DNA of 64,000 nucleotides from Pyropia yezoensis (taxonomy: Eukaryota > Rhodophyta > Bangiophyceae > Bangiales > Bangiaceae). The notes beneath the pieces were generated by a model. It was not told where the DNA came from, searched no databases, and saw only the letters and a list, made by a program, of their open reading frames with translations. The stretch covers positions 19,256,020 to 19,320,019 of the forward strand of contig CM020620.1 in the NCBI GenBank assembly GCA_009829735.1. Direction: 5' to 3'. Positions within the stretch are counted from its first letter, which is position 1. Each line of letters starts with the position of its first letter. Shown one piece after another: positions 1-64,000 of this stretch. A program made the translations under genes and the position numbers.

Positions 1-336
1 ATCGAAAGTGACGATGGGGTCCGCACAGTGAACGGACAGGACGTGGTCAAAGTTGCACCACCGCCTGCAGGCGACCCAGCTTGGGCACGCGCGTTGGAGT
101 CGTGGCGCCTCCCCTCACTGCCTGCGGCCAAACAGGGCCCGCAGGAGTACGTGTTCGATAAGTTCATCGACCACGGATGGGATGAAGATACTGACCGCCT
201 CATGTTGAGGGTGCGTTGGTTTGGCTACAAAGCCAAGGATGATACGTGGGAGTATGTGGAGGACCTTCCCGCTGAGAAGGTCCGGGCGTACTGTGCCCGG
301 AATGAGATAGACCCTAACAGCCCTCCCTCAACGTGA
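1..336 (+). pseudogene. pol: 3' end of gypsy pol with C-terminal chromodomain (partial)
   Basis: Open from base 1 to a TGA at 334-336. It encodes the tail after the integrase core and ends in a chromodomain-like module (residues about 50-105 of the fragment) with the aromatic pattern RVRWFGY...DDTWEYVEDLP. This is nearly identical to the ends of the two minus-strand family-A pol copies at 29053 and 35407. Chromodomains on integrases are known in chromoviruses and steer insertion to marked chromatin. Truncated only by the window edge, so whether the full gene is intact is unknown. Confidence 0.88.
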
Positions 337-447
337 GGGAAGGCCGAGCAACAGTGCCACGAGAGTGCTTCAAGTCGAAGTGGTACGCAGAGTGGCTTTT
401 AACTACAGCCCTAACCCTCACACTCTCACAACAAAGGCAGCTGCCAA

Positions 448-690
448 CTAGGCACGCATGCTAGACTCTCCCACTCCACGGCCCTCGCCCTCACGTGGAG
501 GCGAGCGGCGAGACCCACGCCGATAACGGTTTCCACCCGTTGGAGGGGGCGGCGGCTCCAAGTCGGAACCGTCGCGCCCCTCACGGTCGCGCAAGTGGCG
601 CCGACCGTGGCCACTCTTCTGCCTGGTCTTGCGCGCAAGTTTGCGACGCAGACGCTGGACAGACTCCGTCTCCACTCCCGGAGTCGCCAT
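448..690 (-). pseudogene. Antisense ORF of family A, internally deleted
   Basis: From ATG at 690 the minus strand reads the first nine codons of the family-A antisense protein (MATPGVETE) and then jumps in frame to its basic C-terminal tail (SVQRLRRKLARKT...). Compared with the 647-aa versions at 33352-35295 and 10356-28941, more than 550 internal codons are missing. The junction at about 662-674 falls in a GGAGACGGA-type repeat present at both ends of the missing segment in the full copies, so a short-homology deletion or template switch is the simple explanation. Confidence 0.8.
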
Positions 691-1028
691 GGCTCTCCCC
701 AAGTTGGGGAGAGACGCTCTGGTTATCGCAGCACGAGACCCGCCTCGAGTTGAGGGGGACTCGGATCGTGGGTACACGGGTGGCCTCCCCAGCGTGGGGC
801 GGCCCAGTGGAAGGTGAAGGGGAGGTGGTGGTGATGGTGAAGTGTGAACTGAGGAGAGCAAGCTGCCGAGTGGGCAAGCTTGAGGAGAGGGGCGGTCAAC
901 GTGACCGCCTCCACATCCGTGTTACGTACTCGATGGGGGACAGCAAGTCGCGCCCCCAACGCCGAGACGTGCGTTTACGCACCCCCTCACAGGGCCGACC
1001 GGGTCGGTCGGAACTGAGGAGAGCGGAG

Positions 1029-1497
1029 TGTGGCAGTATTGACCCCCAGGTAGGGGGGCAACACGTGCCATGCAAGGGGCGGCAGGCCACTAGCTTGATC
1101 CGTTCCTCCCCCTGCATTTGGGTCCATATTCCCTAAGTTTGGGATAGTTAGCTTAGTAGTAAATCCAACTTGGATTTGAGGGTTTTCTGCATTTATCGTC
1201 TTGAATTTTCGTGTGGCCCGGTGGGCAGGTGCTGGGGTGGGAGATTCTGAGTGGCGAGATTCTGAGTGGACCCTGGGGGGATAAGGGGAGGGACAGCGGG
1301 GCTTGGCCCTGCGTCCCCGTCCCGACCAAGAAACTGTTGGACCACACACCATCTTCTTGTTTGTCCGTGGGGGGTTTGCCCCACAACAGGGACAGAGTGT
1401 GTGCGACTTGCACTTCTTCCGGTTCCCCCGACACGGGAGGCAGCCCTGGCACACCGCCCCAACTTGGGTACCGTGTGTGCTTGTGGTTTTTGCCACA
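1029..1497 (+). repeat. 3' LTR of copy A3 (469 bp)
   Basis: Begins TGTGGCAG and ends TTGCCACA, matching the reverse complement of the LTRs at 9549-10017 and 30739-31207 over the same 469 bp. It is preceded by a purine-rich tract, as expected for a 3' LTR in plus-strand sense orientation. Confidence 0.93.
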
Positions 1498-2540
1498 CGT
1501 TCAACGGATCCCGCCAGACACTCCGCACGCCTGCTGGTGCTCCCACGCGCGGCCGCCTGTACTCGCCGTCAGCCGACGCACACAACTACGCCCGCGGCCT
1601 CCCGCTCACATGTCCTCCCGTACCACATCAGACGCATCCACCCGCCGACGCACCCACCTAAATCACCATAGCAGCTGCGTTCGGCTCATCCATCCACATG
1701 CACCACTCACGGCATACTCTGCGCATACCTGATGGGTGCACAGAAAGACCAAGGGGAGGAGGGAGAGGGCGCCGGGGGGTGTGAAATCGCGTGGAGGGGA
1801 GCCGGGAAGCCGGGGGCGGAAGGGAAGGGAAGAGAGGACACCAGCGCGGTAAGGATCACATTGAGAAGGAACTGCGAAAGGTACGTAGCGGGCAAAAAAC
1901 TCGTGAATATCAAAAACATGCAGGTAATTGCAAGCCAACGCAACGCACATGCAGGGAAATGCAAGCCAATGTAGCGCATGACATGGATCTGTGCATGTGT
2001 GGCACCCCCATGAGTATCGTCTTCCTACCGCCACCACCACGGCAACTGCCACCCTCCCACACGCCCTCTCATACCACCGCGCGAGCAGCCTCCCGCGCAC
2101 ATACCCACGTACATCACCAGAGCAGCTCCGTCCAGCCGATCCACCCACATGTGCCACCCATGGCATCCTCCCCACATACCTGAGTGATGGACAAGAAGAG
2201 CAAGCGGAAAAGGAAGAGCGTGGGTGCGGGGAAGCGGGAGAGGAGATGGAGGGAAGCGGGGGGGGCGCGAGGGGTGGAGAGGGGGGGGGGTGGGGGGGGG
2301 GGCATGGGTGCGGGGAAGTGGGAGAGGAGATGGAGAGAAGGGGGGCGCGGGGGGTGGAGACGGGGGGGGGTGGGGGGGGAGCAGGAAAGGAATGGGACAC
2401 GACACGGTGGGAGAAGGGGCAGTCCGGGAGAGCGCTTGCAGGGGATGGAGCAGAGTGCGAGCGGGGCGTGGAGGGGGGGGTGAGGTGGAGGCAAGGCGGT
2501 GGGTGGAGGGGGCAATGTGTGGCAAGCCCGGTTCGTGCTC
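1498..2540. repeat. Non-coding host stretch with a diverged direct duplication
   Basis: About 150 bp at 1590-1740 and 2045-2190 are recognisably alike (shared order of tcccgc-acat, cgta/ccacatca, gatccaccc-acatg, gcatactct/gcatcctcc, acatacctga), each followed by a purine-rich plus strand. The offset is about 460 bp. ORFs across it are proline or glycine stretches produced by this skew, and I see no convincing gene. Confidence 0.5.
2190..2520 (+). repeat. Polypurine tract, about 330 nt
   Basis: The plus strand is almost all G and A, with a short repeated unit (gtgcggggaag-gggagaggagatgga) at about 2222-2250 and 2309-2336 and several runs of 7 or more G. Such strand asymmetry can form triplex or G-quadruplex structures; function here is unknown. 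Confidence 0.7.
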
Positions 2541-3290
2541 CACACGCATCCAATGGCGTGCGGTCTCCACCGCAGCGACGGTAGCCACCAGTTCATTCAT
2601 TGGGCGCCAAGTGGTAGTGGCGGATTGCGCTGATTGGTCAAGCAAATAATCTTCATATGGAGCAAGCCCGTGCAAGGACCTGCCCACTCTGTTCAGATTC
2701 TGTGAGAGTTCAACAAAAGATCCTGTACTTGCGCACACGGAAAGTTCAAATACTGACGAAAACGTACTTGAAGCATCCCCAATTTCGGAGTGCTCGAGCA
2801 TTCTATCGTAAGTCATCAAGAGAACATGCGGAAATGCAACGTTTTCAAAACATATCATCACATCGACCAACCAGAACGCGATGGTGCCCCTATGCAAATT
2901 CACGATAGTGGTGTCGAATGAGACTTATCATGAACAATTAAGGTCTACTAACTTTCTCGAGAATGAATCTGAAGTGAGACCGATTTGGTAGCTTCTCAGT
3001 CCTCCATGCCCCTGCGGGATATTTTTTTACGTTGCAGTAGCTTGCCCGGGAGCGGGGGATCACGCTGTCGAATGAGCCCAGCGTCTTGCTCCCGTCGTCT
3101 TTCGTCCTCCCGAACAAGTTTCAATAGCTGAATTGATGTATTGAGAGCCCTTCTGAGAGGGGGGTCAACACGAGCAACTGGGAGGGCTGGGGGGGCGCGG
3201 GGGGGCGGGGAGGCAGAGAGCTTCCGGAGCTGCGATTGACTAGGACTTGAGGAGTCAGATGAGAATTCTGGGAAAGAGGGGTGGGGATTG
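2541..3290. other. Lower-GC stretch without a recognised gene
   Basis: Base composition is clearly more AT-rich than its surroundings from about 2640 to 3000, which hints at a different origin, for example an old mobile element. A minus-strand reading frame is open from 2903 to about 2500 with a non-low-complexity start (MNLHRGTIAFWLVD), but it runs on into the polypurine tract as polyproline and I do not trust it as a gene. Confidence 0.35.
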
Positions 3291-3291
3291 C

Positions 3292-5127
3292 TCAGGACGT
3301 GGCAAGGAGAGGCGATTCGGTGAAATCTTCAATCATGGACACGCAGACGTACAAGCTCTTGCTCTTCGCTGACTGCACCAAGTCGACAGTCCTCTGACTT
3401 GGGCTCAGAAGGCATCGTGCCCCTCCCCAAGGACGATTCTCGCTCCTAGTGTCTTCCACAGCACGCGCAGAGCTTGAGCTGCTTGCAGAAGAAGAGCTCG
3501 CCGGAGCAGCGCGGCCAACCCCGCGGCTACCCCCGCTGCTACGAGCCCGGCCGCGAGGTTGGCGCCCTCGAGGCTGAGGACGCCCATCAGCAGCTGCTGC
3601 CGGCGCCTCTCCAACGGAAAAGAAATGAGAGAATAGCACAGATGCAGCCCACGCGGCCGCATCTTGCTGTTCCTGCCTGCTGCGTGACACAACGGGCGCC
3701 AATGGCGCAGCGTCATTCTCACCAGCGGTAGCTGTGCGTGGCTGCATGGGAGGTAGATTAGGCACGGACCCATACCGCAGAGCATCAAAGTTGTCCCACG
3801 CGCTGTCCTCCTTCTGTATCAGCGCCGTGGCGCCCGACGGGTCAGCTCGCAAGCGGTTCCGCACAACACGCCGCGGCTTGCTGCCGCGAATGGCGCAGCT
3901 GAAGTCGAGCGAAATGTTGACGCGTGGGACATTGACGCTGGGGCGGAGCATGGAGACAAGGTTGTCTTGGAGGACGAACAGAATTTGGCCATCACCAAGG
4001 ATGCACTTCATGCGCCTTTCGCTTGTCTCATTCTCACCGCAGGCCAAGCACCTGAACACGATGTCGGGCACGACGAGGGTGCGACAAAACTCGCCGACAG
4101 CGCCTGACAGAACTTGCCGTGCCAAGCCAACCTCGTGCTCCTCGAGCGCCATGGTGTCACGTAAGTGACCAGCGAGGAACGCAGCAGCCGACGACATGGT
4201 CGTGCGCCCGACAACGCACAGGGACAGCACGGAGTCCAGCGTCCGCGTGTACACGGTCGCAATACTGACTGCAAACAAACCATCGTTGGCGCCGTCGTAC
4301 GGAGCGTCCTTACCGCAACGGCACACCCACGAGCTCGTTCTCATTCTCAATCGACCTCGGAGGGTGTGGAGCACCGGAGTCGATGTCTTCAGCGCCTCAT
4401 TGCCAGTCCTGGTTGCCCTGCATGCAAAGCAACGAGGTTCAACGTGCATCCGATCGAGAAAGCGAGGCTCTTGAAAGGCCCGAGCCTCGTCGACAACAAC
4501 GCCGTAGGCGTCACACAGCGCCACCTCCGATGTGCAGGGATACATATTGCGGGCGCTTCGCCCTTGCGGAAAATCATTTCCTTGCGAAGCGGCAGCGCGC
4601 TCGGTGGCAGATCGACGACGAAAGCGCACACCACTCTCGGTACCTCCGCCGCTTAGGACGCCACCAAAGCGGACGCTGTCGCGAAACTCTTCGGCTGCTG
4701 CCGACCCATCGCGGGCTTGAACTCGATTGAACAGATTGACAGCTTTGGAATGGATGCAGCCCCAGACGTGGCCGCGGCAGCAGGGAAGACAGCAGGTGGC
4801 CAAATTGTACTGGTTGCGGCTTTGGCGGACGACCGCGGGGCTCCACACGCCCTCAAAGTAGATCAAGAAGATGGGTACGTCTCCCCGCTTGCCACAATGG
4901 AAGGCAAGGAAAACGCAGGTGTCACCGTGATGATCGCCCCTCGGACTGTTGCGAGACAGTCCAGGAAAGACGGCAACCAACTGCACGGGGTTGAGGGCGC
5001 CTACCTTGTGCGCCAGCTGGTCCATAGCTTTTGCAAGAGCCGCTGCATGCCTGCAAGAAGAGCTCCGATGGCAACGCCATCTGCTGCACCCGCGGCGATG
5101 CCACAATGGTCCCCCCCCCCCCCCCAC
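3292..5127 (-). CDS. Cysteine-cluster protein, possibly transposon-associated (KDZ/HMGXB3-like CxC type)
   Basis: A 611-codon ORF, start uncertain (the first 20 residues run through a C-tract). Visible features in order: a SWIM-like zinc motif near residues 110-125 (CCLPCC...WGCIH), a C-x2-C (CFACR) near 235, a WVCRCGKDAPYDG motif near 265-280 followed by DGLFAVS, a CLACGENET...LGDGQ motif near 370-390, then a Ser/Arg/Gly-rich low-complexity tail. The W-C-x-C-G...YDG...D-L and C-x2-CG...DG patterns resemble the cysteine clusters known beside KDZ transposases and in HMGXB3-like proteins; that assignment is by memory of motifs, not a search. It lies directly downstream of, and on the same strand as, the tyrosine recombinase gene, 90 bp away, so the pair could belong to one mobile element. 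Confidence 0.55.
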   Translation of the reverse strand: MGGGGGPLWHRRGCSRWRCHRSSSCRHAAALAKAMDQLAHKVGALNPVQLVAVFPGLSRNSPRGDHHGDTCVFLAFHCGKRGDVPIFLIYFEGVWSPAVVRQSRNQYNLATCCLPCCRGHVWGCIHSKAVNLFNRVQARDGSAAAEEFRDSVRFGGVLSGGGTESGVRFRRRSATERAAASQGNDFPQGRSARNMYPCTSEVALCDAYGVVVDEARAFQEPRFLDRMHVEPRCFACRATRTGNEALKTSTPVLHTLRGRLRMRTSSWVCRCGKDAPYDGANDGLFAVSIATVYTRTLDSVLSLCVVGRTTMSSAAAFLAGHLRDTMALEEHEVGLARQVLSGAVGEFCRTLVVPDIVFRCLACGENETSERRMKCILGDGQILFVLQDNLVSMLRPSVNVPRVNISLDFSCAIRGSKPRRVVRNRLRADPSGATALIQKEDSAWDNFDALRYGSVPNLPPMQPRTATAGENDAAPLAPVVSRSRQEQQDAAAWAASVLFSHFFSVGEAPAAAADGRPQPRGRQPRGRARSSGGSRGVGRAAPASSSSASSSSSARAVEDTRSENRPWGGARCLLSPSQRTVDLVQSAKSKSLYVCVSMIEDFTESPLLATS

Positions 5128-5217
5128 ATCGGGCGGCGCAGCGGGCGGTGTTGTCGCAACGTCGCCACACAGGCGTATAAATAAAAAAACAAAGAAATAA
5201 TGTCGCGAGCGCCTGCA

Positions 5218-6933
5218 TCACGCAGTCTTCCCCATCATCTCTACCAACAAAGCGTGGATCTCAGTGCCCGCAGTTGCGCCCCCCTGCTGGAATACATCGA
5301 CGAGGGCAGCCATAGGTGACGCGTACATGCGCCGCTTCTCCAGCCGGTTGCATACCGCGAGATACGCGAAGTAGGCCGCCATAGTTGACCACCGGCCGTG
5401 CTCTTTGATGGCCGCATCGTCCACCCCCAGCTGCTTGAGCAGCTGCACGCCCCCCCGCTTAAAAGAGTGCGTCCCCATCCAGTCCGCCAAGTCGACGCCC
5501 GCCGCCGTTAAGTCGGCCCGAAACCGCTTCATGAGCGCATCTGCGTCCATCTTTTTCTCCGCGTTCATGAAGAGGTTCCCGCGCCTGTCGCGGTGCGATG
5601 CGCCAAAGAGGTACCCCGGCTTCTCACCTCTCACCAGCAGGTGCGCCCCCAAGATAAGCACAGGGTCAACCCGGGGGTCACCCGCAATCCCTGGCCAGCT
5701 CTCCAGGCGGTAGCGGTGCCCGTGCAGAGAGTTCTTGGTTATCTCTCGGATGTCCACCATAAATGTCAAGCTGCCCAGTGGGTCACGACTGCGGCGCACG
5801 TGCTCCCGCCTGAGAAAAAAATCCACAACAGAGCCAGAGCACGACAAAAATCAATAGGAGAATGTTAGACTACGTTGGACCATCGGAGCAGAAATAATGG
5901 GAAACAATGCGGACAGTGCAAACAGAATGAAGACGTACTTGATTTTGGATGCCTCGTCGAAACGCAGCAACAGGTTCATAGACAACAAAGACAGGCACAG
6001 GTCTCCCAGCTTCTCTGGGTCGATGGCCGCGGACCCGCTGATGTGCTCGTCGTAGTACGCCGCAGCTTGGCCCACCTCAAATGGGTCAACGGGCATGACG
6101 ACGCACCCCCTGGTAGCAAGCGCCTTCAGGTGGTTGCGCTTGACCGCGTCCACGGCGTCACTCTTGTTGGGGTGGCCACTGAAAGTGACGTGCCCGTCAG
6201 CATCTCTACCGGTTTGCCAGCGGCCAACGCACTTGAGGGCACTAAAGTAGTCCGTCATCGCCGCCGAGATGGCCTTCTGAGTAGACTCCATCAGCACAAA
6301 CCCCCGCAGGCGCGCATGGTAAAAGTTGGCCAAGTGGGCATCAGACACAGACGTCACCACCTTCGGGTCAACGCCCCGCGCACGCGAGAACTCCTCAAAG
6401 TCCTTGGACAAGCTGGTGTGCTTCTGTTGGCTAGAGGCGCCCCTCGACGCAACCACACTCTTCCGCGCCTCGGCCACAGGGTCATACTCACCAATGGCAG
6501 TGGGGGTACACCATTCCTGCCCCCGGACACCGCGGGACCGCCCATCCACTCGGCGCTTCTTGCCATCAGTGGAAGGGTGTGAGGGATGCTTTCGCGTGCG
6601 GCGAGGAGGAAGCGAAATGGGAGGGAGCGCACCTCCATCGATCGACGACTCTATACTCCCGCCCAGGATATGGGACGCGTGGCGGCTCACCCAAAAAAGA
6701 GGGGAGGAGGAAGGGTGAGCAAAGCGGTGTGTGAACGAGGGGGGGTGAAGGAGGGGTAGAGGGGGACGGGGGGAGACCGCAAAAAATGGCCGTGGGGAGA
6801 GCCTCTGAGTATGCCCGACGGCACAGCGGCAGGAGGGCGGGCGGAGTGGCGGGCCAAGCGGGGGGACGAGCGCCGCCAAGAGCGACTGGGTTGACAGGCG
6901 GTGCTGTGGCGGCAGCCGCGGTTGCGGCCGCAT
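5218..6933 (-). CDS. Tyrosine recombinase (Crypton/YR-transposon type), two exons
   Basis: Exon 1 6933-5939, intron 5938-5810 (GTACGT...TCTCAG, 129 nt), exon 2 5809-5218; the joined length is 529 codons including stop and the splice is in phase. The N-terminal 120 or so codons are proline-rich and the true start may be elsewhere. A core-binding region (about residues 150-280) is followed by the first catalytic arginine in LLLRFDEASK just before the intron. Exon 2 holds THSFKRGG (box II), HGRW and a tyrosine in MAAYFAYL. Box II reads H-S-F-K-R where H-x-x-R is usual, so the second arginine is a lysine or is shifted by one. Family function: DNA strand exchange through a 3'-phosphotyrosyl intermediate. 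No reverse transcriptase of the DIRS type is seen nearby, so a Crypton-like DNA transposon or a host recombinase is more likely. Confidence 0.78.
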
Positions 6934-8127
6934 AGGAGGAGGTGGTGTCTGCTGTTTTTGTCAGGTGTGGGGGGCACGGCGTCGAGCTGTTGGTCCAGCG
7001 GACGGGTACCCCCTGGGGGGGTAATTCCGCGAAGGAGACAAGTGCGAGGTGCGCGCTGCAGGGGCCGAAGCGTGACAAATAGCTGTGTAATCTGCTCAGC
7101 AGGGAGCGGTCAAAAAGGGGTACAGCTGATGTGTGGCGGGCAGCGCGCTGTCTTTTCATGGCGAGCTGGTCGAACGTATGGCACGGCATCTGCTTTTAAA
7201 TTGTGCGACCCCCGCAGTGAATATACGTCAGGGGTCCTGCCGGCAAAAATAATGGACCACACGCGCAAACAGAGTCGCTTGCTCATTGGGCATCTTTGGC
7301 CCTGTTGGGAAAGAGGGTCTCCTTTCGCCGTGCGGCTCTGGTGAGGTGCCTCACTGCTTCGGACGGGAAAAGGTGGGGGCGGCAATGGGGGCCATCGTGC
7401 ATGATGCACGTCCCTTAACGTGGCTGCACGGCCCTCACCCCCCGCCCAGCCGCCAAGTACCCCCCTTGGGTTGTGCGATGGGGGGGAGGAACGCCCCCTC
7501 GCAAGGCCCGGCCGAACCCAGAGGGGCTTACAACAACCCCCCCTCCCACAGATTAGGAGGAGGGGGGTCCACGGGGCACCGCTCGGCGCCTTCAGCAGCA
7601 GTCAGCAATGGCAGCCCTGTCACAAAGGCCGGCAGCACACTCCTGCCGTGCACGCGCGCACACCACTCCCAGACACGAAAGCTACCGCTGGCCTGCCCGA
7701 GGCGTGCGGCAGAAAAATCCCCGGGCAGCCGCAGACGCGGCGGCGCACACGACGACTGCGCCCCCCTCCACCAGGCGGCACCCGCCCCATTGGGAAGGGG
7801 GAAACGTTTGAGCCGTGCTGTGGACAACAAGCTGCGGGCCCATTGAGCTCTCATGGAAAGACGGCGTGCCAGCATCACGGGCCGCCGTTGCCGCCTCCAC
7901 AGCGCGATGAGGCCTTCTGGTAGGAGCGCTGACGGCGTCCGCGGGGGATCCGCATCAGGGGGGGGGGGGGTGGACCCTCACGGCATCCCAGCCGATCGGC
8001 GGGAGAAGGGGAGTGCTGCTGTGTATGGTGACGTGCGGGGAGGGCGGCCTCGTCGTGTGGGAGACGCCGATAAAAGCGGTGGGAGGTCCGCTTGAGTTGC
8101 CAGTTGGCTTTCGCCGCCTGCTCGAAC
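6934..8127. promoter_or_regulatory. Intergenic region upstream of the host gene at 8128
   Basis: No convincing gene. ORFs here are Pro/Gly/Arg-rich and overlap on both strands. A TATA-like gataaaag at 8068-8075 lies about 55 bp before the ATG at 8128 and could serve the plus-strand gene. Confidence 0.35.
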
Positions 8128-9543
8128 ATGGAGGGAGGGACGAGTGACGAGCTGGATTGTATTGATGCCCTGCTTAGCGCTGCGGACGAGGACGGTGATG
8201 CGGCCGAGACAGCACTTGGGGTTAGAAGAGACGAGGAGGCTGTAGTATTGCAGGACGACTCTGATCGCCTCCCGTGGTCGGCGACGGTAAGCTCCGTCAA
8301 CCGCTGCTTTACGTTTGCTCGTCCTACTGTGCCGTTTGAGGATACGGTCGTCGGCATGAGAGCCCTGGTCGTGGATGTTGGCCCCGGCTGTAGCGCCACC
8401 CAGCGCGCTCTGGCTGCGGACGTTTCCGCGCATCTTTCCCGCGTGCGACAAGCTGCTTCTTTGCCCGCGCTTTCTTTCGGGTTTCAAGGGCAAGCCCATC
8501 TTGCAGCGCAGATTATCCACTTACATTCGGGACTTCGTTCCACCTCAACTACTACTGGGGCGGCAGCCACGGGCGCGGGTGCCGCTGGGGCGGCGGCGGC
8601 GCGGGTCGGTGTGTCGGCTGCTGCGGCGGGCTTCAACGGGGCGGCGGCCGCTGCTACGGGGTCTGAGGAGGCGACCGGGGAGGCAGCGGCTGCGGAAGCG
8701 GCAGCCAAACGTCTCGCAACGGCGGGGGCAGTGGTTGCAGAATCCGTGGCGGCGGCAACGGCGCGAGCGGGGGGGTCGTCGGGGGGGGAGGCGGGGGTGA
8801 GGGCGGTGCCCGGGGGGGCAGCGCCCCCAGATACCGCAGCTGCGCGAGCTGTAGGCATAGCGCCAGCGCTCACGGCGACGGTGCCCACGGGGGCAGCAGC
8901 TGCGCGAGCAGCAGAGGCGGGGCGAGTGCAGGCAGCTACATTGGCGGGGCCAGCATCTGCGGGCGCCGGGGCTTCCCTGGTGGCGGGGGCGGCGATGGCA
9001 AGGGCGACTGCGGCGCCCACTCGAGCAGCAGGTACACGCGCGGCAGAGACAGGGGCGGCGCTCGCGGTACCCATCGCTGCCGGGGTGACCGCTGCGGTGC
9101 CAGTCTTCTGTGCGCCTGGTGCCGCGAGGCGTGCGCGTGCTGCTGGGGGGCTGGCGGCACAGAAATCGAAGACGTTGACGAAGGCGACCAAACTCAATCA
9201 CCGCGTCATCAAAATGCCGCCGTTCAAGAAAGATTTTGGCTGCGCGACATCCGGACCTTCTGGGAAGACGGGTTCGCCGGGACTGGGACGGAGCCGTTGC
9301 GTCTGCTCGTGGCTGAAACGGCGCAGCGCGCTGCCCTGAAGTCGCACCAGGTGTTTGGAACTAACGACAGCACCAAGCTATCCAAGTACAAGAAGGTCGC
9401 CGAGGAGGGCCGCGCGCTTGGCGGGTGGGACGCTTTTGACCTGCGCATGAAGGCGGAGCGTGACCGCTGGGAAGCGCAGGGGAGCAGCCCCACCTCTCCC
9501 AAGCAGCGGGCCTTTCGGTGGGCGGAGATCGTTTCGTTTGTGG
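8128..9543 (+). CDS. Host gene of unknown function, 5' part, cut by retroelement insertion in its intron
   Basis: ATG at 8128 opens an acidic N-terminus (MEGGTSDELDCIDALLSAADED, frame 1). A possible frame-2 segment about 8430-8545 (CPRFLSGFKGKPILQRRL...) and a frame-0 segment about 8520-9543 follow; the frame-0 part is Gly/Cys-rich (THRCRGDRCGASLLCAWCREACACC near 9060-9140) and ends in a charged, well-formed region (ERFWLRDIRTFWEDG, KSHQVFGTNDSTKLSKYKK, RWEAQGSSP, RWAEIVSFVG). The frame changes could be introns or sequence errors; frame 0 also has a TGA near 8673. The exon stops at ...tttgtgg|gtaag, a consensus splice donor at 9544. I do not recognise the family. Confidence 0.5.
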
Positions 9544-9548
9544 GTAAG

Positions 9549-10017
9549 TGTGGCAAAAACCACAAGCACACACGGTACCCAAGTTGGGGCGGTGTGCCAG
9601 GGCTGCCTCCCGTGTCGGGGGAACCGGAAGAAGTGCAAGTCGCACACACTCTGTCCCTGTTGTGGGGCAAACCCCCCACGGACAAACAAGAAGATGGTGT
9701 GTGGTCCAACAGTTTCTTGGTCGGGACGGGGACGCAGGGCCAAGCCCCGCTGTCCCTCCCCTTATCCCCCCAGGGTCCACTCAGAATCTCGCCACTCAGA
9801 ATCTCCCACCCCAGCACCTGCCCACCGGGCCACACGAAAATTCAAGACGATAAATGCAGAAAACTCTCAAATCCAAGTTGGATTTACTACTAAGCTAACT
9901 ATCCCAAACTTAGGGAATATGGACCCAAATGCAGGGGGAGGAACGGATCAGGCTAGTGGCCTGCCGCCCCTTGCATGGCACGTGTTGCCCCCCTACCTGG
10001 GGGTCAATACTGCCACA
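9549..10017 (-). repeat. 3' LTR of copy A2
   Basis: TGTGGCAA...CTGCCACA, 469 bp, direct repeat of 30739-31207. Contains a perfect odd palindrome AAATCCAAGTTGGATTT at 9869-9885 and CCCAAGTTGGG at 9578-9588. Confidence 0.96.
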
Positions 10018-10030
10018 CTCCCCTCTCCTC
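10018..10030 (-). other. Polypurine tract of copy A2
   Basis: Reverse complement gaggagaggggag directly abuts the LTR at 9549-10017; in Ty3/gypsy elements this primes plus-strand DNA synthesis. The same sequence abuts the 3' LTR of copy A1 at 33011-33023. Confidence 0.85.
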
Positions 10031-10355
10031 AGTTCCGACCGACCCGGTCGGCCCTGTGAGGGGGTGCGTAAACGCACGTCTCGGCGTTGGGGGCGCGACT
10101 TGCTGTCCCCCATCGAGTACGTAACACGGATGTGGAGGCGGTCACGTTGACCGCCCCTCTCCTCAAGCTTGCCCACTCGGCAGCTTGCTCTCCTCAGTTC
10201 ACACTTCACCATCACCACCACCTCCCCTTCACCTTCCACTGGGCCGCCCCACGCTGGGGAGGCCACCCGTGTACCCACGATCCGAGTCCCCCTCAACTCG
10301 AGGCGGGTCTCGTGCTGCGATAACCAGAGCGTCTCTCCCCAACTTGGGGAGAGCC

Positions 10356-13300
10356 ATGGCGACTCCGGGAGTGGAGACGGACTCTCTTGACGAGCGCATG
10401 GAGGACACCTCCTACGGTGCAGCACCCGCCGGGACTTCCGGCGGGGGCTCCGCGATCGCTCCGGGGGATGGGACTCCCGCGTCACCCGGCTTTGGGTTGA
10501 CGGCGGGGTCTCCCCCGGAGGCGGGACAGGTTGTCCCGCGTGAGGCCTTGGGGCGGTGGTTTTACCCCGCTTGGCCTCTTTATGAGGAGGGGTTGACTGC
10601 TCTTCGCTGTGGCCGACTTGGCGCAGCGATGGGCCGGGTATGGGACCGCCTACGGGAGAAGTATCCCCGTAGGGTCGGGTTCCCGGCCGGCTTCAGGACG
10701 GACCAGTTTGCCTTCCTGGACGACGAGGAGGTTGAAGACGTCCAACGTGCCAAGGCCATGGTGGACCGCGGGGGAACTATTGTAGCAATATGGTTGTCCG
10801 TATTGTGACCCTAATATCAGGGGGGCTACTTCTAACCCTTAACTTTCAATTTGATAGTTCGTACTGGTCACGGTATCTATAAGTTACGTATGACCAGAGG
10901 GACTTGCATCTTGGGGTGGAGGGTAGTTAGTAGTGTCTCCGAGGGTTTATAACGAGGGGGCCGGTGGCGAATCCACCGCCGGCCAAGGTAGAACAACAAA
11001 CCCCTCCCATTTGGGCTCCCATCTTGGTCCCGTGGCTTGCGCTCCAAGGACAGCAACCTTGGCCTCCCGGTGACGTTGGTGCCGATCCCCCTTGGTGAGT
11101 GTTCCCTGAGAGTGGACGCGCGACGGATCCCTATTGTGCTACATTGGTGGAGCAGCAGGGGACGGGTTTCCGTCACCCTTGTGGTGACGCCGTCTTCGGC
11201 CCTGGCACACGGATAGGGATCCGGTCCTTTTCTTGTACTCGTGGTGTTGCGACCTGATCGAATGTGTTGAGCTTTTACCTGTGACTGTGACCTACTGTTA
11301 CTCTCCCCAATCTACCCCCTCGCTCTCTTATTCGTGGTGGTCGTTGCGTCGGTTGACTGATTGTGACCATGTCTACCACAGAGACGGGCAACGTTCAAGA
11401 TGACGGATCGGCGTCGACGCCGACCCCGGAGGTGACTACGGGAACCGGGATCGGGAACCCGATCGATAACATTGAGACGCCAATGCTTTCCGGTGCCGGA
11501 TCGACGTTTGGCACGGCTCGGACGGCAGGAGACGGGGGCCCGCCTCAACTGTCGTCGACCGACCTCACTCCGCCGCCTCCTTCACCAGGGGATTCCCTGA
11601 TGGCATCATTGGCCCGCATCGAGGCCCGGTTTTCCGGGCTCGACGCCCGTCAAGATCGGACGGAGGACGCAATGGCAGTGTTGATGTCAACACGGCACAC
11701 GACGGGACCCCGTCGTGTTCCTCCCACACCGGTACGGTTCGAACCGGCCGGACTACTTTCGGAGTCCACCAGGGTCAACCCCGGTGTTGCTACTCCTGGA
11801 CAACCCCCGGACACAATGGGGTATGGGTCCGACTCGTCGGCAGAGTTGGAACGGAGTCACACGGAGCGATACGCTCGGAGCACCCGAAGCGGACTCCGCG
11901 GACACGACCCGGCGGATAAGTACGCCGGGGGAGAGTCGGTAATTGGGGGAGGGGGTACCCTCTCGCAGTACCCCCACGACGAAGGAGGCCCGGCAACTCG
12001 GGTTCCCGAGGTGCCGACGCCTGAAGTACCATCTTCAGTGGTGGAAGCTATGACCGCGCAGGTAACTGCGAGCCTACTGAAGCGGATGGAGTCCGATGAG
12101 TTCGCTCATCAACTGGCTAAGCGACTGGATATCCAGGACGCTGACACGGAGATCGTCAACGAGGTCTTCCGGTCGGTTCTTACTCCGGAACGTTATCGTT
12201 TGGAGGACCGCTCTACCACCGTATCGGAATCGATGCGTAATACGTCGCATCGGGCGATCCGCTCTATGCAGACCCTTATGAAGGGAGTCCCTATGTTCGG
12301 GGGGCCGAACGGACGCCCGTTGGCAGTCATCGGCTTCTTGACTAGCTTCAAGGCAGCCGCAGACAAGGCGCTCGTTAACGAGGGGCTGGCCCTGGAGATC
12401 CTCCCGTTCTTTGTTGATGAACGGGTGCGAGGCATTCTTCGCCAGGCATCCCCGATGCCGGGAATGAGGGTCGCGGCCACCCCCATGGATTACCGTGGGA
12501 TATTGAAGGAGCTGCTGAGCAGCTACCTCAGTGAGGACAAGTGCGAGGACCAATATCGGGCCCTTCGCACTGCCACCGCCCAGTCCTGGGAGGATGAGGA
12601 GATGTTTGGACGCCGGATCTAAGAGCTCGACTACGAGCTGGGGAAGCTCCTCGGAGAAGGGGAGCTACGGGCCATCCTGTTCGCAGGAGTACCCAACTAC
12701 GTGCGGATATCCGCACGGGGCGCCAACACGGCACGGACGAACTTCAGTCGACTGATGCATATGTGCAAGTCCCTAGGGGACGCCTACCGGGTTCTACACC
12801 CGGAGTGTGCCTTGGCCCCGAAGCCCAAGGGTGAGGGAGGCAAGCCCAGTCTTACCCCGGTACCGAGGCAAGAGAAGGTGGAACGTAAGGCCGCACCAGT
12901 ACTGGTGGCGACCGAACATACCCCTATTGGTGAGGGTGACCCTCTAGTCGACCAACAGGGCCACCTGTTGCTACCGGCGACGCCGGTGATTGATGAACAT
13001 GGTACGGTAGCGTACATCGCCCCGGCTGGAACCCAGTTCCAGGTCAACGAAGGAACGGGACGGCGCGTCCCGTATGTGCGGACTACGGGGTACTCCCCGG
13101 TGACGGGTAACCCTCACCAACCCTTGCCAACATGGGCGGTGCGCACGGAGGCACCCCCGCAGATTGCGGGCCGACCCAACCGGTTGGGGGAGTCCATGTT
13201 CCGGTTGACCCAAGGACCCAAGGCCTACCAGGGAGCAGGCACTCGGGCGCCCGAGGGAGGCAACCGTAGCTACGGGGCTACCCCGATGCGACCTCATGGG

Positions 13301-16300
13301 GGGACCGGCACGTCCGGATGTATGTTGTGTGGGGATCCCCAGCACTGGGTGTCTTCCTGCCCACTCATCCCCGAGGAGTCTCGGCGGGCAGCGGCGCAAC
13401 GCAATGCATCCACCGGGGGGTATCCCCCCCGAGCACCCGGACCCGCACCGGGTAGGCAGCCAGCTCCAGGTGGAGTACTGGCCGTCGAGGGGGCACCTCC
13501 TCAGCCGGATGTCCCGGCGGACAGCACCCTACCAAGGGCGGGAAACGAGTAAGAGGAAGGATGACCGGGGGGCGCTGGGGTCACCCAAGCAAGCCACCCC
13601 GGAGTACCGCGGGGAAAGCCCCACGGAGAGCGCGGTTGAGCCGACGCCGCATCAACCCCCGGGTACACCTTCCGGCCCCGACGACACGGCGTCAGGGGAT
13701 TGATGACCAACCTCCGAGGTTGGGAGGAGAGGACGGGAAGCCCCTTCACGTTGAACCAGACAAGGGCCCTGTTCAGGATGCCCGAGCTACACCGGATATC
13801 GGTGTAGGACATGTGTTGTTTACCTTGGAGAACTTCAAGGTATCAGCCACACTGGGGGTTGACCCCCAGTCGACACGATCGTACTACCCTGTACTGGACA
13901 CAGGGGCTGGACCCAACCTTATCCGGAAGGATACCCTCCCGGACAAGTGGCTTCCACGAGTCAGAGTGACTCGGGGACCCACCATCAAGGACGCGAATGG
14001 TCGACTCATTCGTACGACCGCAGCGATGTCGCTGCAGGTTACCATCGGGGATCTCACCACGGAAGTTGACTTCCTGGTATGTGAAACGCTATCGGTGCCC
14101 TGCATACTGGGGTGCACCTTCATCAACGTTCACGTTGATGCAATCCGGCCAGGCCGGAGGACCGTCGAGCTTCAAGAAGCCGACGGGACGAAGCGAGGAC
14201 ACACGGCTATCGTCAGGGACCTGACGCTACAAGGAAGCCACGTTAACGTGGCTGAGGTGTACGCAAGCGTCGAGCCGAAGACACTTCGGTTGGACAAGCG
14301 AACTCGCTTTGAGCCGTTGTCAGAGACAGTCCTCCCGGTTAACTGCGACCTCGCAGGCATCTGCAGAGTCCAGTCCAACCTACGGACGTACAAGCGCCAT
14401 GGGTTGACCATGGCCAACGGTCTCATAGACCTCCCAGCAGGAGGGTCGTCCCTCCTAGTGATGGCGAACTACCGCCGTAAGGCAGTCACCCTCCCGAAGG
14501 GAACTATCCTCGGGATTGCCGAACTCTACGAAGGAGATATCCTTACCCCTGATAAGGAAGGTCAAGTGGAACCACTTGAAGTACTGGCGGTCGCCGAGAC
14601 CACCGAGCGACAGCAACCCGATGACGGGAAGCCTAACCCATCGGCGGCTCCGGCGGACCTGCCGCCAAAGGACCAAGAGGCCTTGAAGGCACTGGCCGAG
14701 GCTGACCTCGACCACCTTCCCCCTTCGGTAGCCGAAGGGGTACGACGGATGCTAAGAAAGCATGACGTTATGTGGACAGGCGGGGCCTTGGGGACCATTG
14801 GGGCAACCCAACATCGTATAGACCTGGTACCAGGCGCACGACCCGCCCGCTCACAACCGCACCGAGCGGGACCTATGCAACGAGAGATCGTTGATGGAGA
14901 AGTGAAGAGGATGAGTGAAGCTAAGGTGATCCGACCTTCGATGTCGGAATGGGGTGCCCCAGTCGTTATTGTGCCGAAGAAGGATCAAACCCCTCGGTTT
15001 TGCATCGATTATCGACGCCTCAACTTGGTTACCAAGAAGGACTCATACCCTTTACCAAGGATGGATGAATGCATCGACTCCCTGGGGGAGGCTACGGTGT
15101 TTACCACCATCGACTGCAATGCCGGATACTGGCAGATCCCGGTGGCGGACGAGGATATCCCCAAGACGGCATTCGTCTGTCACAGTGGAGTGTACGAGTT
15201 CCTAAGGATGCCCTTCGGATTGTCCAACGCCCCCGCTACATTCCAGCGGGCTATCGACATCATACTGTCTGGGGTGAAGTGGCGTAACTGCCTAGTGTAC
15301 CTCGATGACGTCATCGTCTTCTCGCGTAACATGGATGACCATGTACAACATGTTGACGAGGTACTCACCCTCTTGAGGAACGCCGGGGTAACCCTGCGTC
15401 TGAAGAAGTGCGCCTTCTTCCAACAGACGGTCGAATATCTGGGCCACCAGATAACCCCTGGTAAACTAGGGGTACTCGAAGCCAATACCCGGGCACTCCG
15501 GGATGCCCGGTTCCCTAACACCCAGACGCAGCTCAAGAGCTTCCTGGGAATGTGCAATGTATACCGACGGTTCGTCAAGGACTTCGCTCGGATAGCTAAA
15601 CCGTTAACGGTTCTTACGAGCAGTACCTTACCCAAGGTACTCCAACCCCCTTCGCCTAGCGAAGAGGAGGCATTCGAGTCGCTGAAGCGAGCCCTACTAG
15701 CCCCACCCGTCCTTGCGTTACCGCATAGACGGGGTACCTTCGTCATCGATGTCGATGCGTGTGATACACAAGTGGGATGCACCCTGTTACAGGGAGAGAC
15801 GTTGATCGGTACCGATAACGTTATCCCGGACCTACGGCCGGTAGGGTACTTCAGCCGGACACTCAACCCGGCTGAGCGGAACTATAGTGCCACCGAGCGT
15901 GAATGCCTCGGAGTTATATGGGCAGTGCAACTGCTCCGTCCATACCTGGAGGGCTCCAGGTTCATCGTGAGGTCCGACCACGAACCCCTACAATGGCTCC
16001 TCAACCTTGGTGACAAGGATTCCGATAGCCATGGGAGGCTAGCCCGATGGAGGCTGAAGATGGCCGAGCACGACTACCGCACGGTGTATAAGGCTGGGTC
16101 AACCCACCACCTCGGAGACGCGTTGTCTCGACTCGACACCCCGAGCGGGGATACCCGCCCGGTGGACGAGGACATCCCGGTGGTACCGGTGTGCATGGTG
16201 GGTAATGCTACCCAGGGTATGGTTGACCATACCATGGCACACCTTGCGTGCCCATTGACCCTCGCGGACTTCCGCGAGGCACAGGCCAACGACGATGACT

Positions 16301-19300
16301 GTAAACGCCATCGTGCTAACCTCCTGGCCGGTACGGCCGGCATCTTCTCCGAGAGCGAAGACGGACTCATATACCGGCGGGCACCCGCCGATGGACGACA
16401 TCAAGTCGTGGTTCCCGTGTCCTTACGGCAAGCCGTCATGGAACGAGAACATGAGAACCCTACAGCCGGACACCCGGGGGGTTCACGTATGTTCGCAGCA
16501 ATGCGAAGGTTCTTCTACTGGCCAGCAATGGCCGTCGACGTGGTCGACCACGTAAGGGGATGCCACCCCTGTGCGCGTAACCGCATGAGTCTACATAGGC
16601 AGGCGTCTGCCATGAAGCTATTCCCACCCGATGGGCCCAACGAGCAAGTCGCTATCGACATACTCGGGCCACTTCCGGTAACGGAAGAAGGGAACAGGTA
16701 CATCCTGGTCATGTCTGACCGCTTCACTAAGCTGTCAAGAGCGGCAGCCATCCCGAATGATACGGCATACACGATCATGAACGCAGTGGTTGACCACTGG
16801 ATCAGTGCATACGGAGTCATGAAGCAACTCCTCTCCGATAACGGAGCAAACCTTACGTCGGCATTCTGCACGAAGGTCCTGGGCATGTTCGGTATCGAAC
16901 CACGTCGGGCATCCGACTACCACCCGCAGTCCAACGGGCAGGTGGAGCGGTTCAACCGCACCATCGTCAAGATGCTACAGTGCTACGTGGCAGAGCACAC
17001 GAACACTTGGGACAGGCTTCTGTCCGTACTCACCCTGGCATACAATGCCAGGCCACATCGGAGCACAAACATTGCTCCGCTGGAGTGGGTCATGCCACTA
17101 GGCGTCGGTAACCTGACGCTGCCACCCGGCAGGTGCACTCGGTATGATACACCGAAGGGCCGACCCGCCGAACGCATCCACCTAGCTTGGTTGGCCAAGC
17201 TATCGTGGATGATTCCTAAGCTCAAGGGTGCCCTTGACAGAACACAACTTCGGTATAAGAAGAACTTCGACGCCCGACTACGGGTGCGCAACGCAACCCT
17301 GGTAACAGGTGACTGGGTCTATATCAGACACCAGAAGTTCCGAGGGAACAAGCTTATGCAACCGGTCAAGGGACCGTACCAGATCCTCCACAGAGATGAC
17401 CACTCTGTTATCTTACACTCCGATACGGAGATCCAACGCATCAGTATGAATGATGTCACACCTGCTCCGAAGCCGGAACAGCCTCAGCCGGTACCGGCTG
17501 GGTTGCTACATGAAGCTCTTACAACCCACCGGTCGGATGACCCGGTGGGACCGGATGGGATTCCATACCAAGTAGAGAGCGTGGTCGGACACACCGACCC
17601 GGACATACCAGGACCCTGGTACGTCAAGGTTATGTGGGTCGGATACGACTCACCCACCTGGGAACAGGCGGCGAATATACCCCGCCAACTACTCATGCCT
17701 TACATGAGGCGACGACGCCTACTGTAACAACCCAACCGACACCGACTTCGGCTGTTGGGGGGTGAGGCTTATACCTACTAAGTAGGGTGTGACATGGTTA
17801 CGGCAGACTTAGGTTTCTAAGTCAAATCAGACTTAGGTTTCTAAGTCGAACCAAGCTTAGGTAACTAAGTAGAGCTAAGCTTAGGTAACTAAGTAAAAAC
17901 CTGAACCTTAATAAGTTAACTTAAAGGTAAAGGCTAACTCCGATAATATCGAAGTAACTAGGGAGCTTACACGGGAGGATGACCTCCCCAAGCCAAGACA
18001 CAAAGTGAGGGAGGATAACCTCCCCAAGCATGAACCAACCGGAAGAAGTTGGGCGGGAGGCAAGGCACCACTGAGCCAGAAGGGGTACTCCCCAGGGCAG
18101 CAAACAGAGGCAAGCAATGCCCCCAGCGGGGGATGAGTTTATACTCACTACTACCCGGCTACCATAAGGGTTGCCGGGGCCCTCTCCCGCACAAACAATA
18201 GCACTCCTCAGTGGGTAGACCCACTGCCGAGGAGGCCACTCACGCGTAAGCGCGTAGACCTCCGTGCTCCACCCGGTCGGCAACGTCACGACGGTCGACC
18301 ACCCGAGTTACCTCGTGGCATAGCTGGACGAGGGTGCTGCGGCCGGCCTCCACGTCCTCCGGAGCTTTCTGAGGCGGTCCAGCACGCCCACCAAAGCAAC
18401 GCGCTGACCCAACCAGCGCAGCACCTGGGGGATATCCCCCAGCTAACAGAGAGATCCCCACGCATTGCGCGGGTAACAAGGGCGTCACGCCCTCATACCA
18501 GAGACGGGACCCCCGTCATGTAGGACAGGGGCGGGAGGTGACACTGGCGCAGCCAGAGGAGCCACAGGAGCCGACACGGCTACCACCGGAGCCGTGGCAC
18601 TTGATANNNNNNNNNNNNNNNNNNNNNNNNNNNNNNNNNNNNNNNNNNNNNNNNNNNNNNNNNNNNNNNNNNNNNNNNNNNNNNNNNNNNNNNNNNNNNN
18701 NNNNNNNNNNNNNNNNNNNNNNNNNNNNNNNNNNNNNNNNNNNNNNNNNNNNNNNNNNNNNNNNNNNNNNNNNNNNNNNNNNNNNNNNNNNNNNNNNNNN
18801 NNNNNNNNNNNNNNNNNNNNNNNNNNNNNNNNNNNNNNNNNNNNNNNNNNNNNNNNNNNNNNNNNNNNNNNNNNNNNNNNNNNNNNNNNNNNNNNNNNNN
18901 NNNNNNNNNNNNNNNNNNNNNNNNNNNNNNNNNNNNNNNNNNNNNNNNNNNNNNNNNNNNNNNNNNNNNNNNNNNNNNNNNNNNNNNNNNNNNNNNNNNN
19001 NNNNNNNNNNNNNNNNNNNNNNNNNNNNNNNNNNNNNNNNNNNNNNNNNNNNNNNNNNNNNNNNNNNNNNNNNNNNNNNNNNNNNNNNNNNNNNNNNNNN
19101 NNNNNNGGGGGGACCGGCACGTCCGGATGTATGTTGTGTGGGGATCCCAGCACTGGGGTGTCTTCCTGCCCACTCATCCCGAGGAGTCTCGGCGGGCAGC
19201 GGCGCAACGCAAGGCATCCACCGGGGGGTATCCCCCCCGAGCACCCGGACCCGCACCGGGTAGGCAGCCAGCTCCAGGTGGAGTACTGGCCGTCGAGGGG

Positions 19301-22300
19301 GCACCTCCTCAGCCGGATGTCCCGGCGGACAGCACCCTACCAAGGGCGGGGAAACGAGTAAGAGGAAGGATGACCGGGGGGCGCTGGGGTCACCCAAGCA
19401 AGCCACCCCGGAGTACCGCGGGGAAAAGCCCCCACGGAGAGCGCGGTTGAGCCGACGCCGCATCAACCCCCGGGTACACCTTCCGGCCCCGACGACACGG
19501 CGTCAGGGGATTGATGGACCAACCTCCGAGGTTGGGAGGAGAGGACGGGAAGCCCCTTCACGTTGAACCAGACAAGGGCCCTGTTCAGGATGCCCGAGCT
19601 ACACCGGATATCGGTGTAGGACATGTGTTGTTTACCTTGGAGAACTTCAAGGTATCAGCCACACTGGGGGTTTGACCCCCAGTCGACACGATCGTACTAC
19701 CCTGTACTGGACACAGGGGCTGGACCCAACCTTATCCGGAAGGATACCCTCCCGGACAAGTGGCTTCCACGAGTCAGAGTGACTCGGGGACCCACCATCA
19801 AGGACGCGAATGGTCGACTCATTCGTACGACCGCAGCGATGTCGCTGCAGGTTACCATCGGGGATCTCACCACGGAAGTTGACTTCCTGGTATGTGAAAC
19901 GCTATCGGTGCCCTGCATACTGGGGTGCACCTTCATCAACGTTCACGTTGATGCAATCCGGCCAGGCCGGAGGACCGTCGAGCTTCAAGAAGCCGACGGG
20001 ACGAAGCGAGGACACACGGCTATCGTCAGGGACCTGACGCTACAAGGAAGCCACGTTAACGTGGCTGAGGTGTACGCAAGCGTCGAGCCGAAGACACTTC
20101 GGTTGGACAAGCGAACTCGCTTTGAGCCGTTGTCAGAGACAGTCCTCCCGGTTAACTGCGACCTCGCAGGCATCTGCAGAGTCCAGTCCAACCTACGGAC
20201 GTACAAGCGCCATGGGTTGACCATGGCCAACGGTCTCATAGACCTCCCAGCAGGAGGGTCGTCCCTCCTAGTGATGGCGAACTACCGCCGTAAGGCAGTC
20301 ACCCTCCGAAGGGAACTATCCTCGGGATTGCCGAACTCTACGAAGGAGATATCCTTACCCCTGATAAGGAAGGTCAAGTGGAACCACTTGAAGTACTGGC
20401 GGTCGCCGAGACCACCGAGCGACAGCAACCCGATGACGGGAAGCCTAACCCATCGGCGGCTCCGGCGGACCTGCCGCCAAAGGACCAAGAGGCCTTGAAG
20501 GCACTGGCCGAGGCTGACCTCGACCACCTTCCCCCTTCGGTAGCCGAAGGGGTACGACGGATGCTAAGAAAGCATGACGTTATGTGGACAGGCGGGGCCT
20601 TGGGGACCATTGGGGCAACCCAACATCGTATAGACCTGGTACCAGGCGCACGACCCGCCCGCTCACAACCGCACCGAGCGGGACCTATGCAACGAGAGAT
20701 CGTTGATGGAGAAGTGAAGAGGATGAGTGAAGCTAAGGTGATCCGACCTTCGATGTCGGAATGGGGTGCCCCAGTCGTTATTGTGCCGAAGAAGGATCAA
20801 ACCCCTCGGTTTTGCATCGATTATCGACGCCTCAACTTGGTTACCAAGAAGGACTCATACCCTTTACCAAGGATGGATGAATGCATCGACTCCCTGGGGG
20901 AGGCTACGGTGTTTACCACCATCGACTGCAATGCCGGATACTGGCAGATCCCGGTGGCGGACGAGGATATCCCCAAGACGGCATTCGTCTGTCACAGTGG
21001 AGTGTACGAGTTCCTAAGGATGCCCTTCGGATTGTCCAACGCCCCCGCTACATTCCAGCGGGCTATCGACATCATACTGTCTGGGGTGAAGTGGCGTAAC
21101 TGCCTAGTGTACCTCGATGACGTCATCGTCTTCTCGCGTAACATGGATGACCATGTACAACATGTTGACGAGGTACTCACCCTCTTGAGGAACGCCGGGG
21201 TAACCCTGCGTCTGAAGAAGTGCGCCTTCTTCCAACAGACGGTCGAATATCTGGGCCACCAGATAACCCCTGGTAAACTAGGGGTACTCGAAGCCAATAC
21301 CCGGGCACTCCGGGATGCCCGGTTCCCTAACACCCAGACGCAGCTCAAGAGCTTCCTGGGAATGTGCAATGTATACCGACGGTTCGTCAAGGACTTCGCT
21401 CGGATAGCTAAACCGTTAACGGTTCTTACGAGCAGTACCTTACCCAAGGTACTCCAACCCCCTTCGCCTAGCGAAGAGGAGGCATTCGAGTCGCTGAAGC
21501 GAGCCCTACTAGCCCCACCCGTCCTTGCGTTACCGCATAGACGGGGTACCTTCGTCATCGATGTCGATGCGTGTGATACACAAGTGGGATGCACCCTGTT
21601 ACAGGGAGAGACGTTGATCGGTACCGATAACGTTATCCCGGACCTACGGCCGGTAGGGTACTTCAGCCGGACACTCAACCCGGCTGAGCGGAACTATAGT
21701 GCCACCGAGCGTGAATGCCTCGGAGTTATATGGGCAGTGCAACTGCTCCGTCCATACCTGGAGGGCTCCAGGTTCATCGTGAGGTCCGACCACGAACCCC
21801 TACAATGGCTCCTCAACCTTGGTGACAAGGATTCCGATAGCCATGGGAGGCTAGCCCGATGGAGGCTGAAGATGGCCGAGCACGACTACCGCACGGTGTA
21901 TAAGGCTGGGTCAACCCACCACCTCGGAGACGCGTTGTCTCGACTCGACACCCCGAGCGGGGATACCCGCCCGGTGGACGAGGACATCCCGGTGGTACCG
22001 GTGTGCATGGTGGGTAATGCTACCCAGGGTATGGTTGACCATACCATGGCACACCTTGCGTGCCCATTGACCCTCGCGGACTTCCGCGAGGCACAGGCCA
22101 ACGACGATGACTGTAAACGCCATCGTGCTAACCTCCTGGCCGGTACGGCCGGCATCTTCTCCGAGAGCGAAGACGGACTCATATACCGGCGGGCACCCGC
22201 CGATGGACGACATCAAGTCGTGGTTCCCGTGTCCTTACGGCAAGCCGTCATGGAACGAGAACATGAGAACCCTACAGCCGGACACCCGGGGGGTTCACGT

Positions 22301-25300
22301 ATGTTCGCAGCAATGCGAAGGTTCTTCTACTGGCCAGCAATGGCCGTCGACGTGGTCGACCACGTAAGGGGATGCCACCCCTGTGCGCGTAACCGCATGA
22401 GTCTACATAGGCAGGCGTCTGCCATGAAGCTATTCCCACCCGATGGGCCCAACGAGCAAGTCGCTATCGACATACTCGGGCCACTTCCGGTAACGGAAGA
22501 AGGGAACAGGTACATCCTGGTCATGTCTGACCGCTTCACTAAGCTGTCAAGAGCGGCAGCCATCCCGAATGATACGGCATACACGATCATGAACGCAGTG
22601 GTTGACCACTGGATCAGTGCATACGGAGTCATGAAGCAACTCCTCTCCGATAACGGAGCAAACCTTACGTCGGCATTCTGCACGAAGGTCCTGGGCATGT
22701 TCGGTATCGAACCACGTCGGGCATCCGACTACCACCCGCAGTCCAACGGGCAGGTGGAGCGGTTCAACCGCACCATCGTCAAGATGCTACAGTGCTACGT
22801 GGCAGAGCACACGAACACTTGGGACAGGCTTCTGTCCGTACTCACCCTGGCATACAATGCCAGGCCACATCGGAGCACAAACATTGCTCCGCTGGAGTGG
22901 GTCATGCCACTAGGCGTCGGTAACCTGACGCTGCCACCCGGCAGGTGCACTCGGTATGATACACCGAAGGGCCGACCCGCCGAACGCATCCACCTAGCTT
23001 GGTTGGCCAAGCTATCGTGGATGATTCCTAAGCTCAAGGGTGCCCTTGACAGAACACAACTTCGGTATAAGAAGAACTTCGACGCCCGACTACGGGTGCG
23101 CAACGCAACCCTGGTAACAGGTGACTGGGTCTATATCAGACACCAGAAGTTCCGAGGGAACAAGCTTATGCAACCGGTCAAGGGACCGTACCAGATCCTC
23201 CACAGAGATGACCACTCTGTTATCTTACACTCCGATACGGAGATCCAACGCATCAGTATGAATGATGTCACACCTGCTCCGAAGCCGGAACAGCCTCAGC
23301 CGGTACCGGCTGGGTTGCTACATGAAGCTCTTACAACCCACCGGTCGGATGACCCGGTGGGACCGGATGGGATTCCATACCAAGTAGAGAGCGTGGTCGG
23401 ACACACCGACCCGGACATACCAGGACCCTGGTACGTCAAGGTTATGTGGGTCGGATACGACTCACCCACCTGGGAACAGGCGGCGAATATACCCCGCCAA
23501 CTACTCATGCCTTACATGAGGCGACGACGCCTACTGTAACAACCCAACCGACACCGACTTCGGCTGTTGGGGGGTGAGGCTTATACCTACTAAGTAGGGT
23601 GTGACATGGTTACGGCAGACTTAGGTTTCTAAGTCAAATCAGACTTAGGTTTCTAAGTCGAACCAAGCTTAGGTAACTAAGTAGAGCTAAGCTTAGGTAA
23701 CTAAGTAAAAACCTGAACCTTAATAAGTTAACTTAAAGGTAAAGGCTAACTCCGATAATATCGAAGTAACTAGGGAGCTTACACGGGAGGATGACCTCCC
23801 CAAGCCAAGACACAAAGTGAGGGAGGATAACCTCCCCAAGCATGAACCAACCGGAAGAAGTTGGGCGGGAGGCAAGGCACCACTGAGCCAGAAGGGGTAC
23901 TCCCCAGGGCAGCAAACAGAGGCAAGCAATGCCCCCAGCGGGGGATGAGTTTATACTCACTACTACCCGGCTACCATAAGGGTTGCCGGGGCCCTCTCCC
24001 GCACAAACAATAGCACTCCTCAGTGGGTAGACCCACTGCTCGAGGGAGGCCACTCACGCGTAAGCGCGTAGACCTCCGTGCTCCACCGGTCGGCAACGTC
24101 ACGACGGTCGACCACCCGAGTTACCTCGGTGCATAGCTGGACGAGGGTGCTGCGGCCGGCCTCCACGTCCTCCGGAGCTTTCTGGAGGCGGTCCAGCACG
24201 CCACCAAAGCAACGCGCTGACCCAACCAGCGCAGCACCTGGGGGGATATCCCCCCAGCTAACAGAGAGATCCCCACGCATTGCGCGGGTAACAAGGGCGT
24301 CAACGCCCTCATACCAGAGACGGGGACCCCCGTCATGTAGGACAGGGGCGGGAGGTGACACTGGCGCAGCCAGAGGAGCCACAGGAGCCGACACGGCTAC
24401 CACCGGAGCCGGTGGCACTTGATATGAGGCCCGGTAGGACCCTACCGAAGGGGCTCCACCGTAACCACGGCGGTACTCCGCCCGACGACGGGACACCTCA
24501 CGCTCCCCACCCACAGAGCCCCACTCTCGGGGACGACGGCCAACCGCCGCCGGCATCGGGTTACCGAACCACGGAGCAAGGACCTGAAGAGGGTCATGGA
24601 TAACCATGGGAATACCCAGGTCAGGAACGGCCTCGGTGGACGCCCACCCATGGCAACTAGGCTCACCCGGCTGAGTACGCCGGACACGCAACGAGTGACG
24701 AGGCAAGGGGGAAGCCCCAGCCTGCGGGTCCCGGTACGGGGGAAGGTCCAACACCCCAGCCCAGTTCACGGCATCGTGAACAGCCAGCAGGGCTTCGAAC
24801 TCCCGGGCCAACCCGGTCTTGGCGGCTATCAGATCCACGCCCAACTGCGCGATGTGCCGACGGACACCCGTCAAAAGTTGAAACAGACGACCCTGCCGGC
24901 GGACGGACAGCAAGAAGGATGAAGCCTGCCCGAGGGTAACCTCAAGGGTGAAGGTACCCTGCAACGGGTGGACCGGTCGCGAGGCCAACACACTCCCGAA
25001 GTAGCGGAGGCAGGAGCCGGTGTCAAACCGGAAAGCAGGGGCGGGTTCCCACCCCTCCTGCCATAGCGGCGGGCGCACGGGAGTGTATACCGGAGCACGA
25101 CCGTTGCCGGTCTGCAACGCACACGTTATATCCGTGCGGAACGCATCGGCCATGACACCATGGTTACGTCGCCAACTCGACGCCGACTTCAACCCCGCCA
25201 TGGGCGGGTAGGGAGCCGTCAACGACAGATACGGGGGTTCCCCCGGGTAGTAGTCAAAGTCGGGATACCGACCGGTACGGCTCACCGTCTCCCCAAACGC

Positions 25301-28300
25301 AACCGGCTCCGCCGCCGCCGCAATCCCCCGAGCACTAGCCGGGTAGTCAATCTCCCGCGGCAACGCGGGGGCAATCAAGTCGCAGACCCCGAAGTTGGGG
25401 TCGAGGTAGACCTCACCCCGTCCCACCCGGGTGCGCCAGAGCTGCGCATGCCGGTCGTCCGGCTGACTCAGGATCCAATGGTGTTCCACCCGGACCGCGT
25501 TCGGCTGGTTGACCAGCCGCACCAACTCCCGCTCCCAGCACGGGTCCACCTTGACGCGCCGGGAGGATTCTCCACGGGGATGCACCAGGTGGAAGTCCAC
25601 CCGCATACGCCCATCGGACTCCATCGACTCTTGCACCGTGAGGCCTCGAACCCGAGCCACCAAGTCGGACACCGACATGGCGGGTTGACCCGCCGCCACG
25701 GCGACGCCGCCACCCAACGGGGCAACCCGGGCAGGACCAGGAAGAATCGGGGGCGCCGGGGGACGCACCACCGGCAGAGGGGCCGACGTCGGAGATGGAC
25801 GAGGCCGAGGAGGAAGAAGAAGGGCGGGCGCCCGCCCGGAGTAACTCCCGGTGTCAACCGCCATGGGAGAAGGAGCGTCTTGACCGCTCGACGCCCGCGG
25901 CACCGCAGGTACGGCACCGGCGCCGGCACCACCCGTCGGCGTAGCCCCCGCCTCGGAAGGGGAAGGCACTTGGACAGCCTCCGGAGCCGGAGCCCCGGCC
26001 TTGCGGACACCCGCACCGTCTTGACCCGCCGCACCGGGTGTCGCACCGCCACCACCACCCGCGTCAACGTCGGGACCGCCTCGAGGAGTCACCGCCCGGA
26101 CACCCGGACCACCTTGACCAGCCGGAGTCGGCTGCGGGTCGCGACCTCCGCCGCAGGGCGGACCATCTTGAGGTACCTGCGGTGAGCCGGCACCGGCACC
26201 AGGCCCCATCCGGGCAGCCGGCAGAAAGGGGGTAGAAGCCGCCACGCGCGGTTGACCGCCGGGTTGACCTCCGGCCGACGGCACCGTCGTGCCGCTGCAC
26301 ACGGACGACAGTCCTCCGGCCGACAGACGGACGGACACCGCAGGCCCGTCGTCGTCAGACGAGCTCACCCCGTAACGCGCGGCGTCGGGACCGACAGGCG
26401 CGTCGTCCTCCATCTCCTCCCCGATCAGGAGGTCTTCCTCCTCTTCAAGCACCTGGGGATAGGACATGATAACGGGTGCGGAGTCCCCCGCGCCCACAAG
26501 CCGTCGACGGCTACAACCCGGTACGGTGGGATAACCGGGACGAGCCAGGGAAGCGCGGACACCCGCGCTTATGACCACAAACGGCCACGAGAAGCGCCGC
26601 AGGCACGCGGGTCGACCCGCGCCCCACGGGGCTACGACCGCGCTCCACCCAGGCACCTGGGCGGGACGGGGCCACACCCACACACGGGGTAAGTAAGGGG
26701 GGTCACCCCCAACCGCCCCCACGCAACGCGGGCAGCCCCCGCCCCCCACTCAATCGTCCACACGAGAGGGGCCCCCCTACCACCAGGCACCTGGTGGCGG
26801 ATCCGCTTGCACCACCCCTCGGAAAGGGGGGGCGTGAACAGCAACCCGCATCGGGAATTTAACGGTCCGGAAAACGGATCGTGTGTGTGTACCACGCAAA
26901 GGGGGGCACCCCCCTGAGACAACCTCGAAAAGGGGTGTCTGTCGCGACGGGGCGCAAAGCCCCACCCGACGGGTAAACGGTCACGCGACCCACTTACATT
27001 CGGTACCCCGAATGCAACTCGACCCGAGGACGGGCCGAATCTAAGGGGGGGATATGTAGCAATATGGTTGTCCGTATTGTGACCCTAATATCAGGGGGGC
27101 TACTTCTAACCCTTAACTTTCAATTTGATAGTTCGTACTGGTCACGGTATCTATAAGTTACGTATGACCAGAGGGACTTGCATCTTGGGGTGGAGGGTAG
27201 TTAGTAGTGTCTCCGAGGGTTTATAACGAGGGGGCCGGTGGCGAATCCACCTCCGGCCAAGGTAGAACAACAAACCCCTCCCATTTGGGCTCCCATCTTG
27301 GTCCCGTGGCTTGCGCTCCAAGGACAGCAACCTTGGCCTCCCGGTGACGTTGGTGCCGATCCCCCTAGGTGAGTGTTCCCTGAGAGTGGACGCGCGACGG
27401 ATCCCTATTGTGCTACAACTATCCCGGGTCCCGGCGACTTGCCGACCTTCACGTGGGACGCTGTGGCAACTCGCCCACCGTACCTCCACGAGGCCGATCC
27501 GCACACTCATCACTTTGATGTGCGGATGGAGAAAGACTTCCGGCGAGGTCCCTACTTGGTGACCTCGGCTCAACTTGAGTTTCCTCAACAGTCTGCTGCC
27601 AGTAAGGAGCAGTACTATCCGAAGAAGCCCGAGTGGTGGCCTCAAGTTGAGGTCCCCTACGGGTTCCCGGCGTTGTTGCCCCGGTTGCTTGACCACTTCG
27701 GCTCCGTCATGTTGACGGCTGGCCCTGATCACCTGGTGTGGGCCATGTTGGCCACCCAGTGGCTCCTCGAGGTCATGTCGACCTGGGTGTCCTGTGTTCA
27801 GCGGCGGGGGATGCTCTGGCATCTCCCCCTCCGGCTCATCCAGGGTTTGGAACAGCTCACCCCTCAGCTAGTTGCTGAGGGGTGCTCATCAGGACAACTC
27901 ACTCTACTTGAGGAGATGCTCCGGCTCCATAAGTTTATCGAGTGGGAGAGCATTGAGCACAAGTTGCGCCGCCCCACTCGTGGGCCCAAGGACGATGGCG
28001 CACTTCGCCAGTTCGTGTGGGTCGCTCGTGAACTTCACGACGGCCGTGTGGTCCTACGAGAGGGGTTGGGCATCGGAGACTACCCGTATGCCCCGGGGGT
28101 GGATCGCCACACTGCGCCACCCCCAGACAAGCCCATAGTTATGGCCGTGCCGTCCTATGATGACCACATGACTCAACCCACTGCGGGAGCCCCAAGTCGG
28201 GGTCGCAGTTACACCCGGGCACCGCCACCTCGGCGGGCCCCTCCGCTTCCTCCTGTTCCTTTCCAACCTCACGGGAACATCCCGATCAGCGTGGCCGTGG

Positions 28301-28941
28301 AGTCTTCCACCCCGGTGTCCCCCAACTTGGGGGCCACCCTCCTGACGGTATACCCCAAGTTGGTGTTGCCGCCCACGCCTCTAACCTCAGAGATGATGAT
28401 CACCACGTTGGTGCGCACCATTTCCTGGTTGGCCGCGTCGACCGCAACCCTACAGAGTTCCGAGACTCCTCAACTTGAGGAGCGCGTTCGTACTGCAGTG
28501 GCGACCGCGAGTTGCGAGTCGGTGGCGGAGTTTATGACAGCCGAGTTGGCTCGTATTGGGGCTATTATGCCCCAGCCAGCCCCACTTGGGCGTGGCAAAC
28601 GTCGCGCGAGCCGGGCATACTCGCCTCCTCGCCGTCGTCGCCGACACTCTCGGCGCTCTCCCTCCGTGTCGGAAGACGAGTTGTCTTACTCCGTCTCGGA
28701 GTCCTCTACCCCGTCGGAGACGGAGTCTGTCCAGCGTCTGCGTCGCAAACTTGCGCGCAAGACCAGGCAGAAGAGTGGCCACGGTCGGCGCCACTTGCGC
28801 GACCGTGAGGGGCGCGACGGTTCCGACTTGGAGCCGCCGCCCCCTCCAACGGGTGGAAACCGTTATCGGCGTGGGTCTCGCCGCTCGCCTCCACGTGAGG
28901 GCGAGGGCCGTGGAGTGGGAGAGTCTAGCATGCGTGCCTAG
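10356..28941 (+). CDS. Antisense ORF of family A in copy A2, interrupted by the nested element
   Basis: Two pieces, 10356-10780 and 27423-28941 (27418-27422 is the second copy of the target duplication actat). Together they are 1944 nt, exactly the length of the uninterrupted copy at 33352-35295, with no frame break, so only the nested insertion disrupts it. Layout: acidic Gly/Pro-rich N-terminus, a folded-looking middle (residues about 100-400, with FRTDQFAFLDD, DVRMEKDFRRGPYL, LLDHFGSVML, RRGMLWHLPLRLI), a Pro/Arg-rich linker, and a basic Ser/Arg-rich tail. It runs opposite to gag-pol, converging on it. Function unknown. Confidence 0.85.
10781..11143 (+). repeat. 5' LTR of family-B element
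   Basis: 363 bp, TGTAGCAATATGG...TTGTGCTACA, direct repeat of 27055-27417. Confidence 0.96.
11145..11162 (+). other. Primer binding site of family-B element
   Basis: TGGTGGAGCAGCAGGGGA begins one base after the LTR. TGG at the start pairs with a tRNA CCA end. The identical 18-mer, in sense orientation, follows the 5' LTRs of family-A copies at 30736-30719 and 39609-39592. I cannot name the tRNA; it is not the usual initiator-Met pattern. Confidence 0.75.
11369..13552 (+). pseudogene. gag: gag of family B, one in-frame stop
   Basis: ATG at 11369 (ccATGt context). One frame throughout, interrupted by TAA at 12620-12622 (FGRRI then stop then ELDYELGKLLGEG), so a single codon separates it from a 727-codon gag. 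Capsid-like helical region about residues 230-480, a Pro-rich linker, and a CCHC zinc knuckle (CMLCGDPQHWVSSC: C-x2-C-x4-H-x4-C) near 13318-13362. The tail after the knuckle is Pro/Gly-rich. The stop may be a mutation, a sequence error or a recoded codon. Pol follows in the -1 frame after a 9-nt gap from the gag stop. Confidence 0.85.
13561..17727 (+). CDS. pol: pol of family B: protease, reverse transcriptase, RNase H, integrase, chromodomain
   Basis: 1388 codons, uninterrupted. Aspartic protease with D-T-G-A-G near residue 113; reverse transcriptase with FCIDYRRLN (about 480) and YLDD at 580-583; RNase H with DVDACD and TERECLGVIWA; integrase with an HHCC zinc region (HENPTAGHPGG...CHPCARN), catalytic D near 1033 (AIDILGPLP), D in LLSDNGAN and E in NGQVERFN; a GPY-type motif (KLMQPVKGPYQ); and a C-terminal chromodomain from about 1340 (VKVMWVGYDSPTWEQA). 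Domain order RT-RH-IN is that of Ty3/gypsy (Metaviridae). All catalytic residues I can check are present, so this copy may be functional. It is in the -1 frame relative to gag. Its sequence is packed with perfect short stem-loops (see findings). Confidence 0.95.
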   Translation: MTGGRWGHPSKPPRSTAGKAPRRARLSRRRINPRVHLPAPTTRRQGIDDQPPRLGGEDGKPLHVEPDKGPVQDARATPDIGVGHVLFTLENFKVSATLGVDPQSTRSYYPVLDTGAGPNLIRKDTLPDKWLPRVRVTRGPTIKDANGRLIRTTAAMSLQVTIGDLTTEVDFLVCETLSVPCILGCTFINVHVDAIRPGRRTVELQEADGTKRGHTAIVRDLTLQGSHVNVAEVYASVEPKTLRLDKRTRFEPLSETVLPVNCDLAGICRVQSNLRTYKRHGLTMANGLIDLPAGGSSLLVMANYRRKAVTLPKGTILGIAELYEGDILTPDKEGQVEPLEVLAVAETTERQQPDDGKPNPSAAPADLPPKDQEALKALAEADLDHLPPSVAEGVRRMLRKHDVMWTGGALGTIGATQHRIDLVPGARPARSQPHRAGPMQREIVDGEVKRMSEAKVIRPSMSEWGAPVVIVPKKDQTPRFCIDYRRLNLVTKKDSYPLPRMDECIDSLGEATVFTTIDCNAGYWQIPVADEDIPKTAFVCHSGVYEFLRMPFGLSNAPATFQRAIDIILSGVKWRNCLVYLDDVIVFSRNMDDHVQHVDEVLTLLRNAGVTLRLKKCAFFQQTVEYLGHQITPGKLGVLEANTRALRDARFPNTQTQLKSFLGMCNVYRRFVKDFARIAKPLTVLTSSTLPKVLQPPSPSEEEAFESLKRALLAPPVLALPHRRGTFVIDVDACDTQVGCTLLQGETLIGTDNVIPDLRPVGYFSRTLNPAERNYSATERECLGVIWAVQLLRPYLEGSRFIVRSDHEPLQWLLNLGDKDSDSHGRLARWRLKMAEHDYRTVYKAGSTHHLGDALSRLDTPSGDTRPVDEDIPVVPVCMVGNATQGMVDHTMAHLACPLTLADFREAQANDDDCKRHRANLLAGTAGIFSESEDGLIYRRAPADGRHQVVVPVSLRQAVMEREHENPTAGHPGGSRMFAAMRRFFYWPAMAVDVVDHVRGCHPCARNRMSLHRQASAMKLFPPDGPNEQVAIDILGPLPVTEEGNRYILVMSDRFTKLSRAAAIPNDTAYTIMNAVVDHWISAYGVMKQLLSDNGANLTSAFCTKVLGMFGIEPRRASDYHPQSNGQVERFNRTIVKMLQCYVAEHTNTWDRLLSVLTLAYNARPHRSTNIAPLEWVMPLGVGNLTLPPGRCTRYDTPKGRPAERIHLAWLAKLSWMIPKLKGALDRTQLRYKKNFDARLRVRNATLVTGDWVYIRHQKFRGNKLMQPVKGPYQILHRDDHSVILHSDTEIQRISMNDVTPAPKPEQPQPVPAGLLHEALTTHRSDDPVGPDGIPYQVESVVGHTDPDIPGPWYVKVMWVGYDSPTWEQAANIPRQLLMPYMRRRRLL
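17773..18040 (+). promoter_or_regulatory. Stem-loop array between pol and the antisense ORF of family B
   Basis: After the pol stop come CCTACTAAGTAGG (17773-17785), two GACTTAG-GTTT-CTAAGTC hairpins and two related CTTAG-GTAA-CTAAG units (17806-17895), then two GGGAGG...CCTCCC hairpins near 17972-18028. The array lies between two convergent ORFs, where a bidirectional 3'-end signal would be expected; that role is inference. The duplicate assembly copy has the same array at 23585-23850. Confidence 0.6.
18607..19106. other. Assembly gap, exactly 500 N
   Basis: 500 undetermined bases, a round placeholder size. The sequence left of it matches sequence ending about 24425, and the sequence right of it matches from 13301, so the two contigs overlap rather than abut. 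Confidence 0.99.
19107..24425 (+). other. Second assembly copy of 13301-18606 (likely unmerged contig overlap)
   Basis: Gag tail, pol and 3' region are repeated at an offset of 5812 bp. In the inspected parts, differences are nearly all one-base indels in homopolymers and cluster near the gap: in 19107-20310 and in 18230-18606. The interior, 20310 to about 24030, looks identical to its partner. This is the pattern of poorly polished contig ends rather than of an old biological duplication. Confidence 0.85.
19623..23539 (+). pseudogene. pol: pol of family B, duplicate assembly copy with frame breaks
   Basis: Same protein as 13561-17727. An extra t near 19673 and a missing c near 20307 break the frame, so it reads as 19623-20498 and 20378-23539. 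From 20378 on (1053 codons) it is the same as the first copy. Treat as the same gene unless long reads show a true tandem copy. Confidence 0.85.
24020..26467 (-). CDS. Antisense ORF of family B (815 aa)
   Basis: From ATG at 26467 (MSYPQVLEEEEDLLIGEEMEDD) the ORF runs 816 codons on the strand opposite to gag-pol and ends about 480 bp from the pol stop. N-terminal third acidic then Pro/Gly/Ala-rich; a folded-looking centre about residues 270-650 with HHWILSQPDDRHAQLWRTRV, YPDFDYYPGEPPYLSL, SCLRYFGSVLASRP, SFLLSVRRQGRLFQLL; an Arg/Pro-rich tail. Several of these line up in order with the family-A antisense protein (HFAFLDDDEV, LPTFTWDAVATRPPYLHE, LLDHFGSVMLTAG, WVSCVQRRGMLWHL). No known domain recognised. 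The C-terminus is uncertain because the first assembly copy (18240-18606) has indels there. Confidence 0.8.
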   Translation of the reverse strand: MSYPQVLEEEEDLLIGEEMEDDAPVGPDAARYGVSSSDDDGPAVSVRLSAGGLSSVCSGTTVPSAGGQPGGQPRVAASTPFLPAARMGPGAGAGSPQVPQDGPPCGGGRDPQPTPAGQGGPGVRAVTPRGGPDVDAGGGGGATPGAAGQDGAGVRKAGAPAPEAVQVPSPSEAGATPTGGAGAGAVPAVPRASSGQDAPSPMAVDTGSYSGRAPALLLPPRPRPSPTSAPLPVVRPPAPPILPGPARVAPLGGGVAVAAGQPAMSVSDLVARVRGLTVQESMESDGRMRVDFHLVHPRGESSRRVKVDPCWERELVRLVNQPNAVRVEHHWILSQPDDRHAQLWRTRVGRGEVYLDPNFGVCDLIAPALPREIDYPASARGIAAAAEPVAFGETVSRTGRYPDFDYYPGEPPYLSLTAPYPPMAGLKSASSWRRNHGVMADAFRTDITCALQTGNGRAPVYTPVRPPLWQEGWEPAPAFRFDTGSCLRYFGSVLASRPVHPLQGTFTLEVTLGQASSFLLSVRRQGRLFQLLTGVRRHIAQLGVDLIAAKTGLAREFEALLAVHDAVNWAGVLDLPPYRDPQAGASPLPRHSLRVRRTQPGEPSCHGWASTEAVPDLGIPMVIHDPLQVLAPWFGNPMPAAVGRRPREWGSVGGEREVSRRRAEYRRGYGGAPSVGSYRASYQVPPAPVVAVSAPVAPLAAPVSPPAPVLHDGGPRLWYEGVDALVTRAMRGDLSVSWGDIPPGAALVGSARCFGGVLDRLQKAPEDVEAGRSTLVQLCTEVTRVVDRRDVADRWSTEVYALTREWPPSSSGSTH
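27043..27054 (+). other. Polypurine tract of family-B element
   Basis: AAGGGGGGGATA directly before the 3' LTR; the expected plus-strand primer position. Confidence 0.8.
27055..27417 (+). repeat. 3' LTR of family-B element
   Basis: 363 bp, TGTAGC...GCTACA; differs from 10781-11143 at two positions that I could find (g/t in atccaccNccgg and t/a in ccccNtNggtg). Confidence 0.96.
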
Positions 28942-29052
28942 TTGGCAGCTGCCTTTGTTGTGAGAGTGTGAGGGTTAGGGCTGTAGTTAAAAGCCACTCT
29001 GCGTACCACTTCGACTTGAAGCACTCTCGTGGCACTGTTGCTCGGCCTTCCC

Positions 29053-30048
29053 TCACGTTGAGGGAGGGCTGTTAGGGTCTATCTCATTCCGGGCACAGTA
29101 CGCCCGGACCTTCTCAGCGGGAAGGTCCTCCACATACTCCCACGTATCATCCTTGGCTTTGTAGCCAAACCAACGCACCCTCAACATGAGGCGGTCAGTA
29201 TCTTCATCCCATCCGTGGTCGATGAACTTATCGAACACGTACTCCTGCGGGCCCTGTTTGGCCGCAGGCAGTGAGGGGAGGCGCCACGACTCCAACGCGC
29301 GTGCCCAAGCTGGGTCGCCTGCAGGCGGTGGTGCAACTTTGACCACGTCCTGTCCGTTCACTGTGCGGACCCCATCGTCACTTTCGATGGTGAAGCGCCG
29401 CCCATCAGTACGAAGGACCTGGTACGGTCCCTTCGTCTGGAATACCAACTTACCCCCAGTTGGGGTGTGTGAGTGAACCAACACCCAGTCACCCTGTTCG
29501 GGGACATACTTAGCGTTGCGCACCTTTTTGTCAAAGGTACGCTTGTGGCGCTTTTGTGCTTTGTCCATCTCAGCCCTGACTTTAGGGATGAGGTTTTCAA
29601 GCCTAGCAGCGAACTCCGCCTTACTCTCAGTAGGAGTAGGCGTACTGCCGCCATCCTCCCTAGTTGGGAGCGGCCGCCGCACGGCAATAGACCGCACGCG
29701 ACGGGGGGTCACAAAAGCGAGGGGTACTTCCCCGGTAGATGAGTGAACCTGCGAATTGTAGGCAGTGGTAAGAATAGAAATGTATTGGTCCCACGTTTTC
29801 ACAAGCTCACTCGCATAGTGGCGCAGCTGCCTAACAATAGTTTTGTTGAAGCGCTCCTTAACGAGGGCCCTTGAACGGGGCCCTCCCCTATACGGTTGTT
29901 GGCGTATAGGGGGTACACCGGGTTTCAACTCGATCCGGTGTTGGGTGGCTCTCATGAGTCCCAACTGACCATCCCACAACTTGTGATATTGGTCCAAGAG
30001 GCGTTCAACTTGAACCCTCAACCTGGGTGGAACACCCTCCATGTTCAC
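29053..30048 (-). pseudogene. pol: pol remnant of copy A2 with large internal deletion
   Basis: Starts in the region before the reverse transcriptase (TQHRIELKPGVPPIRQQPYRGG) and then jumps at about 29854 to the end of the integrase core (RFNKTIVRQLRHY), continuing to the intact chromodomain and stop at 29053. Essentially all of RT, RNase H and most of integrase are missing. The fusion is in frame and the junction shares a GAG codon with both parents. It cannot encode an active polymerase. Confidence 0.88.
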
Positions 30049-30059
30049 ACGGGGACGAG

Positions 30060-30708
30060 GAGAGGCGGCCGACTTGGCTTGGTGCTTCTCCTTTCCGGAC
30101 TTCGGGTCGCTACTCGCGCCCGCGTTGAGGGTGACCGCTACTGCCGGTCCCTCATGTTGGTCGATATAGCCGAACTTGGCTCCCGATCAAAGATACTTTC
30201 TTTGAGGGTGGCGGGGGTAGCAACTTGCTACGACCCCTGTCACAGGCTCGAGCCCATCACCGACGAGTGAAGGTCCGCCGTCCTCCACCCGCCTAGTTGG
30301 CGACGGCTCTATGCCGAAGTTGAATCCAACCCGAGTGGATCTCGCGGGGACAGTCCTCTCACCTTGGGACGTTCCCTTTGAGTGCACCACCCGGTGGCCG
30401 AAGTGCGAACCACCGGTCCGAGGAAGACCCTCAGGGTGAACACCCGACTGGGTCGGGGTGGCATACCGCCCGCACCGATACCCACGGCCCTGCTGGCTGG
30501 AGTGCCTCCAGCACCTCCGCGACCCCAGGTACACCCTGTGTCTGGCCAGTATTCAAAGGCGCCGGAGTAAAGTCGTCACCGGAGAGTTTCCCGAACGTCG
30601 GGAGGTCCGATCCAGCCGTGTTGGCTAACGATCCACACGACACAGTCCAAGACCACCGTTCCTCTGAGACAAAGGGCCCCCTACACCCGGGTGCACCCGG
30701 AGGTAAAG
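30060..30708 (-). pseudogene. gag: gag remnant of copy A2
   Basis: Reads the gag N-terminus of family A (SLANTAGSDLPTFGK..., compare 39492 in copy A1) in one frame and continues in another (RSTRVGFNFGIEPSPTR), then breaks off at about 30190 into sequence preceding the RT. Capsid, zinc knuckle and protease are absent. Confidence 0.75.
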
Positions 30709-30718
30709 TTTACCTCTG

Positions 30719-30736
30719 TCCCCTGCTGCTCCACCA
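30719..30736 (-). other. Primer binding site of copy A2
   Basis: Reverse complement TGGTGGAGCAGCAGGGGA, two bases from the 5' LTR; same 18-mer as in copy A1 and in family B. Confidence 0.75.
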
Positions 30737-30738
30737 AA

Positions 30739-31207
30739 TGTGGCAAAAACCACAAGCACACACGGTACCCAAGTTGGGGCGGTGTGCCAGGGCTGCCTCC
30801 CGTGTCGGGGGAACCGGAAGAAGTGCAAGTCGCACACACTCTGTCCCTGTTGTGGGGCAAACCCCCCACGGACAAACAAGAAGATGGTGTGTGGTCCAAC
30901 AGTTTCTTGGTCGGGACGGGGACGCAGGGCCAAGCCCCGCTGTCCCTCCCCTTATCCCCCCAGGGTCCACTCAGAATCTCGCCACTCAGAATCTCCCACC
31001 CCAGCACCTGCCCACCGGGCCACACGAAAATTCAAGACGATAAATGCAGAAAACCCTCAAATCCAAGTTGGATTTACTACTAAGCTAACTATCCCAAACT
31101 TAGGGAATATGGACCCAAATGCAGGGGGAGGAACGGATCAGGCTAGTGGCCTGCCGCCCCTTGCATGGCACGTGTTGCCCCCCTACCTGGGGGTCAATAC
31201 TGCCACA
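30739..31207 (-). repeat. 5' LTR of copy A2
   Basis: 469 bp, direct repeat of 9549-10017; followed by the target duplication gtaag at 31208-31212. Confidence 0.96.
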
Positions 31208-31530
31208 GTAAGCTCGCGCGAGAGAGGAAAGCATCAGCGGGAGGTAGCACTGTAGTGGAGTGAAGTGGACGTAAACACTGAGCTGCATTAAAAATGCTAC
31301 AAGCCACGGTAGCCGCCTGTGCCGCCGCGCACGCCGCGCTGCGACCCCCCATCGGGGTAGTGAAGCCACCCTTCGCGCTAGGGCCGCGCGCAAAGCGCGG
31401 CCGCTGCTGCCACCGGGGGGCACCCCCCTCCCGCCTCCACCCCCATTGCCGGCGGCGGCGGCGCAGCTGCCTGAAGATCCCGCCAACGCCCACGGCCAGG
31501 CGCCGCCGTCCCCCTCCCTCTCTCCAGGTG

Positions 31531-31841
31531 GTCAAACACTTGCGCAGCAATGCGACGGGCGTGGAGGAGGAGGGCGGCGGCGGTGGCGGCACGCCGCCAT
31601 TCAGCCCCGATCCGCCCCCGCACCCAGCCGCCGCCGCCGACGCGGTCGAGCGGGGGCGCGCAAAGCCGGGCGGGGGGGCGATACCCGGCGGGCCGCCCGG
31701 GGGCGCGCCCCCCCCTCCCCCCCCCCCGCCATCATCACCCACGGGCAGACGCTGTTTGAGATGCAGGTGACGGGCTTGCGGGCACGCGCGGAGAAAACCA
31801 AGACACACCGGATTTCGGACAGCCAACCCATCCTCTGCTGA
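31531..31841 (+). CDS. Host gene of unknown function, putative last exon (continues 8128-9543)
   Basis: A polypyrimidine tract and acceptor (ccctctctccag, ending at 31530) precede an exon that, joined in phase to the donor at 9544, reads GGQTLAQQCDG, an Arg/Gly/Pro-rich stretch, and then ITHGQTLFEMQVTGLRARAEK and a stop at 31839-31841. Without the retroelements the intron would be only about 320 bp. Joining is inferred from splice signals and phase, not from transcripts. A further acceptor inside (gggcag before acgctg, about 31746) is possible. Confidence 0.4.
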
Positions 31842-32540
31842 CCAGGCCGACGGGGGCTAATTCAGGCGCAACCCGGCCGGCCAATGGAAGCGCGAGCGAT
31901 TCGACCAGGATTGGTGTGGCGGTGTCTGTGTGTGTGTGCGGCAGTGGGTTCCCGGCGGCGCGCGCGGGCGCCAGTGGCTCGGCTGCGGCGGGCGCCGGAG
32001 CCCGTGGCTTACGGCCGGTCCGGGACACATCTGAGTTCGCGGCAGCGAGTTCGCGGCACTTCGTGGCGCTCTGAGATTGGCTGTTGCTCTCTACGTGTCC
32101 TGCGTTGTGTGCCGCGAACTCAAGCTGCCGCAGGATGCGGCAAGAAGTGGCTTTTGCGAAAGCCACTTCTTGCCGCATCCTGCGGCAGTCTGAGTTCGCG
32201 GCAGCCCCCTTGCGGCAGCATTGGCGCCATCAAATTCATGGGAAGTTCGGGACTGCGTGCCCCACAACAGCTGCTCCTGTCGATGGATCTCGCTCAGGCA
32301 GTTTGAACCCAGCGGCGGCGCAGGCGCGCGGGGTCGAGGCCAGAAGGGTGGCACACTTGCCGCGCCGTGCACAGCGGGTCGGCAGGCGACGACGAGAGGG
32401 CACGTCCATCCGCCTCCCGTCTGGCCGTCGCCCGGCTGTTCCTGCCAGCGCAAGCTCTCCCGCCGACCCTTCCGTGCCTGCGGCACTCCTCCCCTCGCCC
32501 CGCTCCACCCGACGCCGTGCAGGACCGGGGCGATCGTCCC
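31842..32540. repeat. Host stretch with a long hairpin
   Basis: Holds a 30-bp perfect inverted repeat, 32125-32154 and 32159-32188 with loop tgcg, extended outward by a second matched block (gccgcgaactca / tgagttcgcggc) to about 32110-32203. The word gttcgcggca recurs nearby at about 32034-32062. No gene recognised. Confidence 0.8.
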
Positions 32541-33010
32541 TGTGGCAAAAACCACTCGCACACACGGCACCCAAGTTGGGGCGGTGCACAAGGGCTGCCT
32601 CCCGTGTCGGGGGAACCGGAAGAAGTGCAAGTCGCACACACTCTGTCCCTGTTGTGGGGCAAACCCCCCACTGACAAACAAGAGGATGGTGTGTGGTCCA
32701 ACAGTTTCTTGGTCGGGACGGGGACGCAGGGCCAAGCCCCGCTGTCCCTCCCCTTATCCCCCCAGGGTCCACTCAGAATCTCGCCACTCAGAATCTCCCA
32801 CCCCAGCACCTGCCCACCGGGCCACACGAAAAATTCAAGACGATAAATGCAGAAAACCCTCAAATCCAAGTTGGATTTACTACTAAGCTAACTATCCCAA
32901 ACTTAGGGAATATGGACCCAAATGCAGGGGGAGGAACGGATCAGGCTAGTGGCCTGCCGCCCCTTGCATGGCACGTGTTGCCCCCTTACCTGGGGGTCAA
33001 TACTGCCACA
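32541..33010 (-). repeat. 3' LTR of copy A1
   Basis: 470 bp, TGTGGCAA...CTGCCACA; abuts polypurine tract 33011-33023. Confidence 0.97.
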
Positions 33011-33351
33011 CTCCCCTCTCCTCAGTTCCGACCGACCCGGTCGGCCCTGTGAGGGGGTGCGTAGACGCACGTCTCGGCGTTGGGGGGGGCGCGACTTGCT
33101 GTCCCCCCTTGAGTACGTAACGCGGATGTGGGGGCGGTCACGTTGACCGCCCCTCTCGTCAAGCTTGCCCACTCGGCAGCTTGCTCTCCTCGGTTCACAC
33201 TTCACCATTTCCACCACCTCCCCTTCACCTTTCACGGGGCCGCCCCACACTGGGGAGGCCACCCGTCTACCCACGATCCGAGTCCCCCTCAACTCGAGGC
33301 GGGTCTCGTGCCGCTATAGCCAGGGCGTCTCTCCCCAACTTGGGGAGAGCC

Positions 33352-35295
33352 ATGGCGACCCCGGGAGTGGAGACGGACTCTCTGGATGAGCGTATGGAGG
33401 ACACCTCCTACGGTGCAGCACCCGCCGGGACTTCCGGCGGGGGCTCCGCGATCGCTCCGGGGGATGGGACTCCCGCGTCACCCGGCTTTGGGTTGACGGC
33501 GGGATCTCCCCCGGAGGCGGGACAAGTTGTCCCGCGTGAGGCCTTGGGGCGGTGGTTTTACCCCGCTTGGCCTCTATATGAGGAGGGGTTGACTGTTCTT
33601 CGCTGTGGCCGACTTGGCGCAGCGATGGGTCGGGTATGGGACCGCCTACAAGAGAAGTATTCCCGTAGGTTCGGGTTCTCTGCCGGCTTCAGGACGGACC
33701 ATTTTGCCTTCCTGGACGACGACGAGGTCGAGTACGTACAGCGGGCCAAGGCCATGGTGGACCGCGGGGGAACTATCCCGGGTCCCGGCGACTTGCCGAC
33801 CTTTACTTGGGACGCGGTGGCAACTCGCCCCCCGTACCTTCACGAGGCCGATCCGCACACTCATCACTTTGATGTGCGGATGGAGAAGGACTTCCGACGA
33901 GGTCCCTACTTGGTGACCTCGGCTCAACTCGAGTTTCCTCAGCAGCCTGCTGCCAGTAAGGAGCAGTACTATCCGAAGAAGCCCGAGTGGTGGCCTCAAA
34001 TTGAGGTCCCCTACGGGTTCCCGGCGTTGCTGCCTCGGTTGCTTGACCACTTCGGCTCCGTCATGTTGACGGCTGGCCCTGATCACCTGGTGTGGGCCAT
34101 GTTGGCCACCCAGTGGCTCCTCGAGGTCATGTCGACCTGGGTCTCTTGTGTTCAGCGGCGGGGGATGCTCTGGCATCTCCCCCTCCGGCTTATCCAAGGT
34201 TTGGAACAGCTCACCCCTCAGCTAGTTGCTGAGGGGTGCTCATCAGGACAACTCACTCTACTTGAGGAGATGCTCCGACTTCACAAGTTTATCGAGTGGG
34301 AGAGCATTGAGCACAAGTTGCGCCGCCCCACTCGTGGGCCCAAGGACGATGGCGCACTTCGCCAGTTCGTATGGGTCGCTCGTGAACTTCACGACGGCCG
34401 TGTGGTCCTACGAGAGGGGTTGGGCATCGGGGACTACCCGTATGCCCCGGGGGTGGATCGCCACACTGCGCCACCCCCGGACAAGCCCATAGTTATGGCC
34501 GTGCCCTCATATGATAACCATATGACTCAACCTACTGCGGGGGCCCCAAGTCGGGGTCGCAGTTACACCCGGGTCCCGCCACCTCGGCGTGTCCCCCCGC
34601 TTCCTCCTGTCCCCTACCAACCGCACGGGGACATCCCGATTAGCGTGGCCATTGAGTCTTCCACCCCGGTGTCCCCCAACTTGGGGGCCACCCTCCTTAC
34701 GGTATACCCCAAGTTGGTGTTACCGCCCACGCCTCTAACCTCAGAGATGATGATCACCACGTTGGTGCGCACCATTTCCTGGTTGGCCGCGTCGACCGCA
34801 ACCCTCCAAACTTCCGAGACTCCCCAACTTGAGGAGCGCGTCCGTACTGCAGTGGCGACCGCGAGTTGCGAGTCGGTGGCGGAGTTTATGACGGCCGAGT
34901 TGGCTCGCATTGGGGCTATTATGCCCCAGCCAGCCCCACTTGGGCGTGGCAAACGTCGCGCGAGCCGGGCATACTCGCCTCCTCGCCGTCGTCGCCGGCA
35001 CTCGCGGCGCTCTTCCTCCGTATCGGAAGACGAGTTGTCTTACTCCGTCTCGGAGTCTTCTACCCCGTCGGAGTCGGAGTCTGTCCGGCGTCTGCGTCGC
35101 AAACTTGCGCGCAAGACCAAGCAGAAGAGTAGCCACGGTCGGCGCCACTTGCGCGACCGTGAGGGGCGCGACGGTTCCGACTTGGAGCCGCCGCCCCCTC
35201 CAACGAGTGGAGACCGTTATCGGCGTGGGTCTCGCCGCTCGCCTCTACGTGAGGGCGAGGGCCCTGGAGTTGGAGAGTCTAGCATGCATGCCTAG
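33352..35295 (+). CDS. Antisense ORF of family A, intact (647 aa)
   Basis: Chosen ATG at 33352 (gccATGg) because the deleted copy A3 and split copy A2 begin at the same codon; the frame is open further upstream. Acidic Gly/Pro N-terminus (1-110), folded-looking middle (about 110-400: LGRWFYPAWPLYEEGL, DRLQEKYSRR, FRTDHFAFLDDDEVEY, DVRMEKDFRRGPYLV, PEWWPQIEVPYGFP, HFGSVMLTAGPDHLVWAML, RRGMLWHLPLRLIQGL), Pro-rich linker with RS/RRRRR (450-600), and a Ser/Arg-rich tail (RRLRRKLARKTKQK, HGRRHLRDREGRDG) that looks nuclear or RNA-binding. It lies between pol and the 3' LTR on the opposite strand, converging with pol; stops are 111 bp apart. No known family recognised. Confidence 0.85.
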   Translation: MATPGVETDSLDERMEDTSYGAAPAGTSGGGSAIAPGDGTPASPGFGLTAGSPPEAGQVVPREALGRWFYPAWPLYEEGLTVLRCGRLGAAMGRVWDRLQEKYSRRFGFSAGFRTDHFAFLDDDEVEYVQRAKAMVDRGGTIPGPGDLPTFTWDAVATRPPYLHEADPHTHHFDVRMEKDFRRGPYLVTSAQLEFPQQPAASKEQYYPKKPEWWPQIEVPYGFPALLPRLLDHFGSVMLTAGPDHLVWAMLATQWLLEVMSTWVSCVQRRGMLWHLPLRLIQGLEQLTPQLVAEGCSSGQLTLLEEMLRLHKFIEWESIEHKLRRPTRGPKDDGALRQFVWVARELHDGRVVLREGLGIGDYPYAPGVDRHTAPPPDKPIVMAVPSYDNHMTQPTAGAPSRGRSYTRVPPPRRVPPLPPVPYQPHGDIPISVAIESSTPVSPNLGATLLTVYPKLVLPPTPLTSEMMITTLVRTISWLAASTATLQTSETPQLEERVRTAVATASCESVAEFMTAELARIGAIMPQPAPLGRGKRRASRAYSPPRRRRRHSRRSSSVSEDELSYSVSESSTPSESESVRRLRRKLARKTKQKSSHGRRHLRDREGRDGSDLEPPPPPTSGDRYRRGSRRSPLREGEGPGVGESSMHA

Positions 35296-35406
35296 TTGGC
35301 AGCTGCCTTTGTTGTGAGAGTGTGAGGGTTAGGGCTGTAGTTAAAAGCCACTCTGCGTACCACTTCGACTTGAAGCACTCTCTTGGCACTGTTGCTCGGC
35401 CTTCCC

Positions 35407-38157
35407 TCACGTTGAGGGAGGGCTGTTAGGGTCTATCTCATTCCGGGCACAGTACGCCCGGACCTTCTCAGCGGGAAGGTCCTCCACATACTCCCACGTA
35501 TCATCCTTGGCTTTGTAGCCAAACCAACGCACCCTCAACATGAGGCGGTCAGTGTCCTCATCCCATCCGTGGTCGATGAACTTATCGAACACGTACTCCT
35601 GCGGGCCCTGTTTGGCCGCAGGCAGCGAGGGGAGGCGCCACGCTTCCAAAGCACGTGCCCAAGCTGGGTCGCCTGCAGGTGGTGGTGCAACTTTGACCAC
35701 GTCCTGTCCGTTCACTGTGCGGACCCCATCGTCACTTTCGATGGTGAAGCGCCGCCCATCAGTACGAAGGACCTGGTACGGCCCCTTCGTCTGGAACACC
35801 AACTTACCCCCAGTTGGGGTGTGTGAGTGGACCAATACCCAGTCACCCTGCTCGGGGACATGCTTGGCGTTGCGCACCTTTTTGTCAAAGGTACGCTTGT
35901 AGCGCTTTTGTGCTTTGTCCATCTCAGCCCTGACTTTAGGGATGAGGTTTTCAAGCCTAGCAGCGAACTCCGCCTTACTCTCAGTAGGAGTAGGCGTACT
36001 GCCACCATCCTCCCTAGTTGGGAGCGGCCGCCGCACGGCAATAGACCGCACGCGACGGGGGGTCACAAAAGCGAGGGGTACTTCCCCGGTAGATGAGTGA
36101 ACCTGCGAATTGTAGGCAGTGGTAAGAATAGAAATGTATTGTTCCCACGTTTTCACGTGCTCACTCACATAGTGGCGCAGCTGCCTAACAATAGTTTTGT
36201 TGAAGCGCTCCACCTGCCCATTAGTTTGTGGGTGGTAGGGGGTGGCATAGTTTGCCTTAACCCCCAACATATCCAGCACTCCCTGAAACAGTACAGACGC
36301 AAATTGCGGTCCATTGTCCGATAGTGTACTATCCGGAAAGCCATACGCGGCAACCCAGTGATCTAGGAAGGCTGACACGACCGACATGGCCGTGATCTCT
36401 GCCAGTGGGATCGCTCGCGTAAGTTTCGTGAAGCGGTCACAGATGACCAGGAGGTACTGGTTGCCCTCCTCGGTCACTGGCAGTGGCCCAAGGATGTCCA
36501 TCGCCAACGCGGCGAAGGGCTCCTTGGCCGGGAACAATAGCATAGCCGTAGTAGGCCGCCGTTCCATCAGACGGTTCTGTGCACAACTTGTGCAAGCAGC
36601 CACCCAGTTGTAGATGTCCACCACCATGGACGGCCAGTAGTACCTGGTCCTCAGGGTCTGGTACAGTTTACTAGACCCCAGGTGTCCACCCGTGGGAGCG
36701 TTGTGCTCCCTCTCAAGGATACTGTCCTTGAGGGATGCGGGGACGACAAGTTGTTCGGTCCCCTGGAATACCCCCCTCCTCATGAGGAGGCCATCATCTC
36801 CCAGAAAGAACCGCGTCTCCGCCACTGTATCCAGTGTATCCCTCTGCGACTTGCAGAAGGGATCCTCGGCCTGGGCCTTCACCACCTCGTCCAGGGACAG
36901 GGGCAAGTACTTCTTGTTCCCTGGCGCCTCGGGGTTCAACGCCTGACCAGAGCGCGTGACTACCCCCACGATGGGGATGTCCTCATCGACTGGGTTAGTG
37001 TCCAGCCCCTCGGTAGGTACCCGAGAGAGGCCGTCGGCAAGGGCATGTTGCCTGCCAGGTCGGTACTCAATATCAAAGTTGAAGGGTGCAAGTCGCACCC
37101 TCCACCGGTTGAGACGAGTGTTCGTACAGTCCGTCTTGAAGATGAACTGCAACGCGCGGTGGTCACAGCGGATGAGGAACTTCTCACCCTCTAGGTAGTG
37201 ACGAAGTGACGTCACCGCCCACACCACTGCGAGTCCTTCCAACTCGGTGACTCCGTAGTTCTTCTCGGCCGAGTTTAGCCCCTTGCTGAAGTATCCCACC
37301 GGCAAGTACTCCTTGTCCGGCTGCTGCTGAAGCAACACACAACCAAGTTGGTCGTAGCTAGCGTCCACCTTCAGGATGTAGTGGCCTCCCAACCTGGGAA
37401 TAGCCAGGATAGGGGGCTTCAGCAGAAGGTCCCGAAGAGTCTCAAAGGATTCCTGCTCCACCCGACTTGGGGGAGGCAGGTTCTTCGGTAGCGTTGAGCT
37501 CACTAACTCATTCAACGGCTTCGCCACCTTGGCGAAGCCCTTGGTGAAACGTCGGTACACGTTACAAATCCCGAGGAAGCTCCTCATCTGGGTCTGGGTC
37601 CGGGGGTACTGAGCCTTACGGATGGCCCTCAAGTTTTTCTCGTTGACACTGAGACGCCCCGGACGGACAACATGTCCCAAGTATTCCACCTCTTGAGTGA
37701 AGAGGTGGCACTTACTCGCCTTCAGTGACACACCGGCGTCAGCAAGTAGCTTGAACACCTGGCCAAGATGGCCAATGTGTTCCTCCGGACTTCGGGAGAA
37801 CACAATGATATCGTCTAGGTACACGAGACAGATCTGCCACCGTACTCCGGCCAGAATCATGTCCATAGCGCGCTGGAAAGTTGCCGGCGCGATACACAGG
37901 CCAAACGGTAGACGCTTGCACTGGTAGGTACCACAGTGACAGGTAAAGGTAGTTTTATGCCTGTCCTCCGGGGCAATGGGAATTGGCCAGTACCCCGCGT
38001 TACAGTCCAGGGTAGAGAACACGTTTGCCTCCCCCAGAGAGTCCAGACAGTCATCCATCCTAGGTAGGGGATAACTGTCCTTCACCGTGCTCTCGTTGAG
38101 CTTACGGTAGTCGATACAGAACCGGGGGGTCCCATCAACTTTGGGGACGATAACCAC
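35407..38157 (-). pseudogene. pol: pol of copy A1: RT, RNase H, integrase, chromodomain; 5' part missing
   Basis: 916 codons, open from a fusion with gag near 38165. Reverse transcriptase begins at VIVPKVDGTPRFCIDYRKLN with YLDD at residues 113-116; RNase H (KVDASYDQLG, GVTELEGLAVVWA); integrase zinc region (HNAPTGGHLG...CTSCAQN) and D-D-E (AMDILGPLP, LSDNGPQF, NGQVERFN); chromodomain at the end (RVRWFGYKAKDDTWEY). The aspartic protease and the RT N-terminus are deleted, so it lacks its own start and protease. The encoded core is otherwise intact. About half-diverged from family-B pol by eye, so the two are separate lineages. Confidence 0.9.
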
Positions 38158-39492
38158 CGGACTCGCCCCGCAAAGGACAACTCGTCCTCTGCCTCCTCCT
38201 GATGGGCTTGCGTAAACTCCTCGACTTGAGAAGCCAACGCCGCTTCATCAACCATGGCTCTCAACAACCAGTTGACGAGCTCCAGGTAGGACGTCACCTC
38301 TCCAGCGCCTCCACTTGAGGAGCTGGGCATGACGGACATAAGTTCTGTCCGCAGGTCGCCCTTCGTAAACTCCTGTAGCATGTAAAAAGCCATGCCTTCA
38401 TTTATGGCATTGTCGTCACAGGCTTTTGTGAACCGACGTAGGAACTCAAAGACACGGAGGGGGGGAGTTCCATCCCACTCCGCTTTGTGCCCAAAAGAGT
38501 GAAGTGCATTCTTCTTGGCACGGCCCATGGCTCGGGCCTGGTCAGGACCATACGCCACCGACTTGTGGTGGAGGGCGTAGGTCTCACAGTCAAATATCCT
38601 CTGGTAGACCGGGTTGGCTACCTGGATCTTGGGCGGCACCTCACGTTGAGGGAACAGCCGCTGTGGCACTGGGGTAAGTTCACCCTCAGTGCCTATAGTC
38701 CGGCGCGGCGCGCTGGGTGTAGCCGCCGGCGTTACCGGGGGGAACTCCCCCAGGAAGGGCGTACGCCCCACCGAGTATGGTGTGGCTCCCTCGTTGGGAG
38801 TCACAGGTGTCGCCCCCTGTTCGGGGCGACCCGAGATAGGCGTAAGGGGGGATTCCCCCTGCGCCTGAGGGGCTCGAAAGCCCCAATCCGGTCTGGACAT
38901 TAAGGCCATCTGGCAAACTCGCCACAATCTGATTCAGAATAGTATTCGTCATCGTGACCACCAGGTCCGGCAAAGTCTGCCGCAACACATTGGTCGCCTC
39001 CCGACGGACAGTTTCCGCGAGGAGTGGATTGACGACTCCAGTTGAGTCTCGGTCCGCCTCCGGGAGTCCACCTGAGGGGTAACCACGATCCTCAGGGGTC
39101 TCAACCGGGGGCATGGGCGCGAGCCCATCGCCGACCAACGGAGGTCCGCCGTCCTCCGAAAGCCTAGTTGGCGACGGCTCCATGCCAAAGTTGGCTCCAA
39201 CCCGAGTGGAACCCGCGGGGACAGTCCTCACCCCTTGGGACGTTCCCGTTGAGTATACCACACGGTGGCCAGACTTCGGCCCACCCACATCAGAAGTGTC
39301 ACCCAAGTGAGCTCCCGACTGAGTCGGGGTGGCCTGTTGCCCGCCCGCACTTCCAGTCCTGCTGGCTTGAGGGACCTCTAGTCCCTCTGCGACCCCAGGT
39401 AAACCCACCTGTGTCTCACCAGTATTCAAAGGCACTGAAGTACGTGCGTCACCCGTGTACTCCCCGGACGACGGGGGGTCCGAGCTAGCCAT
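38082..39492 (-). pseudogene. gag: gag of copy A1, frameshifted and fused to pol
   Basis: ATG at 39492 (MASSDPPSSGEYTGD). The first frame runs to about 38880 and the second continues from MSRPDWGFRAPQAQ near 38900, so one indel breaks it. A capsid-like helical region follows (YQRIFDCETYALHH, EFLRRFTKACDDNAINEGMA, SYLELVNWLLRAM) and ends in EDELSFAG, where a deletion near 38165 removes the rest of gag and the protease. Confidence 0.8.
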
Positions 39493-39591
39493 GTTGGCTA
39501 ACGATCCGTATGACACGGTCCAAGTCCACCGTTCCTCTGAGACAGAGGGCCCCCTACACCCGGGTGCACCCGGAGGTAAAGTTTACCTCTG

Positions 39592-39609
39592 TCCCCTGCT
39601 GCTCCACCA
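39592..39609 (-). other. Primer binding site of copy A1
   Basis: Reverse complement TGGTGGAGCAGCAGGGGA, two bases inside the 5' LTR; shared with family B. Confidence 0.75.
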
Positions 39610-39611
39610 AA

Positions 39612-40081
39612 TGTGGCAAAAACCACTCGCACACACGGCACCCAAGTTGGGGCGGTGTACAAGGGCTGCCTCCCGTGTCCGGGGAACCGGAAGAAGTGCA
39701 AGTCGCACACACTCTGTCCCTGTTGTGGGGCAAACCCCCCACTGACAAACAAGAGGATGGTGTGTGGTCCAACAGTTTCTTGGTCGGGACGGGGACGCAG
39801 GGCCAAGCCCCGCTGTCCCTCCCCTTATCCCCCCAGGGTCCACTCAGAATCTCGCCACTCAGAATCTCCCACCCCAGCACCTGCCCACCGGGCCACACGA
39901 AAAATTCAAGACGATAAATGCAGAAAACCCTCAAATCCAAGTTGGATTTACTACTAAGCTAACTATCCCAAACTTAGGGAATATGGACCCAAATGCAGGG
40001 GGAGGAACGGATCAGGCTAGTGGCCTGCCGCCCCTTGCATGGCACATGTTGCCCCCCTACCTGGGGGTCAATACTGCCACA
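39612..40081 (-). repeat. 5' LTR of copy A1
   Basis: 470 bp direct repeat of 32541-33010; differs from it at four sites found by eye (t/c near 39657, c/g near 39680, a/g near 40046, c/t near 40057). Confidence 0.97.
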
Positions 40082-40086
40082 GTCCC

Positions 40087-41046
40087 TGCGCGGCCGTGGG
40101 CCGTTTGAGACACCACGCCGGTGCACGGCGGGCGGGCGCTGGGGCAGCGCGCGGGGCGTGTGGTGAGGGCCGCTGCGGTGGGAGATGGCGACGCAAGGAC
40201 GGCCGTGGTGTGTCTTGGAGTGTGAGATATGGGTGGGACGGGTGCTTGGTGGCGCGCTCATCGTCTGTGTGCCGCTTGAGGGGTCGGTCAGTTCGAATGT
40301 CATCTTCTTCCTTCCCTTGTCCTGCCATCCCCCCCCTCCCCCCCCCTCTTTTAAACTGTCGGTCCGTTTGAATCGCTTCTTCTTGCTCCCCTTGTCCCGC
40401 CACTCTCCTCCCCCTCCCCCCTGATTTGAGCTTGTGCCAATGCAGGCGCTCCACCTACACTGATATGTTTTGCGTCCCTCCCCCGCCCCTCCCCCACGTT
40501 TTCCGCACAGAATCGAGGCGACGTCGGGGTGGAGCTGGTCGTCTCATGCTATCCGTCGAGGATCGCTGAGGGGCGGGGAGGGGCACGTGCGGGCCATGCA
40601 CGAGACGCGAGGTGGGGCGGGAGGCGGTGGCGAGAGAGTTGAGCAGACAGCTGCCCTCGTTGCGGCATGTGACTCCCGGGTGGTGGTGTGGGGTGCGCAG
40701 AGCGAGGCGTTGCCACTTGAGGTGTTGGTTATTTTGAATGCCGTCTCACCCTCTCTGTCTATCATCGCATCATCCCCCCCTCAATACTTTTTGACGTCGC
40801 ATTGCACACTCCCGCCGCGTTGTTCTTTCGTTGCACACTTTCCGATGTCTATTTTTTTTGTGCGTACGTCTACTCCGTTCATATGCCCCCCCCCCCCTTC
40901 CGCTCTCTGTGTACTTCTTCCCACCAATTCGCTCTATGTCTCCGCACTTTCAGATCTTGTTTTTTGTGTGCGCGCCAGCGCACTCTTCCCTTGTTCCCTC
41001 GCTCCCACCTCTCTTCCGCACCCTACCACCAGGAACTCGCGCCAAG
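40087..41046. repeat. Host stretch with diverged direct repeats, pyrimidine-rich
   Basis: No gene seen. A block reading cttgagg-gt-ggt...ttgaat...cttcttc/ctcaccctctc followed by C-runs occurs three times in diverged form (about 40273-40360, 40362-40430, 40712-40800), and the plus strand is strongly pyrimidine-rich up to 41040, as in a promoter or 5' leader. Confidence 0.4.
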
Positions 41047-42513
41047 ATGTCCCCGCCCTGCAAGCCCAACACCACCCCATGCCGTGCTAGGTCCCGCCAG
41101 GCGCTGGGCGCGGGGTTCTTCAGGCTGAACAAACGGGCAGAGGTACGCGGGGCGGAGCGGAAGAAAACGGCAGTGCATTCAGCGCGCGCACGGGGCAGCG
41201 GTCGCGGGAGAGCGGGAAGGGCGGGACGGAGGTGTCGCCTGGTGGCGCGAGGAGCTCAGACTCGGGGGTGAAGCGTGGCGCACTTTTCCTCGGACCGCTG
41301 TGGGAAGTGTTTGCTTTTTGGATGGGCTTCGTCTGCCTTGTTGTGCTTCTGCCCCCAACCTCCGCCGCCCCCCACTTGTATGATGTACTGTGGACGTGTC
41401 CCCCCCCAACCTCCCGTTGCCCCCCGCACCCCCCCTGCTCTCGTTTTTTATTGTTCGACGGACGCTGTGCGGCTAGTCCGAGACGGCCGCGCGGCCGCCC
41501 TGCGCGTGGCACGACGCGAGGATGGGGAGGAAGGGGTCCCCGCAGGGCGCCACCACGGCCGCGGAAAAGGGAAAAAGGCCCCCGGCGGCCACCGCCCGGC
41601 TGCGGCAGGGCACTCATGGCGGCAGGCGGGCGAGGGCAAACGGGGGGGCGGGGGAGGGCAGACAAAGAATGGTCGCTGGGGGAGAGGGGGGGGGTGGGGG
41701 GGGGGGAGGGAGAGGGAGGCACGTGACAGACAGAGAAGTAGACAGCAGCAGGGTGGGAATGGGGCAAGTGGGGGGGGGTGGAGGGAGGAATCGGGGTGAA
41801 GGCCAGGTGGCGTGGCGGGCAGCGCGGCGCGGCGTGGCGCGCGGCGCGGGGGCGCGCGGTGGGAGCTCTGATAGCGTGCCGCGGCCGTGGCGAGCAGGCC
41901 GCCCGGCGCGCGTCGGCCGCTAAAAAGCGCCCCGCGGCCGCCGGGGCCCCCCCATGGCGCACCCCCGCGCCCCGCGTCGGGGCCACAGCGGCGGGCCGCG
42001 GCGGGTGCACCGCCGCTCCTGGTGCAACCACCCCCACCCCGCGCGCAGACAGGGAGGGCGGCCGTCGTGTCCACCCCGCCCGCCACCCTGAGAAACAGGC
42101 CACTGTTCGTCACCTGCACGCCCGATTCGATGATTCAGAACACCAACGCCAGGCGCCGGGAGGGAGGGCGAGGAAGTGGGGAGGGGGAGGGAGGGGGAGG
42201 GGGAGGGATGGGGAGAACTCTTGCGCGGCCCGCCACCGCCGCCACTGCCGCCGCTGCGCCAGTGGACGTCAGGAGGAGGGTGGTCGGCAGCGCGGCCAGC
42301 GCCGCCGCCGTCAGGCCGGCGCGCCCGAAGGGAGGGGGGGAGGTGGGGGGGAAGAGTGGCGTCGCCGCCGCCTCTTTTGAAGACGTCAATGGATGCCGGC
42401 TGCACTGCTGGCTTTCCCGGCAAACACATACAGCGGGCGGCGGGATAAAGGGGAAGGCGACGGCGTCCACCGCCCACTGCGGCTACCAGCATGTGCAACC
42501 GTGCTGTCGGTGA
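41047..42513 (+). CDS. Candidate spliced small gene, unknown function
   Basis: ATG at 41047 after a pyrimidine-rich leader opens a 33-codon exon (MSPPCKPNTTPCRARSRQAL...) ending gcagag|gtacgc, a good donor at 41146. An acceptor with pyrimidine tract (accccgcgcgcag, ending 42048) would continue in phase to TGRAAVVSTPPATLRNRPLF, VTCTPDSMIQNTNARRREGG and on to a stop at 42513. The intron is very GC-rich. Weak evidence; no homology recognised. Confidence 0.25.
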
Positions 42514-42602
42514 ATGGCCAGCGCCGCACAAGTGCTGATCTAGTCGGCGCAGCACACGCCACGCTCACCAGTGCTCGGATGGTTTTTTCGCATGCAATCT
42601 AG

Positions 42603-43157
42603 GTTATCCGTACCCTCACAACGACGTTGCTCGGCGTGTGTTTCCCGAGCCAGAGGAACCCAGTTGCTGTTGAGGCAGGAGCGCACACGGCGAGTCCGAT
42701 CACGCCAGTTGCCGCCGGTGGGGAAACATTTCCCGAGCGGAGCCGGATAGGCCATGAACTCTGGACTTGAGGAGGGGCGCCTTCTGGGCTTGCTGGGATA
42801 CGAAGATTAAGCCGCCGTCCCCCTAATATACACCCCTAATCCCCCTCTAATGCGAGTGTTTCCCGGGGGGAAGAACTTTGGCCCGATACCCTTGATCAGG
42901 CCTGAAAAGGACGTTCTTGGGCCCTTGGGGCCACATTGCAGTGCACGTGCAACGTGTCGCGCACGCCGTTGCATGTCGAATCGGCCGCGTCTGTAAGGGA
43001 CAGGGTTTAAGACCCGCTGCGATGTGGGCTGCTTTACGAGTGACACCGGCTGAAAAGGGAGTGACTACGACCTGATCGGGCTTGATCGGGCTTGATCGGC
43101 GTGATCGCATTGGGCACGTTATAAATACCCAAGCCTAGGCCGCAAGCTCACCTGCTA
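42603..43157. promoter_or_regulatory. Lower-GC spacer with TATA-like box
   Basis: Nothing coding seen. Contains a short tandem word (tgatcgggct, 43073-43095) and a TATA-like ttataaata at 43120-43128, next to the MITE-like element at 43158. Confidence 0.3.
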
Positions 43158-43386
43158 CAGTGCGACCCCTCACTTGCCCTGGGGTAGACCAAGGAGGTGG
43201 CCCCCCTTCCAGTGTCCGTCAGTTGTCCTGGGATGTTCGGATTTCAGCGATCTGGACGGTATGAGCCAATCAGCGCCCGTCAATCGCCCGAATATGAGCC
43301 GCCCGGCCGGGCCACTTCACGCGTACCCCCCCCTCAGTTGTGCCGATCGGCACAACTGCGGGGCGGCCAAGTGAGGGGTCGCACTG
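43158..43386. mobile_element. MITE-like element with TA target duplication (229 bp)
   Basis: Terminal inverted repeats CAGTGCGACCCCTCACTTG (43158-43176 and its complement at 43368-43386), flanked by TA on both sides (43156-43157, 43387-43388). An inner palindrome gttgtgccgatcggcacaac lies near its right end. No ORF. TA duplication is typical of Tc1/mariner-type and some other DNA transposons. Confidence 0.75.
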
Positions 43387-43560
43387 TACCCTTCAATGAG
43401 CGTTCCCCCCCCCCCCCCCCCCTTCTGTCTGTGACTTGTCTCTCCTCGCCCGCCCGCCTTCCCCGACGTCCGCCCGCACACACCCCCGCCCGCTCGCTCA
43501 GCCCTTTGTGGCCCACCTTTCGTTCTGGTCACCTGCCAGGCAGCGCCCGTTCACCGGGGA

Positions 43561-44492
43561 GTGAGAGGGATAGGACAGTGGCGGCTTTTCATTGGGGGAT
43601 GCTGGGGGCGCGGCTCAGGTGGTGAGCGTGGCCCGATTGGTGGCGGCGGTGCGGTCGACGCTGGTGGCGATGGCGACATGGCGACGGCAGCGACAGCTTC
43701 GGCGGCGACGGGCTCGGGCGGTGGGCGTGGCCGGGTTGGTGACGGCGGCTCGGTCGACGTCCGTGGAGATGGCGACATGGTGACGGCAGCAACAGATTCG
43801 ACGCCGGCGCCGGCAACGGTGGTGACGGGGACGATGACGACGACAACCATAGTTGCGGCTGCCACGGTGCTTGGGAGGAGTATGGGCAAGACGGTGGCGG
43901 TCGTGGCGGAGGTTTTGGGGGGCGGGGGGCGTGACAGATGCGGCAACGAGACCTCGATGAGGCAGGGTATTGCAACGGCGGGGGTTGCGTTTGGGCGTTG
44001 TTAGGAGACGACGGATCCGGCGATTTTTTTGGACGGGGGGGAAGCAGCGGCGGAGACGCTCTTTGCGGTGGTGGCGGCTTTTTTCAATGGGGGGGGCGTT
44101 CTTGTCGCTGCTACTGACGGCCACCCCCCTTGGTCCCTACTTTCCTACCGCTTTCCTCCCACTGCCACGGTGCGACAGCCACCCGCGCCCCCTACGGCCG
44201 CCACGGTCTTCGCAGCGGGCTCCCTCCCGCCGAATTCTGCCCCCACAGCGTGGCAGGCAGCATTGCCGTCCGCGTGCAGCCCAACGGCGGCGTCGGCGGC
44301 GCCATCCGCGGCTGCCGTTCCGGCGGCCGTTCCGGTGGCGGTATCGTTGCGAGCAGGCCGACCGCCTGCCGCCTTCGCTGCGTCTATCCTCGTCTCCATT
44401 CATGCACATACTACGGTGACGGCGCGGTGCTTGCAGGCTGCCGCGCCCGAGGTGGTCAGCCTGCGCGCCGTAGCGGCGGCAGCGTAGGCGTC

Positions 44493-44523
<31 letters not shown>

Positions 44524-45083
44524 GACGAATGGGGGGCGGACGCACCGCCGCCGCCGCCGCCACCGCCGCCTCCGCCCCACACGCGGCGTTCTTGAATGCA
44601 GCCACTGCGCTGTTGGCCAGCGTACAGGCGCGACTGGAGGCAGAGCCCGACAGTCTTCACGCGTGTGCCCTACCAGTGGCGCGGGTGGCAGTCCTTGAGA
44701 AGTTGGGGGGCTGTAAGGCGGGCTGTGGGAATGCTACCAGGCGGCGGCGGCGGCAGCGGCAGCGACAGTCGCGGCGGTCGCCGCAGCGGCCTCGGGAGCA
44801 GGCGGCGCCGCAACTGCGGATGCCGCGCCCGGCGCCGGCGCCACCGCCGGCGCTGGTGTTGGTACCGCCCCTCCTCCCCGCGACTCAAGGGCGGAGCCTG
44901 CTGCCGTTCGAGCTTGAGCTTGTGACCGTCCTAGGTATGGACAAGCCAGTGAGCGGCCAGCGCCTCTCGCTGGCTGCCCTCCTCCGCTTCCTCTCCGAGC
45001 GTGTCACCGCCGTGGTGCACTCATGCTGGGCGACCGCCGCCACGCTGGTTATCCCGCCGCCAACCGTGGTGGGTCCGCCGTAG
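43561..45083 (+). CDS. Low-complexity host gene, unknown function, frames uncertain
   Basis: Gly/Ala/Asp-rich coding potential with a tandem repeat of about 100 bp (43627-43725 and 43727-43800). The most credible part is the C-terminal frame: APHAAFLNAATALLASVQ, a Cys pair (GGCKAGCGN), then LLPFELELVTVLGMDKPVSG and SLAALLRFLSERVTAVVHS, ending at TAG 45081-45083. Upstream frames change at about 44000-44500, so start and exon structure are not resolved. Confidence 0.4.
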
Positions 45084-45836
45084 GCACCTTTCCCTGAGAG
45101 GGTTCGACGTCAACAGGCTCCGGGTGGGTCGGGTGTTTTAAGTGCGGCGGTGGCGCCGATGAATAGGGATTCTGCGCGGTGCGAAATGGCGGAGGAGGCT
45201 GCTTTTGTGCTGACTGTAGTGTTTCCCCTGGGCGGTGACTATGTATCTACTTTTCTACCTGCGGGGACCGCAGGCTGAAGACAAACCCGGCCAAGCAAAA
45301 AAAAAAAAAAAAAACATAAGAAAAGGCGGGTGACAGCCAGAGGTTGGCCTGGGAGCCTTGCGTTGGTGGGAAGGATACGGGCCGCGTGACCCAAGCGGCG
45401 AAAGTCATGCTGGCCCGATCAAATAGATAGATAGTTGGCGAAGAGCAGTTCCCAAGGCAAGCGCATTTTCACGAACGTGCTTTCAGTTTCACGTATCCTG
45501 ACCACCCCTGCTTGCTACTGCCGTCGTCGTCCCGCTGCCGTCGTCGTCCCGCTGCCGTCGTCGTCCCGCTGCCTTCGTCACCCGCTGCCGCCGGTCCCCG
45601 CTGCCGTCCAACGGCTCCCGCCAGCTTTCCGCTCCCGCCTTTGTCCCGCTGCTGCCGCCTTCCCACTTTCGCCGTCTTCTCGCTGCTGTTGTTTTCTCGC
45701 TGCCCTCTTCATCTTGCTGCCGCAGACCCCCAGCGTCTTTCCCTTGTTCGCCTTTTTATGAGCTCCTCACCGCTGTATTCTTGCTTCTTCTTCTGTCGGG
45801 AGCTGGTCATCATCCGTGCTCTACGCGGTTCCTATC
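45084..45836. promoter_or_regulatory. Intergenic, with an A18 tract and pyrimidine-rich leader
   Basis: A run of about 18 A at 45298-45315 and a CCGCTGCCGTCGTC repeat (45526-45610) precede a T/C-rich leader before the ATG at 45837. No gene seen. Confidence 0.4.
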
Positions 45837-48743
45837 ATGGCACTCTTTTCCTTTGCTACGCCAAGCGCAGTGTGCGATGGGGTGATGGTGACTCATCCAC
45901 GTCGCCCATCTATTTGCCTGCGTGTGCGGCCACTGCGTGGGGCTGAGCCGGTGCTGCATACTCGTGCCTTTTTTGGTGGATGCGTCGGTGACGATGTGTC
46001 TCCTGGCAGCTGCCTGACTTCGGCGGCCATGATGGCTATCTACCCTGGTGTGGTGCCGAGCTCCGCAACTGCCAGGACGAAAGTGGAGGAGCCGAGCACC
46101 CCGCGGTGCTGGGTCCGCTGGTTGCCGGGAGGAAGGACTTTCCATCCGGCGCTGTGCCACGAGGTGAAGGACCAGCTGCATGCCCAGGGGTGGAAGTACG
46201 CGACCAAGCTGCCGAAGTCAAAGATGATGTGCCTGCATTGTGCTGCGGTGATTGACGCTGCCCCCAAGACGCTGGACGGTGACCCGCTGGTGGAGTTCAT
46301 CAAGCGCAAAGGCTTTGCTCGGGACTACTTGACTGCGCCAAGCCCGGATTTGGTACTCGGCTCCTATCCTGAGCGGCTACGGCCAGAACTGCTGGTAGAC
46401 GTGTCGGAGAACGTCATCGCGGGCTTCGCAATGATGGTCCAGAAGTTTGTGGTCGTTTTGAAGGACGGAGACCGGCAGCCTGGTTACTTCATCCGCAGCG
46501 GTGCGGGGTGGGGCAAGACTTTCAACCTGCAGGAGCTTCTGACCTGGATTATTGTGGCATCTGTGGCATTTGAGCACGATTGCTCCACTACCACTGGCGA
46601 GGCCGGGCGGAATCTGAAGCGTCAGCAGGACAAGGTGGTCTCGGCGCTCCAGAAGTCTGGCACGCTGGGTATGGCGCGCGCGGTGACCGCCTTTTGTGTC
46701 AACTTCAACGGGCAGACACCCTTTTCTGCCGCGGAGGTGGGCTTGGCGGCGACTGCGGGCCCCAGTGTGCTTCTTCAACTGCGCGTGTGCTACTCGGAGC
46801 TCGTCGACACCAAACTGAAGTGGGAGGCCTTCCTCGAGGTGCTCATTTTGGCAATTTCTGCAGGAGAGCTCACCATTGGCGACGTGCGCAGAGCAGCGGA
46901 CGTCATCATGCGGTTTTGCCGTGGCCATCCTGGGAGTATCCCATTCCTGGTCGTGGACGAGCTGGCGAAGGTCAAGCGCTCCTCGATGTTGGAGGGCTTT
47001 TCTGTAGTGGACGAAGAGGATGTCGAGAACTTTGGCGAGGACGAGGAGCTGCAGCACAACGGCCTGGACGAGAATGTGCGACATGACGACGTGGGCGACA
47101 GGCTGCAGCCCGTCTACAAGGACGCAATGCAGCGTCAAGTCGGCGATGACGCGAGTCTGCTGGGCCGTGTCGGCGCGGGTGCGGGCAACAAGGAGGACTG
47201 GGCCGCGGAGGTCTGCAGCTCGGCCTGTGTGATGCTTCAAAACATCGGCGGGACGTTTATGTACTCAACTCTCAAGTACGACGTCATGAAGCGCGAGTCT
47301 ACCCGGTCGGGCCGAGGTATGTTCCCTGCGATGGAGCTCAAGTTCCTGGAGCCAACGGCGTTCGCGCGTGCCCTTGTCGTGGAGCTTGCTCCTTTGTACG
47401 CTGACGGCTTTGTTGCGCTTCTCGGTTTGGATCTCCTGGCGCCTGGCGAACCTGTCAAGGACCAAAGGGCATCTGCCTGGGTTTTACTGCTGTGCGGCCT
47501 GCTGGGAGGGCATCCGCGGTTCGTCCGGCAGTTCCTTTTGGAGCTGAAGAAGCGCGTGAAGGCGCTAGTGGGCGAGCTTGGCGAATCCCAGCCGGAGACC
47601 ATTTTTTCATCCACTGTCCAGCTCGCGTGCTGGCAGGCGTTTGACGAGGCGTTGGGTACGTCTTCCATGAGCATCACCCGCAGTTCTCTCGGTGGCATGG
47701 CCGGCATTCACGCCATCTCTTCGGCAGCCCTGCTCGGCCAGCCGGTGGAGCTGGACGCCCCCATCATCCGCCGCGTTTCGGGCGAAGGTGTGCACTACGT
47801 TGTGTGGGACGAGCTGAGTGGGGAGGGCATCGTCTTGCTCAAGCATCACGGGCGCCCGGCAGAAGGCATCTCGTCCAGCTTGGACTGGGCCGTTCCAAGC
47901 TTGCATCCGTTTGCGGCGCTGCGGATGGCGCTGATGGGCGGCACTGGTGTGCGTGACGTGGCCTTCCGGAACCTGCTCCTTTGTCCCGGGACGCGCTTGA
48001 CCGGGGAGCGACTGGAGGGCGTCATTGCGAATTGGTGTGTGCTTTCCTCGTACTGTCGGGCGCAGTACCCGCTGTACTACTCCTCCGTGACGCTCAAGAA
48101 CGTGTGGAAGTGCAGGCCTCATCCTAATCGTACATTTGGCAACAAGATGCTCGATGATGTGTACGTGGACGCATCGGCTACTCGTAAGTCGGGAGTGCGC
48201 ATGGAGCAGCTCATCGACGTCCTCAAGTTTGTGGCTGTTCACCCGGAGCGAGCTGTCGATGCTGTGTTCCGCCTGAATGTTGGTGCGGCGCGGCGCTCGC
48301 AGTACGCTGTCGACATTGTGGAGTTCTTCCGCATCTCCCGGGCATTTGGGCAGTACAAGGTGGGCGACCTGATTGCGGCCTTCTACCAGGGAAAGGACTG
48401 CGGCGAGGACGTGGATGGGAGGCCCAAGCTGCAAGATGTGAACAAGTCTTGGGACCTGCTGGAGAGCTCTGTCCTTGCAGAGGATGGGATGTGGGACAAG
48501 TGGAAGGACAACATCGTCTTAATCTACGCCAACCGCCACGCCAACAAGTTTGGCACGCGACTTACCAGTCCAAGCAGGACCAAGTTTGACTCGGGACGCG
48601 CTTGCTCCCAGACCGTGCTGCTCAGCGGCGATGACTTGAGTGGCTGGCTTCCATACCCCATTCCTACCTTTCTCCGCTCGGCGCAGTATCTGGAGCAGGC
48701 GAATGCAGCCGAGGATCTCACTCGTTTTCAGACTCCCAGTTGA
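45837..48743 (+). CDS. Large P-loop NTPase, possibly Crinkler/RHS-type ATPase
   Basis: 968 codons from ATG 45837; the ATGATG at 46030 is an alternative start and the intervening N-terminus could be leader. Walker A GAGWGKT at residues 222-228 (46500-46520), Walker B FLVVDELAK with D near 374 (46956), and between them CVNFNGQTPFSAAE followed by a leucine-rich LLQLRVCYSEL. An FNG motif after the P-loop and an arginine-containing helix are features I associate with ATPases of the Crinkler/RHS effector group and other STAND-like NTPases; I did not search. The region after the ATPase (about 560-968) has no domain I recognise. Unlike its neighbours it is free of frame breaks and of low-complexity runs, and shows normal codon bias. 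Role unknown; in related families such proteins are host effectors or are linked to mobile elements. Confidence 0.85.
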   Translation: MALFSFATPSAVCDGVMVTHPRRPSICLRVRPLRGAEPVLHTRAFFGGCVGDDVSPGSCLTSAAMMAIYPGVVPSSATARTKVEEPSTPRCWVRWLPGGRTFHPALCHEVKDQLHAQGWKYATKLPKSKMMCLHCAAVIDAAPKTLDGDPLVEFIKRKGFARDYLTAPSPDLVLGSYPERLRPELLVDVSENVIAGFAMMVQKFVVVLKDGDRQPGYFIRSGAGWGKTFNLQELLTWIIVASVAFEHDCSTTTGEAGRNLKRQQDKVVSALQKSGTLGMARAVTAFCVNFNGQTPFSAAEVGLAATAGPSVLLQLRVCYSELVDTKLKWEAFLEVLILAISAGELTIGDVRRAADVIMRFCRGHPGSIPFLVVDELAKVKRSSMLEGFSVVDEEDVENFGEDEELQHNGLDENVRHDDVGDRLQPVYKDAMQRQVGDDASLLGRVGAGAGNKEDWAAEVCSSACVMLQNIGGTFMYSTLKYDVMKRESTRSGRGMFPAMELKFLEPTAFARALVVELAPLYADGFVALLGLDLLAPGEPVKDQRASAWVLLLCGLLGGHPRFVRQFLLELKKRVKALVGELGESQPETIFSSTVQLACWQAFDEALGTSSMSITRSSLGGMAGIHAISSAALLGQPVELDAPIIRRVSGEGVHYVVWDELSGEGIVLLKHHGRPAEGISSSLDWAVPSLHPFAALRMALMGGTGVRDVAFRNLLLCPGTRLTGERLEGVIANWCVLSSYCRAQYPLYYSSVTLKNVWKCRPHPNRTFGNKMLDDVYVDASATRKSGVRMEQLIDVLKFVAVHPERAVDAVFRLNVGAARRSQYAVDIVEFFRISRAFGQYKVGDLIAAFYQGKDCGEDVDGRPKLQDVNKSWDLLESSVLAEDGMWDKWKDNIVLIYANRHANKFGTRLTSPSRTKFDSGRACSQTVLLSGDDLSGWLPYPIPTFLRSAQYLEQANAAEDLTRFQTPS

Positions 48744-49181
48744 GTTGTTCCCTCTTCGCTGCACGAGGAGGCGGCGCTTAGCGGCAGCGGCGAGGGCCGC
48801 AACGATGGCGAGTACCATGAGGACGCGGGTGCGGAGACGACGTGTGACGTCCGACACCACTACTAAGAATGCAGCTGCGCCCGCAGTTGTGCCGCTGATG
48901 GCAGGCGGCCACGTCGACGCCAGCGCTACGCAACTCGTCCTGCGCACAACTTTTGTTGATTGAGAAGGTAGCGCAGGGCGGAGCCGGCCGCGACGTCGGC
49001 GACGCGGGCAAGGTCGGCGATGGATGCGACGACGGCAGCAGTACAGGAGCGGCCGCCGTACTACTGGCGCACGCAAACACGTCCGACGTGGTACCGCGTG
49101 GGCGGTGGCGCCGCTATCGATGTTTGGCGAGGTCAGCATCGCTACATTGCGTGAGCCACCTCACTCGAGCGCGACTGCGGA
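48744..49181. other. Intergenic stretch, no supported gene
   Basis: Only short ORFs of 50-80 codons on both strands; none has convincing features. Confidence 0.4.
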
Positions 49182-52100
49182 GTGACGCCCGGCGCTGAAT
49201 GCAAGGAATTCGGCGCCGTCGGGGATGGCGGCGACACGGCTGCGTCCGTTGCACGGCTGCCGCTTGTCACCGCGGCCATCGTGCTTGCCGCCTCGGCGAC
49301 GGGGCGGAACTGTGCTGCCGGCGGGAACGGCATTGACATTGCGCCGTCTCTGCTAGTTGAGGGGACGAGGCCAGGCGTCAAAGACGTCAGCCGCGGCCTT
49401 GGTGCGCCGCCCCCGCTATCGAAGGAACGAGCACCTGTGGTTGTGCCCTCATGGGGGGCGGGGTCCACAGGCCCACGACCGTCGTCAGAACCCGTGGGTG
49501 CGGCAGGCGGCGGTGGTGGCATCACCATCGGCACCGCGTGGGCGCGCCCGCACCCAGACGCGCCCCCCCCACACGAGGTCCGCCTCGTGCGTACCACCCC
49601 TGGCGCCACGAAAGCGACGGCGCCCGGCGGGGCTGCGCCGCCCATCTCTGTGGCCGACGCTGCTACTGACGCTGCCGCCGCCACGGCCACCGCCACAGCC
49701 ACTGCCACCGCAACTGCCACCGACACCACCACCACCTACGTGCCGCCCGCCGTGGCCGCGGCGGTCGACCTCCCCACCGGCTGGCTGATCGCCGTCGACG
49801 CGGCCGACGCGGCGGCCGCGGGCGCCTGGGCACAATCGCTGGACGTCCATGGGCGGGCGGGGGACCCCCCGGCCGTGGGCGCGGGCTGGCCCCCGACGGC
49901 TGGCGATGGGGACGCTCCCGCGGTGCCCACCGGCTGGCGCGTCGTCGCCACTGCCTTCGTGGACGGCGTTGGCGTCGGCGTGTGGCACTTGCTGGCCGAA
50001 GGGGGCACCGGGGGGAAGGTGGGGGGGGCGGGGGCACCCCCGCCTACCGCCTACACCCATCCACCCTGCCGATTGCCGTTGGCGGCGGCGGCGGCAGCGG
50101 CAGGGGTGGGCGATGGAGCCTCACGGACGTGCGGGTGGAGTTTGTGGTGCCCTCCCCAGCGGCGATGCACGGCAGGGCGGTGGAGTGGGCGCGCCACCCG
50201 CGGGTGCCCGCGTGGAGGGTGCGCCTGCGGATGGTAGGTGCCGCCGACCTGGGCGCGGCCGGGCTGGTGGAGGCGTCGGGGGAGGCGACGGGGGGGTGGG
50301 GTGTGCCCCTGCCGGGTGGCCCCCTGCTCGCCGCCGGGGGGTGGTGGGGGGATGCCGCCGCTGCCGCCGCCGCCGCCGCTGCCGCCCGCGACTCCGTCGC
50401 CCCCCCCCCTGGGGAGTCCCAGCCCCCACGGTGCCGTGGGGCGTCCTCGCCCGGTGCCCCCCCCCGACAGGCGCCGCGGCGGCGGCGCTCCTCCCCCGAC
50501 GGGGGGTGGCGGGCGCGCAGCCCCCGCGGGGGCAGCGCCGCGGGCGTGCGGCAGGGGGAGGAGACCCTCATGGGGAGTGGGTCCGCCCGACGGGCGGGGG
50601 GACCTCCGTCCCCCAACGCGGGGGCGGTCGTGCGGCCCCCCCCGCCGGTGGGGGGGGTCGCCGTCCCCCGAGTCGCCCCCCCGCGAGGAGGAGGAGGAGG
50701 CGGCGCGTGTGGCGGGGGCAATGGGATCGCGCCCACGGCGGGCGGGGGGGGGGCGCACCCCCGCGGCGGCGCCCGCGGGGGTGGTTGGCCGGCAGGAGCG
50801 GCGGGCGTCGCGGCAGGGGGCGACGCACCGCCCCGCGCGCGTCCGCGTCGGGGTCTGCGTCGGTGCCTGCGTCAGCGTCCCCCACAGACGTCGTCGAGCC
50901 CCTCTCCTCCGGCGCGCGTGCGCGTGGAGGGCTGGGGGGCGGAGCGCTCCGCTGCCGCCGCCGCTGCCGCCGCCGCCGCAGCCGCAGCCGCCGCCGCCGC
51001 CCCCACCGCTGCTGCTGCTGCAGCGCCTCAATGCCGCGGTCGAGCGCGCGGAGCACCCCCACCTCCTCCCTTCCCCCCCCCCCCCCTGCGCCCGCTCCTC
51101 CGCGGCGACCTCGCGGCGGCGGCGGCGGCGGCAGCGCGCGCGGCACCCCGACCTCGCGTCGCCGCGGGGCGGGCGGGGCGGCGCCTCCCCCCCCACCGCG
51201 GGTGGCGGAGCCCCCCCCCACCCCCCGGTGCACCGCCCCCCGCCGTGGCCGTCGCTGGTACGACGCCGCGGCGCGGCGGCGGGCGCGCGCACGCCTACCC
51301 CGCGGTCGGCGTTGCCACAGGGGGCGCCGCCTGTGGCGGCAGCAGCGACGTGCAAGGCGGGGGTGGTCGTGTCGGTCGCTGCGGACGACGGCCTCGCTCC
51401 CGCGGCACCGCCCTCGAGGCCAGGCGATGAGGACGGATCGACGGCGGCGGCGGCGGTTGTGGCGGTGGCGGCGGCGGCGACACCCGCGGCGGCGGGGACG
51501 GACCCGTGGGCGGTGCCCTTGCCGGGGGGCGACCTGTTGCCCATCCGGGGGCCCTCACCCCCCGCCCACCCGCCGCCGCCGTCCAGCGGGACGGGGCGGG
51601 CGGCGAGTCCCTCGGCCGCCCGCGCGTCCCCGCAACGCTCTTCGCCGACTGCACACGCGCCGCCGCCGCCGCCGCCGCGGCCGCCGCCTGGGTTCCCCGT
51701 CGCAACCGGACAGCGGCGGCAGCGGCCACGGCAGCGGTGGCAGGCGTTGGCGTCGCCGCTGCCGCTGGCGGTGGCGTCACGCATGCGCCCGGCGGCGCCG
51801 CCGGCGCCGTCACCCCCGCTGCTCACGCCTGTGTCGGACGGCGCCCCGCCGTTGCCCCGCGCCAGCGGCGGCCGCCACGCCTACGACAGTGATAGCAGCG
51901 GCAGCGACAGCGACAGTGACAGCGACAGCGACAGCGACAGCGACAGGGACAGTGACAGCGGCGACAGCGGCGGCGGCGGTTGCGGCGGCGGCGGCGGCGG
52001 TGGCGACTGTTGCGCCGCCTGCAGCGGCGGCGCTGGGCGCTCGGATTGCGGCGGCTGCCGCCATGGCGGCGGCCGCGGCAGCAGAAGCCCCTCCCCCCCG

Positions 52101-53651
52101 GCGCGGCGGTCTCCCCACCGCAGGGGTTCTGCATGCGGCGATGTCACCGCCGCCGAGCGCCGCCTCCTCCTCGCCAGCATTCCCCCATCGTCGCCAGTGA
52201 GCCGCGCGCAGTGGCCGCCGGGGGTGGCCCCCGCGGGTGGGGGGGACCCCGCCGACGCCGAGCTTCCGTCGCCGCTGCGTGTGCCGCCGCGCGCGACGCC
52301 TGCGGCGGCGGCGGCTGCGGCATGCCGACGGCGCCTCGCCGCCGCCCCGGATGCCCCGCCCCCGTGCGCACCCGCGGGTGCACGGCGTGGTGCCCCCACC
52401 CGCCGGTGCGCCATCCCTGCCATCGCCACGCCAGCCGCGGGGCCCGTCGCCGGTGCGGGGGCGGACTACCGGCGCCGCCGCCGCCTCCGCCGCCCGCCGA
52501 TCGCACTGCCGGTCGGCGGCGTTTGGGCACCTTGCGGGGGTATTGTGCACCGCGTGGCGACACGGGCGATGGCGCTAGCGCTGGCGGCGCAGCTGGCCGC
52601 GTGGGCGGGAGGGGGGGGGGGTGGTGGCGGTGGCGCCGCCGCCGACGCCGCCGCGGGCTTGCAGCGATGACGAGAAGGCGGGGGGGGAGGAGGGGTTCCG
52701 TCCTCTGCCACCGCCGCCGCCGCCGCTGGTGCGGCCACCATCCCCGCTACCGCGGACGCTGCCGTTGCCGCCACCGATGCGGGGGTGGTGGCCCCTCGCA
52801 TTGCCGTTTGCGGCGGCGGCGGGAAGCCTTCACCCTTTCCCCCTACGGTGGGGCTCCCCCCCTGCGAAGCCGCCTCCGCGGCGGCCGCGGCGGCCGTGGC
52901 AGCAGCGGTGGGGGTGGTGCTGCGCGGTGCCACCGCCGGTCGGGGTGCCACGGCCACCGTCCACGCCGCCAGGCAGCGGCGCCTGGCCGCCGCTGAGGTC
53001 ACCGCCCTCGTTGCAGCCGTGCGCGAAAGGCGAGCGGGGGGAGAGGGCTTGCCACAGGCTCGGCACTTTCGCGTCGACGGGTGCGTTTTCTTTGTGCACG
53101 GCATGGTGATGGCTGCAGGCGCTGGTGAGTATCTGGTTGTGGAGCCGCCCGCGCCGCCGGCGAGCACGGCTGCGGTGGTGGGGGCGGTGGCGGGGGCGGT
53201 GGTGGCGGCGGCGGTGCCGCCGCCGCCGCGCCCACCGCAGGTGGGAGGCGTGAAAGTTTTGCGTTTCATCGTCCCCAACGTTGACCCGCCGTCCTGGCTG
53301 AGTCACGCTCCTCTGTGCTCACTCATGGCGGCAGCTGCCGCCTCGGCCACGGCGGAGCCCCCCCCAGGACGGTGCCCCCCCCACGCCGACAAACGCACCC
53401 GGCCTGCGCGCCGTAGCGGTAGTGGGGCTGGGCTTGGCCGCCGCCGCCAGGTAGCCGGTTGGACAGAACGTTGCCGCGGGGGGCAATGGGGCGGGGGACA
53501 TTTCTGCTGGTGCACGACGCGGAGGGTGGGGGGAGCTGGCCTCCCGCCGCCGCCGCTTATTACCCCTTGTACCCACCATTCGACGATGCTGGAGGTATGC
53601 CAGTCAGGCCCGTTCGCAGTTCCGCTTCGTATAAACATAACGTCGCTCTGA
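49182..53651 (+). CDS. Very long low-complexity gene, unknown function, broken at G-runs
   Basis: Coding-like sequence runs from about 49182 (no ATG in frame; start unknown) to a stop at 53649-53651 but changes frame at homopolymers: frame 0 to about 50025, frame 2 to about 50570 (SLTDVRVEFVVPSPAAMHG), frame 0 to about 52600, frame 1 (ACSDDEKAGGEEGF) then frame 0 from about 52700 (VVLRGATAGRGATATVHAAR, HFRVDGCVFFVHGMVMAAG). A motif W-(G/A)-VPLPGG-(P/D)-LL occurs twice (about 50300 and 51510) and an Asp-Ser dipeptide run lies at 51885-51965. Ala, Gly, Pro and Arg dominate. A hydrophobic LPLVTAAIVLAASA near the start might be a signal segment. It may be one gene with base-call errors, or more than one. 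Confidence 0.4.
51885..51965 (+). repeat. Asp-Ser coding hexanucleotide repeat (gacagc/gacagt)n
   Basis: About 13 units of gacag(c/t) encoding an acidic Asp-Ser stretch in the long frame. Confidence 0.85.
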
Positions 53652-54064
53652 TTGGTCGAACGCGTTATACGGGCGTTATAACATTTTCTGCGCTACGCTG
53701 CCTCGTCTTGGGGCACCGCGTAGTCATTGCAGTGGGCGCCCCCCCATCCACACCGGGGAGGACGTGCAGCTATCGCGGCTTGAACGCCAGGAAGCGGTCA
53801 AGGGGGTGCTCGCGCCACCCGCTATGGTATATCTTTGTGCATCTGGGCCTCAAGCGTTTGTCTCTTCCCTGAAGCACTCCGTGTCCGCCCGGCCCCCACA
53901 GTGTGGCCGCCCATGGGGGCTCCCTTGCCCCGCAGACAGCGGGAAATAGACCGGTGCAATCCATTCCGTGGTGCGGCTCAGCAATGGCGGGAGCCCGCTC
54001 CTATGGAGCCCGCGCTCCCTTTTCGGCTATAAACGGCGCGTGCAAGAGCCCTACTGGCCATATA

Positions 54065-54516
54065 TTGCAGTTCCCCGAATTTTGTCTCATGGAGACAAGA
54101 GCAACAGTGTGACAACAAGGCCATGAGCCAACCGCGTGCTGGGAGCTTGCAGTGGACCAATAGCGTGCTGTGGGGCTTTCCTGTTGATCAGGCGATGATT
54201 GGCTGCAGACGCGGCTGATCTGATACCGAACGCTGGTTGGTCGGGTAGCTGTTGTTTTCTCTCACGATCTCGGCGGATTTCCCTCTATCTCGGCCCGATC
54301 CACTCAAGAACACTGGGAGAGGTCGCGGCTGGTTCCTGCGATGCCTGTTCCCTCTTCGATGTGGGCAGAAATCTCGAGAAAGTCTCAGATCGCACTGTTT
54401 CAACACGAACGCGGAGCACTCATTGGCCAGTGGTGCGCCAACTGAGGCATGCCATTGGCCTGTTGTGGGCCTGTTGTTGTTATTGTCGCCATGAGACAAA
54501 ATTCGGGGTACTGCAA
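54065..54516. mobile_element. MITE-like element with TA target duplication (452 bp)
   Basis: Inverted termini TTGCAGT(T/A)CCCCG followed by AATTTTGTCTCATGG, 54065-54097 and complement about 54484-54516, flanked by TA (54063-54064, 54517-54518). Lower GC than the host. No transposase ORF. Confidence 0.75.
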
Positions 54517-54588
54517 TACTTCAACCGTTGGGGGAAAACCGCCCGAGTCCCAGCGCCGGTTTGTCCACAACTCAAGCACAGAAAGGTA

Positions 54589-55169
54589 CCTAAAGGTCTA
54601 TCTCATATAATAAGGCACACGAGATTTTTTTTTTCCCCGGCCGTACGCATGCGGCTCCTCGCTGGAAACCGGCCCATCGTTTTTCCACTTGTGCTGCGGA
54701 CATGAGAAAAATAAGAAGAGTCTCTGGAAACCCCCGTGCGAGAGCGAAGAGAGCTCGAAAGAAGCGCACGCTATAGTATTCAAAGTGGCATCTGGCCGAC
54801 GCTTCACTTTTCGACATCCCAGGTATCAACTGGTGCACGCTTTCGTTGGTCCTTTTTTGTGACCCTACTTGTAAAGCATGCAGAATGCGACCTTCTCGCG
54901 CGAAGAAGTCGCAGACGGCTCTCTCCCTGTCTCCGTGAGAGCACAGAGAAGTCTGAGAAGCCCTCAAAAACTGGACCCAATACTTTTGCCTTTTTGCTTG
55001 CGTTCGAGGATGACCCTGATGAGCAATGGCTTGAAGCGAAAGGGCAGTCCGTGAGCTGCTCTCTCTAGTGCAGCTGTGCTTTCCCCAGTGGCGTCTGTGG
55101 TTTCGAAAGTGCGCGTCAGTGAAGATGGACCTTCGCCACGTGCCTTATTAAATGAGATAGACCTTTAGA
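54589..55169. mobile_element. MITE-like element with TA target duplication (581 bp)
   Basis: Inverted termini (C/T)CTAAAGGTCTATCTCAT then (A/T)TAATAAGGCAC, 54589-54618 and complement about 55140-55169, flanked by TA (54587-54588, 55170-55171). Differs in sequence from the element at 54065. A 110-codon plus ORF (54736-55068) has no recognisable features. Both ends sit beside A/T runs (54624-54633, 55173-55181). Confidence 0.75.
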
Positions 55170-55689
55170 TACAAAAAAAAAGCAGGAAAGAAATTTGGAG
55201 ACAATGTCAATGACATCCGCGCCTCATCCATCACGAAACGCTGCGACCGTGAAGGATCAAGGGGGAGATGTGGAAACCACAGCATCGCGGATCTCCGACT
55301 TTCTTCGCAAGAGCTCGCGAAGGTAGTGTGCGGATTCGCGAAGGTACATCAGCCAATGGGATGTGTGCTCAAGAGGTGTATATTGAGGGTGTTTGAAAAA
55401 AGAGATGTGTCTGTGATTGAACCCCGGTTCTTCAAGGTGGTTGTAACTAGGCTACCTAGCCACCGCCGTCCCCGCCACCTCCACCCCCCCCCCGGCGCAC
55501 TTCATACCTGGTTTATTTTTGTGGCCCAATTCCAGTCTCCACAGTACCCCGCAAGCCACCCCCGCGCTGCAGCATGCGCTTCCAGCTTTCCTGCGCTGCA
55601 TATGCACCTCCCCCTTACCCCACATAGTAGCTGCACACTCGCCGCTGTTGTTTCCGTGCTCCGCGCGGCGCCAAGAACGCTGGTCATGG
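55170..55689. other. Lower-GC spacer, no supported gene
   Basis: Short ORFs only; contains a C-run at 55485-55493. Confidence 0.35.
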
Positions 55690-56012
55690 AAGACTGTAGC
55701 CAGGCGGGCCGAAAAGGACCCCGAAAGAGACTGTAGCCAGACGGCCTGGATGGGCGCGGCCGCGCCGGAACAGTTTAATAATAAATGAACTGTATGCTGA
55801 TCACCGGTCCCGCCGTAGCCAGGCGGGCCTAAAGGTCCTGGAAGACCGTAGCCAGGCGGGCCGAAAGGACCTCCAGAAAGACCGTAGCCAGGCGGCCTGG
55901 ATGGGCGCTGCCGCGCTGGAACAGTTTAATAATAAATGATCTGTATGCTGATCACCGGTCCCGCCGTAGCCAGGCGGGCCTAAAGGTCCTGGAAGACCGC
56001 AGCCAGGCGGAA
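55690..56012 (+). repeat. Tandem repeat, about 151-bp unit, just over two copies
   Basis: Units contain several ccgtagccaggcgggcc words with aaaggacc or aaaggtcct spacers and an AT-rich segment cagtttaataataaatga at 55771 and 55922 (151 bp apart). The aataaa within it is polyadenylation-like. Confidence 0.85.
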
Positions 56013-57350
56013 AGAGGGTGACGGGGGCGGAGCAGATGACGGATGGAGAAGTTGGGGCGGGGCTGGTGAGGGGGGCCTGGGGGGGGCAGCAGTACGCGAG
56101 CATTGGCGGCGACCTCACCCTGCCGGCCAGCAGACGCGGGCTGACGCCACGATACCAGGAGGTTGTGTCGGATAGGGGCGGGGACAGAGTCCAGGCTCTG
56201 GGCTGCCCGTTCGCGGCATCAAGTACATATGTACTGGGCGGAGAAAACCATACATAAGTTCAGATCCACACAATCTGCCTTCGGCCTCGCGAGGCTGCGG
56301 TTCCTTCGGCGCTCGCGAAGCTGTGGTTTCCCTGGTTGCAAGGGGCTCGTCGCCCGCCACCGGCCGCGGCCACCGCCCCTCCGCTGTGCTCCTCTGGCGT
56401 GTTCCGCGGCGCGCGATCGAGAAGGCCGAGCTACGGCACGCGGCTATCTACCTTCCCCAACCCCCGGCTCCCCCTCCTCACCCCCCTCCCCCCTGGGCCC
56501 AGGGCCCCACACCAACGCTTTCCGGGGGGGGCACTGTCCCCGGCCCTGCCACGGCGCACGGGCACCAGACGCCGCGCGGGGACGGCGGGGACGCGCCCCG
56601 ACGCCGCCTCACCCCCCCCCCCCCCCCCCCCCCCCCCGCCCCGGTGCAGCCGATGCGGGCGGCGGCTCCCGCGTGGCCGCCGCGGGCCGCCCCCGTCGCC
56701 GCCGCGGTGACGGCGGCGCCCCGCTCGCGGACCGGCCGACCAGACCCCCCCCCCCCCCCCAGCCACGCGGCCGCTGCGACGCGGCCACGAGGCTCGCCGC
56801 GGACGCCCCTTGTCGGCCGCCCCCCCCCCCCCCCCCCCTCGCCGGTGCTCCCCGGCGGGGCGCCGCGCCGCCGCGCCGCCGCTGCCGCCGCTGTTGGCGT
56901 CCCCACCGACGCGGTTGGGGACGCCAACCGCCGTTGCCGTCGCCGACGCCGACGCTGACGCGGCTGCGCTCCCCACCGCTGCCGCGGCTGCTACCTACCC
57001 ACGGGCGGCCGTCGCCCCTCCGCCCTGGCCATTGGCCACCCCCGCCCCCTGCCCGTCGCCACCACCCCCCTGCCCATCGGCGCCCGCCTCCTTGCCCGTC
57101 GCCACTCGCCGCCCGCCGCCAAGTCGGTAGCTGACGCCGCCGGCGCACCCGCCACTCCCCGCTAGCCGTGCTGCCCGGCTGACCAGCAGGGGGCCCTGCC
57201 CCCCCCTCCCGCCTTCCCGGGTGCATCGTTCCCCATTCCCTCTGCTTTTTCCCTCACCCTTCCGCCGCCCTCCTCCCCATTCCTTCCCTCCCTCTCCTCC
57301 CGACTCCCCTTTCCACCGCCCCTCCCTTTTGCTGCCTGCCCGCCGCGGCG
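56013..57350. other. GC-rich low-complexity region upstream of the protease gene
   Basis: Several C-runs of 14-25 bases (56609-56638, 56747-56760, 56820-56838) and overlapping Pro/Ala/Arg ORFs on both strands; I cannot separate coding from non-coding here. The last 150 bp before 57351 are pyrimidine-rich, like leaders of other genes in the window. Confidence 0.4.
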
Positions 57351-57509
57351 ATGGGCATGCCGCGGCAACGGCTGGGCGGTCGCCTCCCCAACAGCCGCCG
57401 TCGGGGCGATTGCGCCCTCCCCCTGCGGCGCCGCCTCCCGCTGCTGCTGCTGCTCTGGCTACGGCTGCTCGCTGTGGTGGCGGGCGCCACAGTTGGGGTG
57501 GTGGCCCCT

Positions 57510-57545
<36 letters not shown>

Positions 57546-59614
57546 GCACCTGCGGCGGCGTTGGCGTCGGCGGCGACCGCGACGGGCACGGCGGCGGCGG
57601 TGGCCGCAGCGGCGGTGGCGGCGGCAGCGGCGGCATCTGTGGCGGGCCGGCTGCCCCCAACGGCCGGGCGGCAGCTGGTGCCGCCGACCATCACCCGCCC
57701 GTGCGTTGGCTCGCCGACGGTGGTCCGCCGCACCTGCCCGTGTCACCTCCGATGGGTGCTGGTGGGGGGCGCCCCCGCCGGGGCCCCCCCCCCCGACGCC
57801 TCCTGGTCCATCACCCTCGCCCCGGTGCGCGCCGCCGGCGAGTCGCCGGCGCGCCTCGCGGCGCGGGCCGCCGCGCTGCGCGGCTTGAGCCGGCGGGGGG
57901 TGTGCTGGACCAGCGGGTGCCACCCCTTCCGCCGGGCACGGCGCCCCCCTACTTTGTGCCCATCCCGGTGGGGGTGGTCAACTGGACCGCCTCGTCGTCG
58001 GGCGCAGGTGGAGCTCCCAATACCTTCGTGTCGACGGCGGGCGAGACGGAAGTGGTCGTTGGCCTGGAGGGGGGGGGCACCTCTGGACCGTCTTCGTGTG
58101 GGGCGACCCTGCTTGTGCGCCTCCAGTCCCTTGCACCGGCATGCCCGGTGCGTTGCATTGACGCGTCGGGCGACTGCGGGGGGCGCCAGGGGGGCGGCCT
58201 GGTGCAGCCAGTGGCCAGGGTGCCGTCCGCCAAGCCTGCCTCTGCCGCCGTCGCCACCACCGCCGCCCCCTCCCAACAAGCAGGCACCCCCGGGCGGCGA
58301 CGCGCCGCCGTCTCTGCCCTCACCCGGGCGGCGCCTCAAAGTGATGCGGTGGGGGTGATGGCGCGCCAGCGGTCGACACTGCCGCTCGCCTCCCTCCCCG
58401 CTCCAGAGGCACGCGTGGTGGGCGGGCGGCCGTTGGGGCTCCCGGAGCAGCGGCTCCTCGTCTTCATGGTCGACGCAAACGGCTCGGTGTGCAGCGGCTC
58501 AGTCATCTCCGCCACCCACGTCCTCACCGCCGCCCACTGCGCGGTGGCCGTCAGCAGCACGGTGTACGTGGGTGGGTCTGGCGCCTCGGCGTCGGCGCGC
58601 GGTACTCCCCACACCGTCTCCCGCTTTGTTCCGCACCCGCTCTTTACTCTGGACACGGGCCTCCACGACGTGGCGGTGGTGGAGCTGGCCACCCCGGTCC
58701 GCTCTCCCGCTGGTGAAGTGCCCGTGATGGTGCTCCCGAGGCCTGGCACGGGGCCGCTTGTCGGCTCGTACGCCCGTGCTGCGGGTTATGGCAAGGTGGA
58801 TGAGAACCTTCTCCTAGACCCGGTCGACGCGGCGCTCCTCTCTGTGGACATCCCCGTTCTGGCAAAGCCCGTGTGCCTGGCCGCCCGCCGCCGGGCCGCG
58901 GCGGGGGCCCCCCTGACCGACTTGGACGCCCGAATCGGCAACCCGGTCCTGCTGTGCGCCGGCTACCTCGACGGCGGCTGCGACACGTGCGCGGGCGACA
59001 GCGGCGGCCCCCTGTACCAGACCGTGACGCGGGTAGTGGCGGGGATGGAGGTCCCGTCGACCGTGCAGGTCGGCGTCACGTCCTGTGGGGACGGCTGTGC
59101 CAACGTTGACCAGCCAGGGGTGTACACCCTCGTGGCGCCCCACACAGACTGGATTGAGGGGGTCATGGCGAGCGGCAGCGCGGCTGGCGACGGCGTCAAC
59201 GGTGGCGGGGGACAAGGGGAAGGGAGCGCAGGTTCCGCGACTGGGGGGAATGGCGGGGGAGCGGGTGGGGTCACCCCCGGCCGCCTCACCGGTTCCGTCC
59301 CCGTCGGTGCGCCCGACGGTGGTGGGGCCGACGCTGCCGGCCCGCCTGCCAACGGCTCCTCGCCCGCCCCCGACGGCGGCGTCGCTGGGCGTGCACCACC
59401 TGACGCAGGGGCGGGAGGGGGTGACACCAGCGGCGGCGACAGCGGCAGCAGCATCGGCAGCAACGACGGCGGTGGCGCCGCGTGGTGGGTGATTGCCTTA
59501 TCCGCTGGCTGCGCCATCCTGGGCGTGACGGCGGTGGTTGTGGCCGGTGTGCTCTTGCACAGGCGCCAGCAGGCAAAGGGCAGCAGTCTCCGGCCAAGTG
59601 GGGGCGATCCGTAA
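57351..59614 (+). CDS. Secreted or membrane-anchored trypsin-like serine protease (S1 family)
   Basis: ATG 57351 gives a basic start and a signal peptide (RRRLPLLLLLWLRLLAVVAG). A frame change (0 to 2) is needed near 57893-57898 in a run of six G, so the listed gene is one base off from an open frame. A Cys-containing Ala-rich N-terminal region is followed by the S1 domain from RVVGG (58412): His at 58535-58537 (TAAHC), Asp at 58667-58669 (HDVAVVEL), Ser at 59000-59002 (CAGDSGGPL), and an Asp six residues before the Ser, which predicts cleavage after Arg/Lys. The usual SWG at the S1 pocket reads SCG. A Gly/Ser/Pro linker then leads to one transmembrane helix (WWVIALSAGCAILGVTAVVV) and a short basic tail, stop at 59614. 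RVVGG suggests zymogen cleavage. It is likely exported, with the catalytic domain outside. Confidence 0.85.
57493..57560 (+). repeat. (GCG)n microsatellite
   Basis: About 12 units of gcg/gcggcg encoding an alanine run downstream of the signal peptide. Confidence 0.85.
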
Positions 59615-60016
59615 CAGGTCAAGGGTATATCTGTGGCCGCGTCGGTGTACGGAGGAGGTGGGGGTGGGGGTGGGGGGGGGGGGGGGTGGGGACCCCGTCG
59701 TCCCCTCACTTTACTTTGAGGGTGGTCGCGTACTGACTAACATGACTCTAGCTTGACGGTGACGAGCACGCCAGCACAGCGGGGGCGGCGTTGAACATAT
59801 GACTACGTAGGAGTTGGTCTCGTCTGTTACATACCCATCCGTGGCTGCACCTCACCAGACGGCAGCCCTCACAGATGTCAGGGATGAGCTTGCTCAGCCA
59901 AACTTGCATTGCCAGCCCCCACCACCACTCCCTCCCCCCCCCCTCCCCCCCCGCCCCGCCCTGCCCGCCCCCCCCCCGGGGCCTCCCCCCCGGCCTCCCC
60001 CAGACGTCCCTCTTAT
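59615..60016. other. Convergent intergenic region
   Basis: Between the protease stop and the minus-strand gene's stop. Contains a G-run (59670-59686) and C-runs (59930-59990). No gene seen. Confidence 0.4.
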
Positions 60017-60630
60017 TTACTTGCATTGCCCCCCAAAGGGCACGCCCACCTGCCGACAGCACTCGGTGAGGGTAAAAAAGGCGAGCTGCGTGGCCACCAC
60101 CCAGCACGCCCGCGGGCAGCACACCTCGTTGGCAAAGTTGAAAGCGCCGCTGGAGCACGTCCGCGGCGCCGCCGCGGCCGACACGGCCGCCGCCACCGCC
60201 GCGCCACGGCCAGCTGCACCGGCGGCGGGGGGGGCCACGACGGGGCGGCCGCCACCCCCACCCGCCGCCGCCGCCGCCGCCCCCCCTCCGTCCTGGGGCA
60301 CGCCCCCGCCCCCGGCAATGACCACCACCGCCGTCTTGCCCGCGTCCACGTCTGGCGTCACCACCCCGTGCGGGGGCGACCCCGCGCCGCCGCCACCCCC
60401 ACCGTCATCGCCGCCGCCCCCGCCGCCGCTGCCGGCACCGCCGCCATCGTCGCTCCCCCTCCCCCCCCCCCCCCCTGGGGGGGCGGCCCCCCCCCCCCCC
60501 CCCGACACGCGACCACCACCTGCACCGCCACCGCCACGAGCGACCGCCGCACCCGCGGGGAGGCGCAGCAGCGGGCGCGGCGCACCCGGCAGAGGCGGCG
60601 GCGGAAGCGGCGCATCCGCCGCCGCGGGCC

Positions 60631-60662
<32 letters not shown>

Positions 60663-60830
60663 CCGGGGGGCCCCCCGCGCCGGCCGCGCCGCCGGGGCAG
60701 CGGAGGGAGGCGAGCGCGTGGAGCGTCGTCTGGCAGTCGGACGGGCGGACGTTGCAGATGAGCGTCTGGGGCGGGGGGCCGTCGTAGACGTACTGGCGGG
60801 CGGGGAGGACCATCGAGGGGGGGGGGGGCC

Positions 60831-60882
<52 letters not shown>

Positions 60883-61035
60883 CGGCCACCCCGCCCCCAC
60901 GGCAGTGGTGGGCGCCGCCACGGCGGCGGTCCCCAGCGCGGACCCCATCACCGCCGCTGCCGCTGCCACCAGCATCGTGACGCCCAGGGGCGCGCCGCGG
61001 CACCGGCGGCGGCGGGGGGGGGGCGTGGCGGCCAT
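60017..61035 (-). CDS. Cys-rich secreted protein, unknown function, frame change inside
   Basis: ATG at 61035 gives a signal-like start (PLGVTMLVAAAAAVMGSALG), then a polyproline run encoded by a CGG microsatellite, then MVLPARQYVYDGPPPQTLIC and NVRPSDCQTTLHALASLRC. The frame must change in G-rich sequence near 60650 to reach the C-terminal frame VVTPDVDAGKTAVVVIAGGG and a Cys-rich end (CSSGAFNFANEVCCPRACWV, ECCRQVGVPFGGQC) with stop at 60017-60019. The last codons abut gtaaat, so a further exon is possible. Unknown family; likely extracellular. Confidence 0.5.
60826..60898 (+). repeat. (CGG)n microsatellite, about 20 units
   Basis: Nearly uninterrupted cggcgg repeats on the plus strand encoding polyproline in the minus-strand gene. 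Confidence 0.9.
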
Positions 61036-61698
61036 GGACGCGCGTGGCGTTTGGCCCAGACGCGCCGGCAAGAGTGGGGGGGGGGGGGGGGGGGGGGCGG
61101 CAACGGCCGCAGCGGTAGAGCAGCGGCAGAGGGCAACGGCAGCTCCAGCGGCAGCAGCTGGGGTAAACGTCGCGGCAGAGCGGCGGCGGGGGCGCCCGCC
61201 TCTTCTACGTACGTATGTACGCACGCTACCCCCCCACCCCCCCAAGGCGCACCGCCCTCTTTGCCCCACCGCAGACCACGGCGGGCGGGCTTGTCGCCCG
61301 CCCGCCCCCGCCACGCCGCCCGCCTCCCTGGCGCCCGCCCAGACCGGCCGGCAGGGGGCGGCAGGGGGGAAGGGGGTGGACGGACCACGTGGGGGGAGTG
61401 TGGCAGGCGTGGGGGAGGGGAGCGCGCAGCTGACCTGGTGCGCCCTCCCCCCCCCCCCGCGCGGGGGGCGGGCCGTCATGGGACCTTTTTCCACGCGCCC
61501 CCCCCCGCCCGCCGCGACCCCGCCTCCAGCCTGCCTGCTGGCCATCCCGCCCAGCCCCCAGGACGGCATCGCTACAACGACCGGTCGGCGGCGCCCAGCA
61601 GACGGGAGCCGCAGCCAGGGGGGGGGGTGCGTGGCAGCGTCCTCCCCTGTCACACCCCCCCCCCCCCCCCCCCCCCCTGCATTTTTGCGCACAACGAG

Positions 61699-61887
61699 GT
61701 GTCCCGGGGGCCGTTTGGGACTGAGAGCAATCCGGCGTTGATTGAGTCTGCCTTGGACGAGCGGATTGTGGGGTGCACGGGGCAGGCGGCGCCGGCCGAC
61801 CACGACCTGCACTGGCTGACGGTGAAGAAGGGCGAGCTCTGCACATGCCCGGTGTGTGGGCAGGTGTTTGCCTTGTCACCGCTATAG
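61699..61887 (+). CDS. cox5b: Cytochrome c oxidase subunit 5b, last exon (partial)
   Basis: Encodes VSRGPFGTESNPALIESALD, ERIVGCTG, DHDLHWLTVKKGELCTCPVC and GQVFALSPL with stop at 61885-61887. GPFGT, RIVGC, W-x6-G-E and CPxCG match the conserved C-terminal zinc domain of COX5B, a nuclear-coded subunit of mitochondrial complex IV. Zinc ligands visible: C of RIVGC and C-x2-C of CPVC; the second cysteine of the animal C-x-C is absent, as in plants. The exon is placed after an acceptor at 61697-61698 behind a 27-base C-run. The 5' exon(s) with the presequence and helical part were not found; a donor-like gtacgtatgt at 61208 may belong to one. Confidence 0.8.
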   Translation: MSRGPFGTESNPALIESALDERIVGCTGQAAPADHDLHWLTVKKGELCTCPVCGQVFALSPL

Positions 61888-63263
61888 CCGATTCCACCCA
61901 GTGTGTACGTGGTGCGCTTGGGGCAGGCGATCATGGCGGCACAGGCTTACTTCATCGTGCATGCCTGGCTGTCTGTGTCGACGCCCTTGAGCCCACCGGC
62001 ATTTCAGGCGCACTCTTTTTTTTGCGGTGTGAGCCCCGTGGATGGAGCGCGCTGTGTGCTTCTTCCTTTTTCTTCTTTGTAGGCTTCTACGCTTGCGTAG
62101 ATAGTTGTGGTGGTAAGCGGGTCTGTGATGGTTCCGTTGTGGTGGCGCCGCTCTGGGCTCGTGCGGTCTGGGAGCTGAGTTGGTGCCTGTATGTGGGTGC
62201 TGCATGTGTCCTGTGTGAATGGTCGCTTGGTGTACTTGTCTTTGCTCTGTGTTTTTCTTTTTTTCCTGTGGCCACTGATCTGTTCAGCGCGCACGCCCAG
62301 TCAAGACTGCGAGATAGACGGGTGACTATTCCGCCTGGGCGGTCTTGGCCGCTACCCGCAGTGCGGTGGGAGCGTAGTCTACTATACTTGGCGGGTTGGG
62401 ATCTGTGTGTGGGCCCCCGTCTTTGGCTGCGCCCACGCCGGCATACGCGTGCGTCTCCCCCTCACCGCCGATGGGGACGGGAAGGGGGGTGTGGCCACAC
62501 AGCAAGGTCACAAGCACATCCACGAGAAACACGTCAATGCTGGACTGGGCGAGCAAATCCCCTAACGCCCCTGAAGAAAAACCCGTCACCCGACACACAC
62601 AGAGAATAAGAAGCAGGAACCGAAACGCGCCACACACGCGCGGGACTCTACGCTGACAAAGGAAGGGTAGGGGGTAGCCGATGACCTAGACTACGCCGTC
62701 GGTCCATTCCCACACTGCAACACCTCCGGCTCGTTACTCCGTGTTGGATGCGCTGAACAGTTGTGAAAAGAGAGGGCTGCCCCTGAACAGCAGAATTGGT
62801 TCCAGTTTGATTGGACATTCAGGCAGTATATCCGTGGACGAGCACTTGCTCGGGAAATACAGGCGATGTCCACACTGACAGAGGCTAAGTGTATCTGCTA
62901 TTCACGGGGAAACCGAGGCGTGAGAGAGAGGGATGAGCGCACGCTCTCGCTGCTCCCCTCACCAGTTTGTTGCGCTGGCGTGGTTTTCTCTCGTGCTGTC
63001 TTGAGGGGCACAGATACGTAGGCAAGCAAGCTATGTACAGTACTGCACAGTACGTACGAGAGAAAAAATCCCTGCTGGCGCTCCCCTCCATCCCGCGCGC
63101 CTCCGCAATCGCTCTGATCCCGCCTCCTCTATGCCTCTGCCCGCCGTCGCCCGCCTCCCCCCCCCTCCCCCCCCCCCGCCCTGCCGCCGGCCTGGCCGCC
63201 TCCGGCCTTGCCCGCCGTCGGTGGGGACGGCGCCTGGCGGAAGGCGCCTCGTCCGTTCTTTGC
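61888..63263. other. 3' region of cox5b and intergenic DNA
   Basis: Moderate GC; a long plus ORF overlapping the cox5b stop in another frame (61773-62609) has no features and is likely UTR. I see nothing else supported. Confidence 0.4.
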
Positions 63264-63698
63264 CTATGGCGGTGTGTGGCCTCCATCGAGCACTGTCCGC
63301 CCCACCATGGAGCCAAGGATGGGGCGGGGGCGTTGAGCGTCCTTGATGATGGGCGGAGGGGGGGGGTGGGGGGGGTGGGGGGGGTGGATGGTCACCATGC
63401 TAGCTCGCCCGCCCCCTTCCCCCGAAGGATCCCCCCCGTGTGACGCGGCATCTGTTGTGTGGAAAGGCCGCAGGGTGGCTGCGGCAGGGGAGCCGGGGGC
63501 GGCCGCTGCCGCCGCGGCCGCGACGCCCCCCTGGTCGCGGCGTGGGGAGGGGGGGCGCGGGGGATTGGCGGCGAACACCCAGCGGGCCGCCGCTGCCTGC
63601 GTGCCGCCGGCCTCTACCCCCGCGTGCCGGTGTGCCGCGGGCGCGGGCGCGGGCGCGGGCGCTGCCGCGGCCGCCCGCTGCGGCCGCCCCGGTGCCAC
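63264..63698 (-). CDS. Possible first exon of a mitochondrial-targeted protein
   Basis: An ATG-started frame of 144 codons: Ala/Pro-rich and basic start, ending in LRPFHTTDAASHGG, a pattern like mitochondrial presequence junctions, before degenerating in a G/C run near 63370. No conserved domain is visible. Weak call based only on composition. Confidence 0.25.
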   Translation of the reverse strand: MAPGRPQRAAAAAPAPAPAPAAHRHAGVEAGGTQAAAARWVFAANPPRPPSPRRDQGGVAAAAAAAAPGSPAAATLRPFHTTDAASHGGDPSGEGGGRASMVTIHPPHPPHPPPPPIIKDAQRPRPILGSMVGRTVLDGGHTPP

Positions 63699-63699
63699 G

Positions 63700-63727
63700 G
63701 GCCTACGTAGGCCCTACGCGTAGGGCC
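63700..63727. promoter_or_regulatory. Two overlapping perfect palindromes
   Basis: GGCCTACGTAGGCC (63700-63713) and GGCCCTACGCGTAGGGCC (63710-63727) share four bases and lie just upstream of the minus-strand ATG at 63698. They could be a dimeric regulator site or a cruciform; function unknown. Confidence 0.5.
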
Positions 63728-64000
63728 ATGAGCGCCGCGGCGGGGCGAGCCGACGCACTGCGCCCCGCCTCCCCCGCCCCGCCCCCGCCGGCGGCGGCTA
63801 CTTGACCACCGCCTCCCCCGCCCCTGTTCTCCTCTGCCAGTGGAGGCAGCGGCAAGGGCGGCACCAGCACCAGCGGGGCAGCGCCAAAGAAGTGTCCCGC
63901 CTGACAGACTGCTTTCTGTGGCCGCCGTCCCTCCCAGCCTACCCCCACCGGTAACGTCTTGTTGCGGCTCGCCCCACCGTCCACCCCTCCCCCCCCTCCC
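63728..64000. other. Window end, no supported gene
   Basis: Pro/Ala-rich overlapping ORFs only; upstream flank of the minus-strand frame at 63264-63698. Confidence 0.35.

Follow-up and report, generated by a model that had tools for sequence, protein, structure and literature searches.

LTR retrotransposons with antisense genes are on record from plants and from one fungus, no function having been established for these genes in the account given (PMC7264820). The closest described systems are the aORF-3R of plant gypsy elements, known from maize Grande (gene23), rice RIRE2 and Silene Retand, in which the interval from pol to the 3′ LTR contains a long ORF on the strand opposite gag-pol, retained among related elements (PMC7264820, PMC11963269). 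The Grande gene23 protein is characterized in passages of these sources as nuclear, and the gene as transcribed from a promoter upstream of gene23 (PMC7264820, PMC11963269). Retand-lineage elements are presented there as non-chromoviruses that carry the TRP28 domain in most of their antisense ORFs (PMC11963269, PMC7264820), and TRP28, the main plant domain, is reported only from flowering plants in the section devoted to it (PMC11963269). Beyond land plants, gypsy elements with such an extra antisense gene are exemplified by the Boty-like elements of Botrytis cinerea, whose gene is brtn (PMC7264820, PMC8365987). Among the antisense accessory genes of retroviruses, HBZ of HTLV-1 (named in PMC11963269), with its nuclear regulatory protein, offers an analogy of how such a gene may work; the likeness is one of description, and no membership is claimed.

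Here we describe two long antisense ORFs, aORF-A and aORF-B, in Ty3/gypsy elements of the red alga Pyropia yezoensis, within a stretch of 64,000 nt that we refer to as the window. By place and orientation both are aORF-3R. A sequence-only reading of the window had reported the two ORFs on the strand opposite gag-pol, after pol and before the polypurine tract, and their coordinates and lengths proved exact; the antisense ORFs that it mentioned from the same place in plant gypsy lineages are of this known kind (PMC7264820, PMC11963269). The aORF-3R layout itself is thus known, and what is new is an apparently different protein at the same antisense position in red-algal elements. Among the matches listed from the open-licence PubMed Central literature, none described an antisense ORF for a retrotransposon of red algae. 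The A element does not fit the description of Retand, since its pol carries a chromodomain whereas Retand is given as a non-chromovirus, and since a Pfam scan of 15 B-type and 3 A-type members, with a library copy in which the presence of PF04195 (TRP28) is unconfirmed, gave no TRP28 match. The brtn gene differs in being fungal and is likened here by description, not by sequence. No relation of the aORF proteins to known aORF-3R proteins was detected in the Pfam scan.

Elements and antisense ORFs in the window

Parts of four Ty3/gypsy copies (A1, A2, A3 and B) lie within the window (Table 1). The hallmarks of the group are present, with reverse transcriptase (RT), RNase H and integrase in order between LTRs that are flanked by 5-bp target duplications. 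A1 and B have in common TTGGTGGAGCAGCAGGGGAC just after the 5′ LTR, in a stretch that is presumably the primer-binding site. The LTR pairs are 98.9% (A1), 99.6% (A2) and 99.4% (B) identical, and the insertions are therefore young. The pol sequences of A and B are about 46% identical, so that the two families separated long ago. A chromodomain at the C-terminus of A pol is supported by a match to a solved chromodomain structure (best E 2.4e-5) together with a Pfam match that falls under the Pfam cut-off (E 5.6e-4); in B pol the corresponding match is weak (Pfam E 0.26) and the domain uncertain. Copies in the window show internal deletions and duplications. A2 has lost its RT, and no protease match was found in the two A1 ORFs scanned. 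The sense strand of B carries a gag with a zinc knuckle, a motif recognized by eye.

Table 1. Elements and ORFs in the window, with positions counted from its first nucleotide; the boundaries of the elements and their target duplications were determined by eye from the printed sequence ends.
Feature	Position	Strand	Description
aORF-A, copy A1	33352..35295	+	647 aa, ATG start, intact, antisense to gag-pol
aORF-B	26467..24020	-	815 aa, ATG start, intact, antisense to gag-pol
aORF-A part homologous to aORF-B	33640..34308	+	residues about 97-319
aORF-B part homologous to aORF-A	24752..25456	-	residues about 338-572
Gypsy element A1	32541..40081	-	LTRs 32541-33010 and 39612-40081; target duplication GTCCC; edges read from element ends
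A1 pol ORF	35407..38157	-	RT, RNase H, integrase, C-terminal chromodomain
Gypsy element A2, interrupted by element B	9549..31207	-	LTRs 9549-10017 and 30739-31207; target duplication GTAAG
A2 aORF N-terminal piece, interrupted by B insertion	10356..10780	+	
A2 aORF C-terminal piece, far side of B	27418..28941	+	
Gypsy element B, inside A2 aORF	10781..27417	+	LTRs 10781-11143 and 27055-27417; target duplication ACTAT
B pol ORF adjoining aORF	20378..23539	+	second of two near-identical copies; RT, RNase H, integrase, weak chromodomain match
Element A3, 3′ end only	1..1497	+	pol end, both ends of aORF with middle deleted, 3′ LTR

Both antisense ORFs occupy the interval that runs from the end of pol to the purine-rich tract preceding the 3′ LTR. 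aORF-A begins 341 nt inside the edge of the 3′ LTR and ends 111 nt short of the pol stop; for aORF-B these distances are 587 and 480 nt. In 1000 first-order Markov shuffles of each interval between pol and the 3′ LTR, the longest chance ATG ORF averaged 149 aa with a maximum of 425 aa for A, and 176 aa with a maximum of 422 aa for B; both aORFs exceed these maxima. Within the window there are three aORFs that are intact or interrupted, and one deleted remnant.

Homology between the two proteins and their relatives

On the evidence of sequence comparison, aORF-A and aORF-B are homologous over a central region of about 235 residues. BLASTP aligned the two proteins with 55 identities in 240 columns (23%; E 1e-8 as a single comparison). 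The profile-profile comparison, named beforehand as the check on this point, was significant (hhalign probability 80.6%, E 1.3e-5, 188 columns). Smith-Waterman alignment of the cores scored 104, against 38.8 +/- 5.7 for sequences shuffled within 20-residue blocks, with none of 500 shuffles reaching the observed score and the reversed sequence scoring 37; aORF-A against the P. vietnamensis protein P0004 behaved in the same way (101 against 39.8 +/- 6.2, 0 of 500). Three of the four motif pairs originally proposed (PPYL, FGSV and RR-G-L-L) fall within the alignment, and the first, DHFAFLDDDEVEYVQR / HHWILSQPDDRHAQLWR, was dropped because it is not paired in the four alignments considered, BLASTP, hhalign and Smith-Waterman among them. 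Outside the core, three tests of the N- and C-terminal parts gave scores no better than those of shuffled sequences (454, 245 and 214 of 500 reached the observed score), so that homology of the protein ends receives no support from the shuffles, although MAFFT places C-terminal segments together. The view that a long and conserved accessory protein gene is common to two diverged gypsy families thus holds for the central region. In our assessment the aORF was probably inherited from a common ancestral element and not exchanged between the families at a later time.

A search with the aORF-A protein returned a single match, 95% identical, and one with aORF-B returned four, two of which are hypothetical proteins of P. 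vietnamensis. A joint search with the core alignment, admitting E values up to 1, recovered 15 proteins, including the earlier five, all at E 8.5e-62 or below; 8 of the 15 are P. vietnamensis gene models. Since P. vietnamensis belongs to Bangiales, the aORF protein has, as judged by sequence similarity, relatives in another bangialean alga, known as protein sequences. Some Pyropia genes now filed as hypothetical proteins are therefore probably transposon genes. No relative outside P. vietnamensis appeared among the species-named matches. Each search was confined, however, to about 8000 candidates, those with the most words in common, and absence elsewhere is accordingly weak evidence. Bacterial and archaeal genome contigs and viral contigs yielded pattern matches of which none was confirmed as a relative; algal chromosomes are not expected in such collections.

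Constraint on the antisense reading frame

The sequence-only reading had named neutral decay of the ORF in other copies as an observation that would count against a conserved gene. The second A copy shows a different pattern, since its ORF departs from that of A1 mainly at silent sites. The two ORFs were compared as the two pieces that flank the B insertion, using the Nei-Gojobori method on this one pair of copies. They differ at 90 nucleotides with no gaps, distributed 15/11/64 over the three codon positions, the individual pieces having 24 (4/2/18) and 66 (11/9/46) differences. The third-position excess is pronounced (p = 3e-13), and dN/dS is 0.166 and 0.138 for the two pieces, a single-pair estimate that applies to this lineage. 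For the pol remnant of the same two copies dN/dS is 0.122 (15 silent and 6 replacement changes). Codon-level purifying selection has acted between the two A copies, and constraint in that lineage is shown. For family B the evidence of constraint is the conservation of the protein between species.

Other retroelements are known to produce antisense non-coding transcripts, as noted in passages of PMC7264820, and it might be argued that the antisense transcript acts here only as RNA with the ORF as a by-product. A further point in favor of this is the ratio of 0.264 for minus frame 1 of the larger piece, which is likewise low. However, a low value is expected where third positions coincide, and 24 codons of that frame carry a stop in either copy; the other five frames of this piece have 10 to 24 such codons, the four besides minus frame 1 having 10 to 20. 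The third-position excess in the aORF frame and the low dN/dS indicate a selected protein gene and not an antisense RNA only, and conservation of the protein between species argues in the same direction. We consider an RNA-only role very improbable, and the aORF to be almost certainly a real, selected protein gene.

A different possibility is that the elements captured a host gene a single time, that recombination then carried it from one family to another, and that it is now a passenger. Between A and B the aORF has a lower identity than pol (23% versus 46%), and the internal deletions and duplications in the copies here would also be in keeping with such a history. On the other hand, constraint on the aORF is close to that on pol (dN/dS 0.138-0.166 versus 0.122), and the species-named matches, with about 8000 candidates scored per search, include no relative outside P. 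vietnamensis. A captured passenger seems improbable for these reasons, if slightly less so than an RNA-only role.

The state of the individual copies bears on where a selected aORF protein would act. In A2 the aORF is open in both pieces that flank the B insertion, despite loss of the RT, and in A3 the middle has been deleted and with it most of the aORF. Retention of the aORF in both A1, where the scan of two ORFs gave no protease match, and A2, which lacks RT, fits action in trans, and the loss from A3 indicates that a copy can do without its own. Because the insertions are young, however, retention of the aORF in defective copies is weak evidence.

Possible roles of the antisense product

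The observation that the proteins contain no recognized domain was upheld by Pfam, which gave no family at the cut-off in the 15 B-type and 3 A-type members. Matches below threshold were to DUF6214 in 2 of the 15 members (best E 0.014), and to HTH_IclR and DUF3545 in one each. PHROGs gave no match for the three proteins scanned, and profiles compared with solved structures gave two matches and one match, at E 0.25 or worse. Two AlphaFold models, built from 7 and 15 sequences, had mean pLDDT values of 35.1 and 40.4 and are too weak for a fold to be named. In the second model the ten-residue blocks from 181 to 250 average 59-75, are mostly helical, and cover the stretch that is most alike in A and B. 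A Foldseek search with this model, admitting E values up to 10, returned 8 matches in the PDB and 56 in the viral set, none of them at or below 0.001.

The weakly modeled helical bundle in the conserved region and the basic Arg/Ser-rich C-terminus of aORF-A would be compatible with a second Gag-like or particle-assembly protein, acting as an RNA chaperone or capsid partner and made from its own message. A normal gag with a zinc knuckle is already present on the sense strand of B, however, and the weak second model gave no capsid match by fold. In addition, when the aORF cores were compared with four gag pieces in eight tests, 45 to 432 of 500 shuffles reached the observed score. A Gag-like product is in our judgment unlikely. 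A gag origin of the aORF was likewise unsupported in the eight tests, the nearest approach being that of both cores to the B gag piece P0016, where 60 and 45 of 500 shuffles equaled or exceeded the score.

An antisense transcript overlapping the element could form double-stranded RNA, a matter taken up in part of PMC7264820, and by this argument a protein that shields the element from silencing by the host, for instance one that binds double-stranded or small RNA, might be favored. Pfam revealed no known suppressor domain, and such a shielding function appears somewhat less probable still than a Gag-like one.

Our preferred explanation is that these are ambisense Ty3/gypsy elements, with gag-pol on one strand and a separate accessory gene on the other, whose antisense message is translated into a trans-acting protein; we give this about an even chance of being correct. 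The antisense transcript would start either in the 3′ LTR itself or at a point immediately internal to it and would then be translated, and the product would work in trans on the RNA, the cDNA or the integration complex of the element. By analogy with the nuclear Grande gene23 protein, as characterized in passages of PMC7264820 and PMC11963269, the aORF protein would most likely be a nuclear, nucleic-acid- or chromatin-associated regulator. Its specific assignment as a regulator that acts in trans on the RNA or cDNA of the element is tentative, falling a little short of even odds.

We also suggest, with a similar degree of reserve, that the ambisense layout of bangialean gypsy elements may have arisen separately from those of flowering plants and fungi. 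Its protein would then be specific to the lineage, under a constraint approaching that on pol, and retained even by copies that have lost protease or reverse transcriptase. If true, LTR retroelements would have arrived repeatedly, in plants, in fungi and in red algae, at a gene that acts in trans from the antisense strand. The finding of another, apparently different protein at the same position, together with codon-level selection, makes the layout look general and raises the testable question of which features different antisense proteins have in common.

The two proteins each have an acidic N-terminus and differ at the other end. aORF-B (pI 6.6) is without a basic tail comparable to that of aORF-A, which we counted against the preferred explanation, and the Arg/Ser-rich basic C-terminus of aORF-A (pI 9.1) was counted in its favor.

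Deletions and divergence among family A copies

The gag-pol region of A2, a family A Ty3/gypsy copy, is internally deleted, and a single 331-codon ORF remains in which the start of pol is fused to the last part of integrase together with the chromodomain. In A3, the copy represented by its 3′ end, the deletion lies in the aORF, the long frame antisense to gag-pol between the pol stop and the 3′ LTR; its two flanks overlap by 13 bases, as in template switching or short-repeat repair. Divergence between A1 and A2 is about 2% for the LTRs against about 12-14% at silent sites of the aORF, a disparity that could reflect either constraint on the LTRs or recombination between copies.

Internal duplication in the family B element

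The family B element contains a direct duplication of 5.3 kb (99.6% identity), and a spacer of about 500 bp separates the two copies. The duplicated unit covers the end of gag as well as pol and the aORF's 3′ end.

Other ORFs

The trypsin-domain ORF is probably a host gene. It lies within very GC-rich sequence (about 72-77%). The CxC4 cysteine cluster, to which a 611-codon ORF has a sub-threshold match, is linked to KDZ transposases.

Coordinates of the features discussed
Feature	Position	Strand	Match
Flank overlap, A3 aORF deletion	661-673		
611-codon ORF	3292-5127	minus	CxC4 cysteine cluster, sub-threshold, E 0.027
A2 LTR	9549-10017		
B duplication, first copy	13298-18606		
B duplication, second copy	19107-24424		
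A2 331-codon ORF	29053-30048		
A1 LTR	32541-33010		
Trypsin-domain ORF	57221-59614		PF00089, E 2.6e-30
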